A stretch of 64,000 nt of DNA from Magnetococcales bacterium. GTDB lineage: Bacteria > Pseudomonadota > Magnetococcia > Magnetococcales > Magnetaquicoccaceae. Where the stretch lies: NCBI GenBank assembly GCA_015231755.1, contig JADGAZ010000021.1:1-64000 (forward strand), given 5' to 3'. Made by a program: the position numbers and the translations under genes. This document shows, piece after piece, positions 1-64,000 of this stretch; the stretch's first letter is position 1, and every line of letters begins with the position of its first letter. The notes under the pieces were generated by a model. It saw nothing but the letters and a program-made list of their open reading frames with translations, made no database searches and was not told where the DNA came from.

Positions 1-2
1 TT

Positions 3-1772
3 CCTGGTCGTCCACGTAGAACGGCTTGGACAAGGCGTCCGCCAGCTTGCGCACCCCCACCCCCCATCCCGGCCCCGGTGGATCCAAAACTCAAAACCGC
101 CGAGACGGTCCGGGTGCGGCTGGAAAAACTGGATGAACTGATCAAACTCATGGGGGAGTTGGTCTCCAGTCACGCCCGCATGCGCCAACGGCTGATGGAG
201 ATCACCTCCCTGGATCACCAGTTGGCTCCCATTCCGGATCTGCCTGTGGTCTCCCAGTTGCACCGTTTCGCCCAACGTCTGCGGGAGGATGTGCTGGACC
301 AGGAAACCTTGATGGCCGAATTGCACGACAAAACCCTGCTGATGCGCATGTTGCCTTTGGCCATTGTCCTGGAACCCGCCGAACGGCTGGTACGGGAGTT
401 GGCCCGTTCCGTGGGCAAGGTGGCGGTATGTCACATTCAGGGCACGGAGATCGAACTGGACCGCCGCATCATCGACAAACTGTCGGATCCCATCATCCAC
501 CTGATCCGCAACGCCATCGATCATGGTCTGGAAACCCCGGAAAAACGTCTGGCCGCCGGAAAACCGGCCCAGGGACACCTGACGCTTTCGGCCCGTCAGG
601 ACGGGGGCTGGGTGGTGATCGATGTGACCGATGACGGTGGCGGCATTCCCCTCGACGCGGTACGCGCCAAAGCCGTGCGCATGGGCCTGATGGTGGCGGA
701 CAAGGCGGAGTCGTTGACCGAACGAGAAACCCTGGATTTGATCTTTCTGCCGGGTTTTTCCACCAATACCCTGGTCACGGATCTGTCGGGCCGGGGGGTG
801 GGCATGGATGTGGTCAAGCAAACCATTCTGGATGATCTGCGGGGTGCGGTCGAAGTCGCCACCCGGGCCGGGGTGGGCACCACCTTCTCCCTGCGTTTGC
901 CCCTTTCGCTGGCGGTGATGCGGGTGTTATTGGTGGAGGTGGATGGACAGGTATTCGGTTTCACCGCCCAGTACGTCACCGAACTCAGACGGGTCTCATC
1001 CGCCCTGGTCTTGACCCTGGCCGAACGGGAGGTGATCATCCTCCACAACGAATTCGTGCCCCTCACCCCCTTGTCCGCCCTGCTGGACATTCCGGATCAC
1101 CTGACCCTCCCGCGCCGGGATTCCCCCCGCAACGCCGCCGCGGGTATGCTGGTGGTGGTGCTCACGGCGCGACAGGAAAAAATGGCCGTGGTGGTGGATG
1201 CCCTGCTGGACGAACACGACATGGTGATCCATCCCTTGCCCCCGTTGCTGCGCAAATTGCCCATGGTTTCCGGATTGGTGGTCACGGGCAACAACGAACT
1301 GGTCAGCGTGCTGCACGCTCCGGCGTTGTTCGATCAGGCCCGACGCCTGCGGGGGGAACCGGACCGGGGAGAATTCGTCGAAGACTGGAGCCGTCACGAC
1401 CGGGTGCTGGTGGTGGACGACTCCCTGAATACCCGGGAAATCGAAAAGGATGTACTGGAAGCCTGTGGTTTCCGCGTCACCTTGGCCGAAGACGGCCTCG
1501 ATGGACTGAGACAGGCCTTGGAAGAGGAGTTCGACGCGGTGCTGACCGATGTGGAAATGCCCGGAATGGATGGATTCTCGTTGACCGAACGACTCAGACG
1601 CGAAGAACGCTATCGCAACAAACCGATTGTGATTCTCACCTCCCGGGAAAAAGAGGAGGACAAACGACGGGGCATGCAGGTCGGTGCGGACGCCTATATC
1701 GTCAAGGGGGATTTCAGTCAAGGCAACTTGGTGGATACACTGCGCTCCCTGTTGGGTTGGCGCGGTCGCTAG
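3..1772 (+). CDS. cheA: CheA-type hybrid histidine kinase with C-terminal receiver (5' partial)
   Basis: This is the central kinase of a chemosensory pathway; it autophosphorylates in response to receptor arrays. Counting from the GTG at 78, the order is: a P3 dimerisation helix pair (about 8-75), a P4 HATPase with N-box HLIRNAIDHGLE (about 140), G1 DDGGGI and G2 GRGVGMDVV, a P5 CheW-like regulatory domain (about 275-430), and a receiver (about 443-562) with acceptor Asp in VLTDVEMPGMDG. The Hpt (P1) domain is missing. The frame stays open to the window edge through a proline-rich linker (APPPPIPAP), so the true start lies upstream. Bases 1-50 have poor codon usage in this frame (see findings). 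A receiver gene follows 16 bp downstream in the same operon. Confidence 0.93.
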   Translation, partial: PGRPRRTAWTRRPPACAPPPPIPAPVDPKLKTAETVRVRLEKLDELIKLMGELVSSHARMRQRLMEITSLDHQLAPIPDLPVVSQLHRFAQRLREDVLDQETLMAELHDKTLLMRMLPLAIVLEPAERLVRELARSVGKVAVCHIQGTEIELDRRIIDKLSDPIIHLIRNAIDHGLETPEKRLAAGKPAQGHLTLSARQDGGWVVIDVTDDGGGIPLDAVRAKAVRMGLMVADKAESLTERETLDLIFLPGFSTNTLVTDLSGRGVGMDVVKQTILDDLRGAVEVATRAGVGTTFSLRLPLSLAVMRVLLVEVDGQVFGFTAQYVTELRRVSSALVLTLAEREVIILHNEFVPLTPLSALLDIPDHLTLPRRDSPRNAAAGMLVVVLTARQEKMAVVVDALLDEHDMVIHPLPPLLRKLPMVSGLVVTGNNELVSVLHAPALFDQARRLRGEPDRGEFVEDWSRHDRVLVVDDSLNTREIEKDVLEACGFRVTLAEDGLDGLRQALEEEFDAVLTDVEMPGMDGFSLTERLRREERYRNKPIVILTSREKEEDKRRGMQVGADAYIVKGDFSQGNLVDTLRSLLGWRGR

Positions 1773-1788
1773 ACAAGGAGAGTAATCA

Positions 1789-2157
1789 ATGCGTATTTTG
1801 GTGGTGGACGATGATCCGGTGGCTGGAGAAATGACCCTGGCGGTGCTCGAATCCGAAGGGCATGCGGCGCAACTGGTGGAAAACGGCATGGAAGCCCTGG
1901 CCGCCCTGGATGCGGAACCGGATTTTGAAATGATCATCAGCGACATGAACATGCCCCTGGTTTCGGGGATCGACCTGTTCCGCGAGTTGCGGGAGCAGGG
2001 AAACCGGCTGCCTTTCATTTTGCTCACCGGCGATGAACCCGCCGGTCCATTGGCCAAAGAACCCCGTCTGGATGGGTGTCTGGTGAAAGATTTCACCCTG
2101 GAGGAGAGTTTGCCACAGATCATGAGTCAAGTCCTGGCCCGTTATCATCGCTCCTGA
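1789..2157 (+). CDS. Single-domain CheY-like response regulator
   Basis: A stand-alone receiver domain of 122 residues with no output domain. The acidic pocket is DDD near residue 8, the acceptor Asp lies in IISDMNMP (about residue 52), the conserved Thr in LLTGDE and the Lys in LVKDF. It lies 16 bp after cheA with an AAGGAG-type ribosome site, so it is probably phosphorylated by that kinase. It may act on the flagellar motor or as a phosphate sink; sequence alone cannot say which. Family assignment is secure, partner assignment is inferred from position. Confidence 0.9.
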   Translation: MRILVVDDDPVAGEMTLAVLESEGHAAQLVENGMEALAALDAEPDFEMIISDMNMPLVSGIDLFRELREQGNRLPFILLTGDEPAGPLAKEPRLDGCLVKDFTLEESLPQIMSQVLARYHRS

Positions 2158-2184
2158 AACACCTTGGAGAGGCGCTTTACATTC

Positions 2185-3852
2185 ATGAACACACCCAAAC
2201 CGTCGGTTCAGGAAAAAATCGCCAGACTGCGGGCGACTTTCATCGGACAATTGCCGGAACGAATCGCCGTGGCCCGCAATCTTCTCGCCCGTCTCAAGGC
2301 CAAACCCACGGATCCGGCGGTGATCGAGGAGATACACCGGTTTTTCCATGGACTCAAGGGCACAGGCCGTTCCTTCGGATTGCATCAATTGGGGGTGGCC
2401 GCCTCCCAGGCCGAAAACTGGACCGCCAAACGCATCGAGTCCCAATCCGGGGCAATCGGCGCCGAATGGCTGGATCAACTGGAAAAATATCTCGACCTGA
2501 TCGCCTCCATGGCCGAAAAACAGGAACCTTCCCAAACCGGCCCCCAGGAGGAGACCCGCAGCGTCCGGGAAGAGTCAAACCCGGCGGATGGCATGGATCG
2601 CCGGGGTCGGATGGTCTACATCTGCGACGACGACGTGTTGACCCTGGAACAGTTGGCCAGCCAGTTGCGTTGCTTCGGGTTCAAGACCATGACCTTCAAC
2701 GATCCCCGCACCCTGCACGCCGCGGTGATGAACCGGCGTCCGGACGCGGTGATCATGGACATCATGTTTCCCCAGGGCCACGAAGCCGGCACCGACGCCA
2801 TGGCCATCCTGAAAGGAGAAATCGAACCAAACCTGCCGGTGATTTTTCTGTCCGGTCGTTCCGATTTCAGCGCCCGTCTGGCGGCGGTGCGGGCCGGAGG
2901 GGAATCTTATTTTCACAAACCGGCGCGGGCCCTGGAACTGGTGGCCACCCTCGACGCCCTCACGGCCCAACAGCAATCCGACCCGTTCCGGATTTTAGTG
3001 GTGGACGACGAACCGGAAATCGCCCAATACCACGCCTTGATCCTGGAAGGGGCCGGCATGGTGACCCGGTGTCTGGCGGACCCCTCCCGCATTCTGGATG
3101 AGTTGCGGGATTTCCGTTCGGATCTGGTCTTGATGGACATGTACATGCCAACCTGCCACGGTCGGGATCTGGCCCGGGTGATCCGACAGATTCCCGATCA
3201 TGTGGGACTGCCCATCGTGTTTCTTTCCGGGGAGACCGATCGGAAAAAACAGGATTCCGCCATGCGGATCGGCGCGGAAGGGTTCCTCACCAAACCGGTG
3301 GCCCCGGATGATCTGGTCAACGCCGTGGCGGTGCGGGCCGAACGCATGCGGGCGCTGCGCTCCCTCATGACCCGGGACAGCCTCACCGGACTGTTCAACC
3401 ATACCACCACCTCCCAACTGCTGGAAAACGCCATCGCTTCGTTTCAACGGGGCGGGGCGACCTTGTGTTTCGCCATGATCGACATCGACCGCTTCAAATT
3501 GGTCAACGACACCCATGGTCATCCAGTGGGGGATCAGGTGATCCTGGCTTTGTCCCGGGTGCTGAATCAGCGCTTGCGCAACTCCGACGTGGTGGGTCGC
3601 TACGGCGGGGAGGAGTTCGCGGTGATCCTCCATGAAACCTCCCTGGATCGGGCCGCCCGACTGATCAACGAATTGCGTCTGGATTTCGGACGGGTGCAGT
3701 TTCACTCCGCCAAGGGCCATTTCTCCTGCACCTTCAGCGCCGGAATCGCCAGCGTCGCCCGGCACGCCACTCTGGAATCCCTGCGGGAAGCCGCCGACCG
3801 GGCGCTGTATCTGGCCAAAAACAACGGACGCAACCGGGTGGTGCTGGATTGA
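2185..3852 (+). CDS. Hpt-REC-REC-GGDEF diguanylate cyclase
   Basis: A 555-residue soluble signalling protein that should make cyclic di-GMP under phosphorelay control. Order: an Hpt domain (about 10-110) with a phosphorylatable His in FFHGLKGTGRSFG; receiver 1 (about 140-265; acceptor Asp in AVIMDIMFP); receiver 2 (about 270-390; LVLMDMYMP, Lys in FLTKPV); and a GGDEF domain (about 390-555) with active-site GGEEF. An RNSD inhibitory I-site lies five residues upstream of GGEEF, so product inhibition is expected. The ATG at 2185 is preferred over a TTG at 2164. It sits between the receiver and cheW genes, linking this chemosensory operon to c-di-GMP. All catalytic residues look intact. Confidence 0.92.
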   Translation: MNTPKPSVQEKIARLRATFIGQLPERIAVARNLLARLKAKPTDPAVIEEIHRFFHGLKGTGRSFGLHQLGVAASQAENWTAKRIESQSGAIGAEWLDQLEKYLDLIASMAEKQEPSQTGPQEETRSVREESNPADGMDRRGRMVYICDDDVLTLEQLASQLRCFGFKTMTFNDPRTLHAAVMNRRPDAVIMDIMFPQGHEAGTDAMAILKGEIEPNLPVIFLSGRSDFSARLAAVRAGGESYFHKPARALELVATLDALTAQQQSDPFRILVVDDEPEIAQYHALILEGAGMVTRCLADPSRILDELRDFRSDLVLMDMYMPTCHGRDLARVIRQIPDHVGLPIVFLSGETDRKKQDSAMRIGAEGFLTKPVAPDDLVNAVAVRAERMRALRSLMTRDSLTGLFNHTTTSQLLENAIASFQRGGATLCFAMIDIDRFKLVNDTHGHPVGDQVILALSRVLNQRLRNSDVVGRYGGEEFAVILHETSLDRAARLINELRLDFGRVQFHSAKGHFSCTFSAGIASVARHATLESLREAADRALYLAKNNGRNRVVLD

Positions 3853-3854
3853 CG

Positions 3855-4370
3855 ATGAATAACGGATTGACCCTGGATCAAATCGTGGTACAACGGGGCG
3901 CGAAACGACCGGAGATCGTCGCCGTGGACGAACCGACGGTCAAGCTGGTGATCTTCGAACTGTCCGGCACCCCCTTCGCGTTTTACGGGGAGAGCATCCG
4001 GGAAATTCTGGCCCGGGCGCGGGTGTTTTTCGTGCCCGGCGCTCCAGCTTCGATGGAAGGGGTGGTCAACGTGCGCGGCGACATCGAAACCGTGATCCGG
4101 CCCCAAAGCCTGTTGCGTCTGCCGGAGTCGGATCCCGGTCCCGCTTCGGCGATTCTGCTCGCCAAAGGGGGTAGCGTCACCAGTGGCATCCGGGTGGACC
4201 GGGTACTGGATGTGCTGGATGTGCCCCGCGGCACGATTCTGCCGATTCCCGCCACCCTGCCGGTCCACTGGAACACCCTGGCATTGGGGGTGGTGACCAT
4301 CGGCGGACAGGCGGTGACGCTGCTGGATGTCAATACCCTGCTCGGCGATTACGCCCGGGGTTTGGGATGA
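3855..4370 (+). CDS. cheW: CheW-like coupling protein
   Basis: A 171-residue CheW-fold protein. Recognisable parts are the SGTPFAFYGESIREIL strand-helix, VVNVRGDIETVI in the second barrel, and a terminal strand GGQAVTLLDVNTLL. The family couples receptors to CheA. The ATG at 3855 lies 2 bp after the previous stop; a TTG at 3849 overlapping that stop is also possible. The next gene overlaps its stop codon by four bases, so translation is probably coupled. It is longer than a minimal CheW (about 150 residues) because of an N-terminal extension of about 25 residues. Confidence 0.85.
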   Translation: MNNGLTLDQIVVQRGAKRPEIVAVDEPTVKLVIFELSGTPFAFYGESIREILARARVFFVPGAPASMEGVVNVRGDIETVIRPQSLLRLPESDPGPASAILLAKGGSVTSGIRVDRVLDVLDVPRGTILPIPATLPVHWNTLALGVVTIGGQAVTLLDVNTLLGDYARGLG

Positions 4371-4852
4371 TGAACGGCCCGGCGATCCCCCCGACTCCAG
4401 AGGTCACCCGCTTGAATGTCGTGCTGTTTTCCCTGGGAGAGTGGCGCGTGGGCCTGGAGGCCAAGCGGGTGCGGGGCTGTCGTTTGGCCCCAGCCGCAGA
4501 GGAAGAGACGGAACAACCCTGCCTGGATCTGGAAAAACGACTGGGCCTCTCCGCGGACCCTTCCACCAAACAGCGGATGATCCTGGAAATCGCCCACCCG
4601 GATCACCCCCTGACGTGGCGGGTCACCGGACCCGTGGTGTTGCACGCCCTGCCGATTGCGACCATCCATCCCCTGCCCCGACTGCTGGCCGCCCGCACAC
4701 GCCTTCCCGGTCTGCGCGCCCTGGCTTTGACGGATCACACCCCTGGCCAGGGAGATGGGCTGATTCTGTTGCTGGATGTGGATCAGATCCACGACAACCG
4801 GTCTGGTCTTGAAACCATAAAACCGACTGGCGAACACGCTCCACCCGGCTGA
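4367..4852 (+). CDS. Divergent CheW-like protein
   Basis: A 161-residue protein starting at an ATG that overlaps the previous stop. It begins with a CheW-like strand (VVLFSLGEWRVGLEAKRV) and ends with a strand of the form LILLLDVDQIHD, echoing the last strand of CheW. The middle is poorly conserved and lacks the usual VNxRG motif. Position as last gene of the chemosensory operon supports a coupling or scaffold role, but the fold assignment is tentative. It ends only 2 bp from the convergent manC gene. Confidence 0.6.
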   Translation: MMNGPAIPPTPEVTRLNVVLFSLGEWRVGLEAKRVRGCRLAPAAEEETEQPCLDLEKRLGLSADPSTKQRMILEIAHPDHPLTWRVTGPVVLHALPIATIHPLPRLLAARTRLPGLRALALTDHTPGQGDGLILLLDVDQIHDNRSGLETIKPTGEHAPPG

Positions 4853-4854
4853 AC

Positions 4855-6327
4855 TCACTCGGTCTGGCGACCGTAGTGGTCCTCGAAGCGCACGATATCA
4901 TCCTCCCCGAGATAACTTCCGGATTGGACTTCGATGATCTCCAAGGGAATGGTGCCGGGATTGACCAGACGGTGGGTTTCGCCCAACGGGATGTAGGTGG
5001 ATTGGTTTTCGGTCAACAAGATGACCTGATCCCCACAGGTGATTTCGGCGGTACCGGTCACCACGATCCAATGTTCGGCCCGGTGATGATGCTTTTGCAG
5101 ACTCAAGCTCGCCTTGGGCTTGACCTGAATGCGCTTGACCTTGAAACGTCCCCCCTCGTCGATGCTGTCGTACCAGCCCCAGGGCCGATGCACCTTGCGA
5201 TGCAGGGTATGCTCGTCCCGCTTGTCCCGGTTCAACGCCTGGACGATCTGCTTGACCTCCTGGCTGCGGGTTTTGTCGGCGACCAGTACCGCGTCCGGGG
5301 TTTCGATCACCACCAGATTGCGCACCCCCACCAACGTGACCAGACGACTGGTGGCCTGTACCAGGGTATCGTGACTGTCGGTGGTCAACACATCCCCCAT
5401 CAGGGTATTGCCCTGGTCATCCTTGGGCAGCACGCTCCAAACCGCGTCCCAGGCTCCCAGATCGTTCCAGCCGGCGTTCAAGGGGACCATCCGAATCGCA
5501 AAAGAGCTGCCGGGACACCGTTCCATCACGGCGTAATCCACGGATTCATTGGGAATGGCCGTGAATTCCGCCTTGCCGGGACGAATGAAGTGGCTGTCGC
5601 GGGAACGCATATCCCAGGCAATCCGACTGGCGACGGCGATATCCGGACGAAAATGGTCAAGCGCCCCCATCCACACCGAAGCCTTGAGCACGAACATGCC
5701 CGCGTTCCAGAAATATCCCCCCGTGTCCAGATAGGCTTGCGCGGTGGCGGCATCGGGCTTTTCGACAAAACGGGCCACCGGAAATCCCTGCTCCGGGGTG
5801 GCGCCAGTCGGATCCAGGGTGGTTTGAATGTACCCGTATCCGGTTTCCGGCCTGTCCGGGGTGATCCCCAGAATGACGATGCTTCCGCGCCCGGCCTCCC
5901 GGATCGCCTGTCGCAGGGTACGGGTGAAAGCCGCCGCATCGGTGATGGTCTGGTCCGCCGGGGTCACCACCAGCACCGGATCGTTGCCCCCCTCCAGCGC
6001 CGCCAGCGCCGCCAAGGTGAGCGCCGGCGCGGTGTTGCGACCCACGGGTTCCAGCAGCAGGTTGGCGGACTCCACCCCGATCTCCCGCAACTGCTCCTGT
6101 ACCAAAAAACGATGCTCGTCATTGCTGACGATCAGCGGATCCGCCAGAACGAAATCCGGAGCCTCCAGTCCGGTCAGTCGCTTGGCGGCCTGCTGAAACA
6201 GGCTTTCATTGCCCACCAAGCAAAGAAACTGCTTGGGAAAACCCACCCGTGACAGCGGCCACAGCCGGGTACCCGAACCTCCGCAGAGGATGACGGGTTG
6301 AACATCGCAGATGGTGGTGTGGGTCAT
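4855..6327 (-). CDS. manC: Mannose-1-phosphate guanylyltransferase / mannose-6-phosphate isomerase
   Basis: A bifunctional type II phosphomannose isomerase/GDP-mannose pyrophosphorylase of 490 residues, the usual family length. The nucleotidyltransferase half starts with VILCGGSGTRLWPLSR and has the FVEKP motif. The C-terminal cupin isomerase half contains RPWGWYDSID, KPKASLSLQKHHHRAEHW and GETHRLVNPG. Together they supply GDP-mannose for surface polysaccharide. It lies 45 bp after gspE on the same strand, so it may be read with the secretion genes, although the functions differ. Confidence 0.95.
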   Translation of the reverse strand: MTHTTICDVQPVILCGGSGTRLWPLSRVGFPKQFLCLVGNESLFQQAAKRLTGLEAPDFVLADPLIVSNDEHRFLVQEQLREIGVESANLLLEPVGRNTAPALTLAALAALEGGNDPVLVVTPADQTITDAAAFTRTLRQAIREAGRGSIVILGITPDRPETGYGYIQTTLDPTGATPEQGFPVARFVEKPDAATAQAYLDTGGYFWNAGMFVLKASVWMGALDHFRPDIAVASRIAWDMRSRDSHFIRPGKAEFTAIPNESVDYAVMERCPGSSFAIRMVPLNAGWNDLGAWDAVWSVLPKDDQGNTLMGDVLTTDSHDTLVQATSRLVTLVGVRNLVVIETPDAVLVADKTRSQEVKQIVQALNRDKRDEHTLHRKVHRPWGWYDSIDEGGRFKVKRIQVKPKASLSLQKHHHRAEHWIVVTGTAEITCGDQVILLTENQSTYIPLGETHRLVNPGTIPLEIIEVQSGSYLGEDDIVRFEDHYGRQTE

Positions 6328-6372
6328 GCCCTTTTCCCTTCAGGTGCCAAAAGGATGCGCCACGGTTCGGAA

Positions 6373-7887
6373 TCAATCATCGCGGGTAACACGCAGAATC
6401 TCTTCCAGGGTGGTGCGACCGGTGTGCAACAGACGCAGGCCATCGTCTCGCAGGCTGGACGAAAAGGTGCGGGCGTGGGCGGTGAGTTCCCGTTCTCCCG
6501 CACTGTCGTGAATCAGCCCTTTCAAGGTGTCGTCGATGGGAACCAGTTCGTAGATCCCCCCCCGTCCGGCAAACCCGCTGCCCAGACAGGCGTCACACCC
6601 CTTGGGCCGGTACAGCCTTTCGGGACAGGCGGACCAAGGCCCCCCCGCGATGGCCAGATCGTCCCACTCCTGATGCGAGACCGACCGGGGCTGTTTGCAG
6701 TGTTCGCACAACAGCCGCACCAGACGCTGGGCCAAAACCGCCGCCAGACTGGAGGAGAGCAGATAAGGCTCCACCCCCATATCCTTCAATCGGGCCATGG
6801 CCCCGATGGCGCTGTTGGTGTGCAACGTGGACAGCACCATGTGACCCGTCAGACTCGCCTGAACCGCGATGCGAGCGGTCTCCACATCCCGGATCTCCCC
6901 CACCATCACGATATCCGGATCCTGACGCAAAATGGCCCGCAAACCACGGGCAAAGGTCAAATCCACTTTGGTGTTGACGTGGGTCTGACCGATCCCCTCC
7001 AGATCGTATTCGATGGGATCTTCCACGGTCATGATGTTGCGGCTGGTTTCGTTCAGACGCCGCAGCACCGCGTAAAGCGTGGTGGTCTTGCCCGAACCCG
7101 TAGGCCCGGTCACCAGAATGATGCCGTTGGGTCGATGGATCAAGCGATCCAGCGTATCCCGCATGGCCGGGACCATGCCCAGATCCTCCAGGCTCAAGCG
7201 TCCGGCCTGTTTGTCCAGCAGACGCATCACCACCCGCTCCCCGTGACCCGTGGGCAGGGTGGATACCCGCACATCCACCGGTCGCCCGGCGATGCGCAAC
7301 GAAATCCGTCCATCCTGGGGCAGACGCTTTTCGGCAATATCCAATCGGGCCATCACCTTGACCCGGGAGGCAATCAACGGAGCCAGGGCGCGCCGGGGCT
7401 CCAGCACCTTGCGCAACACCCCGTCCACCCGGAATCGCACCGAAAGACGATCCTCATACGGCTCCAGATGAATATCCGAAGCCCCCTTCTTGACCGCTTC
7501 GGTCACCAGGGCATTGATCAAACGGATGATGGGAGCGTCGTCGGCGCTTTCGGCCAGATCCCGGGGTTCACCGATCTGTTCGGCGGCCTGTTCCAGGTCG
7601 AGAGTGTCGTCCAGGGACTCCATCTCCTCCATGGCCTGGGAGGAACCGGCCTCGAAGGTGCGACGCAACATGGCCTCGAAATCCGCCGGGGCCAGTTCGG
7701 TCAGACGCAACTCCCGCCGGAAACGACGACGCAGTTCCAACAATACCGACAGCCGCAAATCCGGACGATGATGCACCCGCAATCCCCCCCCCTCCTCCAC
7801 GCCGGACACCAGGGCGCCATGACGTTTGGCAAAGGAGTAGGACAACGCCGGGAGCTTGCCCCCGGAAGCGGCAGGGTCAGTTGACAT
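6373..7887 (-). CDS. gspE: Type II secretion ATPase GspE
   Basis: The cytoplasmic ATPase that powers the type II secretion pseudopilus; 504 residues. It has an N-terminal GspE domain, Walker A GPTGSGKTTT, Walker B region DPDIVMVGEIRD, and a C-terminal zinc element with paired cysteines (LCEHC and CDACLG) typical of GspE rather than twitching ATPases. The ATG at 7887 overlaps the last codons of gspD by 11 bases, implying coupled translation. The remaining gsp genes (F onward) are not in this window. Confidence 0.95.
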   Translation of the reverse strand: MSTDPAASGGKLPALSYSFAKRHGALVSGVEEGGGLRVHHRPDLRLSVLLELRRRFRRELRLTELAPADFEAMLRRTFEAGSSQAMEEMESLDDTLDLEQAAEQIGEPRDLAESADDAPIIRLINALVTEAVKKGASDIHLEPYEDRLSVRFRVDGVLRKVLEPRRALAPLIASRVKVMARLDIAEKRLPQDGRISLRIAGRPVDVRVSTLPTGHGERVVMRLLDKQAGRLSLEDLGMVPAMRDTLDRLIHRPNGIILVTGPTGSGKTTTLYAVLRRLNETSRNIMTVEDPIEYDLEGIGQTHVNTKVDLTFARGLRAILRQDPDIVMVGEIRDVETARIAVQASLTGHMVLSTLHTNSAIGAMARLKDMGVEPYLLSSSLAAVLAQRLVRLLCEHCKQPRSVSHQEWDDLAIAGGPWSACPERLYRPKGCDACLGSGFAGRGGIYELVPIDDTLKGLIHDSAGERELTAHARTFSSSLRDDGLRLLHTGRTTLEEILRVTRDD

Positions 7888-10117
7888 GATCCCAGGTCGC
7901 GTGTTCCAGGTCAAAGCGCGCCGAAATGCGAGGGGTGAGACCGTTCAATTGCCGCAAGGCGCCGGGTTTGTTCTCCAGGAGCGGATCCTCCGCCGGGAAT
8001 GGCGACTGCCGCGCCGCAGGGGGCCGGACCGGTTTGACCGGAGTCGTCTTGACGGGCTTGCGGGGCTTGGTGGCGTTCTCCTCTTTGAGGGGAGTCGGGG
8101 CGTCCAGAGTTTTCCCCCGCACCTCCGAAGGCCGGGCGATGGCCTTGCCGGTTTCGGTTTCGTCGCTGGCAGGGCGGGAGGGGGAGCCTTGAACATTCCG
8201 ATCCAGTTTCAAACTCCCCATATCCGGCAGCATCGGGGTTTCCCCCTCCAGGGTGACCAGACCCCGTCCCCGGGGGGCGGTTCGTTGCTGCTCCCGCATG
8301 GCCCGGTATTTCTCGTGGGTGAGTTGAATTCCGTCATCCCGGGTGCGCAGAATCGTCGGACGCAAGAACACCATCAGATTGCGTTTTTCGTCCGAGGCGC
8401 CTTCGGCCTGGAACAATGCCCCCAGCACCGGAATATCCCCCAGCACCGGCACCCGTTCGTTTTTCATCTGCCGCCCGGAGCGGATCAATCCACCCAGCAC
8501 CAGGATTTGTTGATCATCCACCAGCACTGAGGTCTTGATGGTACGATTGTCCGTATCCCGGTTGCCAAAGGCGTCCGTGCTGGTGGTGACCTCCGAGACA
8601 TCCTGATGAATGTCCATGCGCACCACATCCCCTTCGCTGATCTGGGGCTTGACCTTGAGGGTCAGGCCGACGTTCTCCCGCGCGGTGGTGGTGAAGGGAT
8701 TGCCCCCCTGAATGGTATTGGTCTGGCCCGTGGTCACGGAAATCTTGGTGCCGACCATGATTTCCGCCTCTTCGTTGTCCAGGGTGACCACCGTGGGGGT
8801 GGAAAGCACGTTGTTGGAAACATCGCTGTTCAAGGCGCGCAGCAGACCGGCGAAATTGTCGCCATTGGTGCCACCCACCAGCATTCCGGACACCCCGGCC
8901 AGACCGGTGGCCGCCGTTTCGGTGAACCCGCCGGCCAACACCCCCCCGAGTTGGATCAAACTGGGATTGGCACTGGAGAAACTGGTGCCGCCGATCACCC
9001 CCTTGTTGTCCCCCTTGCCCCCCAGAATGCCCCACTGCACCCCGAGTTCCGCCGCCTTCTTGACCGACACCTCGACGATGATGGCCTCCACCTGCACCTG
9101 GGCCTGACGCACATCCAGACGACGGATCACATCCTGCATGGATTTGAGCAGATTGGCCGGGGCGGTGATCACCAGGGCGTTGGTGCCGTCGAAGGCCTGC
9201 ACATTGACAATGCCGGCGGCGGCTTCGGGTTTTTTGTCTTTCTGGGTGTTTTTGATGTAATCCTGACCCATGGACATCAACACCTCGACCATTTTCTTGG
9301 CGTTGGCGTGACGCAGGTTGATCACCCGGGTGTTGCCCGTGACCTCCACCGGGGTATCCAGATGGGTGATGATGGCCCGCAGTCGCAAACGGGTCGCCTT
9401 GTCGCCGCCGAGCAGAATGCTGTTGGTGCGATCATCGGCCACAGCCGGTTGACGGGCGGCCTGACCCGCGGGAGCGGCGGGAGCGCCATTGCCCTGCTCC
9501 AGGGTATTGAGCACCCGGGCCACCTCCGAAGCCGAGGCGTTTTCCAGCACAATCGTCTCCACCTCCCCATCGTCCGGCAGATCCACCCGCTGAACGATCT
9601 GGGCCAGCCGATCGGTCACGTCGGCGTGATCGGAGACGATCAGCATGTTGCCGTCGTCGTGGGAGGCCATGTGGGCTTTGGGACTGGCCATGGGACGCAA
9701 CGCCGCCAAAAGCTTGGCGGCGTTGACGTGTTTGAGCTTGAAAACCCGGGTGACCACCTCGCTGCCATCGCTGCCTTCTTCGTTGCGCGAAGAGCCGCTG
9801 TATTTCATTTCCGTGTCGGGAATGATCTTGATGGCGCCATTGTCCGTGGGGACCGCGATGTAGCCATGAACCTCCAGAATGGAGAGGAACATCCGGTACA
9901 GATCTTTTTCGGTCATGGGTTTGGAGGAGATGACCGTGACCTTGCCCTTGATCTGGGGATCCAGAATGAAGTTGCGACCCGTGGCCTGGGCCACGGTTTC
10001 CACCAGAGTGGTCAGATCCGCGCCCTTGAGATTGAGGGTCAACTCCCCGGCCCACAGGGGAGAGGCCACCCACAAGGCGATCCCAACCAGAACCAACCGT
10101 GAAACCTGTAATAACAT
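7877..10117 (-). CDS. gspD: Type II secretion secretin GspD
   Basis: The outer-membrane secretin channel; 746 residues. A signal peptide (VLVGIALWVASPLWAGE) is followed by the N0 domain (LNLKGADLTTLVETVA), N1-N3 repeats, and the secretin core with VPVLGDIPVLGALF near residue 600. A proline/lysine-rich tail of about 140 residues follows, which could serve targeting or pilotin binding. The ATG at 10117 gives a clean signal peptide; a TTG at 10138 is an alternative. It sits between gspC (40 bp upstream) and gspE (overlapping). Confidence 0.94.
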   Translation of the reverse strand: MLLQVSRLVLVGIALWVASPLWAGELTLNLKGADLTTLVETVAQATGRNFILDPQIKGKVTVISSKPMTEKDLYRMFLSILEVHGYIAVPTDNGAIKIIPDTEMKYSGSSRNEEGSDGSEVVTRVFKLKHVNAAKLLAALRPMASPKAHMASHDDGNMLIVSDHADVTDRLAQIVQRVDLPDDGEVETIVLENASASEVARVLNTLEQGNGAPAAPAGQAARQPAVADDRTNSILLGGDKATRLRLRAIITHLDTPVEVTGNTRVINLRHANAKKMVEVLMSMGQDYIKNTQKDKKPEAAAGIVNVQAFDGTNALVITAPANLLKSMQDVIRRLDVRQAQVQVEAIIVEVSVKKAAELGVQWGILGGKGDNKGVIGGTSFSSANPSLIQLGGVLAGGFTETAATGLAGVSGMLVGGTNGDNFAGLLRALNSDVSNNVLSTPTVVTLDNEEAEIMVGTKISVTTGQTNTIQGGNPFTTTARENVGLTLKVKPQISEGDVVRMDIHQDVSEVTTSTDAFGNRDTDNRTIKTSVLVDDQQILVLGGLIRSGRQMKNERVPVLGDIPVLGALFQAEGASDEKRNLMVFLRPTILRTRDDGIQLTHEKYRAMREQQRTAPRGRGLVTLEGETPMLPDMGSLKLDRNVQGSPSRPASDETETGKAIARPSEVRGKTLDAPTPLKEENATKPRKPVKTTPVKPVRPPAARQSPFPAEDPLLENKPGALRQLNGLTPRISARFDLEHATWDHVN

Positions 10118-10157
10118 CGTACCGATGGTATCCCTCAAAGCCTGCTCTCTCGTGTGG

Positions 10158-11111
10158 TCAATTGGCCCCGAAGAGGTGCTGGACCGACATCGACTTGCCC
10201 CCGCGCAAAAAGGTCAAACGCAGGGACTGACTTTTCCCCAGGGTGCCTAAAGCCTCCATGCCCTTCATGGGGGAGGTCAACGACACGCCATTGGCAACCG
10301 TGATCACATCACCGGGAGCCAGACCCAGTTTTTCCAACAATCCTTCTTCGCTGCCCGGTTGCACGGCATAACCGCCGAACACTCCATCCCGGTTCACCGG
10401 TGTTACCGCAATCTTGCCCAGCACCGCATCCGGCTGGGTCTGAAACTGATCCCGCAACTGACGCAAGATTCTGACCGCTTCGCTCACCGGCGCCTCTTTG
10501 GCTCCTTCCGCCGGTTTCGCTTCCAACGAGACCACACTCCTGGGCAGACGGAGGGTCTCGAAACGACCGCTTTTTTCCAGGATGATCCGATCCGGCCGCA
10601 CCGACACAATACGCGCATCCCCCGGCAATTTGTCTCCGGTGGCAAACATTTTCTCGCCCTCGGTTCCGCCCCGCACCACGGCCCAGGATCGTCCGTCTCC
10701 GCTGGTGGAAAGCACTCCGGTCAAGGCCAGTTGCAACTGGGTATCCGGGGCATCCTCCGGCACCGGCTCACGGGGGGGTGAGGCTTTCTGTTCAACCACC
10801 GCAGACTGGCCAAATGGGCGCCAATCGTTCCACACCGGTTGGGAAACGGCAGGCGTCGGGGAGGGTCCGGATCTGTCGTTTTGGGTGGAGACCGATGCGA
10901 CAGACGCAACCGTTTCCCGTTCGGCTTGAACGATGCGCCATGCATCATAAGCGATGGCGAGCAACAAGAGAAGATTCAACGTCATCGCGATCCAGATTCC
11001 CGGTTTGGATTCCGGAGTGGATCGGGGTTGGGACAAGGGTATGGACGTATGGATCCCGGACGGATCCGATTTTTCCGAGGCTTTTTTTAGCGCCCGCAAT
11101 ACGACGCTCAC
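10158..11111 (-). CDS. gspC: GspC-like inner-membrane protein with GspB-type N-terminus and PDZ domain
   Basis: A bitopic inner-membrane protein of type II secretion, 317 residues from a GTG at 11111 with GGGAG ten bases upstream. The N-terminus (SVVLRALKKASEK) matches the short cytoplasmic motif usual in GspB/ExeB-like proteins. One membrane helix (MTLNLLLLLAIAYDAW) follows at about 45-60, then a Pro-rich linker, a homology region (about 120-200) and a C-terminal PDZ domain (GLAPGDVITVANGVSL). GspC normally links the inner platform to secretin GspD, encoded next. The open frame extends upstream, but that extension is not family-like. Confidence 0.86.
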   Translation of the reverse strand: MSVVLRALKKASEKSDPSGIHTSIPLSQPRSTPESKPGIWIAMTLNLLLLLAIAYDAWRIVQAERETVASVASVSTQNDRSGPSPTPAVSQPVWNDWRPFGQSAVVEQKASPPREPVPEDAPDTQLQLALTGVLSTSGDGRSWAVVRGGTEGEKMFATGDKLPGDARIVSVRPDRIILEKSGRFETLRLPRSVVSLEAKPAEGAKEAPVSEAVRILRQLRDQFQTQPDAVLGKIAVTPVNRDGVFGGYAVQPGSEEGLLEKLGLAPGDVITVANGVSLTSPMKGMEALGTLGKSQSLRLTFLRGGKSMSVQHLFGAN

Positions 11112-11141
11112 TGAAACGATTCTCCCATCCAAAAGAAACGC

Positions 11142-11174
11142 AAAACCCCCGTGCCGCACAAGGCGACACGGGGG
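11142..11174 (-). terminator. Rho-independent terminator after dsrP
   Basis: On the minus strand a perfect 8-bp GC stem (CCCCCGTG pairing with CACGGGGG, 13-base loop) is followed by TTTTGCGTTTCTTTT. It lies between the dsrP stop (11197) and the gspC start (11111). It should separate the dsr and gsp transcription units. Confidence 0.75.
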
Positions 11175-11196
11175 GAGGAAACGCACATCCGTTCTG

Positions 11197-12393
11197 TCAC
11201 GGATTCCAGGGAAGTTCCCAACCCTGGGGAACCTCGCCTTTTTGAGGCAACATGCGGAAAAACCGGATGCCGAACACATAGATCAATCCGGAGATTCCCA
11301 CACCACCCAGTCCCAGCAGCAGTTCGGAAAGCGTGGGCATGTAACTGCCGGCCACACCATCCTGGAACGCACTGGTGATGGTATAACCGGGGAACAGATC
11401 GAAAGGATAGGATTGTCCGGCCAGCAGGGTATGGGCCACGAAACAAAACGCCCCCACCACCACATATCCGGAAGCCATCATCACACCACTCACGGTGTTG
11501 CCGATGTTGCGGTTGAACAGCAAACCAAAAGGAATCAGCACACCCGCGCCCCACACACCCAACCAGTACAGCCAAGCCCAGGGACCGGTGAGGATCCAGG
11601 TTTCGACCGCGTAGGAGGCGGGATCATAAAAACGGGTGAACTTCTCCACCACCAGCAGATAGGCGACCAGCACCAGGAAGAAAATCATGGCGTTGCGCAT
11701 GCCGAAGACCAGACGGTCATCCAGTTCCCGCCGGGTCATGCGGTAGGTATAAACCAGCAACAAAATCCCCAAAGCCGTACCCGAGGTCAAGGAGACGGCC
11801 ACGAAGGTGGGAGCGGTGATGGCGGAACCGAACACCTCCCGACCCTGGATCACCCCAAAGATCGAACCGGTGCCGGTGGTCAGGACCAGACGCCAGCCAA
11901 AGGCCGCCGTGCCGACGAATTTCTTGTACTGTTTGTACTCGAACATGGTCCAAAGATACAACAGACACAAGGCCATGAACCCGGTATACAAGAACACGTT
12001 CCAGGTAAACATGGAGCGGAAGTTCATGTAGACCATGGGCAGCAGCATCGCGTCCGGCCTGCCCAAATCGAGCATCAGCACCGCCAATCCCCCGATCAGC
12101 AGGGCGATGGACAGAAACGCCGAAAAACGCCCGAACGGCTCGAACTGCTTGACCGCGAACACCGTGGACATGGAACCCATATTCAAGGCTCCAGAGGCCA
12201 TGACCAGCAGGGAGATGGCGAAGACGTGGGGCAAGCCCCAGACGATCTGGTTGTTCATGCCGGTCACGGCGTGACCGTAGTGTTCGACATACAGAAAAGA
12301 CCCGGCTCCCATCAGCACCAGCCCGCCCAACCCGGCGACCAGTTTCCAATATCCGGGTGAACGGCCTTCGATGGCGGAAAATTCACTCAGCAT
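11197..12393 (-). CDS. dsrP: Sulfur-oxidation membrane protein DsrP (NrfD family)
   Basis: A polytopic NrfD/PsrC-family quinone-interacting subunit, 398 residues with about ten membrane helices. It belongs to the DsrMKJOP electron-transfer complex, which exchanges electrons between quinones and the Dsr sulfur pathway. Features seen are the first helix GLGGLVLMGAGSFLYVEHYG, WGLPHVFAISLLVMASGALN, and the LDLGRPD loop typical of this family. It follows dsrO by 9 bp and ends at a strong terminator, so it is the last gene of this dsr unit. Order J-O-P matches known dsr operons. Confidence 0.93.
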   Translation of the reverse strand: MLSEFSAIEGRSPGYWKLVAGLGGLVLMGAGSFLYVEHYGHAVTGMNNQIVWGLPHVFAISLLVMASGALNMGSMSTVFAVKQFEPFGRFSAFLSIALLIGGLAVLMLDLGRPDAMLLPMVYMNFRSMFTWNVFLYTGFMALCLLYLWTMFEYKQYKKFVGTAAFGWRLVLTTGTGSIFGVIQGREVFGSAITAPTFVAVSLTSGTALGILLLVYTYRMTRRELDDRLVFGMRNAMIFFLVLVAYLLVVEKFTRFYDPASYAVETWILTGPWAWLYWLGVWGAGVLIPFGLLFNRNIGNTVSGVMMASGYVVVGAFCFVAHTLLAGQSYPFDLFPGYTITSAFQDGVAGSYMPTLSELLLGLGGVGISGLIYVFGIRFFRMLPQKGEVPQGWELPWNP

Positions 12394-12402
12394 GGTGGCC
12401 TC

Positions 12403-13161
12403 CTAGATTCCCTTGTAGTGGACATGGGGTTTGAGACCCAGATCGGCGCGGATGGTCTGGGTCTTCTCCTTGAGGAGACGTTGCGCGATCTCGGAGTTGG
12501 GATCGTTCAGATCTCCGAAGATCATGGCACCTTTATCCGCCTTGGCGCAGGCCTCCACACAGGCCGGCAATTTCCCTTCATCCAGACGATGGGCGCAGAA
12601 GGTGCATTTTTCCACCACCCCCGCCGCACGGATCGGTACGCTGGGATTGGCGTCCTTGGGGGGTTTGGTTTTGTAGAAGACCAGCGAGCGCGCCTTGTAG
12701 GGACAGGCGATGATGCAGTAACGACATCCGATGCAGCGATGTTTGTCGATCTGCACGATGCCGTCTTGACGGATGAACGAAGCCGCCGTGGGGCAGACAT
12801 GCACACAGGGGGGATTTTCGCAGTGGTTGCACAAGACCGGCAACGAAATCGGTGGCTGACGGAGATTCTGGTCCCGCAGTTCCACTTTGCGGATCCAGTG
12901 GATGTCCCGGTCCGGATCGCCGAACATGGGCACATTGTTTTCCGTCCGACAGGCGCTCACACAGGCGGTGCAATCGGCGGAACACCGGGTGGTGTCGATG
13001 AGCATGGCCCACCGTTTGCCCTTGCGTGACGAGGCGGATTCCGGGGAGGTGTTGCCCGTGGAGGTGGCCGGGGCGGCGATCAAATGGAGGCCCGGTGCCA
13101 GTGCCACCCCAGCGGCGATGGCCCCTCCCAGGCCCAAAACCGTTCTTCTATCCATGGTCAT
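12403..13161 (-). CDS. dsrO: Periplasmic iron-sulfur protein DsrO
   Basis: A 252-residue ferredoxin-like electron carrier of the DsrMKJOP complex. The N-terminus MDRRTVLGLGG is a twin-arginine signal, so export by Tat is expected. Four cysteine groups can bind four [4Fe-4S] clusters: CSADCTACVSAC, CNHCENPPCVHVCP, CIGCRYCIIACP, and CTFC with a later CVEAC. It lies between dsrJ (21 bp) and dsrP (9 bp). An internal ATG two codons later is an alternative start. Confidence 0.94.
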   Translation of the reverse strand: MTMDRRTVLGLGGAIAAGVALAPGLHLIAAPATSTGNTSPESASSRKGKRWAMLIDTTRCSADCTACVSACRTENNVPMFGDPDRDIHWIRKVELRDQNLRQPPISLPVLCNHCENPPCVHVCPTAASFIRQDGIVQIDKHRCIGCRYCIIACPYKARSLVFYKTKPPKDANPSVPIRAAGVVEKCTFCAHRLDEGKLPACVEACAKADKGAMIFGDLNDPNSEIAQRLLKEKTQTIRADLGLKPHVHYKGI

Positions 13162-13182
13162 GGCTGAAGTTCCCGAAAGGGG

Positions 13183-13533
13183 TCATTTGGGATATTGATG
13201 GCATTCAAAACAGTTCGGGGCCACGGCCACATAAGCATGGCAACGGTCGCAAAACCGCTCCCGGCTCGGGTGACAGGTGGCGCAGGCGAGAAAGGATTCC
13301 GACTTGACGGCAATTCCTTCGCGCACGGTCTCATCCCGTTTGTGTTTCAAAAAGTCCATATGATTGCGCCGCATCCATTCGGCATCGCGAACGCATGGCC
13401 CGCTTACGGCTTTTTCCGGCTGGGGTGGTTCGGCCAGCAGGGAAAAAGGGGCCGCGATCCACGCCGCGAACAATACCAGGATCAGGAAGGACGCTCGCGA
13501 CAATCGTCCTGCCAAGGATGTGGGAGACTTCAC
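13183..13533 (-). CDS. dsrJ: Triheme cytochrome c DsrJ
   Basis: A small periplasmic, membrane-anchored cytochrome of the DsrMKJOP complex; 116 residues. Three haem-binding motifs are visible: CATCH, CDRCH and CFECH. The region GPCVRDAEWMRRNHM holds the Cys that, from known DsrJ biochemistry, can be the unusual His/Cys haem ligand. The GTG at 13533 has GGAGGAG seven bases upstream and leads straight into a hydrophobic anchor. A GTG at 13617 overlapping the dsrH stop would add 28 non-conserved residues. Confidence 0.92.
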   Translation of the reverse strand: MKSPTSLAGRLSRASFLILVLFAAWIAAPFSLLAEPPQPEKAVSGPCVRDAEWMRRNHMDFLKHKRDETVREGIAVKSESFLACATCHPSRERFCDRCHAYVAVAPNCFECHQYPK

Positions 13534-13613
13534 GGACGCTCCTCCTCCTTCGGGTTCACATGCCCGCCGCTTCGGATGGTCATCGGAAGACGGCGGGACA
13601 TTGGAATGATTCG

Positions 13614-13907
13614 TCACAGCCAGGAGTGGGTGGTATTGTGTTCCACCAGATCCACAAAGCCACTGTAATCGGTGATCTTGACACCCGGCACCAGATCGGT
13701 CAATGCCCGAGCCTTCAGATCGGCGCTCAGGGCGAACACTTCACATTTCTGCAAGGCCTCTTCCAGCAGGTTCTTTTTCACATTGCCCGCCTGAGCCGCC
13801 AGCACGCCATCTTCGATCAGAAGAATGACATCGCCCGAACGGGCAAAACGGACACAGCTTTCCAGAGTGGTATTCTGGAAGGGGGATTTGTTCACGGTGT
13901 GCAGCAT
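13614..13907 (-). CDS. dsrH: Sulfur-carrier relay subunit DsrH (TusB-like)
   Basis: A 97-residue subunit of the DsrEFH hexamer, which hands persulfide sulfur on to DsrC in sulfur oxidisers. The start MLHTVNKSPF and the Cys near residue 18 (TLESCVRFA) match DsrH/TusB. The ATG at 13907 has GAGGAG nine bases upstream. It follows dsrF by 30 bp. DsrH together with DsrE and DsrF marks oxidative (reverse) Dsr rather than sulfate reduction. Confidence 0.9.
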   Translation of the reverse strand: MLHTVNKSPFQNTTLESCVRFARSGDVILLIEDGVLAAQAGNVKKNLLEEALQKCEVFALSADLKARALTDLVPGVKITDYSGFVDLVEHNTTHSWL

Positions 13908-13937
13908 GACCAAGGTCTCCTCGATTCCGTCAAAGCT

Positions 13938-14339
13938 CTAGAAAGCCAGAATATTGTGCTGTTCGGCCATCATGGCCGCGATTTCGGCGCTCTCCAACAC
14001 CTGGGGCTTGATGGGCTCCTCGGTGTCTTCGTCCTCGCCGATCACCAGCAGATCGTCTTCGGTCATGCCCCGGTCTTCCATGGACTGACGATCGACATAA
14101 ACCTGGGTGATTTCGTAATCCACCAGCGCTCCATAGGTGGCCGCGAACCCTTTGATGCCCAGATCCTTGGTATCCTGCCCCTTCTTGACCGCGAACACGC
14201 CATCATCCATGAAAACCACGGAGATGTCGGCGTCGTAAGCCGCCATGATCAATTTGACCTCCAACCCCTCATAGACGTAAATCGTGCCATGAGGCGGTTT
14301 GCGGACCGTAAACATGATTTTCTTGATATCTTCCGCCAT
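13938..14339 (-). CDS. dsrF: Sulfur-carrier relay subunit DsrF (TusC-like)
   Basis: A 133-residue DsrE-fold protein, middle subunit of DsrEFH. It shows the TusC-like start KIMFTVRKPPHG, then EGLEVKLIMAAYDADISVVF, and a variable acidic tail (DEDTEEP). It appears to lack an internal cysteine, as is usual for DsrF, so it is structural rather than sulfur-carrying. The ATG at 14339 has AAGGAG eight bases upstream. It lies 15 bp after dsrE. Confidence 0.9.
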   Translation of the reverse strand: MAEDIKKIMFTVRKPPHGTIYVYEGLEVKLIMAAYDADISVVFMDDGVFAVKKGQDTKDLGIKGFAATYGALVDYEITQVYVDRQSMEDRGMTEDDLLVIGEDEDTEEPIKPQVLESAEIAAMMAEQHNILAF

Positions 14340-14354
14340 TTGCCGCACTCCTTG

Positions 14355-14711
14355 TCAGTCGCCGAAAACCACGAGCCGGTCGGCTTCGATGGCCATCATG
14401 GTCAATTGTCCCAGTCCGGAAATCCGTACATTGGGTACCAGCACATCATCCACGATACCGCGACGTTTGGCCGCAGCGATACAGACCACGATGTCGATCC
14501 CCGAGGCTCCGAGCGCCGACCAGCGGTTGGAAATGTGGCGGTCGTCCTGTGGCGGCTCCATCAGTTTGGTGACGTTGTAAACCCCGTCATGATAGAAAAA
14601 AATCCCCTTGATTTCATGCCCTTTCTGGATGGCCGCCTGAATGAAGTTGTAGGCGGTGTCCGAGGCTGCATGATTATAGGGTCCTTCGTAGATACATACC
14701 GCAAGTTTCAT
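14355..14711 (-). CDS. dsrE: Sulfur-carrier subunit DsrE (TusD-like)
   Basis: A 118-residue DsrE-family sulfurtransferase subunit. The conserved persulfide-carrying Cys is present at residue 77 in GIDIVVCIAAAK, preceded by GIFFYHDGVY. The ATG at 14711 starts the conserved MKLAVCIYEGPY; longer upstream starts are not family-like. It begins the dsrEFH-JOP run. A promoter-like site with an inverted repeat lies between it and dsrN. Confidence 0.92.
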   Translation of the reverse strand: MKLAVCIYEGPYNHAASDTAYNFIQAAIQKGHEIKGIFFYHDGVYNVTKLMEPPQDDRHISNRWSALGASGIDIVVCIAAAKRRGIVDDVLVPNVRISGLGQLTMMAIEADRLVVFGD

Positions 14712-14789
14712 GGTTCCGGTCTCTCTGTCGTATGTTGCCACGTGGTTCTGGGTGCCCTGCTTGGTGGTTCTCGAACTCAAGCACATATT

Positions 14790-14817
14790 AGTATATCACG
14801 ATTCCATGATATTGGAA
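14790..14817 (-). promoter_or_regulatory. Putative promoter/operator upstream of dsrE
   Basis: On the minus strand a -10-like TATACT (14790-14795) lies about 80 bp before the dsrE start. An inverted repeat with 5-bp arms (TTCCA/TGGAA, 14802-14817) covers the expected -35 position, where the match to TTGACA is weak. This arrangement would suit a regulated promoter separating dsrN from dsrEFHJOP. Inference only. Confidence 0.35.
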
Positions 14818-14821
14818 CCGA

Positions 14822-16207
14822 TTATTTTACCTTTTTTGCACGCCAAAAATCGGCGAGAAATTCCGCCCATCCCGGCGCGCCCTGGGCATGCACATGGGCG
14901 TAACAGGCCAGGATGTTGCGGTAGACCATCCCGTCTCCCGCGCCGTCCACCCCGAATCCCCGCACCACCCGGAACGCCATCTCCACCCCCTCCCCGATCC
15001 GCGTCACCCGGGAGTGGTGGAATTCATGACAGGCCACCGATACCCCCGATCCGGGCCACGGCAGACGATCCCCCCCCTCGATGCGCATGTAGCCATATCC
15101 CACCGGTTTCTTTTCCACGTTCACCTCGATGGGCAAGGCGCCGATCATGGCCACGCTTCGTTCTCCCCAGGTGATCCGTTCCGCCAGCATCATCAACCCG
15201 CCGCATTCGGCGAAGATCGGCATGCCCGCGTCGGCCAGACCACGAATCCGGGCCAGCAGGGTTTGATTGGCGGACAGGCTCTCCATGAACACCTCCGGGA
15301 AACCTCCCCCCAGATAGAGTCCTTCCACGCCTTCGGGAAGCGCCCTGGCGGTCAGCATGGAAAACGGCACCAGTTCCACTCCGGCGTTTCTCAGGGCGTC
15401 CAGATTTTCCGGATAATAAAAATGGGTCGCCTCGTCCAGGGCCATGCCCACCCGCACCGTGGGCACAACCGGTCCCGGAGAGCGCAGGGAAACCACTGGC
15501 GGAATCTGTGGCAGCGTCGGCGCCGAACGGGCCAAAGCCAGCAGTCGATCCAAATCCACATGCGCGGCGATCATCTCCTGGATCACCCGCAACCGCTCCA
15601 AGGGAGCCGCTCCCTCGGCCACGGGTTGCAGACCCAGATGGCGTTCGTCGATCTCCATGGCGCGGGTTCTCGGAATCACTCCCAAAACCGGTATCATCGG
15701 ACAGTAGCGTTCCAGGGCGGCGCGCAAGCGTTGTTCATGGCGCGAAGAGGCCACGTTGTTCAGCACCACCCCCCGGATCCACTCCCCGCCGGGAAAATCC
15801 AGATGTCCTTTCACCAAAGGAGCGATCCCCCGGAAAGCCCCCTTGCAATCCACCACCAGCACCACCGGCGTGCGCAACAGTTCCGCCAGTGCCGCGCCGC
15901 AATCCCCTCCTTCCAGATCCTGACCATCGTAATAGCCGAGATTGCCCTCGATGATGGCCACGTCCCCCCCGGAGGCGTAACGCCGGAAGTTTTCCAGCAC
16001 CACCGCCTGCCCCATCATGAAAAAATCCAGATTGTGACAGGTGTGACCAGAGGCGCGGGTCAACCAGGCCGGATCGATAAAATCCGGTCCCTTCTTGAAA
16101 GGACGCACCTGAAGCCCCTGATCCTTCCACGCGGCGGCCAATCCAAGGGCGAAGGTGGTCTTACCCGAACTCTTGCGAGTCGCGGAGATGAGAATGCGCG
16201 CAATCAT
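14822..16207 (-). CDS. dsrN: DsrN, CbiA-like sirohaem amidase
   Basis: A glutamine-dependent amidase of the cobyrinic acid a,c-diamide synthase family, 461 residues. In dsr operons this protein (DsrN) amidates sirohaem for dissimilatory sulfite reductase. The N-terminal half has the P-loop SATRKSSGKTT and KKGPDFIDPAWL. The C-terminal glutamine amidotransferase half has YLGGGFPEVF and nucleophile Cys in FAECGGLMML, with a late GYGYMRIE. It is followed by dsrE, which favours dsrN over a cobalamin-only cbiA/cobB; no other cobalamin genes are seen. Confidence 0.85.
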   Translation of the reverse strand: MIARILISATRKSSGKTTFALGLAAAWKDQGLQVRPFKKGPDFIDPAWLTRASGHTCHNLDFFMMGQAVVLENFRRYASGGDVAIIEGNLGYYDGQDLEGGDCGAALAELLRTPVVLVVDCKGAFRGIAPLVKGHLDFPGGEWIRGVVLNNVASSRHEQRLRAALERYCPMIPVLGVIPRTRAMEIDERHLGLQPVAEGAAPLERLRVIQEMIAAHVDLDRLLALARSAPTLPQIPPVVSLRSPGPVVPTVRVGMALDEATHFYYPENLDALRNAGVELVPFSMLTARALPEGVEGLYLGGGFPEVFMESLSANQTLLARIRGLADAGMPIFAECGGLMMLAERITWGERSVAMIGALPIEVNVEKKPVGYGYMRIEGGDRLPWPGSGVSVACHEFHHSRVTRIGEGVEMAFRVVRGFGVDGAGDGMVYRNILACYAHVHAQGAPGWAEFLADFWRAKKVK

Positions 16208-16211
16208 GTCG

Positions 16212-16253
16212 TTACACCACCATTTCTGCCAACAGCCGGAAGAAGGTGTTCAT
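16212..16253 (-). CDS. Possible 13-residue leader peptide before dsrN
   Basis: A tiny frame, MNTFFRLLAEMVV, has a strong AAGGAG four bases before its ATG and stops four bases before the dsrN ATG. dsrN itself has only a weak ribosome site inside this frame. Translation of the leader could therefore feed ribosomes to dsrN or control it. The peptide is too short for family recognition. Confidence 0.35.
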   Translation of the reverse strand: MNTFFRLLAEMVV

Positions 16254-16426
16254 GCGACTCCTTGTTTATTTTCAAGTCTGCGGAATGATACCCGAATGGA
16301 CAAAAATTCACTGGAATGGCAGGATCCATCAACCCTATCATGGAGGAATGGGGGAAGAACCGCCCTGAAACCCAACAACCCCTTTCCTTCACGACCCATT
16401 TTAATGTTGCCAAAGGATATCCCCTC

Positions 16427-17413
16427 TTGACTGCATCATCCATTGGCGTGGTACTGACCCAACTGGGAACCCCCGACTCTCCGGAACCGGTAGCGGTACG
16501 ACGTTTTCTCAAAGAGTTTCTGGCCGACGAGCGGGTGGTGGACCTGCCGCGCTGGTTCTGGCTGCCTTTGCTGCATGGGGTGATCCTGCCGAAGCGCTCG
16601 CCGCAATCCGCCGCGTTGTATCGAAAGATCTGGCGCGACGATGGCGTTTCGCCCCTGTTGCATTACTCCCGCTCCGTGACCCGGAGAATCAGAACCCGAC
16701 TGGGTGACGACATCCGGGTGGAACTGGCCATGCGCTACGGTCAACCCAGCCTGGGCCAAGTTCTTCATACCATGGTCCAGGACGGAATCCAACGGATCCT
16801 GATCGTGCCGCTTTTCCCCCAATACTCCTCGGCGGCCACGGCCACCATCACCGATGCGGTATGCGAAGTCTTCGCGAAACAACGCTTTCAACCGGCACTG
16901 CGGTTCGCGCCTCCCTTTTTCGCCGATTCCGCCTACATTCAGGCCCTGGCCGACTCGATCCGGGCACGACTGGATCCGGCCACCCCTTTGGATTGGATTT
17001 TCTCGTTTCACGGACTGCCGCAACGCTTCGTGGACCAGGGCGATCCCTACGCCACGCAATGCGCCGAAACCGCGCGTCTGCTGGCCAAGGAATTGCATCT
17101 CCCGGAGGATCGATGGCAGATGGGATACCAATCCCGTTTCGGTCGCGAGCCATGGCTGCTGCCCGATACGGCGCAACTGCTCGTGAAACTCCCCCAGGAG
17201 GGCAAACGTCATCTGGCCGTGGTGTGTCCCGGTTTTGTCGCCGATTGCCTGGAAACCCTGGAAGAGATCGCGGTGCAGGGTCGGGAAAACTTCCTGAAGG
17301 CCGGCGGGGAAAGGTTCACCTATCTGCCCTGCCTGAACGATTCCCCCGTCTGGATAGATGGGCTGGGGGAACTGGTGAAGCGGGAGCTGTCGGGTTGGTT
17401 GCAGAAAAGCTGA
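16427..17413 (+). CDS. hemH: Ferrochelatase
   Basis: Inserts iron into protoporphyrin IX, the last step of haem synthesis; about 328 residues. Conserved parts are VVLTQLGTPDSP at the start, the catalytic His in IFSFHGLPQRF (about residue 190), and the CPGFVADCLETLEEI block with a catalytic Glu. The TTG at 16427 is chosen because AAGGA lies nine bases upstream and the family begins just before this motif. ATGs at 16316 and 16340 would add a non-conserved N-terminus. It is divergent from dsrN; haem is needed for DsrJ. Confidence 0.92.
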   Translation: MTASSIGVVLTQLGTPDSPEPVAVRRFLKEFLADERVVDLPRWFWLPLLHGVILPKRSPQSAALYRKIWRDDGVSPLLHYSRSVTRRIRTRLGDDIRVELAMRYGQPSLGQVLHTMVQDGIQRILIVPLFPQYSSAATATITDAVCEVFAKQRFQPALRFAPPFFADSAYIQALADSIRARLDPATPLDWIFSFHGLPQRFVDQGDPYATQCAETARLLAKELHLPEDRWQMGYQSRFGREPWLLPDTAQLLVKLPQEGKRHLAVVCPGFVADCLETLEEIAVQGRENFLKAGGERFTYLPCLNDSPVWIDGLGELVKRELSGWLQKS

Positions 17414-17514
17414 AAAAAATCCATTTCAAGAAACCTTGTCACACGGTATGATAACGTTACGCGCAACCTCGGATTCCGGGCCTGGGTCCGGATTTCACCA
17501 ATCAGGAACCGATC

Positions 17515-17988
17515 ATGAATAAGATACCCAAATTGCAGTCCCTGGATGAAGCCCAACTGCTCGTGGAAGAGCTGTACGAAAAGGTCCAGGATGCCACGGA
17601 AGAATTGAGACGGGCGGATGGGTTCAGCCGCAACAATGCCCAGGTGATCGAAAAACTGGCCATCTCCGCCCAGGAGATCGGACAGGCGGTCAAGATGATC
17701 AAAAACATCGCCGGTCAAACCAACATGCTGGCCTTGAACGCCGCCATCGAAGCCGCCGGCGCCGGCGAAGCGGGCAAGGGATTCGCGGTGGTGGCCAACG
17801 AAGTCAAGGATCTGGCGCGTCAGACCGCCGAGGCCACCAATCTGATCTCCAAAAAAATGGCCGACATCCTGAAAAATACCGCCGGCGCTTCGGACACGGC
17901 CCGGGAAATCACCGAAAGCATCGAAAAAATCCGTCGGGCCAACGACGAAATCATTCAGGTGACCCACGATTCCAGCGGCATGGGATAA
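17515..17988 (+). CDS. Minimal soluble chemoreceptor signalling domain
   Basis: A 157-residue protein consisting of little more than the methyl-accepting chemotaxis hairpin. The conserved tip is [20 protein letters not shown] followed by [15 protein letters not shown]. No membrane helix, Cache, PAS or HAMP domain is present. The region closely matches the tip of the large receptor at 21873-24713. The C-terminus stops shortly after the second helix, so methylation helices are short. It could be a soluble array component or the remnant of a longer receptor; the ATG and frame are clean. Confidence 0.8.
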
Positions 17989-18033
17989 AAACCAACGCGA
18001 TTGCCGCAACAAGCGGGACATGGGAGATCCACC

Positions 18034-18582
18034 ATGGCTTTGCAACAGGCAGAAATCGAACAGATCATCACGCAACTGAAGCCCCAGATCACCCTCTGGT
18101 TGGCGGAGCGTGGCCCGGATCAGGCGTCGTACCTGTTTGAACGGGAGTTGCTCGAACGGATCGTGCGGGTCGAAGAGGCGCTCAAACATCAACGGGAATT
18201 GATGCAGCACAGCTTTGATCTGGCCAAAAACCAGTTTGATTTGATCCAGAAACAGATTCAACAGATTTCCGAGTACAACCGCTCTCAAGCCGAATTGATC
18301 GCCAAGCATATCGAGCAGGTGGACAAGCGTTTCGAGCAGATGGACAAACGCTTCGACCTGATTGACAAACGATTTGAACTGATCGAGAAACGTTTCGAGC
18401 AGGTGGAGAAACGTTTCGAGCAGGTGGACAAACGCTTCGAGCAGATGGACAAGCGCTTCGAGCAGGTGGATCGACGGCTGGAGATGCTCACCCAGCGCAT
18501 CGATCGCTTCATGATGTGGTCATTCGGTTTCACCATCACCGTGGCGGGGATGGTGATCACCGTGTTGAAGGTTTGGCACTGA
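18034..18582 (+). CDS. Heptad-repeat coiled-coil protein with C-terminal membrane helix
   Basis: A 182-residue protein with no recognised catalytic domain. Residues about 90-160 are tandem heptads of the type KRFEQVD/KRFEQMD, predicting a long coiled coil. The last 25 residues (WSFGFTITVAGMVITVLKVW) form one membrane helix, so it is probably tail-anchored with the rod in the cytoplasm. Similar repeat proteins are common near mobile or chemosensory genes, with unknown function. The ATG at 18034 follows GGGAGATCCACC. Confidence 0.75.
   Translation: MALQQAEIEQIITQLKPQITLWLAERGPDQASYLFERELLERIVRVEEALKHQRELMQHSFDLAKNQFDLIQKQIQQISEYNRSQAELIAKHIEQVDKRFEQMDKRFDLIDKRFELIEKRFEQVEKRFEQVDKRFEQMDKRFEQVDRRLEMLTQRIDRFMMWSFGFTITVAGMVITVLKVWH
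18325..18471 (+). repeat. Seven tandem 21-bp units encoding heptads
   Basis: Seven imperfect in-frame copies of a 21-base unit (consensus AAACGNTTCGAGCAGNTGGAC) encode KRFEQVD-like heptads. Copies differ mainly at third positions and at the two central codons. Such arrays can change copy number by slippage while keeping the frame. Confidence 0.9.
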
Positions 18583-18601
18583 CCCGAACAAAAGGCCAAG
18601 G

Positions 18602-19795
18602 TCAATCCGCGTGCCGCTGTTCCGATCCCGCCAGCCAGCCTTCTCCATAGGTCGTCCGGATATACTCCTCCGTGGGCCGCAACCCCATGCCGAAAAGAAT
18701 CCGATCCCGTTCGGCCAGGGGACGCAGATCCTTGTCCTCCGAAACCCGACGCCACACTTTCGGCAACCGTGCGTCGGGAAAATTCCACTGCATCAACCAG
18801 GAAACCACACTCCGGTTGAAGCTGTCACAGATCAGATCCGCGTCCGCCTTCACCACCTCGTTGCGTACATGCTTGTGGACATCGGCCTTGTATTGTCCGC
18901 CTCCGGCATCGGTGGTCATGGTTTGGGATAATGTCACCTTGGCGATGGCGGCGTTCATGCGGTCGAGAAAACTTTCGTAGCTCACCTGCCCTCCCCGGGA
19001 AGACTCGATCAGTTCCACCTTCATGCCTTCGGGCACGATAATCCCGGAATCGGTCTGAATCGCCCGCAAGGCCGACAGCAAACGCCTTTTTTCCTCTTCG
19101 GTGGCGTTGGGGGGATAACTGCCCATGGCGGTGGGCATGCCGAACTTGTCCATGAAGATCAACCAGAGCTTTAGACCGTTGCGCTTGAAAAAGACCGGCC
19201 AATACAGCCAATGGGCCAAACCCAGCCCGTAAGGTTCATCGTCGTTGTCAGCACCGGCGTGGAAATGCCAAAATTTGCGGGCCGGAACCGGTTCGCCATT
19301 GGGATTTTCACTGGTCACCAGCAAAGGGCGGCCCGACAGATCAAAGGTGAAGCGACGCTGTTTGCGTACCTTGATCGCCTCCAGGGTAACAAGGGAGCCA
19401 TCCCGTCCCCACAGACACTCCGCCACCGCGTAACCATAAAAGACACCATGCAGCATCTTGTCAGTCACCCCATCCCAGCCGATGTGGTGCAACGCCTCCA
19501 ACAGAAAATCCGCCGCCATGCGACTGGCCCGGTCCGGCCCACCGGCCCGCACCCCCCACTCCGCCGAGGTGACCGCCATGCGGCGCTGCTGGAAGGTGGA
19601 AGCCACCTGATCGTCCCGCAACACCTCTTCATAGATGGCGTAATCCCCGCCCCGGTCCCGCAATACCGCATCCTGGGGCAGCAGGGTATTCATCATGCCG
19701 CCGAAATTGCGGGTGAGGTCGCGCCCGTCTCCGGAGACGGCCACCTCGCGAAAATGGGGATTGACCGGCTTGCAATGCGCCTTGACCTTGGCCAT
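18602..19795 (-). CDS. Mu gp29-like phage portal protein (DUF935), orphan
   Basis: A 397-residue protein of the DUF935 family, the portal through which Mu-type phages package DNA. Typical features are an N-terminal YEEVLRDDQVASTFQQRR segment, the W-rich FWHFHAGADNDDEPYGLG region, FKRNGLKLWLIFMDKFGMP, and the C-terminal RPTEEYIRTTYGEGW. The ATG at 19795 has GAGGAGG eleven bases upstream. No terminase, head or tail gene lies next to it; the neighbours are recQ and a coiled-coil gene. It looks full-length, so it is either a phage relic or a retained gene. Confidence 0.85.
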   Translation of the reverse strand: MAKVKAHCKPVNPHFREVAVSGDGRDLTRNFGGMMNTLLPQDAVLRDRGGDYAIYEEVLRDDQVASTFQQRRMAVTSAEWGVRAGGPDRASRMAADFLLEALHHIGWDGVTDKMLHGVFYGYAVAECLWGRDGSLVTLEAIKVRKQRRFTFDLSGRPLLVTSENPNGEPVPARKFWHFHAGADNDDEPYGLGLAHWLYWPVFFKRNGLKLWLIFMDKFGMPTAMGSYPPNATEEEKRRLLSALRAIQTDSGIIVPEGMKVELIESSRGGQVSYESFLDRMNAAIAKVTLSQTMTTDAGGGQYKADVHKHVRNEVVKADADLICDSFNRSVVSWLMQWNFPDARLPKVWRRVSEDKDLRPLAERDRILFGMGLRPTEEYIRTTYGEGWLAGSEQRHAD

Positions 19796-19910
19796 GGGAC
19801 AAAAAACCTCCTCGGATTGATTGAGAGCCAACAAGAATGGGGACAACCTGAAACGACACGGTAGTCCGATCCGGGTTCAATCAACAGATGAAGTCCTGCC
19901 GCGATGCTCT

Positions 19911-21731
19911 TCAAGGTGGATAGGGTTGGCCGGTGCGCAGCACACCCAGAAAAATCTCGCCATAACGTTCCAGTTTGCGGGATCCCACGCCGGGAATCCG
20001 TTCCATTTCGGTCAAGGTTGCGGGTCTGGAATCGATCATCCCCTGCAAGGTGGCATCCTGGAAAATAATGAAGGGCGCCACCTGCTGCTCTTTGGCCAGA
20101 TGGCTCCGGGTGGCCTTGAGGGCGCGCATCAACGGTTCATCCGCCGCGGAGGTCTCGAATCCCCGTTCCCGGCGCGCCCGACGTTCCCGACCCGGCTTGG
20201 GTTCATCCGGATCCAGACGCAGCAACACGCTCCGCTCCCCCCGCAATACCGGACGACACGCTTCCGCCAGGCCCAGTCCGCCAAATCCGGTCACATCCAC
20301 CGTCACCAACCCCCTGGCCACCAGTTGACGAAACACCGAACGCCACGAAGCGGCACTCCGGTCCGCCCCCATGCCGAAAACCTGCAACGTGTGATGCTGA
20401 AACGATAAAACCCGTTCGGTCTTTTGTCCCCGCAGCACATCCACCAGATAATGCACGCCAAAGCGCTGACCCGTCCGATAAATGCAGGACAAGGCCATGC
20501 GGGCCTGTTCGGTGCCATCCCAGGTGGGGATCGGTTCCAGACAGGTGTCGCAATTGCCGCAGGGAGCCTCCATGGTTTCGCCAAGATGCCGCAGCAGAAT
20601 GCCCCGGCGACAATCCACGCTTTCGCACAAACCGAGCAGGGCTTCCAGTTTGTGATGCTCGATCCGACGGAACTCCTCTTCGGCTTGCGAATTCTCGATG
20701 AAGCGCCGCAACAAGACCACATCATCCATGCCATAGGTCATGAAGGCATCCGCCGGCAATCCATCCCGTCCGGCGCGCCCGGTCTCTTGATAATAGGATT
20801 CAACGCTTTTGGGCAAATCCAAATGGGCCACGAAACGCACATCGGGTTTGTCGATCCCCATGCCGAAGGCGATGGTGGCCACCATCACGATGCCTTCTTC
20901 GTTCAAGAAACGGTCCTGATGTTTCTGTCGAATCTCCGGATCCAGCCCCGCATGATAGGGCAAGGCCCGAATTCCCCGTTTCACCAGCCAGGAGGCGGTC
21001 TCTTCGACACTCTTGCGGGTGAGACGATAGACGATGCCTGCGTTGCCCGCGTGTTCGGCGCGCAAAAATTCATGCAACTGGTCGTGGGGCTGATTTTTGA
21101 TGGTAATCCGGTAACGAATATTGGGACGGTCGAATCCGCCGACAAACACTCTTGAATCGTCCAGCCGCAGCCGTTTGATGATTTCAAGACGGGTGGGCGG
21201 ATCGGCGGTGGCGGTGAGCGCCACCCGGGGAACTCCCGGAAACCGTTCCTTGAGAATCCCCAATCCTAAATAATCGGCACGGAAATCGTGTCCCCATTGG
21301 GAGACGCAATGGGCCTCGTCGATGGCCAGCAAGGCGAGCGGTTTACGACTCAGCCACTCCAGGGTATGGGGAGTCAACAGCCGTTCCGGAGAGACGTAAA
21401 GCAGATTCAACACCCCTTCGTCCACCTGCCGGATCACCGCGCCGGCCTCCCCCGGCGCCAGATTGGAGTGCAAACCCGCAGCCGCGATCCCCAATTGACG
21501 CAAAGCCGCCACCTGATCCCGCATCAAGGCGATCAGGGGAGAGACCACCACAGCCAAACCCGGACGCAACAGCGCCGGAATCTGGTAACACAAGGATTTG
21601 CCCCCACCGGTGGGCATCAGCACCAGGGCATCCCCGCCTGCGAGCAGGTGCGCCACCACCGCTTCCTGGTCGCCACGAAAAAAAGGATATCCAAATACCC
21701 GTCGTAACAGGTTCAATGCTGTACTGGCCAT
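19911..21731 (-). CDS. recQ: ATP-dependent DNA helicase RecQ
   Basis: A 3'-5' helicase for recombination and replication repair; 606 residues. Seen in order: Walker [17 protein letters not shown] (about 40), DEAH box [15 protein letters not shown], helicase C-terminal motif with [12 protein letters not shown], zinc-binding cysteines ([11 protein letters not shown] and CGNCDTCL), a winged-helix RQC segment and a C-terminal HRDC domain ([18 protein letters not shown]). The ATG at 21731 is chosen because the family starts just there. The frame is open for about 3 kb further upstream, but only as the antisense of the neighbouring receptor gene. Confidence 0.95.
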
Positions 21732-21872
21732 TGAGGCGCCATTCTCACAAACCATAGGGTCAGACGGGTGGTAATTTTCCATAATTGCGCCAAATGCCCT
21801 TCCGGTGCAGTGTGGATTCAGAGTATGATTTTGACGACATGCTTCACTTTCAATCGCAAAAAGGCAAGCCTT

Positions 21873-24713
21873 ATGAATGCACCACCCCGCTCCAGATCTC
21901 TTTCGATTGCGTTCATCGCCCGGTTGAGTCTCCAGAAACGTATTGCCTTGATCCAGATTCTGGCGATTTTGGGCATTCTCATCACCGGTGTCGTGACTCT
22001 GCACGCTAAAAAAGCGGGCATGTTGGAGGACCGTCAACTCAAAACCCGCAATCTGGTGGAGTCCGCCCACCATGTGCTTGGATACTTCCACGCCAGACAG
22101 ACCAGCGGAGAGTTGACCCAGATCCAGGCCCAGGAGGGGGCCAAGGCCGTGATCCGGGCCATGCGCTATAGCGAGAACAATGCGGATTATTTCTGGATCA
22201 ATGACATGATCCCGAAAATGATCATGCATCCGATCAAAACGGAACTCGAAGGCAAGGACATGTCGGAGGTCAAGGACGCCAACGGCAAAAAATATTTCCT
22301 CTCTTTTGTCGAAGAGGTCCAGAAGAGCGGTGCCGGATTTGTCGATTATTATTGGAGCCGGAATAACGATCAGCAAAATCCCGTACCCAAGCTCTCCTAC
22401 GTCATGGGATTCAAACCCTGGGGCTGGATCGTTGGCACGGGCATCTACATCGACGATGTCAACAAGACCTTCATGGGTGACCTGATCCTGCTGGTGGAGG
22501 AGATGCTGTTGAGCGCCCTGATTCTGATGGCGCTTTCCTTCCTGATTTCCAAAACCATCCTGCATCAAGTTGGCGGCGACATCCATAAAGTGGAAGAGAC
22601 CGTGCGCCGCCTGGCCGAAGGAGACATGAGCGTCCGCGTCTCCGCCAGAAATACCGAAACCACAGGCATCGCCCTGGCGGTCAACCGTCTGGCCGACCGG
22701 CTGGAACGGATCATGAGAATCATCAATCTCCACTCCGGCGGCATCACCGCCTGTGTGAGCGAACTGATCAAAATCCGCGATCAGATCGGAGACGACGCCC
22801 AAAGCTCGCAACGCATCGTCTCCGGGGTTTCCGAGAAAAATACCCTGTTGGCCCAGGAGGTCAACACCATCATCCAATCCATCGGCGAATCCACCGAAAG
22901 CGTCAACGCCATCGCCCATTCCGCCGAGGAGGTTTCCAACAACATCATCACCATCGCCGCCGGAGCCGAAGAAGCCAGCGCCAACATCGCCACCATGGCC
23001 TCGGCGGCGGATGAAATCACCACCAATCTGGACGCGGTCAACCAGAGTCTTTTCAAGGTGGATCAGTCGGTCAAGAATGTGGCCGCCTCCATCGACAACA
23101 TCACCTCGGCCCTGGAAGAGATCAATCGCCGCTGCCAAAGCGCCAGCGCCGAATCGGAAACCGCCCACACCAACGCCCTGGATGTGCGGGAGGTGATGAA
23201 TCGCCTGTCGGCCTCGGCCCAGGAGATCGGTGACGTGGTGGACATCATCAACAACATCGCCGAACAAACCAACATGCTGGCCCTGAACGCCTCCATCGAA
23301 GCCGCCGGAGCCGGGGACGCGGGCAAGGGATTCGCGGTGGTGGCCAATGAAGTCAAGGAGTTGGCCAGACAAACCTCCGAGGCCACCCGGTTGATTTCGG
23401 AAAAGATCAACCGGATCCAGGGCAATACCCGTGAAGCCACCGAGGCCAATACCAGCGTGGCGGGCAGTATCGACCGCATCAACGAGGCCAACCGGGAGAT
23501 CACCGAGTCGGTGGAGGTCCAATCCGAGGCCATGGTGACCATTTCCAACGCCATGGACGATGTGGCCAAGGCAGCCGGTGAGGTCACCCGCAATGCCCTG
23601 GAACTGGGAACCGCCGCCCAGGAGGTGGCACGCGCCGCCCAGGAAGCCGCCGCAGGCACCGGAGAGGTGGCCAGATCCGCCTCGGCGGTGGCGGTGGCCG
23701 CCGAATCCATGGCGGAAAAAACCCGCCATGCCCAGGTGCTCTCCAACAACATCACCAGTTCCACCCAGGCCACCGTGGACGCCACCTCCGTGGTGCAGGA
23801 AAAAATGCACGAAGCCTCCTCCGTGGTGGCCATGACCCGGGGATCCTCCACCCAGTTCAGCCGCATGGGCGAAGTGTTGCAGGACATGTGCGGCGCCTTG
23901 TACGCCGCACAGGCCGAAGCCGATCTGGGCAATCCCCTGTTCGACATGCGCGCCACCAAGGGATACTTTCTCAAATGGCACAGCAGCATGGAACAAGCCA
24001 TCCCCGGTCGGATCAAATTCTCCCAGGCCGAATGGCCCAAACCCGAAGAGTCCCCGCTGCACCCCTGGATTCAGGCCACGATCAACACCCCTTACGGCAA
24101 GACCCCTCACTTTGAAGAGATGCATCGTGTCCACGGCCAAATCTTTGCCAAGGCCGCCGAAACCCTGCAATGGATTCAAAAAGTGCCGGAAAATGGACCC
24201 GAAAAGGCGGATCAACGCCTGCTGGAGTATCTGTCCAAGGTCAGAAAACTCTTTACCCTGCTGGATATCCTCTATCTGGAAAACGGCAAGGAGATCACCG
24301 AAGACGTGGAGTTCTTCCCCTGGACCGACGACCTCAATACCGGCATTCCGGAGATCGACGACGACCACAAGAAGCTTGTGGTCATGGTCAACCAGATCCA
24401 CAAACTCCTCAAAGAGAGCGCAGGCCGGGAAGAGGTCTCCAAAATCATTACCGAACTGGCGGATTACACCCATTTCCACTTTGCCCGGGAAGAGAAACTC
24501 TTCGAGAAACATCACTATCCGGACACCCCGGCACACAAAGAAAAACATGTCAAGTTGTTGGACGAAGTCAGCGACTTGGTGAAAAAATTCCAGGCCGGTG
24601 ACTTCGCCGCGCCCATGGACCTGTTGACCCTGGCCAAGTCCTGGCTGATCCACCACATCATCCGGACCGATATGCTGTATGTCCAGTATTTCAAGCAGAA
24701 AGGGGTCATCTGA
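21873..24713 (+). CDS. Cache-HAMP-MCP receptor with C-terminal bacteriohemerythrin
   Basis: A 946-residue transmembrane chemoreceptor, probably sensing oxygen or redox state. Order: TM1 (about 25-45); an extracytoplasmic single Cache domain ([17 protein letters not shown]); TM2 (about 200); HAMP; a long signalling domain with tip [20 protein letters not shown]; a CZB-like helical block (about 690-790); and a hemerythrin domain (about 815-946) with the iron-binding series [20 protein letters not shown] and HHIIRTD. The CZB-like block keeps WHSSMEQAI and a late His but has no Cys at the expected position. The ATG at 21873 follows AAAAGG. It is divergent from recQ. Confidence 0.92.
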
Positions 24714-24724
24714 CCCAAAACCCG

Positions 24725-24783
24725 AAAGGGCCAGGAGATCAAACGAGCCGGGTTTCACCCCCGGCATGATCCCCTGGCCCTTT
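24725..24783. terminator. Long hairpin between convergent genes (bidirectional terminator)
   Basis: Perfect 11-bp outer arms AAAGGGCCAGG and CCTGGCCCTTT enclose a second hairpin GCCGGG/CCCGGC. It sits between the receptor stop (24713) and the convergent gene ending at 24829. U-tracts are short on both strands, so it may act in both directions with modest strength. Confidence 0.6.
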
Positions 24784-24828
24784 AAAGCCGATCATCCTCT
24801 TCTGTCTTGTTCTGTCACGATTCTTTAG

Positions 24829-25374
24829 TCACGCCACTCCTGTCGCAATCTCCGCCAGTTCCAACGATTCCCGATAGTGGACAAATCGCTCATCCAGCCA
24901 CAGGTTCAAACCCACGGCCCATTCCAGATTTTCAGGCCGCTTCTCGATCTCCCCGTGAACCCGCTGCACCACATGCAAGGCGACACTCATGAAGCCATCC
25001 TCGGCGAAGGTGTCGGAGATGAGCTGGAAGAAGGTCAGATCGTTGAACAATCCTTCCAACCGACGCCGGTTCATGCCCGGCAATGCGGGTGTCAAGCGTT
25101 CCAGGGCCGCGGAAAACAACTGGGTATGATGGGGATGGGTGGCGAGTACGGCCTGTTTCCAGGCGAAGGCCAGCATGGGGCGGTAATGACGCTCCAGGCT
25201 TTGGCGTTTGAGCAGTTGATGGGGTTTCAGGTCGAGCAAGGCATAACAGGATTCGTCCGGTTGGATGGCCAGATCCCGCAACAGCACCCCCATCAAATCC
25301 TGGATCGTACGCCGTTTGCGTCGTTGCAGATTGCCGTTCCATTCCGCTTCCAGCGCGGCTGGAGTCATGGTCAT
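24829..25374 (-). CDS. Hypothetical protein downstream of spmAB
   Basis: A 181-residue soluble protein that I do not recognise. It is mostly helical, basic near the N-terminus (LQRRKRRTIQDLMGVL) and contains no signal peptide or membrane helix. The ATG at 25374 overlaps the spmAB stop by four bases (ATGA), so it is translationally coupled to that membrane protein. The frame remains open upstream, but only as antisense/alternate-frame sequence over spmAB. Confidence 0.72.
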   Translation of the reverse strand: MTMTPAALEAEWNGNLQRRKRRTIQDLMGVLLRDLAIQPDESCYALLDLKPHQLLKRQSLERHYRPMLAFAWKQAVLATHPHHTQLFSAALERLTPALPGMNRRRLEGLFNDLTFFQLISDTFAEDGFMSVALHVVQRVHGEIEKRPENLEWAVGLNLWLDERFVHYRESLELAEIATGVA

Positions 25375-26678
25375 GGGGCGCCTCCTCCATACAGCCAGGA
25401 ACAGATGAACACCGCCGCCACCACCCCCGCCAGATCGCCGATCAAGGCCGCAGCCAGGGTATGACGGACCCGACGGATACGAATGGCGCCATAATAGACC
25501 GCCAGAATGTAAAAAGTGGTTTCGGAGGAGCCTTGCAAGGTACTGGTCAACATGCCCACATACCCATCCGGACCGATGGCGGGATTTTGCAGCAAGGTGG
25601 CCAGAAATCCCTGGGCTCCGGAACCCGACAAAGGCCGCAACAAGGCCATGGTCAAGGCATCGGCGGGCAGGCCGACCTGAGCGGTCCACGGCCCCACCAG
25701 ACCCGTCAGATATCCCAACGCGCCGCTGGATTTGAACATGCCGACCGCCACCAAAATGGCCACCAGATAGGGAATGATGCGCACCCCCACCTCGAAGCCC
25801 TCCCGCGCCCCTTCCACGAACACCTCGTAGACCCGCACCCCGCGCACGAAACCGAATCCCAACATGCCCAGCATCAGGGTGGGCAGCACCCACGGGGAGA
25901 TGGTACGACCATACAAGATGGTCACCGGGATCAAGCCAATCAGCACCAACAGGGCCGTTGTGGAGACCCAGGGGGGATACCCCCGCCCCACCACAGCCGG
26001 TCCATCAGCTTCCGGGATGACGGCAGCCCCGCCACTGACCATGGAGTCGGCAGTCTCAGCGCCGGAGTGGGCGGCAAAGAAACGTTGCAAAAACTTGGCG
26101 CTCATGATGGCCACGGAGGTGGAAAAAAAGGTGGCGAACAGGGTGGTGGAAAGAATGGCCGCAGGGTCCGCAGAACCCACCGAGGCCCGCAGGGCGATCA
26201 CGCTGGTGGGAACCAGGGTGACACTGGAGGTGTTGATGGCCAGAAACAAGGCCATGGCATTGGTGGCGGTGCCGGGATTGGGATTGAGGCGATCCAGCTC
26301 CTTCATGGCCCGGATGCCGAAGGGGGTGGCGGCGTTGCCCAGTCCCAGGGCGTTGGCCGACAGATTGAGAATCATCGCCCCCATGGCGGGATGGTCCGCC
26401 GGCACCTCCGGGAAGATTCGAATCATCAAGGGACGGATCAGCCGGGCCAGCACCACCAGCAATCCCCCCTCCTCGGCCACCTTCATCAGACCAAGAAACA
26501 GCGCCATCACCCCCACCATGCCGATGGAGAGGGTCACCGATCCATTGGCGGCCTCCACCATGCCATTGGTCAAAGCCTGCATGGGGGAGTCCCCGGATCC
26601 CGTGGGGATCCACAACCACTCCCGAACCGCCGTCACCCCGAAGGCTGTGGCGACCAGAATAAAAAAGAAGAGATTCAT
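25371..26678 (-). CDS. SpmA-SpmB fusion membrane protein (nucleoside-recognition/gate family)
   Basis: A 435-residue polytopic protein that joins SpmA-like and SpmB-like halves, each with a 'Gate' nucleoside-recognition domain. The first half has NLSANALGLGNAATPFG, the second RPLSGSGAQGFLATLL and GSSETTFYILAVYYGA, both diagnostic for this family. In spore formers SpmA/SpmB affect core dehydration, but they are widespread in non-sporulating bacteria, where the function is unknown and transport is suspected. The start is at the hydrophobic MNLFFFILVATAFG. The next gene is overlapped and likely functionally linked. Confidence 0.88.
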   Translation of the reverse strand: MNLFFFILVATAFGVTAVREWLWIPTGSGDSPMQALTNGMVEAANGSVTLSIGMVGVMALFLGLMKVAEEGGLLVVLARLIRPLMIRIFPEVPADHPAMGAMILNLSANALGLGNAATPFGIRAMKELDRLNPNPGTATNAMALFLAINTSSVTLVPTSVIALRASVGSADPAAILSTTLFATFFSTSVAIMSAKFLQRFFAAHSGAETADSMVSGGAAVIPEADGPAVVGRGYPPWVSTTALLVLIGLIPVTILYGRTISPWVLPTLMLGMLGFGFVRGVRVYEVFVEGAREGFEVGVRIIPYLVAILVAVGMFKSSGALGYLTGLVGPWTAQVGLPADALTMALLRPLSGSGAQGFLATLLQNPAIGPDGYVGMLTSTLQGSSETTFYILAVYYGAIRIRRVRHTLAAALIGDLAGVVAAVFICSWLYGGGAP

Positions 26679-26780
26679 GCGACGTCAGACCGCGTTCTCA
26701 TGGGAATGCTGGATGCATGCGGAACTGCACCCCCTGGACGCCACCAGGAGGATGAACCCCCTGGTGCCGCCGGGATGGGG

Positions 26781-28793
26781 TCAGAAAGTCTCGAATTCAT
26801 CATCATGGGAACGGTTTGGTGCCGGCAGCGCCCGCAGGGAATCGCCACCGGATGAAGAAACGACAGGGGTTGCACGCGCCACGGTCAACTCCCTGCGACG
26901 GACCGCAGGACGGCGGCCGATTTTGAAGAATCCCATGATCTCTTGCAGTCGGGAAGCCTGTTCGGACAGTTCGTCGGCGGTGGCCGCCATCTCTTCGCTG
27001 GCCCCGGCATTGCGTTGAATCACCTTATCAAGCTGCTGAATGGCCATATTGACCTGACTGGCCCCCTGATTCTGTTCCACGCTGGCGGCGGCAATCTCCT
27101 GCACCAGTTCGGCGGTACGTTTGATATCCGGCACCAGTTTATTCATGATCTGACCGGTGCGCTCCGCCACCTGCACGCTTGAAGCCGACAGATGACCAAT
27201 CTCTCCGGCGGCGCTTTGGCTGCGTTCCGCCAGCTTGCGCACCTCGGCGGCCACCACCGCGAATCCCTTGCCGTGTTCCCCAGCCCGGGCCGCCTCGATG
27301 GCGGCGTTCAGGGCCAGAAGGTTGGTCTGACGGGCGATCTCTTCGATGATGGAAATCTTGTTGGCAATCTCTTTCATCACCTCGACCGCCGCCAACACCG
27401 ACTGGCCACCCTCCTGGGCATCCTTGGCGGCCTGGGAGGCGATTTTTTCGGTGGTTTGGGCGTTGTCGGTGTTTTGCTGAATGTTGGAGGCCATCTCTTC
27501 CATGGCCGACGAGGTCTCTTCGATGGAGGCCGCCTGTTCCGAAGCTCCCTGGGAGAGATTCTGCGCGTTGGCGGAAGACTCCTGACTGCCATTGGCCACG
27601 TTTTCCGCCGCGTTGATCACGTCCTCGACCACCTGACGCAACCGCTGCACCATATCGTTAAGCGCCTGCGCCAGACGACCGGCTTCATCCTTGCGGTTCA
27701 CGTCACACTCGCACTCTCCATCCAGGTTGCCCAGCGCCACTTTTTCGGCAAAAGCGATGCTGACCAGAATCGGACGGGTAATGGAACGGGTCACGAAAGC
27801 CGCCAACAGCAAACCCAGCACAATGGCTGCCGCGGAAACGGACAACACCACGTTGCGCACCTGATGGGCATTGGTGATCATCTGGTTTTCGGACAGAATT
27901 TTCTCTTTGGCCAGATCGTTCATGTCGTGAAAATGTTTTTTCACCGTCGCCAGATGCACCTGGGTCTCTTCGGTGAAGATTTTTTCCGCCTTGGCCTTGC
28001 CCGCGAGATTCTCCCGGGCACGCTCCTGCATCTTGGCCAAGGTCGCCCGCACCTTGCCCAAAGCGGGAATCACATTCTCTTGATAATATCTGGCGGCGGT
28101 GGCCACATCTCCGGCCAGCAACGCCTTTTTGATGGCTTCGCCTTCCTGGTGAAGCTTGCGATGGTCGGGTTCGATCTCGTCAAGCATACGGGCCAGGGTG
28201 GCATCCGAGGCGCGCATTTTCTTGCCCTCATCGCCGTACATGAATTTGCCCAATCCGCACTTGGTGGGATCAAGCTGCACGGTCAAATCCTTTTGCGACT
28301 GCAAAATCGCATCCTGCACCTTGCCCGACCACACCAGATGATCCACCTCCCGCTGGGTGAGAAATTCCGGCAGACGGGGGTCGGCCCGTTGGAACACTTC
28401 GGTGATTTTGTGCGCCGAGGCGTGCAACAGCTTGTGTGGCTCTTCCAAAGAGACCAGCATGGGTTTCAACTCGGGAATCAGGGTCTCCGCCTGATGGCGT
28501 CCATCGCCGTAATACCACTTGCCAAAGGCGCATTGGGTATGGTCCAACTGCACCCCCATCTCGGTGGCCTTGTCGTCGTTGATGAAGGCGCTCACCTTGT
28601 TGGCCCAGTTCAAATGGTCCACTTCCCGCTGCAACAACTCACCTCTGAGTTTGTTGCCCGCCACCACCTCCATGCCGTCGCTGACCATGTTGGAAATGCC
28701 GTTCAAAGACCAGCCGGATACCACCATCAACAGCACCAGAACCAGCCCGATGCCTATCAAAATTTTTTTGCCAAGGCTCAAATTATTCCACAT
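26781..28793 (-). CDS. Chemoreceptor with tandem extracytoplasmic CZB-like domains
   Basis: A 670-residue methyl-accepting chemotaxis protein. TM1 lies at about 10-32 and TM2 at about 310-335. Between them are two copies of a chemoreceptor zinc-binding-like module: [12 protein letters not shown] with [11 protein letters not shown] and a later HKLLH; then [12 protein letters not shown] with [12 protein letters not shown] and HRKLH. These His/Cys/His sets can bind zinc. HAMP follows (about 336-390), then the signalling domain with tip [20 protein letters not shown]. It ends with a short C-terminus without a methyltransferase-docking pentapeptide. Ligand (zinc, hypochlorite or redox) is inferred from the CZB family. 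Confidence 0.9.
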
Positions 28794-29094
28794 GACTGCT
28801 CCTCCCCCCTCCGTTTAAGGCATAAACGGCTCTTCAAACCGTTGCAGGTGAATACCTCGAATCGGGATACAAGTTTCTCAACTGGATCGTCGTCAACATT
28901 TAAGATCGGATTGCCGGTTCAAAATCCACGCAATGCGCGTGATGCCCACACGGCAAAGACATCGGCCATTTACTGAACGAATCTTGCGGATAGTGCAGAC
29001 AAATCAACGAAACAGCAAGGTTTATCACGCACACACCAAAACATCCGGACCGTCATTTCATTACCTATCGAACCCGGTGGAGACGCTCCTTGTG
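28794..29094. other. Intergenic region upstream of the CZB receptor
   Basis: About 300 bases between the receptor start and the sulfotransferase stop, both on the minus strand. It must carry the receptor promoter, but I see no convincing -35/-10 pair, hairpin or conserved short gene. Confidence 0.5.
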
Positions 29095-30189
29095 TCACTC
29101 TTTTTTGCCACCAACCCACCGGACCACACGGCCTCGCAACGGACCCGCCAGATGCAATACAAGAGGAATCAACCATTTGGCCTTCTTGGCATAATAGACC
29201 GGCGTGACAAACCGTTTGCACATCGATCCGATCCATCGGGGCCATATGGTGAAACGCTCCGCCAGGGAAAACGACGGATGCACCGTCGCATAACCGCTAT
29301 TGCGCAGGGTCTCCCCGGCCACGAACTCAAACAAACGCTGATCGTCCGCATGCATGGCGCGACGCCATTTTTCCTGATTGTCGACCCGCACCGGCCCGCT
29401 CAACAGATCGTGGGTGCCTCCGGTGGAAAGAATGCGGGCGGTTGCGCTGCCCTTCAGATCGGGGGAACCAGTCGGCCTCGGCAGTCCCAAAAAATCGGCA
29501 ATGGTTTGCAGGGTCTCTTCCGGTTGTTTCAGCAACGTTTCGTAACGGATCTCCAGATAGGCCCCCGGATTGGCCACCCCCCAGGTCCGTTTGTCTTCCA
29601 CGTGACAACGCCACAACCAAGCCGCCTCTCCCAGCGTGGCCGGACCCCACCAGGATTTCAACCAGGACAAGGCCACATCCCGCCCATCGCGCACGATATG
29701 GACCACCTTCATCTCCGGCAGATGACGCTGCCAGATCTCCAGGGGCAACGATTCATAAAAAGAACTGTTGTCAACCCACCCCCGCCGGCCATGACAGTGC
29801 GCGTAACGGACAAACAAGCCCCGAATCAATCCACCAAACCCATCCGATTCCGTCACCAGGGACTCCGCCTGATCCCGGACCGCCAGCAAAGTGACCGGGT
29901 GCAGGTCCGCGCTGGATTTTTCCGGATAGTTGCGCGCCACCAGCAGTTCCAGAAAAGCCAGAATGGTGGTCAACAAGCGCCTGCGGTTGGACGACTCCCG
30001 CAAATCCCCCCACAAAAACAGGGATTCGGCAAAATAGGGAATGAAATGGGTCTCCAGAGGCGCGGCCAGCCCCAGACTCGATTCCATGAGGGAAGTCAAC
30101 AAGGTGGTGCCGGAACGATCGCAGCCCACCACAAACACAGAAGGCGGCACCGGAGGCAGGTCCGACCGGGACGGAATGGAAAGAGACAT
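29095..30189 (-). CDS. Sulfotransferase family protein
   Basis: A 364-residue PAPS-dependent sulfotransferase. The 5'-phosphate loop is VVGCDRSGTTLLTSLM (residues about 19-34) and the 3'-phosphate site is HIVRDGRDVALSW (about 165), as in Sulfotransfer_3/1 families. The target is unknown; neighbouring polysaccharide genes and cysC (38723) suggest a surface glycan. No signal peptide is present, so it acts in the cytoplasm or at the membrane. GAGGAG lies five bases before the ATG. Confidence 0.87.
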   Translation of the reverse strand: MSLSIPSRSDLPPVPPSVFVVGCDRSGTTLLTSLMESSLGLAAPLETHFIPYFAESLFLWGDLRESSNRRRLLTTILAFLELLVARNYPEKSSADLHPVTLLAVRDQAESLVTESDGFGGLIRGLFVRYAHCHGRRGWVDNSSFYESLPLEIWQRHLPEMKVVHIVRDGRDVALSWLKSWWGPATLGEAAWLWRCHVEDKRTWGVANPGAYLEIRYETLLKQPEETLQTIADFLGLPRPTGSPDLKGSATARILSTGGTHDLLSGPVRVDNQEKWRRAMHADDQRLFEFVAGETLRNSGYATVHPSFSLAERFTIWPRWIGSMCKRFVTPVYYAKKAKWLIPLVLHLAGPLRGRVVRWVGGKKE

Positions 30190-30370
30190 CAGGACTCCTC
30201 AATTCAGGATCAGGATTCAAATCCCACATTAATGGCATGACCTTCTCTCAGTCAAAAGAAAAAAACGTGCTCCCGCCATTGAATAGGTGACGCGCCCGAC
30301 ACGATCCGCTAAGATTTTGATGGCAAACCCTGGTGACCAGCCACACATCTTAGTTGAGGAGGGACAACCG

Positions 30371-31246
30371 ATGAAGGGAATCATACTGGCCGGTGGATCG
30401 GGCACCCGTTTGTATCCTTTGACCATGGGCACGAGCAAACAACTGCTCCCGGTCTACAACAAGCCCCTGATCTACTACCCCCTCACCACCCTGATGCTGG
30501 CGGGCATCCGCGACATCCTCATCATCACCACGCCGGAAGACCAAGCCGCCTTTCAAAGACTGCTCAAGGACGGATCCCAATGGGGGATCAACCTTTCTTA
30601 CGCGGTGCAACCCGAGCCGGGCGGCACGGTACAAGCCATTCTGATCGGCGAAACCTTCATCGATCACGCTCCGGTCTCCCTGATTCTGGGGGACAACATT
30701 TTCTACGGGGAAGGAATTCCGGGCATTCTCAAGGACTCCTCCCGACTGACCTCCGGGGGATTGATCCTGGCCTATTATGTTCAGCATCCGGAACGCTACG
30801 GCGTGGTGAGCTTCGACGCCGAGGAACGGGTGATCCATATCGAGGAAAAACCCGCCCAACCCCGTTCCAACTGGGCCATGACCGGGCTGTTCTTCTATGC
30901 CGGGGATGTGGTGGAAGTGGCCAAGGAGGTGCGTCCCTCCCCCCGTGGCGAGTTGGAAATCACCGACGTCAACAAGCACTACATGCGCCAGGGCACCTTG
31001 AAACTGCGCCTGCTGGGACGGGGCAACGCCTGGTTCGACACCGGCACCCATGAATCGTTGCTGGAAGCGGCCAACTATGTGGCCGCGGTGGAGAGGCGTC
31101 AGGGGTTGATGATCGCCTGTCCGGAAGAGGTCGCCTACGCCCTCGGCTACATCGACAGCGATCATCTGGAACGGCTGACCGCCTCCTATCTCAAAAACAA
31201 CTATGGGAACTATCTGCAACGGTTGCGCACCCCGGTTCAGCGATAA
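30371..31246 (+). CDS. rmlA: Glucose-1-phosphate thymidylyltransferase
   Basis: Makes dTDP-glucose from glucose-1-phosphate and dTTP; 291 residues, the normal length. It has the nucleotide-binding start GIILAGGSGTRLYPLT, LIYYPLTTLMLAGI, LGDNIFYGEG and VIHIEEKP. A strong GAGGAGGG site precedes the ATG at 30371. It is followed at 11 bp by rmlB. No rmlC or rmlD is present here, so the product likely feeds an amino-deoxy sugar rather than rhamnose. Confidence 0.96.
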   Translation: MKGIILAGGSGTRLYPLTMGTSKQLLPVYNKPLIYYPLTTLMLAGIRDILIITTPEDQAAFQRLLKDGSQWGINLSYAVQPEPGGTVQAILIGETFIDHAPVSLILGDNIFYGEGIPGILKDSSRLTSGGLILAYYVQHPERYGVVSFDAEERVIHIEEKPAQPRSNWAMTGLFFYAGDVVEVAKEVRPSPRGELEITDVNKHYMRQGTLKLRLLGRGNAWFDTGTHESLLEAANYVAAVERRQGLMIACPEEVAYALGYIDSDHLERLTASYLKNNYGNYLQRLRTPVQR

Positions 31247-31257
31247 GGGGAAATTTC

Positions 31258-32277
31258 ATGGCAACCTTCACGCCACAATGCGCCCTGGTGACCGGTGGAG
31301 CGGGATTCATCGGCAGCCATTTTGTCCGCCACACCCTGGCCACCCAACCCCGGACGCGCATCGTCACCTTGGACAAGCTCACCTATTCCGGTTCCCTGGA
31401 ACGGCTGAACAATCTGCCCAACGGGGAGCGTCACACCTTCGTGCGCGGCGATATCGGGGATGCGGCCCTGGTGGAGCGTCTGCTGCGCGACCACGGAGTG
31501 GATGCCATCATCCACTTCGCCGCCGAAACCCATGTGGACCGTTCCATCTCCGGTCCGGCCCCCTTCATTCAAACCAACATCGTCGGCACCTTCACTCTGC
31601 TGGAGGCGGCCCGGGGCTATTGGTTGACCGAAAAAAAATACCAGCCGGATCACTGTCGTTATCATCAGGTCTCCACGGATGAGGTGTTCGGCTCGTTGCA
31701 CGACAACGATCCCCCCTTCGTCGAAACCACCCCCTATCACCCCAATTCCCCCTATTCCGCCTCCAAGGCCGCCGCCGATCATCTGGTGTGGTCGTATCAC
31801 CACACCTTCGGATTGCCGGTCACCTTCTCCCACTGTTCCAACAATTATGGCCCCAGCCAGCAACGGGAGGCCTTCATCCCCACGGTGATCCGCGCCGCTT
31901 TGGCGCAACGCCCCATTCCTTTGTATGGAGATGGGGGCAACCGACGCGACTGGCTGTTTGTGGAGGATCACTGTCACGGCATCGATCGGGTGATCCAACA
32001 GGGTCGCCCCGGGGAACGTTACAACTTCGGTGGCGGACGGGATCCCACCAATCTGGAGATCGTGCAACTGTTGTGCGCCATCCTCGACCGGTTGCGCCCC
32101 ATCCAGGGATCCCATACCCGTTTGATCACCTTCGTATCCGACCGTCCGGGACACGACTGGCGTTATGCCATCCACTTCGGCAAGGCGCAGGCGGAACTGG
32201 CGTGGCAACCGGCGGTCTCGTTGATCACCGGTCTGGAAAAAACCGTTCAATGGCATCTGGAGAATCCGCCATCATGA
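31258..32277 (+). CDS. rmlB: dTDP-glucose 4,6-dehydratase
   Basis: An NAD-dependent short-chain dehydratase (339 residues) giving dTDP-4-keto-6-deoxyglucose. Seen: VTGGAGFIGSHFVRH (Rossmann loop), DKLTYSG, STDEVFGSL, and the catalytic YSASKAAADHLV. The C-terminal YGDGGNRRDWLFVEDHC is typical of RmlB. The stop overlaps the start of the following aminotransferase by four bases, so the 4-keto sugar is probably handed directly to it. Confidence 0.96.
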   Translation: MATFTPQCALVTGGAGFIGSHFVRHTLATQPRTRIVTLDKLTYSGSLERLNNLPNGERHTFVRGDIGDAALVERLLRDHGVDAIIHFAAETHVDRSISGPAPFIQTNIVGTFTLLEAARGYWLTEKKYQPDHCRYHQVSTDEVFGSLHDNDPPFVETTPYHPNSPYSASKAAADHLVWSYHHTFGLPVTFSHCSNNYGPSQQREAFIPTVIRAALAQRPIPLYGDGGNRRDWLFVEDHCHGIDRVIQQGRPGERYNFGGGRDPTNLEIVQLLCAILDRLRPIQGSHTRLITFVSDRPGHDWRYAIHFGKAQAELAWQPAVSLITGLEKTVQWHLENPPS

Positions 32278-33449
32278 ATTCACCCGTTCGGGATCAATTT
32301 CTGGTTTTCGGCAAACCCATCTTGGAAGAAGAAGACATTCAAGAGGTGGTGGAGAGCCTGCGCAGCGGCTGGCTGGGCACCGGTCCCAAGACCACCCGTT
32401 TTGAAAACGACTTCAAGGCCTACAAAAACGCCCCCCACGCCATTGCGGTCAACTCCTGCACCGCCGCTTTGCATCTGAGTCTGCTGGTGGCCGGACTGGG
32501 GCCGGGTGACGAGGTGATCACCACGGCCATGACCTTTTGCGCCACGGTCAACACCATCCTTTATGTCGGCGCTACGCCGGTGCTGGTGGACATCGATCCA
32601 TGGACCTTCAACATGGATCCGGACCGGATCGAGGCCAAAATCACCCCCCGTACCAAGGCCATCGTGCCGGTTCATTATGGGGGATATCCCTGCGACATGG
32701 ACCGGATCGAAGCCCTGGCCAAAAAACACGGCCTGATGATCATCGAGGATTGCGCCCACGCCATCGAGACCGAATACCATGGACGCAAGGCTGGGACGTT
32801 CGGGGATTTCGGCTGTTTCAGTTTTTACGTCACCAAGAATCTGGTGACGGGGGAAGGAGGAATGGTGCTGGCCAAAAACGCCGAACAGGCGGCGCGCATC
32901 AAGACCCTGGCGCTGCACGGCATGACCCACGACGCCTGGAAACGCTTCGGCACCGAAGGGTTCAAGCAGTATCAGGTGGTGGAGATCGGCTATAAATACA
33001 ACATGATGGATATACAGGCCGCCCTGGGCATCCATCAACTGCGACGCATCGAACGCTCCTGGCAACGCCGCCGGGAGATCTGGAACACCTATCAGCAGGC
33101 GTTCGCCTCATTACCTTTGCAATTGCCCATCGAGCCGCCCGCAGGCATCCGCCACGCCCACCATCTGTATACCATTCAATGGGACGAAGCCCGCATCGGC
33201 ATGCCCAGAAGCCATTTCCTGGACGCCATGAAGGCCAACAACATCGGCATCAGCGTCCACTATCTGAGCATTCCGGAACATCCCCGCTATCAAGAGTTGT
33301 TCGGCTGGCGGGTGGAGGATTATCCGGTCACGGAGCGGGTGAGCCGTCAGACCGTCAGTTTGCCGATGTCGGCGGGGTTGAGCGACCAGGATGTGGCGGA
33401 TGTGATCGCGGCGGTCACCGGGATCATCGCGGGGGTGCCGGGCCGTTGA
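32274..33449 (+). CDS. DegT/DnrJ/EryC1/StrS sugar aminotransferase
   Basis: A PLP-dependent aminotransferase of 391 residues acting on nucleotide keto-sugars. The Schiff-base Lys lies in FYVTKNLVTGEGG (about residue 190) and the family motif EDCAHAIETEY is clear. Coupling to rmlB suggests conversion of dTDP-4-keto-6-deoxyglucose to a dTDP-amino-dideoxyhexose. The position of amination (C3 or C4) cannot be read from the sequence; no dTDP-keto isomerase is seen, which favours C4. Its 3' end overlaps the convergent glycosyltransferase gene by 26 bases. Confidence 0.92.
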   Translation: MNSPVRDQFLVFGKPILEEEDIQEVVESLRSGWLGTGPKTTRFENDFKAYKNAPHAIAVNSCTAALHLSLLVAGLGPGDEVITTAMTFCATVNTILYVGATPVLVDIDPWTFNMDPDRIEAKITPRTKAIVPVHYGGYPCDMDRIEALAKKHGLMIIEDCAHAIETEYHGRKAGTFGDFGCFSFYVTKNLVTGEGGMVLAKNAEQAARIKTLALHGMTHDAWKRFGTEGFKQYQVVEIGYKYNMMDIQAALGIHQLRRIERSWQRRREIWNTYQQAFASLPLQLPIEPPAGIRHAHHLYTIQWDEARIGMPRSHFLDAMKANNIGISVHYLSIPEHPRYQELFGWRVEDYPVTERVSRQTVSLPMSAGLSDQDVADVIAAVTGIIAGVPGR

Positions 33450-34443
33450 TCACCTTGGCGACCACCGCCTGGGGACGACGACTGGCCAGCACATAGGAGC
33501 GCCCCACATACTCCCCCAGAATGCCGATGAAACACATCTGCAAGCCGTTCATGATCAGCATGACCACCATCAGGGAGGCCCAACCCGCGTCATTCGGCCC
33601 GAAGGATTCCGGCGACAGCCACTTTTGCAACACCACCCCGGTGGCGGAAACCACCCCGGTCACGAAGGCGAACAGTCCCAGAAAGGTGACCACCCGCAGC
33701 GGCTTGATGGAAAACGACACCAGCAGTTTCATCCACAGTTGCAGCGATTTGAGCAGCGTATAGTTGCTTCTGCCCTCGAAACGGGCATGCACCTGGACCG
33801 GAATCTGGTCAAAGCGGGTAGAAACCTGCACCAGCAGGGCATCGATAAATGGAAAAGCCCCATCGTAGAATCCGATATCCCGCGCCACCTCCCCCCGCAT
33901 CAACCGATAGGAGGTGAACTGGAAATCCTTCGGTTTGTCCAGCAGCCACTCCAGGGTGCGGGCGTGCAGGGCGCGTCCCAGCCGTTTCCAGCCCGGATCG
34001 GTCTGGATTTCCAAAGAACCGAAGATCACCTCGGCGTCGCTGGTGCGCATGGCGGCGAGCAGTCGGGGCAGATCCGCCGGATCGTGTTGCAGATCGTCGT
34101 CCATGGTGGCCACGAACAGGCCTCGGGCCAGTCGCAACCCGGTCATGATGGCGTTGTCCTGGCCGAAGTTGCGCCGATGATTCACCCCGATCACATGGGC
34201 ATGACGGGCGCACAAAGCGGCGATCACCCGCCAGGAGCCATCCCTGGAGCCATCGTTGACCAAAATCACCTCGAAGGCGATCCGTTCCGGTTCCAACGCC
34301 TGATGAATCCGTGCCAGCAAGGGTTCCAGACAGGTTTCGCTGTGATAGACGGGAATGACGATGGAAAGCTGAATCTCTGGGTCCATGCGCGGGGCCGTCT
34401 CGAAGGAAAAGGTGTCTTGGTGGGTGGCGGTCGGACGGATCAT
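33424..34443 (-). CDS. ArnC/GtrB-like family 2 glycosyltransferase
   Basis: A 339-residue membrane-bound GT2 enzyme. The cytoplasmic GT-A domain has SIVIPVYHSE, VNDGSRDGSW, the DXD-type ATMDDDLQHDP and NFGQDNAIMTGL. Two membrane helices follow at about 240-265 and 280-305. This layout is that of polyprenyl-phosphate sugar transferases (ArnC, GtrB, dolichyl-phosphate mannose synthase). It probably loads a sugar onto undecaprenyl phosphate. A downstream ATG at 34386 is an alternative start. It is transcribed against the neighbouring sugar genes. Confidence 0.88.
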   Translation of the reverse strand: MIRPTATHQDTFSFETAPRMDPEIQLSIVIPVYHSETCLEPLLARIHQALEPERIAFEVILVNDGSRDGSWRVIAALCARHAHVIGVNHRRNFGQDNAIMTGLRLARGLFVATMDDDLQHDPADLPRLLAAMRTSDAEVIFGSLEIQTDPGWKRLGRALHARTLEWLLDKPKDFQFTSYRLMRGEVARDIGFYDGAFPFIDALLVQVSTRFDQIPVQVHARFEGRSNYTLLKSLQLWMKLLVSFSIKPLRVVTFLGLFAFVTGVVSATGVVLQKWLSPESFGPNDAGWASLMVVMLIMNGLQMCFIGILGEYVGRSYVLASRRPQAVVAKVINGPAPPR

Positions 34444-34747
34444 GAAAGATCAGGCTTGAAAAGTCAACGCGCAGGCCCGAAGCCACCAAACGACCGACCG
34501 GAATGCCCCCGACACGCCATGACTTAAGAATCTTGCGACAACCGGCCATCGCAGCAGGTCCGGATTGCCGCCCCGGCAGGGGCGTAAGTCAGGATCTTAT
34601 TGATTTTACTGCCTACTTTTACCCTTGACATTTTAATCAAAGCGTATCATTTTCTTGATAAATCTCTTCATTCAAGGATCTTCTAAGGGTTTTCTGTCCG
34701 TCGGATCCTGTCATGGATGGCGATGGAGCGAAACAGGAGCTTCATCC
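34444..34747. promoter_or_regulatory. Divergent intergenic region, AT-rich promoter stretch
   Basis: About 300 bases between the glycosyltransferase and the acyltransferase, which are divergent. The part 34597-34680 is strikingly AT-rich for this genome. A TTGACA occurs at 34625-34630 with TATCAT at 34645-34650, but the 14-base spacing is too short for a standard promoter. Promoter activity toward the plus strand is likely; the exact elements are not. Confidence 0.35.
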
Positions 34748-35392
34748 ATGGATCACCACTCTCCAGGCCACTTTATTCATCCAACCGCCATTGTCGACGA
34801 CCCCATAGAAATTGGCAACGGGAGTCATGTCTGGCATTTCAGTCACCTGATGAGCCACTGCGTCATCGGAGAAGCCTGCAACATCGGCCAGAATGTGGTG
34901 ATCGAAAAAAAGGTCCGCATCGGCAATCGCTGTCGCATCATGAACAACGTCACCGTCCACGAACAAGTCACCCTGGAAGACGATGTCTTTTGTGGTCCCG
35001 GCGCTGTTTTTACCAATGTGATCAATCCCCGGGCCCATATTCCACGCAAACATGAGTTCAAACCGACCCTGGTGCGTCAAGGATGCACCATCGGCGCCAA
35101 CGCCACCATCGTGTGTGGCGTGGTGTTGGGCCGTTTCAAGACCCATACCATTCCGGTTCCGACTCCGGAGTGGGCATCCTCCTGTTTTGACAAAACAATC
35201 AACCACGACGAAATGAAACAAAAAGGGGTGATCGATGCCGGCACCTGGAGTCACCGCATTCTGACCGACGCGTGGCTCGACACCATCGTTCAGCAAGGCA
35301 AGGGAGAGGTGATCTTTCAATCCCCCGCCGGTCGTACCCTGTTGCTGTATGGACGCACGCCCAAAGAAAGAGCGCAAGCCGTCCGACCATGA
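34748..35392 (+). CDS. Left-handed beta-helix acyltransferase with unusual C-terminus
   Basis: A 214-residue protein whose first about 125 residues are hexapeptide repeats ([28 protein letters not shown]) and the block [19 protein letters not shown], as in WbpD/FdtC-type N-acetyltransferases for amino sugars. After VVLGR the family normally continues with further coils and a VxGxPAR ending; here about 85 unrelated residues follow. No frameshift restores the family end. It could N-acylate the amino sugar made by the neighbouring aminotransferase. AGGAG lies nine bases before the ATG. Confidence 0.8.
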
Positions 35393-37644
35393 CCCATCAT
35401 CCCGACCATGAAGCTCCCCTCCAGACCCGTTCCTTGTTGAAGAGGTTGATTCCGTCCCGCATCGGCTCAAGCTCCGGTTCATCCTGGAGTGAAATCCTGC
35501 TGGCTTTGCTGCTGATCGGGCTGGCGCAATGGACCATCACCACGCATATCATCGGATTGGGGTTCGGGGGCCATTTCGGGGATCTGCTGCGCTGGGCTTG
35601 GTGGATTCCGCCGGGAATGGTCGTGCTGTTCCGACTGATTCAGGGACAAAAACAATCTTCCATCCTTTCACCCCCGTCCGCCCCCTCGTGCGCAGATCAA
35701 ACTGTCCCATCCCCGATCACGCCCCATCCCCTGATCACGGCAGTGGCCCTGGTGGCCCTGTTTGAAAGCGCGGCGGTCTATTTTCCCTCCAGCCGTTTTC
35801 ATCTGTTCTGGATCGGCGCCATGCTGTTTCTCGGCCATGGCTGGCTGAACACGGTGAAACAGGAAGGTATCACTCCGGCAACCCGGCATGATACCAGCCG
35901 CGGCGACACGCTGATCCATGGTCTATTGATCCTCGGAGCGGTGCTGATCACCCTGACCGCCCATCGGCCCGATCCGGACGATCAGTATTATTCCAATCTG
36001 GCGGTCATGACCCTGGAACACCCGGAACGCCCCCTGCTCTCCTGGAACGGCATGATCTGGGCGGAAAACGTTCCGACCTGGCTTCCCGTGGACCGGTTGC
36101 CCTCCATCGAATTGCTGGTGGCCATGGTCGCCCATCTGCTGGATGTGGAACCCATTGCTGTCTCCCATCTGGGCATGGCGCCGCTGTTTGCCGCCTTCAC
36201 CGTTCTGGCCCATGGAGCGCTGCTGAGGCTTCTGGTGCCGACCTTCTGGCTGCCGGCGTTGATTGTGGAGATGTTTTTGTTGTTGGCGTTGGGGGGGGAG
36301 GTCCGGGCAAGTTTCGGGGTGTTTGCGTTTGTCCAGCTTCATTTTGGCAAAAGTCTGCTCTTTTCCACCCTGGCCCCGCTGGTACTGCTCTTTGCCTTGC
36401 GCTACATGCGCACCGGCTCCCGAAGGGATTGGCTGTTGCTGTTCGTCGGACAAATCGCCGCCCTGGGCTGCTCCTCCTCCGCCTTGTTCCTGGCCCCGGC
36501 CACCGCAGGAGTGGGACTGGCCGCCCTGTGGCGACCCGACCGGCTCTCCACAGGACGACTCCTGACAGGTCTGATCACCACGGTCTATCCCCTGGGAATC
36601 GGCCTCCTGCTTTTGGCCTCCATGTCCCACGCCATGGAGGCCATGACCTGGACCCCCTTGAGCATCGAACAAAACCTTGCCAGAGTTCTGGGGAGCGGTC
36701 CCCATCTATGGTTTTACCTGCTGACCCTGATCGGCGCCTGGACCACCACCCCGGACCCCCGCACCCGTCGCACCCTGCTGGGACTCTCCTGGGTTTTCAT
36801 GGGGATTTTTCTCAATCCTTTTTTTTATCCCCTGCTTGCCCAACACCTCACCGGTCCGTTGACCACCTGGAGGCTGCTGTTTGCCCTGCCCCTGCCCGCC
36901 ATGGGCGCCATCCTGCTGCTTTCCCTGGCCACATCGACACGGAATGATCTGCCCTTGCCAGCCAGACCCGTACTGTTGGCAGTCACTCTGGGGGTATTGC
37001 TGCTCTCCTTTTATGCCCCGTGGCGGGGATTCTGGAGTCAACCGTTCGCCTTGACGAGCGCCATTCTGGCCCTGCTCTTTTTCGCCGGGTTTACCTCCCG
37101 GTGGCGCTCCCTGCTCTCCGGGTTGATTCTGATGGGGATGCTGGTCTCCCTGATCCATCTGGCCCCTCCCAACCGGCGCACCCCCCTGGCCCCGCCCCGC
37201 ACCCTGATTCACGCGCCGACGATCAAGGCGCCACCGCAACTCTTCGCGCTGGCCGAAAAAATCGTCTCCCTGGCGCCAAAGGGCCGCTCTGCCCTGCTCC
37301 CGGAAGAGGTCGGCGTCTGGGTGACCACCCTGCGTCATCATCCGCCTCTGGTCGCCCTGTCCAAAAGCTACCTGGAGCAGTCCGCTCCCCAACTGGAACC
37401 CGACGCCCTGACCATACGGGGGGCCCTGCTGGATCACGTCTCGGGGAAAACCCGACTGCCCGACGCATCACGACAGCTTCACGAGGCGGTGCGTGCCTAT
37501 CGCATCGGCCTGGTGGCCGTCAAACAGGATCACCCGTGGCTGGAAGAGATGACGGCCACGATGATTGGATTGAATTTCCAAACCATCCAGCACGATGGCT
37601 ATCGGATCTGGATCCCGGCTTCCCGATCTTCCGCCTCCAAGTGA
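35389..37644 (+). CDS. Large polytopic membrane protein, possible GT-C transferase
   Basis: A 751-residue integral membrane protein with about 13-15 helices and a soluble C-terminal part of about 170 residues. I do not recognise the family with certainty. An acidic loop with [10 protein letters not shown] after the first helices recalls the metal/substrate loop of GT-C glycosyltransferases that use polyprenyl-phosphate sugars. The ATG overlaps the acyltransferase stop by four bases, and a FemAB-like gene follows 2 bp later, so the three genes form one unit. Function is inferred from context only. Confidence 0.72.
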
Positions 37645-37646
37645 CC

Positions 37647-38759
37647 ATGCCCATGTCCATTCCTGTCACCCCGATCACCCAGACCGATGCCGAAGAGCCG
37701 GAATACGGACTCGTTCCGGCAGAAGGTGACCTGATCCACGCCTCGGCGCCAATGGTGCAACTGTTGCGTCACATGATGCCCAAGGCGCAGGTGATTCGGC
37801 TGGAGGCCCGCGACGATCACAACCACCGACTCAGAGGTCTGCTGCACTGTTTCATTCAGGATGGCCCGTGGGGACCGATTGCCAACTCCCTGCCTTTTTT
37901 CGGCACCCATGGCGGTCCGGTGGTGCCGGATCAGGATCCCGCGGTCAGAGCCGCGCTGGTGGAGGCGTTTCGTCAACTGGTACGGGAAAAAGGCTGCGTC
38001 GCCTCCACCCTTATCACCTCTCCCATGGATCCGGACCCGCAACAGATCCGCGCCATCCTGTCGCCGGATTATGTGGATTCCCGCATCGGACTGATCACGC
38101 CCCTGCCTGCCCAAACCGGAGTGGACGGAAACAACCTGATGGCGTTGTTTCACTCCAAATCCCGCAACATGGTGCGCAAGGCGTTACAGGGCGGATTCCG
38201 ACTGGATAAAACGGAAAGCCCCGAGCACTGGACCTTTCTGGAAAACACCCACGGACAAAACATGGCGCGGCTGAACGCGGCGACCCATCCCGAGGCGTTT
38301 TTTCGTTATGTGATCCATCCGGCTGCCCCGTCCCTCGAAAAACATTTGTATACGGCGTTTCTCGGGGATGAGCCTGTGGCCGGACTGTTGCTGCTTTCCC
38401 ATCACAAAAGCATGGAATACACGGTTCCCGTGATTCGGGAGGAGTACCGGGCATCCCAACCCCTCAGCTTCCTGATCTGGCATGCCATGATGGAAGCGGT
38501 GGAGTCGGGATGCCGCTGGTGGAACTGGGGAGGAACCTGGTTGAGCCAGGAGAGTCTGTACCGATTCAAAAAACGCCTCGGCGGGGTGGATCATCCCTAT
38601 TACTATTATGTCAACGTTGACGATCCGATCCTGTTGAAGGTCGAACGTCACGCCTTGATGCGGGAATACCCCTTTTTTTACGCCTATCCCTTTGGACAGG
38701 TGGAAAACCAATCTCTACCGGATCATCCGATGCGTCCGTTGAGTCTTTCCATCACCTGA
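37647..38759 (+). CDS. FemAB-like GNAT acyltransferase
   Basis: A 370-residue protein of the FemAB/GNAT superfamily (double N-acyltransferase fold). Typical parts are SKSRNMVRKALQGGF, then LENTHGQNMARLNA and a C-terminal half with YTAFLGDEPVAGLLLL and WWNWGGTWLSQESLYRFKKRLGG. In surface-polysaccharide clusters such proteins attach amino acids or acyl groups to amino sugars or peptides. No signal or membrane helix is seen. Its 3' end overlaps the convergent cysC gene by 37 bases. Confidence 0.78.
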   Translation: MPMSIPVTPITQTDAEEPEYGLVPAEGDLIHASAPMVQLLRHMMPKAQVIRLEARDDHNHRLRGLLHCFIQDGPWGPIANSLPFFGTHGGPVVPDQDPAVRAALVEAFRQLVREKGCVASTLITSPMDPDPQQIRAILSPDYVDSRIGLITPLPAQTGVDGNNLMALFHSKSRNMVRKALQGGFRLDKTESPEHWTFLENTHGQNMARLNAATHPEAFFRYVIHPAAPSLEKHLYTAFLGDEPVAGLLLLSHHKSMEYTVPVIREEYRASQPLSFLIWHAMMEAVESGCRWWNWGGTWLSQESLYRFKKRLGGVDHPYYYYVNVDDPILLKVERHALMREYPFFYAYPFGQVENQSLPDHPMRPLSLSIT

Positions 38760-39328
38760 TCCACACAGGCTTCGATGGAGGCGCCTCCGGTATCGAGGGT
38801 CAATTCGGGATATTCCGGGGGTTCGTAGGGAGAGGAGATGCCGGTGAACTCCGGAATCAATCCGGCCCGGGCCTTGCGATAAAGACCTTTCACATCCCGT
38901 TGTTCACAGATTTCCAGGGAGCAGTGACAATAGATCTCCATGAAATCCTCCGGGGCCACCAGTCCCCGCACCCGCAGCCGGTCGGCGCGAAACGGCGAGA
39001 TGAAACCACACAGCACGATCAAACCGGCGTCGAGCATCAATTTGGCCACTTCACCGATGCGGCGGATGTTTTCCACCCGATCCTGGTTGGTAAAGCCCAA
39101 ATCCCCGCACAGTCCGTGACGCACATTGTCCCCATCCAGGGCATAGGTGCGACGCCCGGCGTCATGGAGACGTTTTTCCACCCCATGGATCATGGTGGAC
39201 TTGCCGGATCCCGACAGCCCGGTAAACCAAAGAATGTTGCCACGATGACCATTCATCTGTTCCCGTTCGGCGCGGGAGACCTGCACCGCCTGCCAAACGG
39301 CATTGGGGCTTGTTGCCTGTTGTGCCAT
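38723..39328 (-). CDS. cysC: Adenylylsulfate kinase
   Basis: Phosphorylates APS to PAPS, the donor for sulfotransferases; 201 residues. P-loop GLSGSGKSTM, DGDNVRHGL, and the lid region KGLYRKARAGLIPEFTGI are intact. A stand-alone CysC beside surface-glycan genes and within 9 kb of a sulfotransferase suggests PAPS for sulfation rather than for sulfate assimilation. No cysD or cysN is present nearby. The ATG at 39328 is the only good start. Confidence 0.95.
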   Translation of the reverse strand: MAQQATSPNAVWQAVQVSRAEREQMNGHRGNILWFTGLSGSGKSTMIHGVEKRLHDAGRRTYALDGDNVRHGLCGDLGFTNQDRVENIRRIGEVAKLMLDAGLIVLCGFISPFRADRLRVRGLVAPEDFMEIYCHCSLEICEQRDVKGLYRKARAGLIPEFTGISSPYEPPEYPELTLDTGGASIEACVDQVMERLNGRIG

Positions 39329-39483
39329 GGATCGATTTGCCTTTTGATGGAGAAGAGAGCGACGTGGTCAAAACCCCGCACGCAAAACAAAGAAGAGAGT
39401 GGATGGAAAACGGGTTCGTTGGTATCATGAATCCTGTCACGATGACAAGAGAGGATCTGTTCGCAGGTTGCACGGAGAACGAT

Positions 39484-40122
39484 ATGCCCCAGAAGAAAAT
39501 ACACGATTCCGCATCCACCCGCGTCATGGCCTATCGGAAACGACGCCTGGAAGGCATGAAGCGCGTCGAAATCTGGTTGACGGACGACGAACTCGCCCAG
39601 CTCGATGCGGTGGCCGAAACCACCGGCATCAGCCGCGCCCGGGTGGTGGCGCAACTGCTTGCCGATCGCGCACCGCTCTCCCCGGAAATGACAATGTCAC
39701 CCGTACCGGTTCCAGTACCGGTTGCCATGCCGGCTCCGGTGGCTCCGATCGCCGCTCCGATTCCGGTGGCCGCTGTGGTTCCGACCCCGATCGCCGCTCC
39801 GACCCCGATCGCCGCTCCGACCCCGATCGCCGCTCCGGCTCCGGTGATTGCTCCGGCTCCGGTGGCCGCTCCGGCTCCAGTGATCGCTCCGGCTCCGGTG
39901 ATCGCTCCGGCTCCGGTGGCCGCTCCGGCTCCCGAGGCTTCCCAAACCTCCACGGCACCAACCCGGCCCGCCCCGATGCCACCCCCGTCCCCCCTTCCAG
40001 AAACCAATCATTCCGTGGACGGAGGCCATTCCCGTCCTTCGACCCCTCCGGAACGCCATCGGGCTGAACGGAGCAAAGAGGTCTTTCTGGCCTCGTTGCG
40101 CAGCCTGGGCCAGAAACGATGA
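39484..40122 (+). CDS. Ribbon-helix-helix-like protein with Pro/Ala repeat tail
   Basis: A 212-residue protein in two parts. Residues about 10-65 (KRVEIWLTDDELAQLDAVAE and GISRARVVAQLLAD) resemble a ribbon-helix-helix DNA-binding fold. The rest is a low-complexity arm of PTPIAA and PAPVIA repeats ending in a charged tail. GGAG lies six bases before the ATG at 39484; upstream starts at 39427 or 39442 are possible. A role as regulator or DNA-bridging protein is plausible but unproven. Its divergent partner is cysC. Confidence 0.68.
   Translation: MPQKKIHDSASTRVMAYRKRRLEGMKRVEIWLTDDELAQLDAVAETTGISRARVVAQLLADRAPLSPEMTMSPVPVPVPVAMPAPVAPIAAPIPVAAVVPTPIAAPTPIAAPTPIAAPAPVIAPAPVAAPAPVIAPAPVIAPAPVAAPAPEASQTSTAPTRPAPMPPPSPLPETNHSVDGGHSRPSTPPERHRAERSKEVFLASLRSLGQKR
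39700..39930 (+). repeat. Pro/Ala-coding tandem repeats
   Basis: In-frame 18-bp units (CCCCGATCGCCGCTCCGA, three near-perfect copies at about 39783-39836) and shorter 12/18-bp units built on GCTCCGGCTCCGGT encode PTPIAA and PAPVIA/PAPVAA. All six frames stay open through the array, which creates long false frames on the other strand. Confidence 0.85.
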
Positions 40123-40133
40123 CACGGCTGCTG

Positions 40134-40154
40134 TTTTGGGACCGTTGCCCAAAA
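40134..40154. terminator. Inverted repeat after the RHH gene
   Basis: A perfect 7-bp stem TTTTGGG/CCCAAAA with a 7-base loop lies 12 bases after the stop codon. It lacks a long U-tract, so terminator function is tentative. Confidence 0.4.
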
Positions 40155-40233
40155 TGACGATGACCGCTATCCTAAGCAGTCCAATCAGAGATGCGTCATC
40201 ACGCGCACTTTGTCCCATGGGAGCGCTTCCATC

Positions 40234-43200
40234 ATGAAACATGCGAACAACGGCACCCCGGAACCGGATCGACACCCCACCGGGGTGGGGATCATCCGGG
40301 AGAGCGGCGCCATCCACGCCACCGATGCCGTGTTGCACGCACTGACCCGGGCCTGGGGTTCCCCCGAGGCGTGGTGGAGCAAAATTGCGTCCGGATTCTC
40401 CTATCCGGCGGTGACCCGCTGTCCCCAATGCGGTCTCGGACAACGCCTGGGCTGGCGGGAACAGGTCATCGATCCCCCCACCGGTGCCGGGGAGATCACC
40501 TTTTCGATTGAATTCATCGGTCACGCCCATCCCCTGGCCCCCACCATGCTCGGGGATTTGATCTTGGTGCGGGATGTCACCGAGGAACGTGCCCAGAGTC
40601 ATTCCGTCCGCCAGAAAATCAAGCAATTCCACTCCATCTGCGACTACATGGAGGATGTCTATTACCGCATGGATCTCAACGGGATCCTGCAATTCGTCAG
40701 CCCTTCGGTCCAGAAACTGCTGAAACATCGCCCGGCGGAAATTCAAGGGCGGGCCATGTCCGACATCTGCGCCAATCCCGAGCATCTTCAGGAGATGTTG
40801 CAGATTCTCAAAACCACCAACCGGATCGAAGACTTCGATCTGGTGCTGCTGTGCCGTCGGGGCAAACAGGCTCCGGTGTCGATGAGCGCCCATGTGGTCA
40901 TCGACGAACAAGGCCAGCCGATGGCCATTCAGGGCATTTTCCGCGACGTGATCGAACGCACCCGTCTGGATGCGGCCCTCGCCGACCGGACCCGTCGCTT
41001 CCAGGAGGACATGAGCCGGCTGGAGTACCAACAGGCGGCCATCGACGAACAGATCCTCATGAGCATCACCGATCCGGAAGGCAGCATCACCCACGCCAAC
41101 CAGAAACTGATCCAGGTGAGCCGCTACACTAAAGAAGAGATCATCGGCCGGAATCACAAAATCTTCGATTCCGGCTATCATCCCAAATCTTTCTTCAAGG
41201 AGATGTGGCGCACCATTCAAAGCGGACGGGTGTGGCGCGGCGAAATCCGCAACCGCAAAAAAAACGGGGATCATTTCTGGTTGGATTGCGCCATCGTTCC
41301 CTTTCTGACCCCCGCCGGACGCCCTTTTCAATACATCACCGTGGCCTCGGACATCACCGAACGGGTCATGACCGAAACCCGACTGGAACAAAACATCGAA
41401 TTCCTGCGCCGGGTGATGGACGCCATGGGCGATGGCGCCTATGTGCTCGACAACAAAGGACAGGTGCTGCTGCTCAACCGGGAGGGGGAACAGTTGCTGG
41501 GATGGCAGGAGTCGGAAATCCTGCACCGCAATCTCCACGAGATCATCCACTACAAACGACCCGACAACACCCCCTTTCCGGTACGGGATTGTCCCGCCCA
41601 TCAAAGCCTGCTGGGACGCTCCTACCGGGTGGAGGAAGACCACTTCATCCGCAAGGATGGCACCGCCTTCCCGGTCTCCTACGTCACCACGCCGATCATG
41701 CATGAAACCGAAATCATCGGTTCCATGGCCATTTTCCGCAATGTCGCCGGTTCCTTGGAGGAACTCCATCAGATCAAGAAGTGTCGCGATGCCGCGCTGG
41801 AGTCCTCCCGTTTGAAATCCGCCTTTCTGGCCAACATGAGCCACGAAATCCGCACCCCCATGAACGCCATCGTGGGGATGAACGATCTGCTCATGGATAC
41901 CCTGCTCAACGAGGAACAACAAGAGTTCGCCGAAATCATTCGAGACTCTTCCCGCTCCCTGTTGGCCCTGATCAACGACATTCTGGATTTCTCCAAGATC
42001 GAGGCGGGCAAGATCGACATCGAACGGATCGATTTTTCCCTGCTCACGGTGGTGGAAGGGGCTGCCGAACTGCTGGCGCCCCAGGCCCACGAAAAGGGCA
42101 TCTCCCTGATGACCCATGTCTCCTCGAAAATCCCCCGCGCCCTGATCGGCGATCCGGGACGGTTGCGCCAGATGTTGCTCAACCTGCTGGGCAATGCCAT
42201 CAAGTTCACCGAGGATGGAGAGGTGACCCTGCGGGTCAACCCGGAAGAAGAGTCCCGCAATCAGATCATGGTCCATTTTTCGGTTTCCGATACCGGCATC
42301 GGCCTGGAACTCGGAGAGGTGGAAGCCCGACGCCTGTTTGAACCCTTCACCCAGGCGGAACGGGGCACGGCGCGCAAATTCGGCGGCACGGGTCTGGGAC
42401 TGGCCATCTCCAAGCGTCTGGCCGAATTGATGGGAGGAGAGATCGGCGCCCAGAGCCGCATGGAAGGAGGAACGCTTTTCTGGTTCCGCATTCCGTTTCA
42501 GCCGGCCCGGGAGGGGATCACCGACGACGCCGACGATTCACGACTGATGAATCTGTTGCCGGGTGTGCGCATCCTCACCGTGATGGAACGCCCCACGGAT
42601 CAGGAGATCCTCGGGGAGTGCTTCAACGCCTGCGACATGGTCCATCACGGCACCATCAACGGCGAACAGGGACTGATCGCCTTCCGCGAGGCGGTAAAAC
42701 AGGAAACCCCTTTCCAGATGGTGGTGATTTCCACCTCCCTGTCCGACATGGATTGCCAGATCATGGCGGATCTGCTGCATCGGGAGGCGGGGAATACACC
42801 TTTGTCCCTGATCGCCCTCATGGACTGGGACGACAAGGAAGAACGGGCCCGTTTTCTCAAATCGGGATTTGCCGGAGTGCTGGTCAAGCCGGTGCGTCGC
42901 GCCGAGTGGATCCGCTGTCTGGTGGAACAGATCCATCCCGAAGCCGCGGTGCCGACACCGGATTCCATCACCCCTTCCGCCACCCGCGAAAGCCGTACCC
43001 CCGAACCCGACGCCTACGATGCCTTGGAATCGGGCAATCTGCTGCTTTTGGTGGAAGACAATCCGGTCAACCAGAAGGTGGCCCTGCTGCAACTGAAAAA
43101 ACTCGGTTATGCCGCCCACGCGGTCTCCAATGGCCAAGAGGCGGTGGAAGCGGTCACCCATCTGCCCTACGCCCTGATCCTGATGGATTGCCAAATGCCG

Positions 43201-43743
43201 ATCATGGACGGTTTCGAGGCCACCCACGCCATTCGCAAGTCCGAACAATCCGCCTCGCGGCACATTCCCATCATCGCCATGACCGCCCACGCCATGAAAG
43301 GCGATCGGGAACGGTGCCTGAACGCCGGCATGGACGACTACCTGAGCAAACCGGTTTCACCGGAAATACTCTTGCAGAAATTGCAATATTGGATCCCGAA
43401 AAGTATCGGCACGCCTCCACCCGTGGAAATCATGCAGTTGCGACAACTTTTCGGAAACGATGACGAGATGATTCGCGAACTTTTGTATCATTTCCGTCCC
43501 TCGGCCAAGGAACTCCTGGACAAGCTCGCCGAGATGATCCAAAAAGAGGATGGAGAACGGGTACTGGAGGCGGCATTGGAACTCAAGGAAGCCTGTTCCA
43601 ACATGGGGGTATCGGCCATGGCCCAACTGGCCCGGGTCATGGAGCAGGCGTCGTCCCACATGGAGTGGAACGAGGCCAAACGCACCCTGGAACGGCTGGA
43701 AACCGCCTTCCAGAATGTCGAAGCATTCATTGAAACCTTCTGA
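40234..43743 (+). CDS. Multi-PAS hybrid sensor kinase with pseudo-receiver, receiver and degenerate Hpt
   Basis: A 1169-residue cytoplasmic hybrid histidine kinase. Three to four PAS domains (about 120-250, 265-385, 390-510) precede HisKA with FLANMSHEIRTPMNAIVG, HATPase motifs NAIKFT, DTGIGL and GTGLGLAIS, a receiver-like domain (about 775-900) whose acceptor position reads VVISTSLSD (no Asp), and a true receiver (about 935-1055; ILMDCQMPIMDG, Lys in YLSKPV). The final Hpt-like bundle has AALELKEACSNMG where AAHTLKG is expected, so the His is absent. GGGAG precedes the ATG at 40234. The next gene supplies an intact Hpt. Confidence 0.92.
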   Translation: MKHANNGTPEPDRHPTGVGIIRESGAIHATDAVLHALTRAWGSPEAWWSKIASGFSYPAVTRCPQCGLGQRLGWREQVIDPPTGAGEITFSIEFIGHAHPLAPTMLGDLILVRDVTEERAQSHSVRQKIKQFHSICDYMEDVYYRMDLNGILQFVSPSVQKLLKHRPAEIQGRAMSDICANPEHLQEMLQILKTTNRIEDFDLVLLCRRGKQAPVSMSAHVVIDEQGQPMAIQGIFRDVIERTRLDAALADRTRRFQEDMSRLEYQQAAIDEQILMSITDPEGSITHANQKLIQVSRYTKEEIIGRNHKIFDSGYHPKSFFKEMWRTIQSGRVWRGEIRNRKKNGDHFWLDCAIVPFLTPAGRPFQYITVASDITERVMTETRLEQNIEFLRRVMDAMGDGAYVLDNKGQVLLLNREGEQLLGWQESEILHRNLHEIIHYKRPDNTPFPVRDCPAHQSLLGRSYRVEEDHFIRKDGTAFPVSYVTTPIMHETEIIGSMAIFRNVAGSLEELHQIKKCRDAALESSRLKSAFLANMSHEIRTPMNAIVGMNDLLMDTLLNEEQQEFAEIIRDSSRSLLALINDILDFSKIEAGKIDIERIDFSLLTVVEGAAELLAPQAHEKGISLMTHVSSKIPRALIGDPGRLRQMLLNLLGNAIKFTEDGEVTLRVNPEEESRNQIMVHFSVSDTGIGLELGEVEARRLFEPFTQAERGTARKFGGTGLGLAISKRLAELMGGEIGAQSRMEGGTLFWFRIPFQPAREGITDDADDSRLMNLLPGVRILTVMERPTDQEILGECFNACDMVHHGTINGEQGLIAFREAVKQETPFQMVVISTSLSDMDCQIMADLLHREAGNTPLSLIALMDWDDKEERARFLKSGFAGVLVKPVRRAEWIRCLVEQIHPEAAVPTPDSITPSATRESRTPEPDAYDALESGNLLLLVEDNPVNQKVALLQLKKLGYAAHAVSNGQEAVEAVTHLPYALILMDCQMPIMDGFEATHAIRKSEQSASRHIPIIAMTAHAMKGDRERCLNAGMDDYLSKPVSPEILLQKLQYWIPKSIGTPPPVEIMQLRQLFGNDDEMIRELLYHFRPSAKELLDKLAEMIQKEDGERVLEAALELKEACSNMGVSAMAQLARVMEQASSHMEWNEAKRTLERLETAFQNVEAFIETF

Positions 43744-43766
43744 TTCCACCACAAGGATGAACGATT

Positions 43767-44777
43767 TTGGGAGCCATGGAATTGACCGATGATGCGCGAC
43801 GCCAGATCGAAGAGATTCTGCGTCATGCCGAGCGCCTTCTCGATGCCTCCTCGAACAGCACGCTGCGCCTGCGCCTGCAAACCATCCGTCAGGCCACCGA
43901 CAGCCTGTTGTCCCAGTTGGACACCACCGAGTCGAGCGCAACGGCCCCGACGGGACTGCCCGAAACCCCATGCATTCCACCCGCGATCATTCAGGGCAAT
44001 CCTCACATTCTGCTGGTCGAGGACAATCCCTTCACCCAGAAACTCATGACCCGTCTGCTGACCCAGCAGGGATACCGGGTTACCCTGGCCCAGAACGGTC
44101 ACGAAGCCCTGGAAGAAATAAGCCGTACCCCCATGGATCTGGTGCTCATGGATTTGCGCATGCCGGTGATGGACGGATTCCAGGCCACCGCGGAAATTCG
44201 CCAACGGGAAAACCGTGGCACCGGTCGTCGTGTTCCCATCATCGCGGTGACCGCCCTGGTGGCCGAGGAGGAACAGCAACGCGCCATCGACGTGGGAGTG
44301 GACGGATACCATCCCAAACCGGTCCGGGCGGCGATCCTGTTCGCCGAAATGGAACGACTGTTGAACATCCAATCCGCCACCTCGCATTCAGCCGCCGCAA
44401 CGGAGGATGACGAGGATGTGGAGATGATCGTGGACATGGACCGGTTGCTCAAAACCGTGGACGGGGACATGGAGTTGCTCAAGGAGATCACGGATCTGTA
44501 TTTCACCGACGCTCCCCGCCAGATGGCCCGCATCGAAAGCGCCCTGACCATCGGCAATGCCAACGAAGTGCGGGAGGCTGCCCACAGCTTGAAAGGGGCC
44601 ACGGGGGCTTTTGGTCGGGTTCGGGTTTACGATCTGGCCCTGGCCCTGGAACAGGCCGGAAAAAAAGGCGAACTGCGACACGCCGCGGAACTGTGGCACC
44701 AGTTGATCATCGCCTTGCGTACCATGGAAGAGACCATCCAAAAAGAGATCGTTTATTTGTCCGGAGAATCATCGTGA
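43767..44777 (+). CDS. Receiver-Hpt phosphorelay protein
   Basis: About 336 residues: an N-terminal helical stretch (1-70), a receiver (about 78-205; acceptor Asp in LVLMDLRMPVMDG, Lys in YHPKPV), a short linker, and an Hpt domain (about 225-330) with an intact His in REAAHSLKGATGAFG. It can take phosphate from the hybrid kinase encoded 23 bp upstream and pass it on. The TTG at 43767 is well spaced from AAGGA; an ATG at 43776 is also possible. The following gene overlaps the stop by four bases. Confidence 0.9.
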   Translation: MGAMELTDDARRQIEEILRHAERLLDASSNSTLRLRLQTIRQATDSLLSQLDTTESSATAPTGLPETPCIPPAIIQGNPHILLVEDNPFTQKLMTRLLTQQGYRVTLAQNGHEALEEISRTPMDLVLMDLRMPVMDGFQATAEIRQRENRGTGRRVPIIAVTALVAEEEQQRAIDVGVDGYHPKPVRAAILFAEMERLLNIQSATSHSAAATEDDEDVEMIVDMDRLLKTVDGDMELLKEITDLYFTDAPRQMARIESALTIGNANEVREAAHSLKGATGAFGRVRVYDLALALEQAGKKGELRHAAELWHQLIIALRTMEETIQKEIVYLSGESS

Positions 44778-46015
44778 CTCTGTTGCACCCTTTTTGCGCG
44801 TGGCGTCCCCGTTGTGGTCTGGAACAACGGGTGGCCGCTCCCCCCTACGATGTCCTCAACAGCGCCGAGGCCCGACGGATGGCCGACGGCGTACCCGAAT
44901 CCTTTCTGCGGGTCTCCAAGGCGGAGATCGATCTGGATCCCGCCATTCCCACCCACGATCCACGGGTCTACGCCATGGCCAGGGAACGCTTTCAGGCGTT
45001 GCGCGCCGAAGGTATTCTGGTGCAGGATCCGGCGCCCTGGTATTACATCTACCGTCTGGTGATGAATGGTCGGGAACAGACCGGCGTGGCCGGAGTCGCC
45101 TCCGTGGCCGCCTACCTGGACGAGCGCATCAAAAAACACGAATTCACCCGACCGGACAAGGAAAACGATCGCACCCGTCTCTCCGACACCCTGGACGCCC
45201 ACTCTGGACCAGTCTTTCTGACCCACCGCCACGATCCGACCATCAAACGGCTCACCGAATCCTGGATGGCCGACCATCGGCCCGTATACGACTTCGTGGC
45301 CAACGATCAGGTGCGGCACTCGGTGTGGACCGTGGATGATCCGGTGGTGATCGATGGCTTGCGTACCGCCTTCGACCGGTTGCCCGCCTTGTACATCGCC
45401 GATGGTCATCATCGGGCGGCGGCGGCTTCCCGGGTCCATCTGGCGCGCCGCAAGAGCGATCCGAATCCCGAGGCGCTGCATGGCTATTTTCTGGCGGTGA
45501 CCTTTCCGGATACCCAGGTGCGCATCCTCGACTACAACCGGGTGGTCCGGGATCTCAATGGGCTGGACGAAACCCAACTGCTCGCCCGCATCGCCACGAT
45601 CCCCCGGCTGACCTTGCTGCCTTCGGCTCAACCGGTACGCCCCTCCAGCCGTCACGAATTCGGCATGTACCTGAAGAATCAATGGTTCCGCCTCAAGATC
45701 GCCCTGGAGCCAGACCGGGAACACGATCCGGTGCAACGGCTGGATGTGACCATCCTGCAAGATCGTCTGCTCCATCCGATTTTAGGAATCGCCGATCCCC
45801 GTCAGGATCACCGCATCGATTTCGTCGGCGGCATTCGGGGTCTGGAAGCCTTGACGCAACGGGTGGACTCCGGCGAAATGGCGGTGGCCTTTTCCCTGTA
45901 TCCCACGGCGTTGGACGAACTGATGGCCGTGGCCGATGCCGGCGAAGTCATGCCGCCCAAATCCACCTGGTTTGAACCCAAACTGCGGGACGGGCTGCTC
46001 GTTCAGACCTTCTGA
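44774..46015 (+). CDS. DUF1015 family protein
   Basis: A 413-residue protein of the uncharacterised DUF1015 family. Diagnostic parts are VAAPPYDVLN near the start, KHEFTRPDKENDRTRL, PVFLTHRHD, LYIADGHHRAAAA and the ending MPPKSTWFEPKLRDGLLV. No function is established; the HH/DGHHR cluster suggests a catalytic or metal site. The GTG at 44774 (GGAG eight bases upstream) overlaps the stop of the Hpt gene, so the two are coupled, although a signalling link is unproven. Confidence 0.88.
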   Translation: MTLLHPFCAWRPRCGLEQRVAAPPYDVLNSAEARRMADGVPESFLRVSKAEIDLDPAIPTHDPRVYAMARERFQALRAEGILVQDPAPWYYIYRLVMNGREQTGVAGVASVAAYLDERIKKHEFTRPDKENDRTRLSDTLDAHSGPVFLTHRHDPTIKRLTESWMADHRPVYDFVANDQVRHSVWTVDDPVVIDGLRTAFDRLPALYIADGHHRAAAASRVHLARRKSDPNPEALHGYFLAVTFPDTQVRILDYNRVVRDLNGLDETQLLARIATIPRLTLLPSAQPVRPSSRHEFGMYLKNQWFRLKIALEPDREHDPVQRLDVTILQDRLLHPILGIADPRQDHRIDFVGGIRGLEALTQRVDSGEMAVAFSLYPTALDELMAVADAGEVMPPKSTWFEPKLRDGLLVQTF

Positions 46016-46244
46016 CCCCCACCCGCCCCCGATTTCGACACTTCCGCCTCCAGTGACCGGACTCTCCCCCGGCCCTGGGGGCGATGGTACTTCCCCCCGC
46101 AACACGCGACGCGACATCCCCCGAAGAGAAATATCCGGAATGGCCGTCTTCCTACCCAATATCACCATTTGGCTTATATATTGCTTGCAATAACCCGGTA
46201 ACCATCACCCCAGCCATCAAACGCCAGTACCGGAAAAACCCGCC
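46016..46244 (+). promoter_or_regulatory. Upstream region of the radical SAM/glycosyltransferase operon
   Basis: This 229-base gap precedes the five-gene operon. Its distal part is GC-rich; the part 46157-46192 is AT-rich and contains TTATATA and an inverted repeat ATTGC-TT-GCAAT (46180-46191), 54 bases before the first ATG. A regulated promoter here is likely; the elements are not certain. Confidence 0.35.
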
Positions 46245-47747
46245 ATGACGCCTGTTCCAACCCCATTGGCCCCGCCATCTCCCCCGCCTGAGAACTGGGC
46301 CGTCGACAGCTTTTATTTCCTGCCCGAACTGGCCCATGCTGCCGCCCGGCAAAATCGTCCGGTCAAATTGGCCCATCCCACCATCATCGGACAACAAGTC
46401 TGTTATTATCCCGGTCCCCCGGTGCCCTATGCCACCCCCAACATGGTGGCGGTCCCCATGGAGGACGCGGTCGACTTTTTCGCCTTCACCCGCTACCGCC
46501 GGCCCTCCAAACTGGTACTGCCCGTCGAATGGCCCGAAGAAAAACAACCCGTCGCCCTGGCATGGTTGAGCAAGACCCTTTCAGCCGCCCTGTCGCTCCG
46601 CAACACCGTGCAAGAGCGGTTGACCCAGACCATTCGACGCTCCACCGTGACGTTTTCAGCCAGACAACCCCTGCGGATCTATCTGGGCAGCAGCCGCTTG
46701 ACGACGGTGATGCAATACACCTCCAAAGGCATTGCCAAGGCCCTGGAGGAGCTGGGTCATGAAGTGACGCTGGATCTGGAACAAAACGGCCTGGAACAGT
46801 TGCATTTCTTTCATCATATCGACAAGATCGCCACCATCAATCCCCATTTGACCATTTGGGTGAACCACCTCAACAACTACATGCTCAGTCCGGAAGTGGT
46901 CAATTGCGCCTGGTTCCAGGATCCCATGTCCCAGATCGTCTCCGGTCAACCCCTGCCGTTGCGCAGCCGGGACGTGATCTTCTCCTTAAGCCCGGAAATC
47001 GACCATTATCTGCGCGGCTGCGGCGTCGAACACATCCAACGCCAATTCATGTGCGTGGATCATACCCTGTTCCGCGTCATGCCCGAGGTGCGTCGGGAAC
47101 CCAAAGTGGTGTTTGTGGGCAGTTCCTACCGGCCCCACCTGTCGAGCCTGCAAAACCAGCCCGGTTTTGAGGCCTTCATCGGCGCGTTGCAAGAGGCCTT
47201 CGCGCAGGGCCACCCGTTTCATCAAGGTTTTGTGCTGGAGACCGGACGACGCCATGGCATACTCCTGAACGACAGCTACTGGTCCTATGTGGCCAATTAC
47301 ATCGTGCGGGATACCACGGTGCGTTGGTTGTGCGCCAACCCCACCACCAAAGTGGAGATTTATGGTCGATACTGGGATCAGGATCCGCTGGTGGCCCCCC
47401 ATTACAAAGGGGAACTCCCCCATGGCCCGGCCCTGGCCGAAGTGTACAACTCGGCCTCCATGGCCTTGTGCGTCATCGTCAAGGAGCTCAACTCCCAGCG
47501 ACTGGCGGAAATCGCCGCCTGCGGCGCGGTACCGCTGATCTATGACACCCGGGATCTGGCGGAACCTCCCCACTGGGATGAGGACGCCCTGTTTTTCCGC
47601 ACCCAGGAGCAGTTGAACGCCTGCCTGCGACAACAACGACCCATGGGCAATCCGGAACGCATTGCCCTCCCTTTTCACTATACCACGTTGGCCCGCACCT
47701 TCCTGCGGGAGGTGGAACGGCTGACCGGAGTTGAAACCCTGCAATGA
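46245..47747 (+). CDS. CgeB-like family 1 glycosyltransferase
   Basis: A 500-residue protein whose C-terminal half resembles the CgeB/YkvP spore-protein type of glycosyltransferase: VFVGSSYRPHLSSL, a conserved KVEIYGRYWD, HGPALAEVYNSASMALCV and the acceptor end motif RLAEIAACGAVPLIYDT. The N-terminal about 130 residues (proline-rich, then PVPYATPNMVAVPMEDAVDF) are not recognised. No membrane helix is seen. It is the first gene of a compact operon; its stop overlaps the next ATG. Sugar and acceptor are unknown. Confidence 0.75.
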   Translation: MTPVPTPLAPPSPPPENWAVDSFYFLPELAHAAARQNRPVKLAHPTIIGQQVCYYPGPPVPYATPNMVAVPMEDAVDFFAFTRYRRPSKLVLPVEWPEEKQPVALAWLSKTLSAALSLRNTVQERLTQTIRRSTVTFSARQPLRIYLGSSRLTTVMQYTSKGIAKALEELGHEVTLDLEQNGLEQLHFFHHIDKIATINPHLTIWVNHLNNYMLSPEVVNCAWFQDPMSQIVSGQPLPLRSRDVIFSLSPEIDHYLRGCGVEHIQRQFMCVDHTLFRVMPEVRREPKVVFVGSSYRPHLSSLQNQPGFEAFIGALQEAFAQGHPFHQGFVLETGRRHGILLNDSYWSYVANYIVRDTTVRWLCANPTTKVEIYGRYWDQDPLVAPHYKGELPHGPALAEVYNSASMALCVIVKELNSQRLAEIAACGAVPLIYDTRDLAEPPHWDEDALFFRTQEQLNACLRQQRPMGNPERIALPFHYTTLARTFLREVERLTGVETLQ

Positions 47748-48853
47748 TGACACATCCCTGTGGCCAATTGAGTCCCAGAGGGGTTCTGGATATGGGCAGA
47801 CGCTGCCCTCACTCCTGCACCTTCTGTTTCTACAGTTTCTACGACAACTCCGACGACCAGTTTCATTATCTGCGTCGCGCCCCCTGGGTTTCCGGGGAGG
47901 CGTTGCGCCGGGTGCTGGACAGTTTCGTCTCCTGGGGGCTGACCCATTTCGACTATACCGGCGGGGAACCCTCCCTCCACCCGGAGTGCGTCGAAATCAC
48001 CCGCTACGCCCATCGGGAACTGGGGCTGAAAGGCCGGATGATCTCTTTGGGCATGTTTCTGCTGGCACCCCGCCCGCGGGGTGGCGTGCTGCTGGATGAC
48101 CTGCTGGATGCGGGACTGGATGATTTTCTTTTCTCGTTCCACACTGCGGATCCTGCTCTTTTCAAGCAGCTGACCGGGGCGGAACTGGACAAGCTGCACC
48201 GGGTGATGGATAACCTGGACGATCGGGGCTTTTCTTATTGCATCAACATCGTGGTGTCGTCGCTCAACGAGCAGACCCTGGCCGAGACCGTCGCGGCCCT
48301 GGGGGGACGGCGGGTGCGAATGGTCAATTTCATCATGATGCGCATGGACTGGGGCTTGCGCAACCGCCCCAACATCGCCATCGCCAAAAAGGGACGTCTG
48401 ACCCACACCATCCGCCATCTGACCGCCGCCGTGGACCTGTTGAACCAGGCCGGAATCGCGGTCAACATTCGCTACGCCCCCTATTGTCTGCTCAAGGGTT
48501 ACGAACGCCACATCGTCGGCTACAAGGGATTGCAACTCGACCCCTACGAGTGGCGCAACGGCACCCTGGCCGCCAGCGAGGGGGTTCCCTATCTGAAATG
48601 CCACACCCTCAATGAACACCGTCATGAGGTGGTTCCCCGGTTTGAAAACGATCCGGTCTACAAACTGGTGTTCGGTCCCCAATGCGCCGGGTGCGGCCTG
48701 CGTCCGATCTGCGACGGCGCAGACGCCTTCTACATCGAAGAGTTCGGCTGGGAGGAGTTCGTCCCCTACGCGCCACCGGTCATCCACGATTATGTCCATT
48801 TCCGCCACGATTATCCGGGTGTGTTTCTCCTGAAAGAGCAGCCGCATGAATAA
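47744..48853 (+). CDS. Radical SAM protein with SPASM-like cysteine tail
   Basis: A 369-residue radical SAM enzyme. The cluster-binding motif CPHSCTFC (CX3CX2C) is at residues 21-28, with the following GGE motif in DYTGGEPSLHPE. C-terminal cysteines (LKCHTLN, CAGCGLRPICDG) look like an auxiliary Fe-S cluster of the SPASM/twitch type. Substrate unknown; many such proteins modify peptides or sugars. Its start overlaps the previous stop and its stop overlaps the next start, so it is made in step with both glycosyltransferases. Confidence 0.87.
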   Translation: MMTHPCGQLSPRGVLDMGRRCPHSCTFCFYSFYDNSDDQFHYLRRAPWVSGEALRRVLDSFVSWGLTHFDYTGGEPSLHPECVEITRYAHRELGLKGRMISLGMFLLAPRPRGGVLLDDLLDAGLDDFLFSFHTADPALFKQLTGAELDKLHRVMDNLDDRGFSYCINIVVSSLNEQTLAETVAALGGRRVRMVNFIMMRMDWGLRNRPNIAIAKKGRLTHTIRHLTAAVDLLNQAGIAVNIRYAPYCLLKGYERHIVGYKGLQLDPYEWRNGTLAASEGVPYLKCHTLNEHRHEVVPRFENDPVYKLVFGPQCAGCGLRPICDGADAFYIEEFGWEEFVPYAPPVIHDYVHFRHDYPGVFLLKEQPHE

Positions 48854-49886
48854 ACTCACCATCCTCCTCACCACCCAAAACCGGCGGGCCACGCTGCAAC
48901 GCGCCCTGGAGGCGATTTTCGCCACCGTGGATCCGGCCATCCCCTTCGAGGTGCTGGTGGCGGACGATGGTTCCACGGACGACACCCCGGCCTTTCTGAA
49001 CGCCCTGGCCGGGTCGAACCCCTCCGTCTCGACGCTGCGCAATCCCACCGCCCGCGGACCCGCCGCCGCCCGCAACCGGGGCATCCGACAGGCCAGCGGG
49101 GATTTTGTGCTGATCGCCGGGGATGACGTGATCTTTCAGGCCGGGGCCATCGGGCTTTTATACCACCACGCCCTCACCCATGACATGAGCCGCGCCTCGG
49201 TGATCGGCAACATCGGCCCCTGTCCGGAAGGAATCACCCCCTTCGAGCACTGGTGCAGCCACGGGGGTTCCCAGTTCACCCACTACCGGATCCAGGAGTC
49301 CGAACGCCTGGATTGCGGCGAGGCCTATTTCTACACCAGCAACATTCTCACCCCCCGGACCCTGCTCCTGGAATACCCCTTCGACGAAAGTTTTCCTTAT
49401 CCCCGTTACGAAGACCGAGAACTGGGCTACCGGTTGCGTCGGGCCATCGGGCATGTGATCCACTATGAAAAAAACGCCCTGAGTACCCATCGCCATCCCC
49501 TGCGGTTTGCCAATTGGCTGACGGGTTTCAAGACCTTCGTCTGGTCCGCGCTCCACTTCGCCAATCTTTACCCCCACGACGCGACCTTGGCCAGACAGTT
49601 GGGACTGGAGCGGGCACGAAACGAAACCCGCTTCGATTTCAGCGCGTTGACCGTGGCCGCGGAAACTCTGAACGCCAAACATCCGCTTTATTTTTCGGAG
49701 GATCCGACCATCAGCGGCCCGGCCCGGCAGGAACTCGGTCAAGGATTCCGGCTGATTCAGGAGTTCTTCCGGATGATGTATTTCCGGGAGTGGCTCACCC
49801 TGCCACCCCAGTACGATGCCCGTCACGATCTCCACGCCAACCAGGCGGCCACGCGGCTGCTGGCGCAACTTTCCGGAGCGTTGTAA
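48846..49886 (+). CDS. Family 2 glycosyltransferase
   Basis: A 346-residue soluble GT-A enzyme: TILLTTQNRRATLQRALEA, the nucleotide-sugar motif ADDGSTDDTPAF, GPAAARNRGIRQASGDF, the metal-binding region IAGDDVIFQ and a late YEDRELGYRLRR matching the ED acidic motif. The C-terminal third is specific to this protein. It overlaps the radical SAM gene by eight bases and is followed by a B12-type radical SAM gene 5 bp later. Confidence 0.88.
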   Translation: MNKLTILLTTQNRRATLQRALEAIFATVDPAIPFEVLVADDGSTDDTPAFLNALAGSNPSVSTLRNPTARGPAAARNRGIRQASGDFVLIAGDDVIFQAGAIGLLYHHALTHDMSRASVIGNIGPCPEGITPFEHWCSHGGSQFTHYRIQESERLDCGEAYFYTSNILTPRTLLLEYPFDESFPYPRYEDRELGYRLRRAIGHVIHYEKNALSTHRHPLRFANWLTGFKTFVWSALHFANLYPHDATLARQLGLERARNETRFDFSALTVAAETLNAKHPLYFSEDPTISGPARQELGQGFRLIQEFFRMMYFREWLTLPPQYDARHDLHANQAATRLLAQLSGAL

Positions 49887-49891
49887 CCCCC

Positions 49892-51676
49892 ATGCCTCCC
49901 GATCCGACCGACTTTCTCACCCCCCTGACCGCCCTGCTGGGGCAAAAGCCTTTGGGCAACCGGGAAATTTGTCTGATCGTGCCGCCGTTTCACGACGCGG
50001 AGACGATCCAACCCGCCATTGCCAAGGCGCGCCGGTACATGACCCACATTCCCTATGGTCTGCTCTGTCTGGCGGCGGCGGTCCACCAGCATCTCAGCGG
50101 CTGGCGGGTGCGCATCGTGGATTTGAACACCGAAAACCTCTTGCAGGCGGTGTTGGAACAACCCCACGGTTATGACCACCTGATGGAGACCATTCCCACC
50201 GGTTGCGCCCTGTACGGGGTCTCGTGGATGTTCGTCTCCGCCGAACAACCGGCCCTGGAAATCATGAAACGGCTCAAGGCCCGAGGGGTGTTTCTGGTGG
50301 CCGGCGGGGTGCAGGCCTCCTTCGACGCCGAGTCGCTGGTGGAGGGATGGGTGGATCTGGTGGTCAAACGGGAGGCGGAATTCACCCTGGTGCGGCTGCT
50401 GGCGTTGTGGGAGTCGGTGCAGACCGGACAACCCTGGGTTCCCCCCACAGGCCCGGACGAGTGGGTCAATCTGGTGTTTCGCCACGAGGGGATCACCCAT
50501 CGGCTGCCGGAACGGTTTCAGCAACCCCCCACATTGGACATCCGGGAAGAGTATCGCAAGGTGAACCTGCCCGACTATTCCCGGGCCGGAGCGCCGAGTG
50601 TCTGGGTGCGGCTGCTGGCGGGAGAAGAGAAACTCTTTGCCAATGTCTTGAATGTGCGGGGATGTCGGGCGCGTTGCACCTTTTGTCAGGTGGCGGAATA
50701 CAATGGTCGCGGGGTGCGTCCCAGAGGCTTCGAGGATGTGGCGGCGGAAATCGCCTTTTTGTACCACGAGAAGCAGGTGCGGCACATCGAATGGGTGGAT
50801 GACGACTTTCTCGCCCATCCCGATCAGGCGCTGGCCCTGCTCCAGGCCATCGCCGCCATGGGCCTGCCGGATCTGACCTTTTCGTGCATCAACGCTTTGA
50901 TGGCCAGCTCCATCGACGCCACCATCGCCCAGGCCCTGGACGACGCCGGATTCCGGCATGTGGGCTTCGGGGTGGAGTCCGGCAGCGTGGCCCGGCTCAA
51001 GCAGTTGCGCAAGCCGGTCTCGTTGAGCAAGGTCAAACAGGTGTGCGAACTGCTGAAAACCCGACATCCCCGCATCTGGATCCATGCCAATTTCATGCTG
51101 GGCTACCCGGACGAGACCATCGGCGAACTGCTGAACACCTTCGAGTACGCCCGTGGGTTGCAAATCGACTGGTGCGCCTGCACGGTGTTGATTCCGCTGC
51201 AAAACACCCCGATTCACAAGGAGCTGTCCGAACGGCAGGATGATCACGCCACCCGACGCCTGGGACAGCGCAACGCCACCTTGGCCAGTCCGGGACGGGA
51301 TCTGGCCTATCAGAAAAAAAGCTATGACGACAAGTTCGCCAAGGTGATCGATTTTCGCGCCCTGGATCCAACCAGACCGGCCACGCGGGAGGAGATCCAG
51401 CAGTTTCACGTCTTTTTCACCGTGTTCGTCAACCTGCTGAACAATGTCAATCTGGGACCGACCGGGCAGCCGGAACGGATGTTGCGCATGACCGAAGACA
51501 CCCTGCGGGCCTATCCCATGGATCCGGTCTCCTGGATGATTCACGCCGAATGCGCCAAACGGTCCCACGACTGGCCCCGGCATGAGTGGGCCATGGGCAG
51601 ACACCGTCAGGCTTTGGCCGATTCCCGGTTCTGGCAGGAATTCTTTGAACTTTATGGAGTGGTGCCCTGGTCATGA
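49892..51676 (+). CDS. B12-binding-type radical SAM protein (first of two)
   Basis: A 594-residue class B radical SAM protein. The N-terminal about 180 residues have the alternating strand-helix pattern of a cobalamin-binding fold (IPYGLLCLAAAVHQHL, FLVAGGVQASFD) but no DXHXXG signature. The Fe-S motif is CRARCTFC at about residues 260-267, followed by WVDDDFLAHPDQ and FGVESGSVARLKQLRK. The C-terminal extension (about 460-594) is not recognised. Members of this group methylate or rearrange unactivated carbons; the substrate is unknown. The stop overlaps the next ATG. Confidence 0.85.
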   Translation: MPPDPTDFLTPLTALLGQKPLGNREICLIVPPFHDAETIQPAIAKARRYMTHIPYGLLCLAAAVHQHLSGWRVRIVDLNTENLLQAVLEQPHGYDHLMETIPTGCALYGVSWMFVSAEQPALEIMKRLKARGVFLVAGGVQASFDAESLVEGWVDLVVKREAEFTLVRLLALWESVQTGQPWVPPTGPDEWVNLVFRHEGITHRLPERFQQPPTLDIREEYRKVNLPDYSRAGAPSVWVRLLAGEEKLFANVLNVRGCRARCTFCQVAEYNGRGVRPRGFEDVAAEIAFLYHEKQVRHIEWVDDDFLAHPDQALALLQAIAAMGLPDLTFSCINALMASSIDATIAQALDDAGFRHVGFGVESGSVARLKQLRKPVSLSKVKQVCELLKTRHPRIWIHANFMLGYPDETIGELLNTFEYARGLQIDWCACTVLIPLQNTPIHKELSERQDDHATRRLGQRNATLASPGRDLAYQKKSYDDKFAKVIDFRALDPTRPATREEIQQFHVFFTVFVNLLNNVNLGPTGQPERMLRMTEDTLRAYPMDPVSWMIHAECAKRSHDWPRHEWAMGRHRQALADSRFWQEFFELYGVVPWS

Positions 51677-53724
51677 ACGATACGACATCCCCGTTGATCC
51701 CGGTCTGGATGGGAGATTTCAGCCATCACAGCAACACCTTCCGCACCTTTCCCCTGGGTGTGGGCACGGTGGCGGCCTATGCCCACCGGGCGTTCAAGAC
51801 GAGTCACACGTTTCACATTTTCAAGTCCGCCGAGACTTTTTTCCAAACCAGTCTGGAGGCGGCCCCGACCATCGTCGCCATCTCCAGTTATGTCTGGAAC
51901 GCCAAACTGACCGAAGCCCTGCTGGTGCGTCTGAAACAACGCCATCCCCGAACTGTCGTCATTCTGGGTGGACCCAACTATCCTCTGGAACCGAACAAAC
52001 AACGGGAATTCTTCCAGACCCGGCCCTGGCTGGATTTTTTTGTGGTGGGAGAAGGAGAAGTCCCCTTCGCCGCGTTGCTGGGACAGTTGATGGCGGCAGA
52101 CAACGACCCGGAGCGGCTGAAGGCCTCCGGTCAGACGTTGCCGGGATGCCATTATCTGTATCAAGGCCAACTGGTCACCCATCCCACCCCCAAACGGCTG
52201 ACGGATCTGAACCAGATTCCCTCCCCCTACCTGGACGGCTTGCTGGACCACTTCTTTCCGCAACACTTGAGTCCGTTGCTGCAACTGGCCCGGGGATGTC
52301 CCTTCGCCTGCACCTATTGCAGCGAAGGGGATGACTATTACAACAAGATCCGCCACTACGACACCGCCCGCTTTGAAGCCGAATTGCGCTACATCGCGGC
52401 ACGGATTCCCGACAAGGAGATCACGCTGCATCTGGCGGATTCCAATTTCGGCATGTTTTCCCAGGACGTGGAAGCCTGCGCGGCGATTCGTCGGGTGCAA
52501 GACGAGTTCGGCTGGCCGATCCGCATCGACACCTCCCTGGGCAAAAACCGGGTGGAAACCATCTTGAACGCGGTCAAGCAACTCAAATACGGCACGGTCT
52601 GGTACAGCGCCGCGTTGCAAAGCACCTCCGAGAACGTGTTGCGCAACATCAAACGGCGCAACATCTCCACCGGACAACTGTTCGCCACCGCCCGGGCCAC
52701 CAGCGCGTACAACAAAGGCACCAACTCCGAAATCATTCTCAATCTGCCGGGAGACAGTCGCGCCGATCACCTGCATACCGTGCGCGAAATCATCGAAGGG
52801 GGCATCTCCCGGATTCGGATGTACACCCTGCTGTTGCTCACCGGCACCGAGATCGAAACCGCAGCCCATCGGCAGCAGTTCGGCTTGAAGACCCGCTTCC
52901 GGGTGCTGCCCCGCAACTTCGGTCATTACCAACTGGACGGCGAGCGGGTGCCGATTGCCGAAATCGGCGAAATCATCGTGGAAAGCGACAGCATGGATTA
53001 CGAGGCTTATCTGTATTGCCGTCTGTTCGATCTATCGGTGGAGGTCTTTTACAACGATCACTATTTCCTGGAAGTGGAAGGACTGCTGGAGCATCTGGGT
53101 CTGTCGATGTTCGATTTCGTCCTGGCCTGTCACGATCTGCTGGAGGCGTATCCCCGGGAGTTGCGGGCCATCTACCAGGGATTGCAGGCGTCGATCGAAA
53201 AAGAGTTGTGGGAGTCCCAGGAGAAGCTGGAAGCCTTCATCCAGATCCCCGGCAATCTGGAACAGTATGCCGAGGTGGAGCACGAAAACAGTCTGGCCAC
53301 CAACCGTGCCCTGGCGGTATTCACCTGCGGGGATCAGTTGCACGACATCGCCCGGCGGGGTCTGTTGGCCCTGTTGGAACGGGCCGGACGGCTGGACGAG
53401 TCCATGACCCGCTATGTGGAAGAGATGATCCGCTTCAGTTGGCAACGCAAACGGGGCCTGCTGGAGCCGCATCATGTCTATCAAGACGCCTTCGCGTTCG
53501 ATTTCCAGGCATTGGCCAAGAACGGATTCCACGGCGACCCCCTGGCCTCCCAACGTCCCCAGGAGCGCCGTTACTCCTTCTGGCATGAGCCAGAAGTGGC
53601 CTCAGACATCACCCGACTGTATCGACAAGGCCAAACCCCGGTGGCCGGGATTCGCAATATTCTGTTCTACTCCATCGCGGCCAACCCGGCGGATCACTAT
53701 TATCGCTCTTTCGCCGCCGCCTGA
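51673..53724 (+). CDS. B12-binding-type radical SAM protein (second of two)
   Basis: A 683-residue protein, last gene of the operon. The N-terminal domain (FPLGVGTVAAYAHRAF, VVILGGPNYPLE, FFVVGEGEVPFAALL) matches the B12-binding fold, the radical SAM motif is CPFACTYC at about 216-223, and an unusually long C-terminal region (about 450-683) is helical and unrecognised. It is only distantly similar to the preceding protein, so the pair probably catalyses different steps. Its last codons lie inside a direct repeat and overlap, antisense, the remnant of a lectin gene. Confidence 0.85.
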   Translation: MNDTTSPLIPVWMGDFSHHSNTFRTFPLGVGTVAAYAHRAFKTSHTFHIFKSAETFFQTSLEAAPTIVAISSYVWNAKLTEALLVRLKQRHPRTVVILGGPNYPLEPNKQREFFQTRPWLDFFVVGEGEVPFAALLGQLMAADNDPERLKASGQTLPGCHYLYQGQLVTHPTPKRLTDLNQIPSPYLDGLLDHFFPQHLSPLLQLARGCPFACTYCSEGDDYYNKIRHYDTARFEAELRYIAARIPDKEITLHLADSNFGMFSQDVEACAAIRRVQDEFGWPIRIDTSLGKNRVETILNAVKQLKYGTVWYSAALQSTSENVLRNIKRRNISTGQLFATARATSAYNKGTNSEIILNLPGDSRADHLHTVREIIEGGISRIRMYTLLLLTGTEIETAAHRQQFGLKTRFRVLPRNFGHYQLDGERVPIAEIGEIIVESDSMDYEAYLYCRLFDLSVEVFYNDHYFLEVEGLLEHLGLSMFDFVLACHDLLEAYPRELRAIYQGLQASIEKELWESQEKLEAFIQIPGNLEQYAEVEHENSLATNRALAVFTCGDQLHDIARRGLLALLERAGRLDESMTRYVEEMIRFSWQRKRGLLEPHHVYQDAFAFDFQALAKNGFHGDPLASQRPQERRYSFWHEPEVASDITRLYRQGQTPVAGIRNILFYSIAANPADHYYRSFAAA

Positions 53725-53803
53725 CCGCCATCCGCTCCAGAGAGGTTCACGGGTGGGCCGAAGGCCAACCAGCTCACCCGGACCTCTCGGGGTCGCTCCT
53801 CGA
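53677..53803 (+). repeat. Direct repeat, left copy, flanking the nuclease module
   Basis: This 127-base segment matches 55640-55766 without gaps at a constant offset of 1963 bases. Positions 53717-53803 differ at only 3 of 87 bases; 53677-53716 is more diverged. It holds the end of the second B12 radical SAM gene and, antisense, the end of an H-type lectin gene. Confidence 0.88.
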
Positions 53804-53812
53804 TACACCGTA
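53700..53812 (-). pseudogene. Remnant: 3' end of an H-type lectin gene
   Basis: On the minus strand this encodes about 35 residues ending EERPREVRVSWLAFGPP...GGQAAAKER and then TAA. It matches the C-terminus of the intact lectin at 55663 (EDRPREVRVSWLAFGPP...GGQAEEKER). No upstream part of the gene remains; the nuclease gene's stop lies directly beyond it. Confidence 0.8.
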
Positions 53813-53815
53813 TCG

Positions 53816-54625
53816 TTACAATTCAAGACGTTTGATGGAAAACGTATCTGCAACAGCTTTGGCATGTTGTTGCAAAGGCTCTGTTTGAGATTGTTTCCAA
53901 CCTTCCAGCACTTCCCGATAGCTGCATGCCACAAAGACCACTTCGTCATTGCGTACCGCCTGCGAGAACAAGGCCACTTCCTGGCGATGTTCCTCCACCA
54001 TTCTGACATCTATCGGTCGTTGATCTGGCCACATCATTGGTTCGGCGTACAGATAATAAAGAACTGGACATTTCCCATGATTGCGTCTGCCAGGTTGGAC
54101 CTCGGTGCGAAGAGCGAAAGCATGTTTGATGAGTTGGGCCGCATCCAAATGTTGGAAGGTCATTGACTGGTTGTTTAAAGAGTCGCGCATGTTTTCGTAA
54201 CCGGTCATCCGATCCCCCCAAACCAAACGCCAGTAGGCTTCGGCGAAGTGGACGGCAGGATGTGCGCGAAAAGGTTCGTAGCGCTTCGATTCTACGCCGA
54301 TCAATGCCGAATGGGTGGTGATCAACACATCCAGGCAGGGATGACGTCCACCACTCCAAGGAAACTTCACGATCTGTTCGAGCGCCAGGGTCTGTACGGG
54401 CCATCCGCACTCCTGGCAACCCGGCAAGACAGGAAGAAGGTCAGGCTGTTGGAGAAAATAACCGAATGCATTCGCCACCAATGCCGCCGAAGATTCTGGA
54501 TTCGCGAATTTTCCACTTTGGATTTCGCTGCCTGGTGCCGCATCGTAACAGGCGCGAATCTTCTCTTCGGACACTCCGGGCAACACAATGATGCTGGGTT
54601 TTAATCCTTCTGGCTGCGTTTGCAT
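53816..54625 (-). CDS. PD-(D/E)XK nuclease-like protein
   Basis: A 269-residue protein with a likely PD-(D/E)XK core: LDVLITTHSALIGVESKRYEPF (shown shortened: Asp in CLDVLI, then ESK in GVESKRYE). It lacks membrane helices and a recognisable DNA-binding domain. Two CXXC-like pairs are not obvious beyond CQECG. It follows the other nuclease-like gene with 2 bp between them, so the two act together. The base composition is more AT-rich than the flanks. A restriction or defence role is possible; the family is not certain. Confidence 0.65.
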   Translation of the reverse strand: MQTQPEGLKPSIIVLPGVSEEKIRACYDAAPGSEIQSGKFANPESSAALVANAFGYFLQQPDLLPVLPGCQECGWPVQTLALEQIVKFPWSGGRHPCLDVLITTHSALIGVESKRYEPFRAHPAVHFAEAYWRLVWGDRMTGYENMRDSLNNQSMTFQHLDAAQLIKHAFALRTEVQPGRRNHGKCPVLYYLYAEPMMWPDQRPIDVRMVEEHRQEVALFSQAVRNDEVVFVACSYREVLEGWKQSQTEPLQQHAKAVADTFSIKRLEL

Positions 54626-54627
54626 GG

Positions 54628-55611
54628 CTACACCGATTTGATCCGACCTGTGGACGGATCCCAGGTCGCAAGACGCATGGCTACTCCTCCCGTCCAGTCA
54701 TGGAACTGACGAATCAGATGTTCCGCAAAGGGTTTGGCTTTTCTTTTGCGACCGGCATGGTGATAAAAATCGTCAGGAGCGATGATACACCCCATGACAG
54801 GCAGTTCTGACGGCAAGTGAAGATCAGGATTGCGGAGATGAAACAAAATCTTTGCCGCATCGCTGAGTTGCAGCAATTTAAGTTGCCGCATGTTCTCTAC
54901 AACGGCATACCATACATGATTCGCCTCGGACTTGACTTCACAGATTGCCAATAGATACTCCGCATCCTTGCGCAGAAGCAAAAAAAGATCGGCTTCCACA
55001 TTCCCGCGTCGTCCTCCGCCAGGATCCGTGGTTAAAGGCATGGCGTTGATGCCATCAATCACCTGATATCCCAGAAAATTCAGTCTATGGAACTGATCGA
55101 TCAGGATTTCATGTTCCATTTGATGTTCACCGGGATTCGGTCTGCCGCGATCCCCCCGGCGATATCGATCATCGTCCCGCAGTTGCGGATCGACGCCCCG
55201 CTTCCACCCCCCCGGGACAGGTTGATTCCAAAGTTGTCGCAAACTTTCGATACGTTGTTGAGGTTCAGGCAGATCCGATCCAGTATAACTCATCAGATCG
55301 TCCCAACGTTGGCGCCACGCCTGAAAAGAATCTGTTGCCTGGACACTATGCGAAGGACTATCCGCAGCCATGGAGCGTTTCACAGGTTCGATTATTCCTT
55401 GATAGGTCTCGGCGACATGATGGACAAATTCGTCAAGAGAATGAAAGTTTATTGCTCTTGCTGTCAACTCTCTTTCCAAATTTTCACAGGGTGGCTTCAT
55501 TCGGATAGTGTAACTGTATTGGCCCAATTGATTCTTCTCAGTACAGACATTGACCGTTTGTGATTTGGCTCCGGTGGCAACTTTTACCTTACGACCACAG
55601 ATTGTCAACAT
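54628..55611 (-). CDS. Second PD-(D/E)XK nuclease-like protein
   Basis: A 327-residue protein. The C-terminal half carries NVEADLFLLL followed by LLAICEVKSEAN, matching the D...EXK signature of PD-(D/E)XK nucleases. The N-terminal 150 residues are helical and unrecognised. The ATG at 55611 has GGAG five bases upstream. It is the first gene of a two-gene unit of lower GC than the surroundings, bounded by the direct repeats, which suggests acquisition by transfer. Substrate and partners are unknown. Confidence 0.65.
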   Translation of the reverse strand: MLTICGRKVKVATGAKSQTVNVCTEKNQLGQYSYTIRMKPPCENLERELTARAINFHSLDEFVHHVAETYQGIIEPVKRSMAADSPSHSVQATDSFQAWRQRWDDLMSYTGSDLPEPQQRIESLRQLWNQPVPGGWKRGVDPQLRDDDRYRRGDRGRPNPGEHQMEHEILIDQFHRLNFLGYQVIDGINAMPLTTDPGGGRRGNVEADLFLLLRKDAEYLLAICEVKSEANHVWYAVVENMRQLKLLQLSDAAKILFHLRNPDLHLPSELPVMGCIIAPDDFYHHAGRKRKAKPFAEHLIRQFHDWTGGVAMRLATWDPSTGRIKSV

Positions 55612-55639
55612 AAGAGCTCCATTGCTTTACATATATTGC

Positions 55640-55687
55640 ACGACCCATCCGGCGAATCACGATTATCGTTCCTTTTCCTCCGCCTGA
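55640..55687 (+). pseudogene. Remnant: 3' end of a radical SAM gene
   Basis: Reading forward, THPANHDYRSFSSA and TGA match the end of the upstream radical SAM protein (ANPADHYYRSFAAA, stop). The similarity stops where the AT-rich nuclease module begins. It shows that the right repeat copy once followed a complete radical SAM gene. Confidence 0.65.
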
Positions 55688-55766
55688 CCGCCATCCGCTC
55701 CAGAGAGGTTCACGGGTGGACCGAAGGCCAGCCAGCTCACCCGGACCTCTCGGGGTCGATCCTCGA
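55640..55766 (+). repeat. Direct repeat, right copy, flanking the nuclease module
   Basis: Right-hand partner of 53677-53803. Here the sequence is the functional 3' end of the intact lectin gene (minus strand) plus the radical SAM remnant. Confidence 0.88.
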
Positions 55767-56319
55767 CGCGGGTGACCAGCAACACGGTGAACCCACCGGC
55801 ATCCACCTCTTCGGCGCTCACCAGAAACTGGATCTTCTCCTGATTGAAATCAATGCCCACCAGACCCATCATCACCCGGGGAGGCTGAGCAAAGGGTTTG
55901 GAAAACGCCACCCGCTGCCGAAACTCCCGGGCGCGGGTGAACAGACTGGCCAGACGCCACTCCTTGTCCTCCTGACGGGCCAAGACACTCCCGCTCTCCA
56001 ACCGCTCACCGGGAGTCGGCATCAGGGCTTGCAACGCGGTCAAACGGCTCTGTTGTTCCCGCAAGCCGGTTTCCAAAGCCACGACCCGCTCAGCCATCCT
56101 CGTCACCTGGGACCGTTCGGCCTCCAGGGTGGCCACGGCGCTCCGCAACCGGTTCCACTCCCCGCCCAGCAGCCAGTCTTGCCAGTTGTTGCGGATGGAC
56201 TGCCCATCACGCTCCCCGGCACCACTCCCGGCGCCGCCCACAGGCAACCCGCCCCTGAAAACCAGCACCCCGACCAGAATCACTACCAGGGTCAACGACA
56301 TCCAGAACCAGCGTGCCAT
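55663..56319 (-). CDS. Membrane-anchored H-type lectin domain protein
   Basis: A 218-residue protein with one N-terminal membrane helix (FWMSLTLVVILVGVLVF), a coiled-coil stalk (about 60-115, LEAERSQVTRMAERVVALE) and a C-terminal H-type lectin domain (about 140-205). The lectin part shows VAFSKPFAQPPRVMMGL, then VDAGGFTVLLVTR and VRVSWLAFG, matching the fold first described in snail agglutinin, which binds N-acetylgalactosamine-like sugars. It would display a trimeric sugar-binding head outside the inner membrane. ATG at 56319 with AAGGAG just upstream. It follows the speE-like gene by 18 bp. Confidence 0.82.
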   Translation of the reverse strand: MARWFWMSLTLVVILVGVLVFRGGLPVGGAGSGAGERDGQSIRNNWQDWLLGGEWNRLRSAVATLEAERSQVTRMAERVVALETGLREQQSRLTALQALMPTPGERLESGSVLARQEDKEWRLASLFTRAREFRQRVAFSKPFAQPPRVMMGLVGIDFNQEKIQFLVSAEEVDAGGFTVLLVTRVEDRPREVRVSWLAFGPPVNLSGADGGQAEEKER

Positions 56320-56337
56320 GCCCACTCCTTTTTTCCA

Positions 56338-57177
56338 CTACCGCCTCGATGAACCAAACCCCAGCCAACGTTTCCAGCTCTTCGGTTCGCTGATACGCGC
56401 CATCTCTTGCAAATAGCCCGGATGGTTGATCCCCAGGCGCGCTTCCAACTCCAACGCCCGGGATTCCAGTTCCCGGCGTTGTTCCCAGGGGATGACGCCG
56501 GGACCGGCGAACAGAATTTCATTGTTGAAACCGGGCACGGTCAGACTCCAGGCCGCCTGGGGAAAACGTCGCCGGATCGCCTCGGTGCCCTGATGAAACA
56601 AGGCCCCATCCGAACGGATCAGGTTGATCACCAACACCCCGTGAGCCGTCAACCGCTCATGGGCCTGGGCGAATACCGGATCCGCGTACACCCCCCGGGC
56701 CATGCCCACCTGATCGAAGGCATCCAACAAAATCAGGTCATAACGCCGCTCGGGACGCGTGCGGCTCATCCGTTCCACGAAAAGGGCGCCATCTTCCACA
56801 AACAAGGTCAAGCGGGGATCCGTGGGCACATGGAAGAACTGTCTGGCCAACGGGGGCAACAACGGATCGTTTTCCACCACATCCATATGACAACCGGGAA
56901 AATGGTGCAGCAAAAATTTGACCATCGACCCCCCGCCCAGACCGATCATCAACACCCGGAACGGGCGATTCTCGGCCAGAACCTCCAGAAAGAGCAATCC
57001 GGCCATCATGCGACGGGTGTAACGCAGTACCAGCAGGTTGGGATCTTCCAGGGACATGCGGCTTTGGGTCAGATGGCTGTCGAAAGCCAGGGTGCGGAAA
57101 TGACGATCCTCCACCACCTCCACCACCCGACCCCCATGGGGCCGACGATACAGCATGCGTCTGTCCTCGGGGCACAT
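56338..57177 (-). CDS. Spermidine synthase-like methyltransferase-fold protein
   Basis: A 279-residue protein of the spermidine-synthase family fold: LMIGLGGGSMVKFLLHHFP (SAM-type glycine loop), VVENDPLLPPLARQFF, EDGALFVERM and DLILLDAFDQVGMARGVYADP. The catalytic region of true SpeE (DSTDP) is replaced by DAFDQ, so polyamine synthesis is doubtful; many such homologues are of unknown function. AAGGA precedes the ATG. It lies between the helicase (9 bp) and lectin genes. Confidence 0.8.
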   Translation of the reverse strand: MCPEDRRMLYRRPHGGRVVEVVEDRHFRTLAFDSHLTQSRMSLEDPNLLVLRYTRRMMAGLLFLEVLAENRPFRVLMIGLGGGSMVKFLLHHFPGCHMDVVENDPLLPPLARQFFHVPTDPRLTLFVEDGALFVERMSRTRPERRYDLILLDAFDQVGMARGVYADPVFAQAHERLTAHGVLVINLIRSDGALFHQGTEAIRRRFPQAAWSLTVPGFNNEILFAGPGVIPWEQRRELESRALELEARLGINHPGYLQEMARISEPKSWKRWLGFGSSRR

Positions 57178-57186
57178 GGCGGTTCC

Positions 57187-59361
57187 TTATCCTTTGGGTC
57201 TGGGCCGACTGGCTCCCACGTGACGCCGGGGCACGAACCGCTGCACCCGTGGGGTCTGCTGACGGGCCTGCCAGCAAGGGTCACACACCGGATGCACATG
57301 ACGCGGAACCAGAGCCGTGCCGCACACGGAACAGTGACGTTCCAGTTTCTTTTCCCGTTTCAACAAGACGCCGATCTCCCGGTTGATCTCCCGACGGCGG
57401 TTTTCCGCCAGTTCCAGATCGGGAAAATGCCGCGGAAACCGGAAATGCAACCAGCAGTACAGACTGACGATGCGCATGGAGGTTTCCAGCAATCCCAGCC
57501 GTCCCCCGCCGCCCTCCCGGTCGTCCGGCAGCACCTTGGACAACGGCAGCACCCGATCCCGGGCCACGGTGGCGGTCATGCTCTCGAAAGCCGACACCGC
57601 CAAGCTTTCCCGCAAAGGCACCGGGGCCGCGGACAAGGCGAACCGGGTGGACAGATCCAATCCCTTGTGACGATCGGCGATGCGGGCCAGCACGATCTGA
57701 TCCTCCAGATCCGACAACTCGTAGACCGTCGGATCGGGTTTGACCATCTGGATGAAAATGGAGAACAGTCGGGCCAAAGCGGGATTGCGCTCTCCCCGCA
57801 GGGAGGCGATGGCCAGCAGATGATCGAGATTGGGGGCCAGATGGGCCCGACGGATGGAGCGGGGATCGGCGCGAAAGGCGGCGGTAATGCGGTGCATGGG
57901 AATCTGGTAGGTGCCGATGAACCCCACCTCGTTCTTGCCGAACCGTCCGGCCCGTCCGGCGATCTGCCGCACCTCCATGGGGGTGAGGGGATGTTCCACC
58001 CGGTTGATGAACTTGCTGTCCTGGGCAAACAGAATGGTGCGGATCGGCAGATTCAACCCCATGCCGATGGCGTCGGTGGCCACCAGCAGTCCCGCCTCGC
58101 CGCTGGCGAAACGATGGGCCTGCAACCGACGCACCTCCGGGGGCAAGGCGCCATACAGCACCGCCGTGGCCATGCCGGTACGCTGTTCGATTTCGGCCTT
58201 CAATCCCAGCACCGCCGAACGGGAAAACACCACGATCGCCGTGCCCGGCTCCAGTTCCCGCACGTTTTTGACCGGCTTTTGCAGCAGTTGCAACGGGGCG
58301 AGACGCTCCAGATGGTGGACCTGATACGGATCGCCGGTCAAAGCCAAAAGTTTTTCCACCGCCGGTCGGGCCTCGGGGGCGCCGATGATCTGCAACGCCT
58401 CGGCCCGCGCCCCTAAAATCGCCTGGGTCCAGGCCCAACCCCGGTCCGGATCCCCCAGCATCTGGGCCTCGTCGATGACGCACACCTCATAATGGTTGCC
58501 CAGGGGCAACATTTCGATGGTGCAGGCGGTATGACGGGCACCCGGGACCATCACCCGCTCCTCCCCGGTGACCATGTTGCAAGGCACCCCCCATTCGTTG
58601 AGGGTCTCGGCCACCTCCAACGCCAACAAACGCAACGGCGCCAAATAGATGCCGTTGTCGGCTTCGATCAGGCGTTGCAACGCCTGATAGGTCTTGCCCG
58701 AATTGGTCGGCCCCAGAAACAGGGTCACCTGACGCGACTGCTCCCGTGCCGGAAAAAGGGCGTGGAATTCATGAATCCGGGTGATGGCCGTGGTTTCCCG
58801 TTGCAGGCGGATTTGATCCAACGCCTTGTGCAACCGGCCAAAATAGTGCCAATAGGGAAACAGGAACAACGCTTCCGGGTTCTGGGTCTCCTCCCGGATG
58901 ATGGGCCGGTCCGCAGCCCGGGTCTCTTCGTTGACCTCCTCCCCCCCCTCGGCCACCACCGCCTGGAAACGGTGCTCCCGATAGGCGTCGAGGGCCTCCC
59001 GCCAGCGGGTGGTCTCCGAAAAAGGCAGCTCCCGTCCCTCGGATCGGGCCAGACGACGGATTTCCCGCCGGGTTTCCAGCAGGTCATCCCGTTGCGCCAG
59101 CAGATCCCGCAGAGCCTCTTCCGCATCCAAAGGGGGCTGTTGCGCCAATCCCTCGCGCCAGCGGCTCAATCCGGATGACACCTGCTGCCAGGCATCGATC
59201 CAGTCGGTCACGGGATCGGGTCGTTCATGCGCCTCCTCCCCGGCATTCTCCTCCCGGACAGCCGGCTCCGGCGAAAGGATCTCCGGAGCGGCCAGGGACA
59301 AGGAATCCGGAACCATCTCTGGCATCAATCCGGATGAATCGGACGGCGTGTCATGTTCCAT
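57187..59361 (-). CDS. Suv3-like ATP-dependent RNA helicase
   Basis: A 724-residue superfamily 2 helicase resembling mitochondrial Suv3, a group common in alphaproteobacteria. The N-terminal about 200 residues are an acidic, helical extension. Helicase motifs: I FLGPTNSGKTYQAL, Ia APLRLLALE, II VIDEAQMLGD, and VI VRQIAGRAGRFG. A C-terminal zinc ribbon (CSVCGTAL...CDPCW) and a basic tail follow. It probably unwinds RNA in decay. It heads the helicase-speE-like-lectin unit; no shared function is apparent. Confidence 0.88.
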   Translation of the reverse strand: MEHDTPSDSSGLMPEMVPDSLSLAAPEILSPEPAVREENAGEEAHERPDPVTDWIDAWQQVSSGLSRWREGLAQQPPLDAEEALRDLLAQRDDLLETRREIRRLARSEGRELPFSETTRWREALDAYREHRFQAVVAEGGEEVNEETRAADRPIIREETQNPEALFLFPYWHYFGRLHKALDQIRLQRETTAITRIHEFHALFPAREQSRQVTLFLGPTNSGKTYQALQRLIEADNGIYLAPLRLLALEVAETLNEWGVPCNMVTGEERVMVPGARHTACTIEMLPLGNHYEVCVIDEAQMLGDPDRGWAWTQAILGARAEALQIIGAPEARPAVEKLLALTGDPYQVHHLERLAPLQLLQKPVKNVRELEPGTAIVVFSRSAVLGLKAEIEQRTGMATAVLYGALPPEVRRLQAHRFASGEAGLLVATDAIGMGLNLPIRTILFAQDSKFINRVEHPLTPMEVRQIAGRAGRFGKNEVGFIGTYQIPMHRITAAFRADPRSIRRAHLAPNLDHLLAIASLRGERNPALARLFSIFIQMVKPDPTVYELSDLEDQIVLARIADRHKGLDLSTRFALSAAPVPLRESLAVSAFESMTATVARDRVLPLSKVLPDDREGGGGRLGLLETSMRIVSLYCWLHFRFPRHFPDLELAENRRREINREIGVLLKREKKLERHCSVCGTALVPRHVHPVCDPCWQARQQTPRVQRFVPRRHVGASRPRPKG

Positions 59362-59609
59362 GGCGGGAGTGGCAAACTCGGTGCAGGGGTTATGAAAACC
59401 AAAGCCTCGGAAGGATCGGAAATCTCAATGATGGATTCTCCCCCGATCCGGAGCGAAGCGCAAGAGACCGGAAAGACAAACACCTTTCCCCGTCCGAACC
59501 CCGAAGGATTACATTCTTTCCTGTATCTTGGAACCGTTCCTGGCGTAAACTGTCTGTTGACCTTCATGGATTCCCCCTTATTATCCATCACCATCGAGGA
59601 AACACCGAC

Positions 59610-60962
59610 GTGTCTGACTGGCATCCCCAATCCTGGAAACAATTCACGGCCCTCCAGCAACCCGATTGGCCCAACGCCCAAACCCTGGAAGAGACCTGCG
59701 GCAACCTCTCCCGCTATCCTCCTTTGGTGTTCGCCGGTGAAGTGCGGGCGCTCAAGGAACATCTGGCCAAGGTGTCACGGGGCGAGGCTTTTTTGCTGCA
59801 AGGCGGGGATTGCGCCGAATCCTTCAACGATTTCACCGCCAACTCCATCCGCGACAAGCTCAAGGTGCTGTTGCAGATGGCGGTGATCCTCACCCATGGC
59901 ATCTCCAAGCCGGTGATCAAGGTGGGTCGCATCGCCGGGCAGTACGCCAAGCCCCGCTCCAGCCCCTTTGAAACCCAAAACGGCGTCTCCTTGCCCAGTT
60001 TCCGGGGGGAGTCGGTCAACGATCCGGCCTTCACCGAAGAGGCCCGCCTGCCGGATCCCATGCGTCTGGAACGGGCCTATTTCCAGTCCGCCAGCACCTT
60101 GAACCTGTTGCGCGCCTTCACCCATGGGGGTTTCGCCAATCTGGGACGGGTCCACACCTGGAATCAGGATTTCGTGGCCAACAGTCCCCAGGGGCAACGC
60201 TACGCCCATCTGGCCGACGAACTGAGCAAAACCCTCGATTTCATGCGGGCCATCGGCCTCAACACCCATAACACTCCGGCGTTGCAGGAGGTGGAGTATT
60301 TCACCAGTCACGAAGCCTTGATCCTGGAATACGAAACCGCCCTCACCCGGCAGGACTCCCTCACCGGGGACTTTTACGACTGTTCGGCGCATATGATCTG
60401 GATCGGCGAACGGACCCGGCAACCGGATGGGGCCCATGTGGAATTTCTGCGTGGGGTCAAGAATCCTTTGGGGGTCAAGATCGGACCCAAGGCGTCGGTG
60501 GACGATATCCTGAAATTATGCGACCGGCTCAATCCCGACAACGAACCGGGACGCCTGACCCTGATCGGTCGCTTCGGACACGATCAGATCGCCAAGGCGC
60601 TGCCTCCCCTCCTGCGGGGCATCCAGCAGGAGGGTCGGGCCATCGTCTGGAGCTGCGATCCCATGCACGGCAACACCTACACCGCGCCCACGGGCCTGAA
60701 AACCCGTGCCCTGGATCACATCCTGAGTGAATTGCAACAGTTCTTTCAAATCCTCCAGTCCGAGAAGGTCTGGCCGGGAGGGGTTCACTTTGAATTGACC
60801 GGGGACAACGTGACCGAATGTGTCGGCGGTTCCCACGACATCCGGGAAGAACAGTTGTGCGAACGCTACGAGACCACCTGCGATCCCCGTCTCAATGCGG
60901 CCCAAAGCCTGGATGTGGCCTTTCTTGTCGCCGAAGCGATGCGTTCGTTTCCGCAGCAGTGA
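59610..60962 (+). CDS. Class II DAHP synthase
   Basis: Catalyses the first step of the shikimate pathway (phosphoenolpyruvate plus erythrose-4-phosphate). The 450-residue, plant/mycobacterial-type enzyme shows LLQGGDCAESF, VGRIAGQYAKPRS, and CDPMHGNT and ends with the ELTGDNVTECVGG block; metal ligands Cys, His, Glu and Asp are all present. The GTG at 59610 has GAGGA nine bases upstream and gives the usual N-terminus (SDWHPQSWK). The frame is open upstream without conservation. The gene stands alone. Confidence 0.95.
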   Translation: MSDWHPQSWKQFTALQQPDWPNAQTLEETCGNLSRYPPLVFAGEVRALKEHLAKVSRGEAFLLQGGDCAESFNDFTANSIRDKLKVLLQMAVILTHGISKPVIKVGRIAGQYAKPRSSPFETQNGVSLPSFRGESVNDPAFTEEARLPDPMRLERAYFQSASTLNLLRAFTHGGFANLGRVHTWNQDFVANSPQGQRYAHLADELSKTLDFMRAIGLNTHNTPALQEVEYFTSHEALILEYETALTRQDSLTGDFYDCSAHMIWIGERTRQPDGAHVEFLRGVKNPLGVKIGPKASVDDILKLCDRLNPDNEPGRLTLIGRFGHDQIAKALPPLLRGIQQEGRAIVWSCDPMHGNTYTAPTGLKTRALDHILSELQQFFQILQSEKVWPGGVHFELTGDNVTECVGGSHDIREEQLCERYETTCDPRLNAAQSLDVAFLVAEAMRSFPQQ

Positions 60963-61059
60963 AACCGGGCCATTCGGGACGAAAAACGATGGTGGGACGC
61001 AAACACTTGCCTCCCTTGGGAAACAGTGGCGAGGCCAATTGAGTCGCCTGGAAATTCAT
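60892..61059 (-). CDS. Possible 55-residue peptide, coupled to the gene before it
   Basis: This frame starts at an ATG overlapping the preceding small ORF's stop (ATGA), with GGAGGTGAGCC as ribosome site. It encodes MNFQATQLASPLFPKGGKC and continues to GFGPH. It runs 71 bases into the 3' end of the DAHP synthase gene on the other strand. No family recognised. It could be a short peptide of a two-gene unit, or chance. Confidence 0.35.
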   Translation of the reverse strand: MNFQATQLASPLFPKGGKCLRPTIVFRPEWPGFTAAETNASLRRQERPHPGFGPH

Positions 61060-61268
61060 GGCTCACCTCCGCCCATGGAAAGGTCCAGACGGGTCCAACC
61101 GGTCTGACGCGAAACACCGGACAGACCACGGCCCAGACCAAATGACCACCCGCGAATGGCGGATTCCGGCATGTTCGCATGCCGGACCGTCTCGCGGACA
61201 AATCCTTTGGCGATCAGGCCATTGACGAAGGCGCCCTTTTTGGTATCGTGGATTTCAATCGTCGTCAT
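61056..61268 (-). CDS. Small hypothetical protein (70 residues)
   Basis: A small frame with a strong GAGGAG site seven bases before its ATG. It starts MTTIEIHDTKKGAFVNG and ends in a glycine-rich stretch (GLGRGLSGVSRQ). There is no signal peptide or known motif. It is followed by a coupled second frame. A toxin-antitoxin, precursor peptide or degraded gene are all possible; I cannot choose. Confidence 0.45.
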   Translation of the reverse strand: MTTIEIHDTKKGAFVNGLIAKGFVRETVRHANMPESAIRGWSFGLGRGLSGVSRQTGWTRLDLSMGGGEP

Positions 61269-61765
61269 GTCGTTTCTCCTCGTTTTCCATCTTTTTTAAA
61301 TGGGCTGACCGGATGGCTGTGGCCAGATCAAGCCTTGGTAGTAGAGTCCGCATAGCTCCTGGCCACCCCCCAAGAAGAACAGCGCACCGGGCCAAACCTT
61401 TTGGCTTTACGACCCGATGACGGGGCATGGTGCGTCAATTTCTCATAAGGTTGCACACCACCTGTGTGGGGTGCGTTTGGTTCCGGTCTGGCCGTTGACT
61501 GATGCCCTGAGAGCATGCAAGCCATTTGCCAACATGCATTAATTGTTGCTCCATTGTCGATCAATTTTACTTAACCAATATAAATCAATTCAATAGAGCA
61601 ACACAGCTCCACCTGCCCGCTCCCTGACACAACCGGGTGAAACCATGACATGTCAAAAAACAAGCGCAGCGGGATGGCTGTACCGACACCTCCAACCGGA
61701 CTATAATCCCGCAGCTTGACGCCTTCTTCGTTCACCCCCACCTTGCCGACGGAAAAGACCACACC
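61269..61765. other. Intergenic region without recognisable genes
   Basis: About 500 bases before the GST gene. It contains an AT-rich part (about 61535-61600) and an imperfect palindrome GCACACCACC...GGGGTGC near 61464. No convincing coding frame, transposase remnant or terminator is visible. It probably holds the promoters of the small ORF pair and of the GST gene. Confidence 0.5.
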
Positions 61766-62443
61766 ATGGAACCCGAACTGTTTCTTTTTGACTTCTGCCC
61801 CTATTGCCAGCGGGTGAGCATCGCGGTTGCGCACCTGTCGATTGCCCATCAGGCGGTGGCCATGGGGGCCGGTGATCGTCCCTCCTGGTTCGGGGAGGTC
61901 TCCCCCCAGAAAACCGTTCCCGCCATGCGGGTCGGATCGGTGAGTCTGTTCGACTCGTCGGTGATCACGGAATATCTCAACGAGTGGGCCCAGGGGGGCA
62001 TGCTGCCCGCCGATCCGCTGGAACGGGGGGTATGCCGTTCCTGGATCGGTCAGGCCGGTCACTGCCAGGGATTGTTCACCCAGATGTGCATGGGAGTCGG
62101 TCAGGAGGGATTTGAAACCGCCCGCAACGGGTTGATCACCGCCTTGGAAACTTTTGAAATCGGTCCTTTGGCCCAGGGCATGAACGGCTTCAATGGGCCA
62201 ACATTGTCCCTGGTGGACGTGGCCATGGCCCCGCTTTTCACCCGGATTGCCCATGTGGAGCGATTTCATCCCATTCTGCCGGCCATCGGACTGGAACGGT
62301 TGCGGGCATGGTCGGCGCGACTGCTGGCCGAACCCGTGGTCATCGGCTCGATCCCGCAGAATTTTCCCATGTTTTTTCAGCGGTTTCTCAAGAACAAGGC
62401 GGCTGGCGGATATCTGACGGCACGACTCGACTCCCAGGGTTGA
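61766..62443 (+). CDS. Glutathione S-transferase/glutaredoxin-like protein
   Basis: A 225-residue GST-fold protein. The N-terminal thioredoxin-like domain has CPYCQR at residues 11-16, as in glutaredoxin 2 and omega-class GSTs, and the SPQKTVPAM cis-Pro element with SSVITEYL. The C-terminal helical domain includes NGPTLSLVDVAMAPLF, the conserved hydrophobic N-capping region. It likely reduces or transfers glutathione. It converges on an arsR-type gene 50 bp away. Confidence 0.87.
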   Translation: MEPELFLFDFCPYCQRVSIAVAHLSIAHQAVAMGAGDRPSWFGEVSPQKTVPAMRVGSVSLFDSSVITEYLNEWAQGGMLPADPLERGVCRSWIGQAGHCQGLFTQMCMGVGQEGFETARNGLITALETFEIGPLAQGMNGFNGPTLSLVDVAMAPLFTRIAHVERFHPILPAIGLERLRAWSARLLAEPVVIGSIPQNFPMFFQRFLKNKAAGGYLTARLDSQG

Positions 62444-62493
62444 AACCGGAAGCCCAAAGCGGACAAAAAAAATGGGGGCGGAAAGCGGGCGTT

Positions 62494-62856
62494 TCAGATG
62501 GAAAAATGATTGCCCGAACACCGGTTGGGACGATCCGGCATCTCCCGCAACCGCTCCCGGTCTTCCGTGTGCAGCCGGGAGCCTTGCAGCCCGGTGGCCA
62601 AAGCCCGAATCAGGGTGATGGCCCACGGGGGCAACTCCGGATGCAACCGGTAATAGACCCATTGCCCGGCCCGCCGGTCCAAAACCACATGATGTTCCCG
62701 CAACGTCCCCAGATGGCGGGAGATCTTGGGTTGCACCTCGGACAGGGCATGTCCGAATTCACAGACACACAGCTCGGTTTCGGCCAACAGCAGCATCACG
62801 CACCGCAACCGGGTTTCGTCCACCAGGGATTTCAGCAGAATTTCGGGAGTCACCAT
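62494..62856 (-). CDS. ArsR-family metalloregulator
   Basis: A 120-residue winged-helix repressor. The metal site ELCVCEF in the third helix (Cys-X-Cys) matches the classic As(III)/Sb(III)-sensing alpha-3 site. The recognition helix is PKISRHLGTLRE. The ATG at 62856 has GAGG six bases upstream. The upstream region (62880-62900) contains GATATATTCG-type half sites that might be its own operator. No arsenic efflux gene lies in the window; a regulon elsewhere is expected. Confidence 0.88.
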   Translation of the reverse strand: MVTPEILLKSLVDETRLRCVMLLLAETELCVCEFGHALSEVQPKISRHLGTLREHHVVLDRRAGQWVYYRLHPELPPWAITLIRALATGLQGSRLHTEDRERLREMPDRPNRCSGNHFSI

Positions 62857-63116
62857 CACGCACCTCATATCTCAAAAGGCGAATATATCGGATTCCGCCC
62901 TCACCCGTCAATTGCCTTCCGGCATGCCACCCACAGTTGACCCATCCGTGGGGCGTGGTGCCCAGGTTTCCGGAAGCGCCACCAGCGGATCATGACCATA
63001 CCTCCATCCATCGTGCGCCAACCATGGTCAAGCCCCACCCATTCGTGGCATAATTTTGGATCGATCAGCTCTTCATCTTCACTCCCAAACCGACACGCAG
63101 CGGGCCGGAAACCACC

Positions 63117-64000
63117 ATGTCTCAAACCTTTCTCGAATTTGAACGCCCCATCGGGGAGTTGATGTCCAAAATCGACGATCTGCGCCGTCTTTCAAACAGC
63201 TCGGATATCAACATCTCCCAGGAAATCGCACGCCTGGAACAAGAGACCATTCATCTGACCGAACGGATCTTCACCAAGCTCACCCCCTGGCAAAAAACCC
63301 TGCTCTCCCGTCATCCGGATCGTCCGTTCACCACCGACTATCTGGAATCGGTCTTCAGCGGCTTCACGGAACTCCACGGGGACCGGGTTTTCGGGGATGA
63401 CGAATCGATCATCGGCGGATTGGCCACCATTGATAGCATCGACGTGATGGTGATCGGCCAGGAAAAAGGCCGGGGCACCAAAGACAAGGTACGTCGCAAC
63501 TTCGGCATGCCCAAACCCGAAGGCTATCGCAAGGCGTTGCGCTTGATGAAACTGGCGGAAAAATTCAAGCTGCCGGTCATCTGCCTCATCGACACCCCTG
63601 GCGCCTATCCGGGCAAAGGGGCCGAAGAACGGGGCCAGGCCGAAGCCATCGCCCGCAACCTCAAAGAGATGGCCGCACTCCAGGTGCCCATTCTCAGCGT
63701 GATCATCGGTGAAGGGGGTTCCGGCGGGGCATTGGCGTTGGGGATGGGCAATCGGGTGTTGATGATGCAGTACGCCACCTATTCGGTCATCTCCCCGGAA
63801 GGGTGCGCCTCCATCCTGTGGAAAGATTCCACCAAAGCGGAACTGGCCTCCGAGGCCCTACGCCTGACCGCCCCGGATATCCTGGAACTCAAGGTGATCG
63901 ACGAGATCATCCCGGAACCCATCGGCGGCGCCCATCGCAACCCGGAAGAGACCGCGAATCTGCTCAAACGTCACATCATTCACCACCTGCGGGATCTGCG
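63117..64000 (+). CDS. accA: Acetyl-CoA carboxylase carboxyltransferase alpha subunit (3' partial)
   Basis: The alpha subunit of acetyl-CoA carboxylase carboxyltransferase, the first committed step of fatty-acid synthesis. The 294 residues present match Acc[12 protein letters not shown] at the start, [27 protein letters not shown], the active-site block [18 protein letters not shown] and [15 protein letters not shown]. About 25 residues are lost beyond the window end. The ATG at 63117 is clear; the upstream 260 bases contain no gene. Confidence 0.96.

Follow-up and report, generated by a model that had tools for sequence, protein, structure and literature searches.

A radical SAM and glycosyltransferase operon in a Magnetococcales genome: a probable exchangeable cassette for a surface glycan

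The window analyzed here, a stretch of 64,000 nucleotides, is part of contig C21 in a 3.84-Mb draft genome of a Magnetococcales group, to which the MAG nW5bin3 (Magnetococcales) is the closest relative with a name. Five open reading frames (g1 to g5), all on the forward strand, occupy positions 46245–53724 with successive junctions of −4, −8, +5, and −4 bp; the g1/g2 and g4/g5 junctions are ATGA overlaps, g2 and g3 overlap by 8 bp, and a gap of 5 bp separates g3 from g4. Judged by Pfam gathering cutoffs, g1 (46245–47747, 500 aa) is a CgeB-like GT-B glycosyltransferase (Glyco_trans_1_2, PF13524, 44.3 bits against a cutoff of 25), g2 (47744–48853, 369 aa), the core of the module, is a radical SAM enzyme (Radical_SAM, PF04055, 67 bits), and g3 (48846–49886, 346 aa), the constant partner of g2, is a family 2 glycosyltransferase (Glycos_transf_2, PF00535, 80.7 versus 23.3 bits). 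The two remaining genes encode B12-binding radical SAM proteins: g4 (49892–51676, 594 aa; PF04055 and PF02310 above their cutoffs) and g5 (51673–53724, 683 aa; PF02310 at 42.6 and PF04055 at 46.5 bits, both above cutoff), a predicted C-methyltransferase of the TokK/CysS/KedN5 type. A first-pass annotation of this DNA had described five tightly packed genes with these domain identities and the CX3CX2C motifs CPHSCTFC, CRARCTFC, and CPFACTYC, all of which are borne out. None of the five proteins reaches a curated NCBIfam cutoff and therefore no known pathway is matched; a description of the five-gene set was not found in the open-access literature.

By Pfam, g1–g5 include no gene for a flippase, a polymerase, a ligase, or sugar-nucleotide synthesis, which counts against a role in making a surface glycan; the combination of a flippase or transporter with a polymerase in one cluster, which marks a complete O-antigen or capsule locus of the Wzx/Wzy or ABC type, is likewise missing from the five genes. 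The closest glycan genes of the window (RmlA, RmlB, and an aminotransferase, at 29–38 kb) lie several kb off with unrelated genes intervening, which weighs in the same direction. A second glycan-type region of the window, 29095–39286, is located upstream of the operon and comprises genes for a sulfotransferase, RmlA-like and RmlB-like proteins, an aminotransferase, a family 2 glycosyltransferase, an acyltransferase, a DUF6077 protein, a FemAB-type GNAT protein, and an APS-kinase-like protein.

To the left of the operon, a backbone gene encoding a DUF1015 protein (44693–46015, forward strand, PF06245) marks the edge of an exchange site: it holds this position in 9 of 11 genomes of the genus, and the genes downstream of it differ. 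In genome G030, which is closely related, a DUF1015 gene 96% identical to that of the window is followed by a different operon (locus L084, 4240–11495) encoding a Methyltransf_14 C-methyltransferase, an unknown protein, a radical SAM/SPASM protein, a B12-radical SAM protein (29% identical to g4), and a methyltransferase. The left edge of this operon retains 35 bp of g1 at 91% identity, and its right edge retains 83 bp spanning the g5 stop codon at 88%. The cassette is exchanged, because another operon occupies the same site in G030 between relics of g1 and g5. The simplest reading of these sequences is that G030 once carried an operon of the window type, which would have been replaced by another radical-enzyme glycan operon; such relic-flanked replacement is what one would expect if surface glycans vary. 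Pairs of radical SAM and B12-radical SAM genes resembling those of G030 occur at another site in G032 and G027.

To the right of the operon, a restriction-endonuclease-type gene (REase-ARP, PF22558, 39.1 bits) and a partner without a Pfam match occupy 53816–55611 on the reverse strand, in a low-GC stretch. On either side of the pair stands a 126-bp direct repeat of the g5/lectin junction, the first (53678–53803) consisting of the end of g5 and a copy of the lectin 3′ end, the second (55641–55766, 90% identical) lying at the 3′ end of the lectin gene itself; this arrangement suggests that the restriction-type pair was inserted later between operon and lectin. The H-type lectin gene (55663–56325, reverse strand, PF09458, 51.2 bits) had been described as converging on the operon and as possibly binding its product. 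Its convergent orientation stands, with the restriction-type pair separating the two. A functional link finds no support, since the lectin, a backbone gene, also occurs in the genus members G031 and G035 at loci where the operon is absent (L093, L096); it is therefore rejected as a partner.

Homologues of all five genes were sought across genomes, and the full set proved to be confined to this Magnetococcales group. Among 48 genomes of the class, g2 and g3 are found only in the window genome and in G029, where all five genes are present but split over two contigs. The two copies of the operon (G000 and G029) are 92–98% identical in nucleotide sequence, and neighboring genes are 72–85% identical. 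However, the G029 operon contig may be misbinned, and a recent transfer is therefore not claimed: the DUF1015 end that opens this contig shares 96% identity with that of the window, unlike the other DUF1015 contig of the bin. The two differing DUF1015 3′ ends lie on G029 contigs C22 and C46 (L074, L072), and the operon contig may belong to another strain.

A single scan of genome contigs yielded seven further g2 loci outside the class, in Planctomycetota, Nitrospirota, Myxococcota, and other phyla. All seven contain a g3 homologue, which adjoins g2 or a g2–g5 pair in six and lies about 6.4 kb from g2 in the Planctomycetota locus L026. A g5 homologue (47% identity) accompanies g2 and g3 in L026 and in the Nitrospirota locus L027; no g5 orthologue was detected in the other five genomes with a g2 locus, nor in a sixth found later. 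The trees of g2 and g3 agree on their deepest split, which separates a group A (window, L026, and L027) from a group B, with support of 100/100 for this split in g3 and of 97/97 and 100/100 for the two g2 clades. Thus, what is conserved is not the five-gene set but a core of g2 and g3, in some cases joined by g5. This coupling is best read as g2 and g3 catalyzing one step after the other. Strong evidence for a glycosyltransferase and a radical enzyme working together comes from a distant Nitrospirota branch, in which a family 2 glycosyltransferase and a g2-type domain (29% identical to g2) reside on one predicted 605-aa protein. The corresponding operon encodes, in order, a GT4 glycosyltransferase, a B12-radical SAM protein, the fusion protein, a second GT4 enzyme, and a polysaccharide flippase-type protein, and its functional set equals that of the window operon. 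Fusions of about 605 aa are found in Nitrospirota polysaccharide operons at L104 and L105 (L139, L140), and further loci (L106–L114, L116) mostly encode proteins of about 700 aa that carry an unassigned N-terminal region ahead of a radical SAM domain like that of the fusions.

The radical SAM motif CPHSCTFC of g2 is kept in 11 of 11 aligned relatives. The extra C-terminal cysteines that the first-pass annotation had pointed out are genuine: C248, C314, C317, and C323 (window numbering, converted from the alignment) are invariant in the same eleven proteins, phage and fused forms included, as are R243, Y244, P246, G252, E254, D266, E269, and W270. A second, auxiliary Fe–S cluster in the C-terminal part of g2 is thus probable. 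In its radical SAM core and its four conserved C-terminal cysteines, g2 resembles SPASM/Twitch proteins, relatives of PqqE and MoaA, and PqqE is its sole sequence match in the PDB. However, g2 does not match the SPASM profile PF13186 at E-values up to 0.1, unlike the radical SAM/SPASM protein encoded in the G030 operon, and is therefore not classed as SPASM. In contrast to SPASM/Twitch proteins, it bears an invariant motif of its own, RYxPxC...GxE...DxxEW...CX2CX5C, and is paired with glycosyltransferases rather than with RiPP precursors. No NCBIfam equivalog is reached by g2, the MoaA model scoring 52.9 bits and the viperin model 36.2 bits. AlphaFold models of g2 and g5 (pLDDT 58 and 60) were too weak for a structure search and were left unused. 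The family is rare, with g2 in 1 of 396 Nitrospirota genomes, 1 of 392 genomes of the Planctomycetota phylum, and 6 of 379 genomes of the phylum holding locus L028; collections of plasmids and annotated phages contained no relatives.

The closest relatives of g5 with solved structures are TokK (7kdx, E 5.2e-42) and CysS (9n1b, E 1.6e-34), class 1 cobalamin-dependent radical SAM C-methyltransferases with which g5 shares the N-terminal B12-binding domain and the CX3CX2C radical SAM core. A tryptophan lies under the cobalamin on its lower axial face in these enzymes (Trp76 in TokK, Trp75 in CysS; PMC12846815); W75 of g5 aligns with both residues and is invariant across the three g5 orthologues. 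Because of this kinship and the conserved lower-axial tryptophan, g5 most likely C-methylates an unactivated carbon, once or repeatedly. The assignment stays conditional, since the relatives OxsB and AlsB perform other chemistry with the same cofactors (PMC13331322). Unlike TokK and CysS, whose substrates are carbapenem or cystobactamid precursors, g5 is accompanied by glycosyltransferases and its orthologues lie in glycan loci; its score against the KedN5 subfamily model NF033712 (164.6 bits) is far below the curated cutoff of 700. For g4, by its sequence, any characterized protein is too distant to permit an assignment. Proteins resembling g4 occur in 11 of the 48 class genomes, in other operons; relatives in other Magnetococcia operons, that of G030 included, are distant (27–30%). 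Glycosyltransferases similar to g1 are common (28 of 48 genomes), and paralogues of 30–41% identity, often within longer TPR-type proteins, are widespread in Magnetococcia. Both g1 and g4 are exchangeable, and each belongs to a broad family with members elsewhere in Magnetococcia.

Several of the distant loci contain glycan genes. In L027, one gene joins NeuB to a radical SAM domain, and others encode the halves of a transketolase, a heptosyltransferase-like protein, a CgeB-like glycosyltransferase, and two further B12-radical SAM proteins, which recur (64% and 53% identical) in L026 beside an RmlD-type reductase. L028 combines the end of a NeuB gene with a GH57 gene, a sugar C-methyltransferase gene, and, near the NeuB end and GH57, a gene (1351–3765 of the locus) that joins a cytidylyltransferase to a full TPP enzyme. 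Loci with NeuB, cytidylyltransferase, or flippase genes are typical of polysaccharide or LPS. A C-methyltransferase-type gene—assigned by Pfam in L028 and by sequence resemblance in L029 and L030—adjoins g2/g3 in these three B-type loci, which lack g5; no such gene stands beside g2/g3 in L031 and L032. Few or no other glycan genes are found near the g2–g3 pair in L029, L031, and L032, which counts against a glycan function.

Viral contigs, searched and described gene by gene, contain g2-family genes in about ten distinct viruses, the first two found being 35–38% identical to g2 of the window. In eight phages the gene comes shortly after the one for the major capsid protein, the order being major capsid, a conserved protein of about 160 aa (phrog_5707), radical SAM, and then, where the contig continues, a glycosyltransferase (phrog_14945). 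Among these eight, an FkbM or other methyltransferase gene sometimes comes directly before or after radical SAM, with head-tail adaptor genes beyond. Of all the viruses, nine have a glycosyltransferase gene nearby. Radical SAM and glycosyltransferase genes of L122 and L151 are less than 6 kb apart and elsewhere than at the capsid position. On the IMG/VR contigs L120, L121, L125, L142, L149, and L150 the module, with a two-domain glycosyltransferase, lies in the stretch that separates the major capsid gene from the head-tail adaptor, at about 5–12 kb in each. Near full-length similarity (58 bits) links g2 to phrog_27238, phage radical SAM proteins of unknown function. Members of this type were found with a glycosyltransferase and often a methyltransferase; they form a clade separate from the cellular ones (100/99), and their glycosyltransferase partner differs from g3. 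The phage modules may serve glycan decoration of the virion, a reading that strengthens the tie of the g2 family to glycosyl transfer.

Taken together, the operon is probably an exchangeable cassette for a lipid- or protein-linked surface glycan. That it produces a glycan with radical-made carbon modifications had been proposed earlier and is the best-supported reading, because homologues of g2, g3, and g5 are found in glycan loci alongside genes for NeuB, a cytidylyltransferase, a sugar C-methyltransferase, transketolase, and a flippase and because g5 resembles TokK and CysS; the accompanying notion of the five genes as a unit does not hold. The glycan context is drawn from distant loci whose g2 proteins are only 45–57% identical to that of the window. 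The sequences establish the gene content, the domain identities, the coupling of g2 with g3, the kinship of g5, and the exchange of the cassette; which substrate is used, what each enzyme does to it, and how the glycan is exported and anchored are what we infer. Sugars would be transferred by g3 and g1. With its CX3CX2C cluster and a second, C-terminal Fe–S cluster, g2 would work on what g3 uses or makes, abstracting hydrogen so that oxidation, epimerization, or dehydration follows. Using methylcobalamin and a 5′-deoxyadenosyl radical, g5 would methylate an unactivated carbon in the manner of TokK and CysS, and g4 would introduce a second cobalamin-dependent change. Like exchangeable O-antigen, capsule, or flagellin glycosylation cassettes, the operon carries glycosyltransferases, is rare and patchy, is swapped at a fixed chromosomal site, and has relatives that are accompanied by NeuB, nucleotidyltransferase, and flippase genes. 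In contrast to these cassettes, three of its five genes encode radical enzymes, flippase and polymerase are lacking, and its replacement is a radical-enzyme operon too.

The glycosyltransferase/g2 pair might instead decorate a surface protein such as flagellin, pilin, or an S-layer protein, and the phage modules likewise virion proteins. The absence of a polymer-export gene from the operon and the capsid-adjacent modules of the eight phages are in keeping with such a target, since building polysaccharide is not normal for phages. However, no flagellin or other surface-protein gene is seen near the operon, the cellular relatives lie in loci with NeuB, cytidylyltransferase, or flippase genes, and the phage enzyme is not the same glycosyltransferase as g3, so that a protein target is rather unlikely. 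Still less likely is that a small glycosylated natural product is made: TokK, CysS, and the KedN5 family do act on antibiotics, but the operon lacks scaffold-building, carrier, transport, and resistance genes, and the distant g2/g3/g5 loci are glycan loci. A role in anti-phage defense or another conflict system could be suspected from PADLOC matches of g5 to the candidate PDC-M51A (76.8 bits) and, weakly, of g2 to pVip (37 bits), and from the adjoining restriction-type pair. These matches, however, reflect generic B12/radical-SAM similarities, MoaA outscores viperin for g2, and the restriction pair probably came in separately and later; such a role is very improbable.

A surface-glycan cassette thus remains the preferred interpretation. 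More tentatively, g2 may found an unnamed radical SAM family that is partnered with glycosyltransferases and modifies a glycan or glycosylated acceptor through radical chemistry, both at cell-surface loci of several phyla and in virion-decorating phages; this family and its glycosyltransferase partnership are what is new here. To our knowledge, few radical SAM enzymes act on surface glycans. The compact g2–g3 unit, a single fused protein in one lineage, and the related radical SAM/glycosyltransferase unit of phages offer a tractable route to radical chemistry on glycans, and they suggest looking in bacterial coats and virions for a sugar of a new type, C-methylated or modified in some other way.
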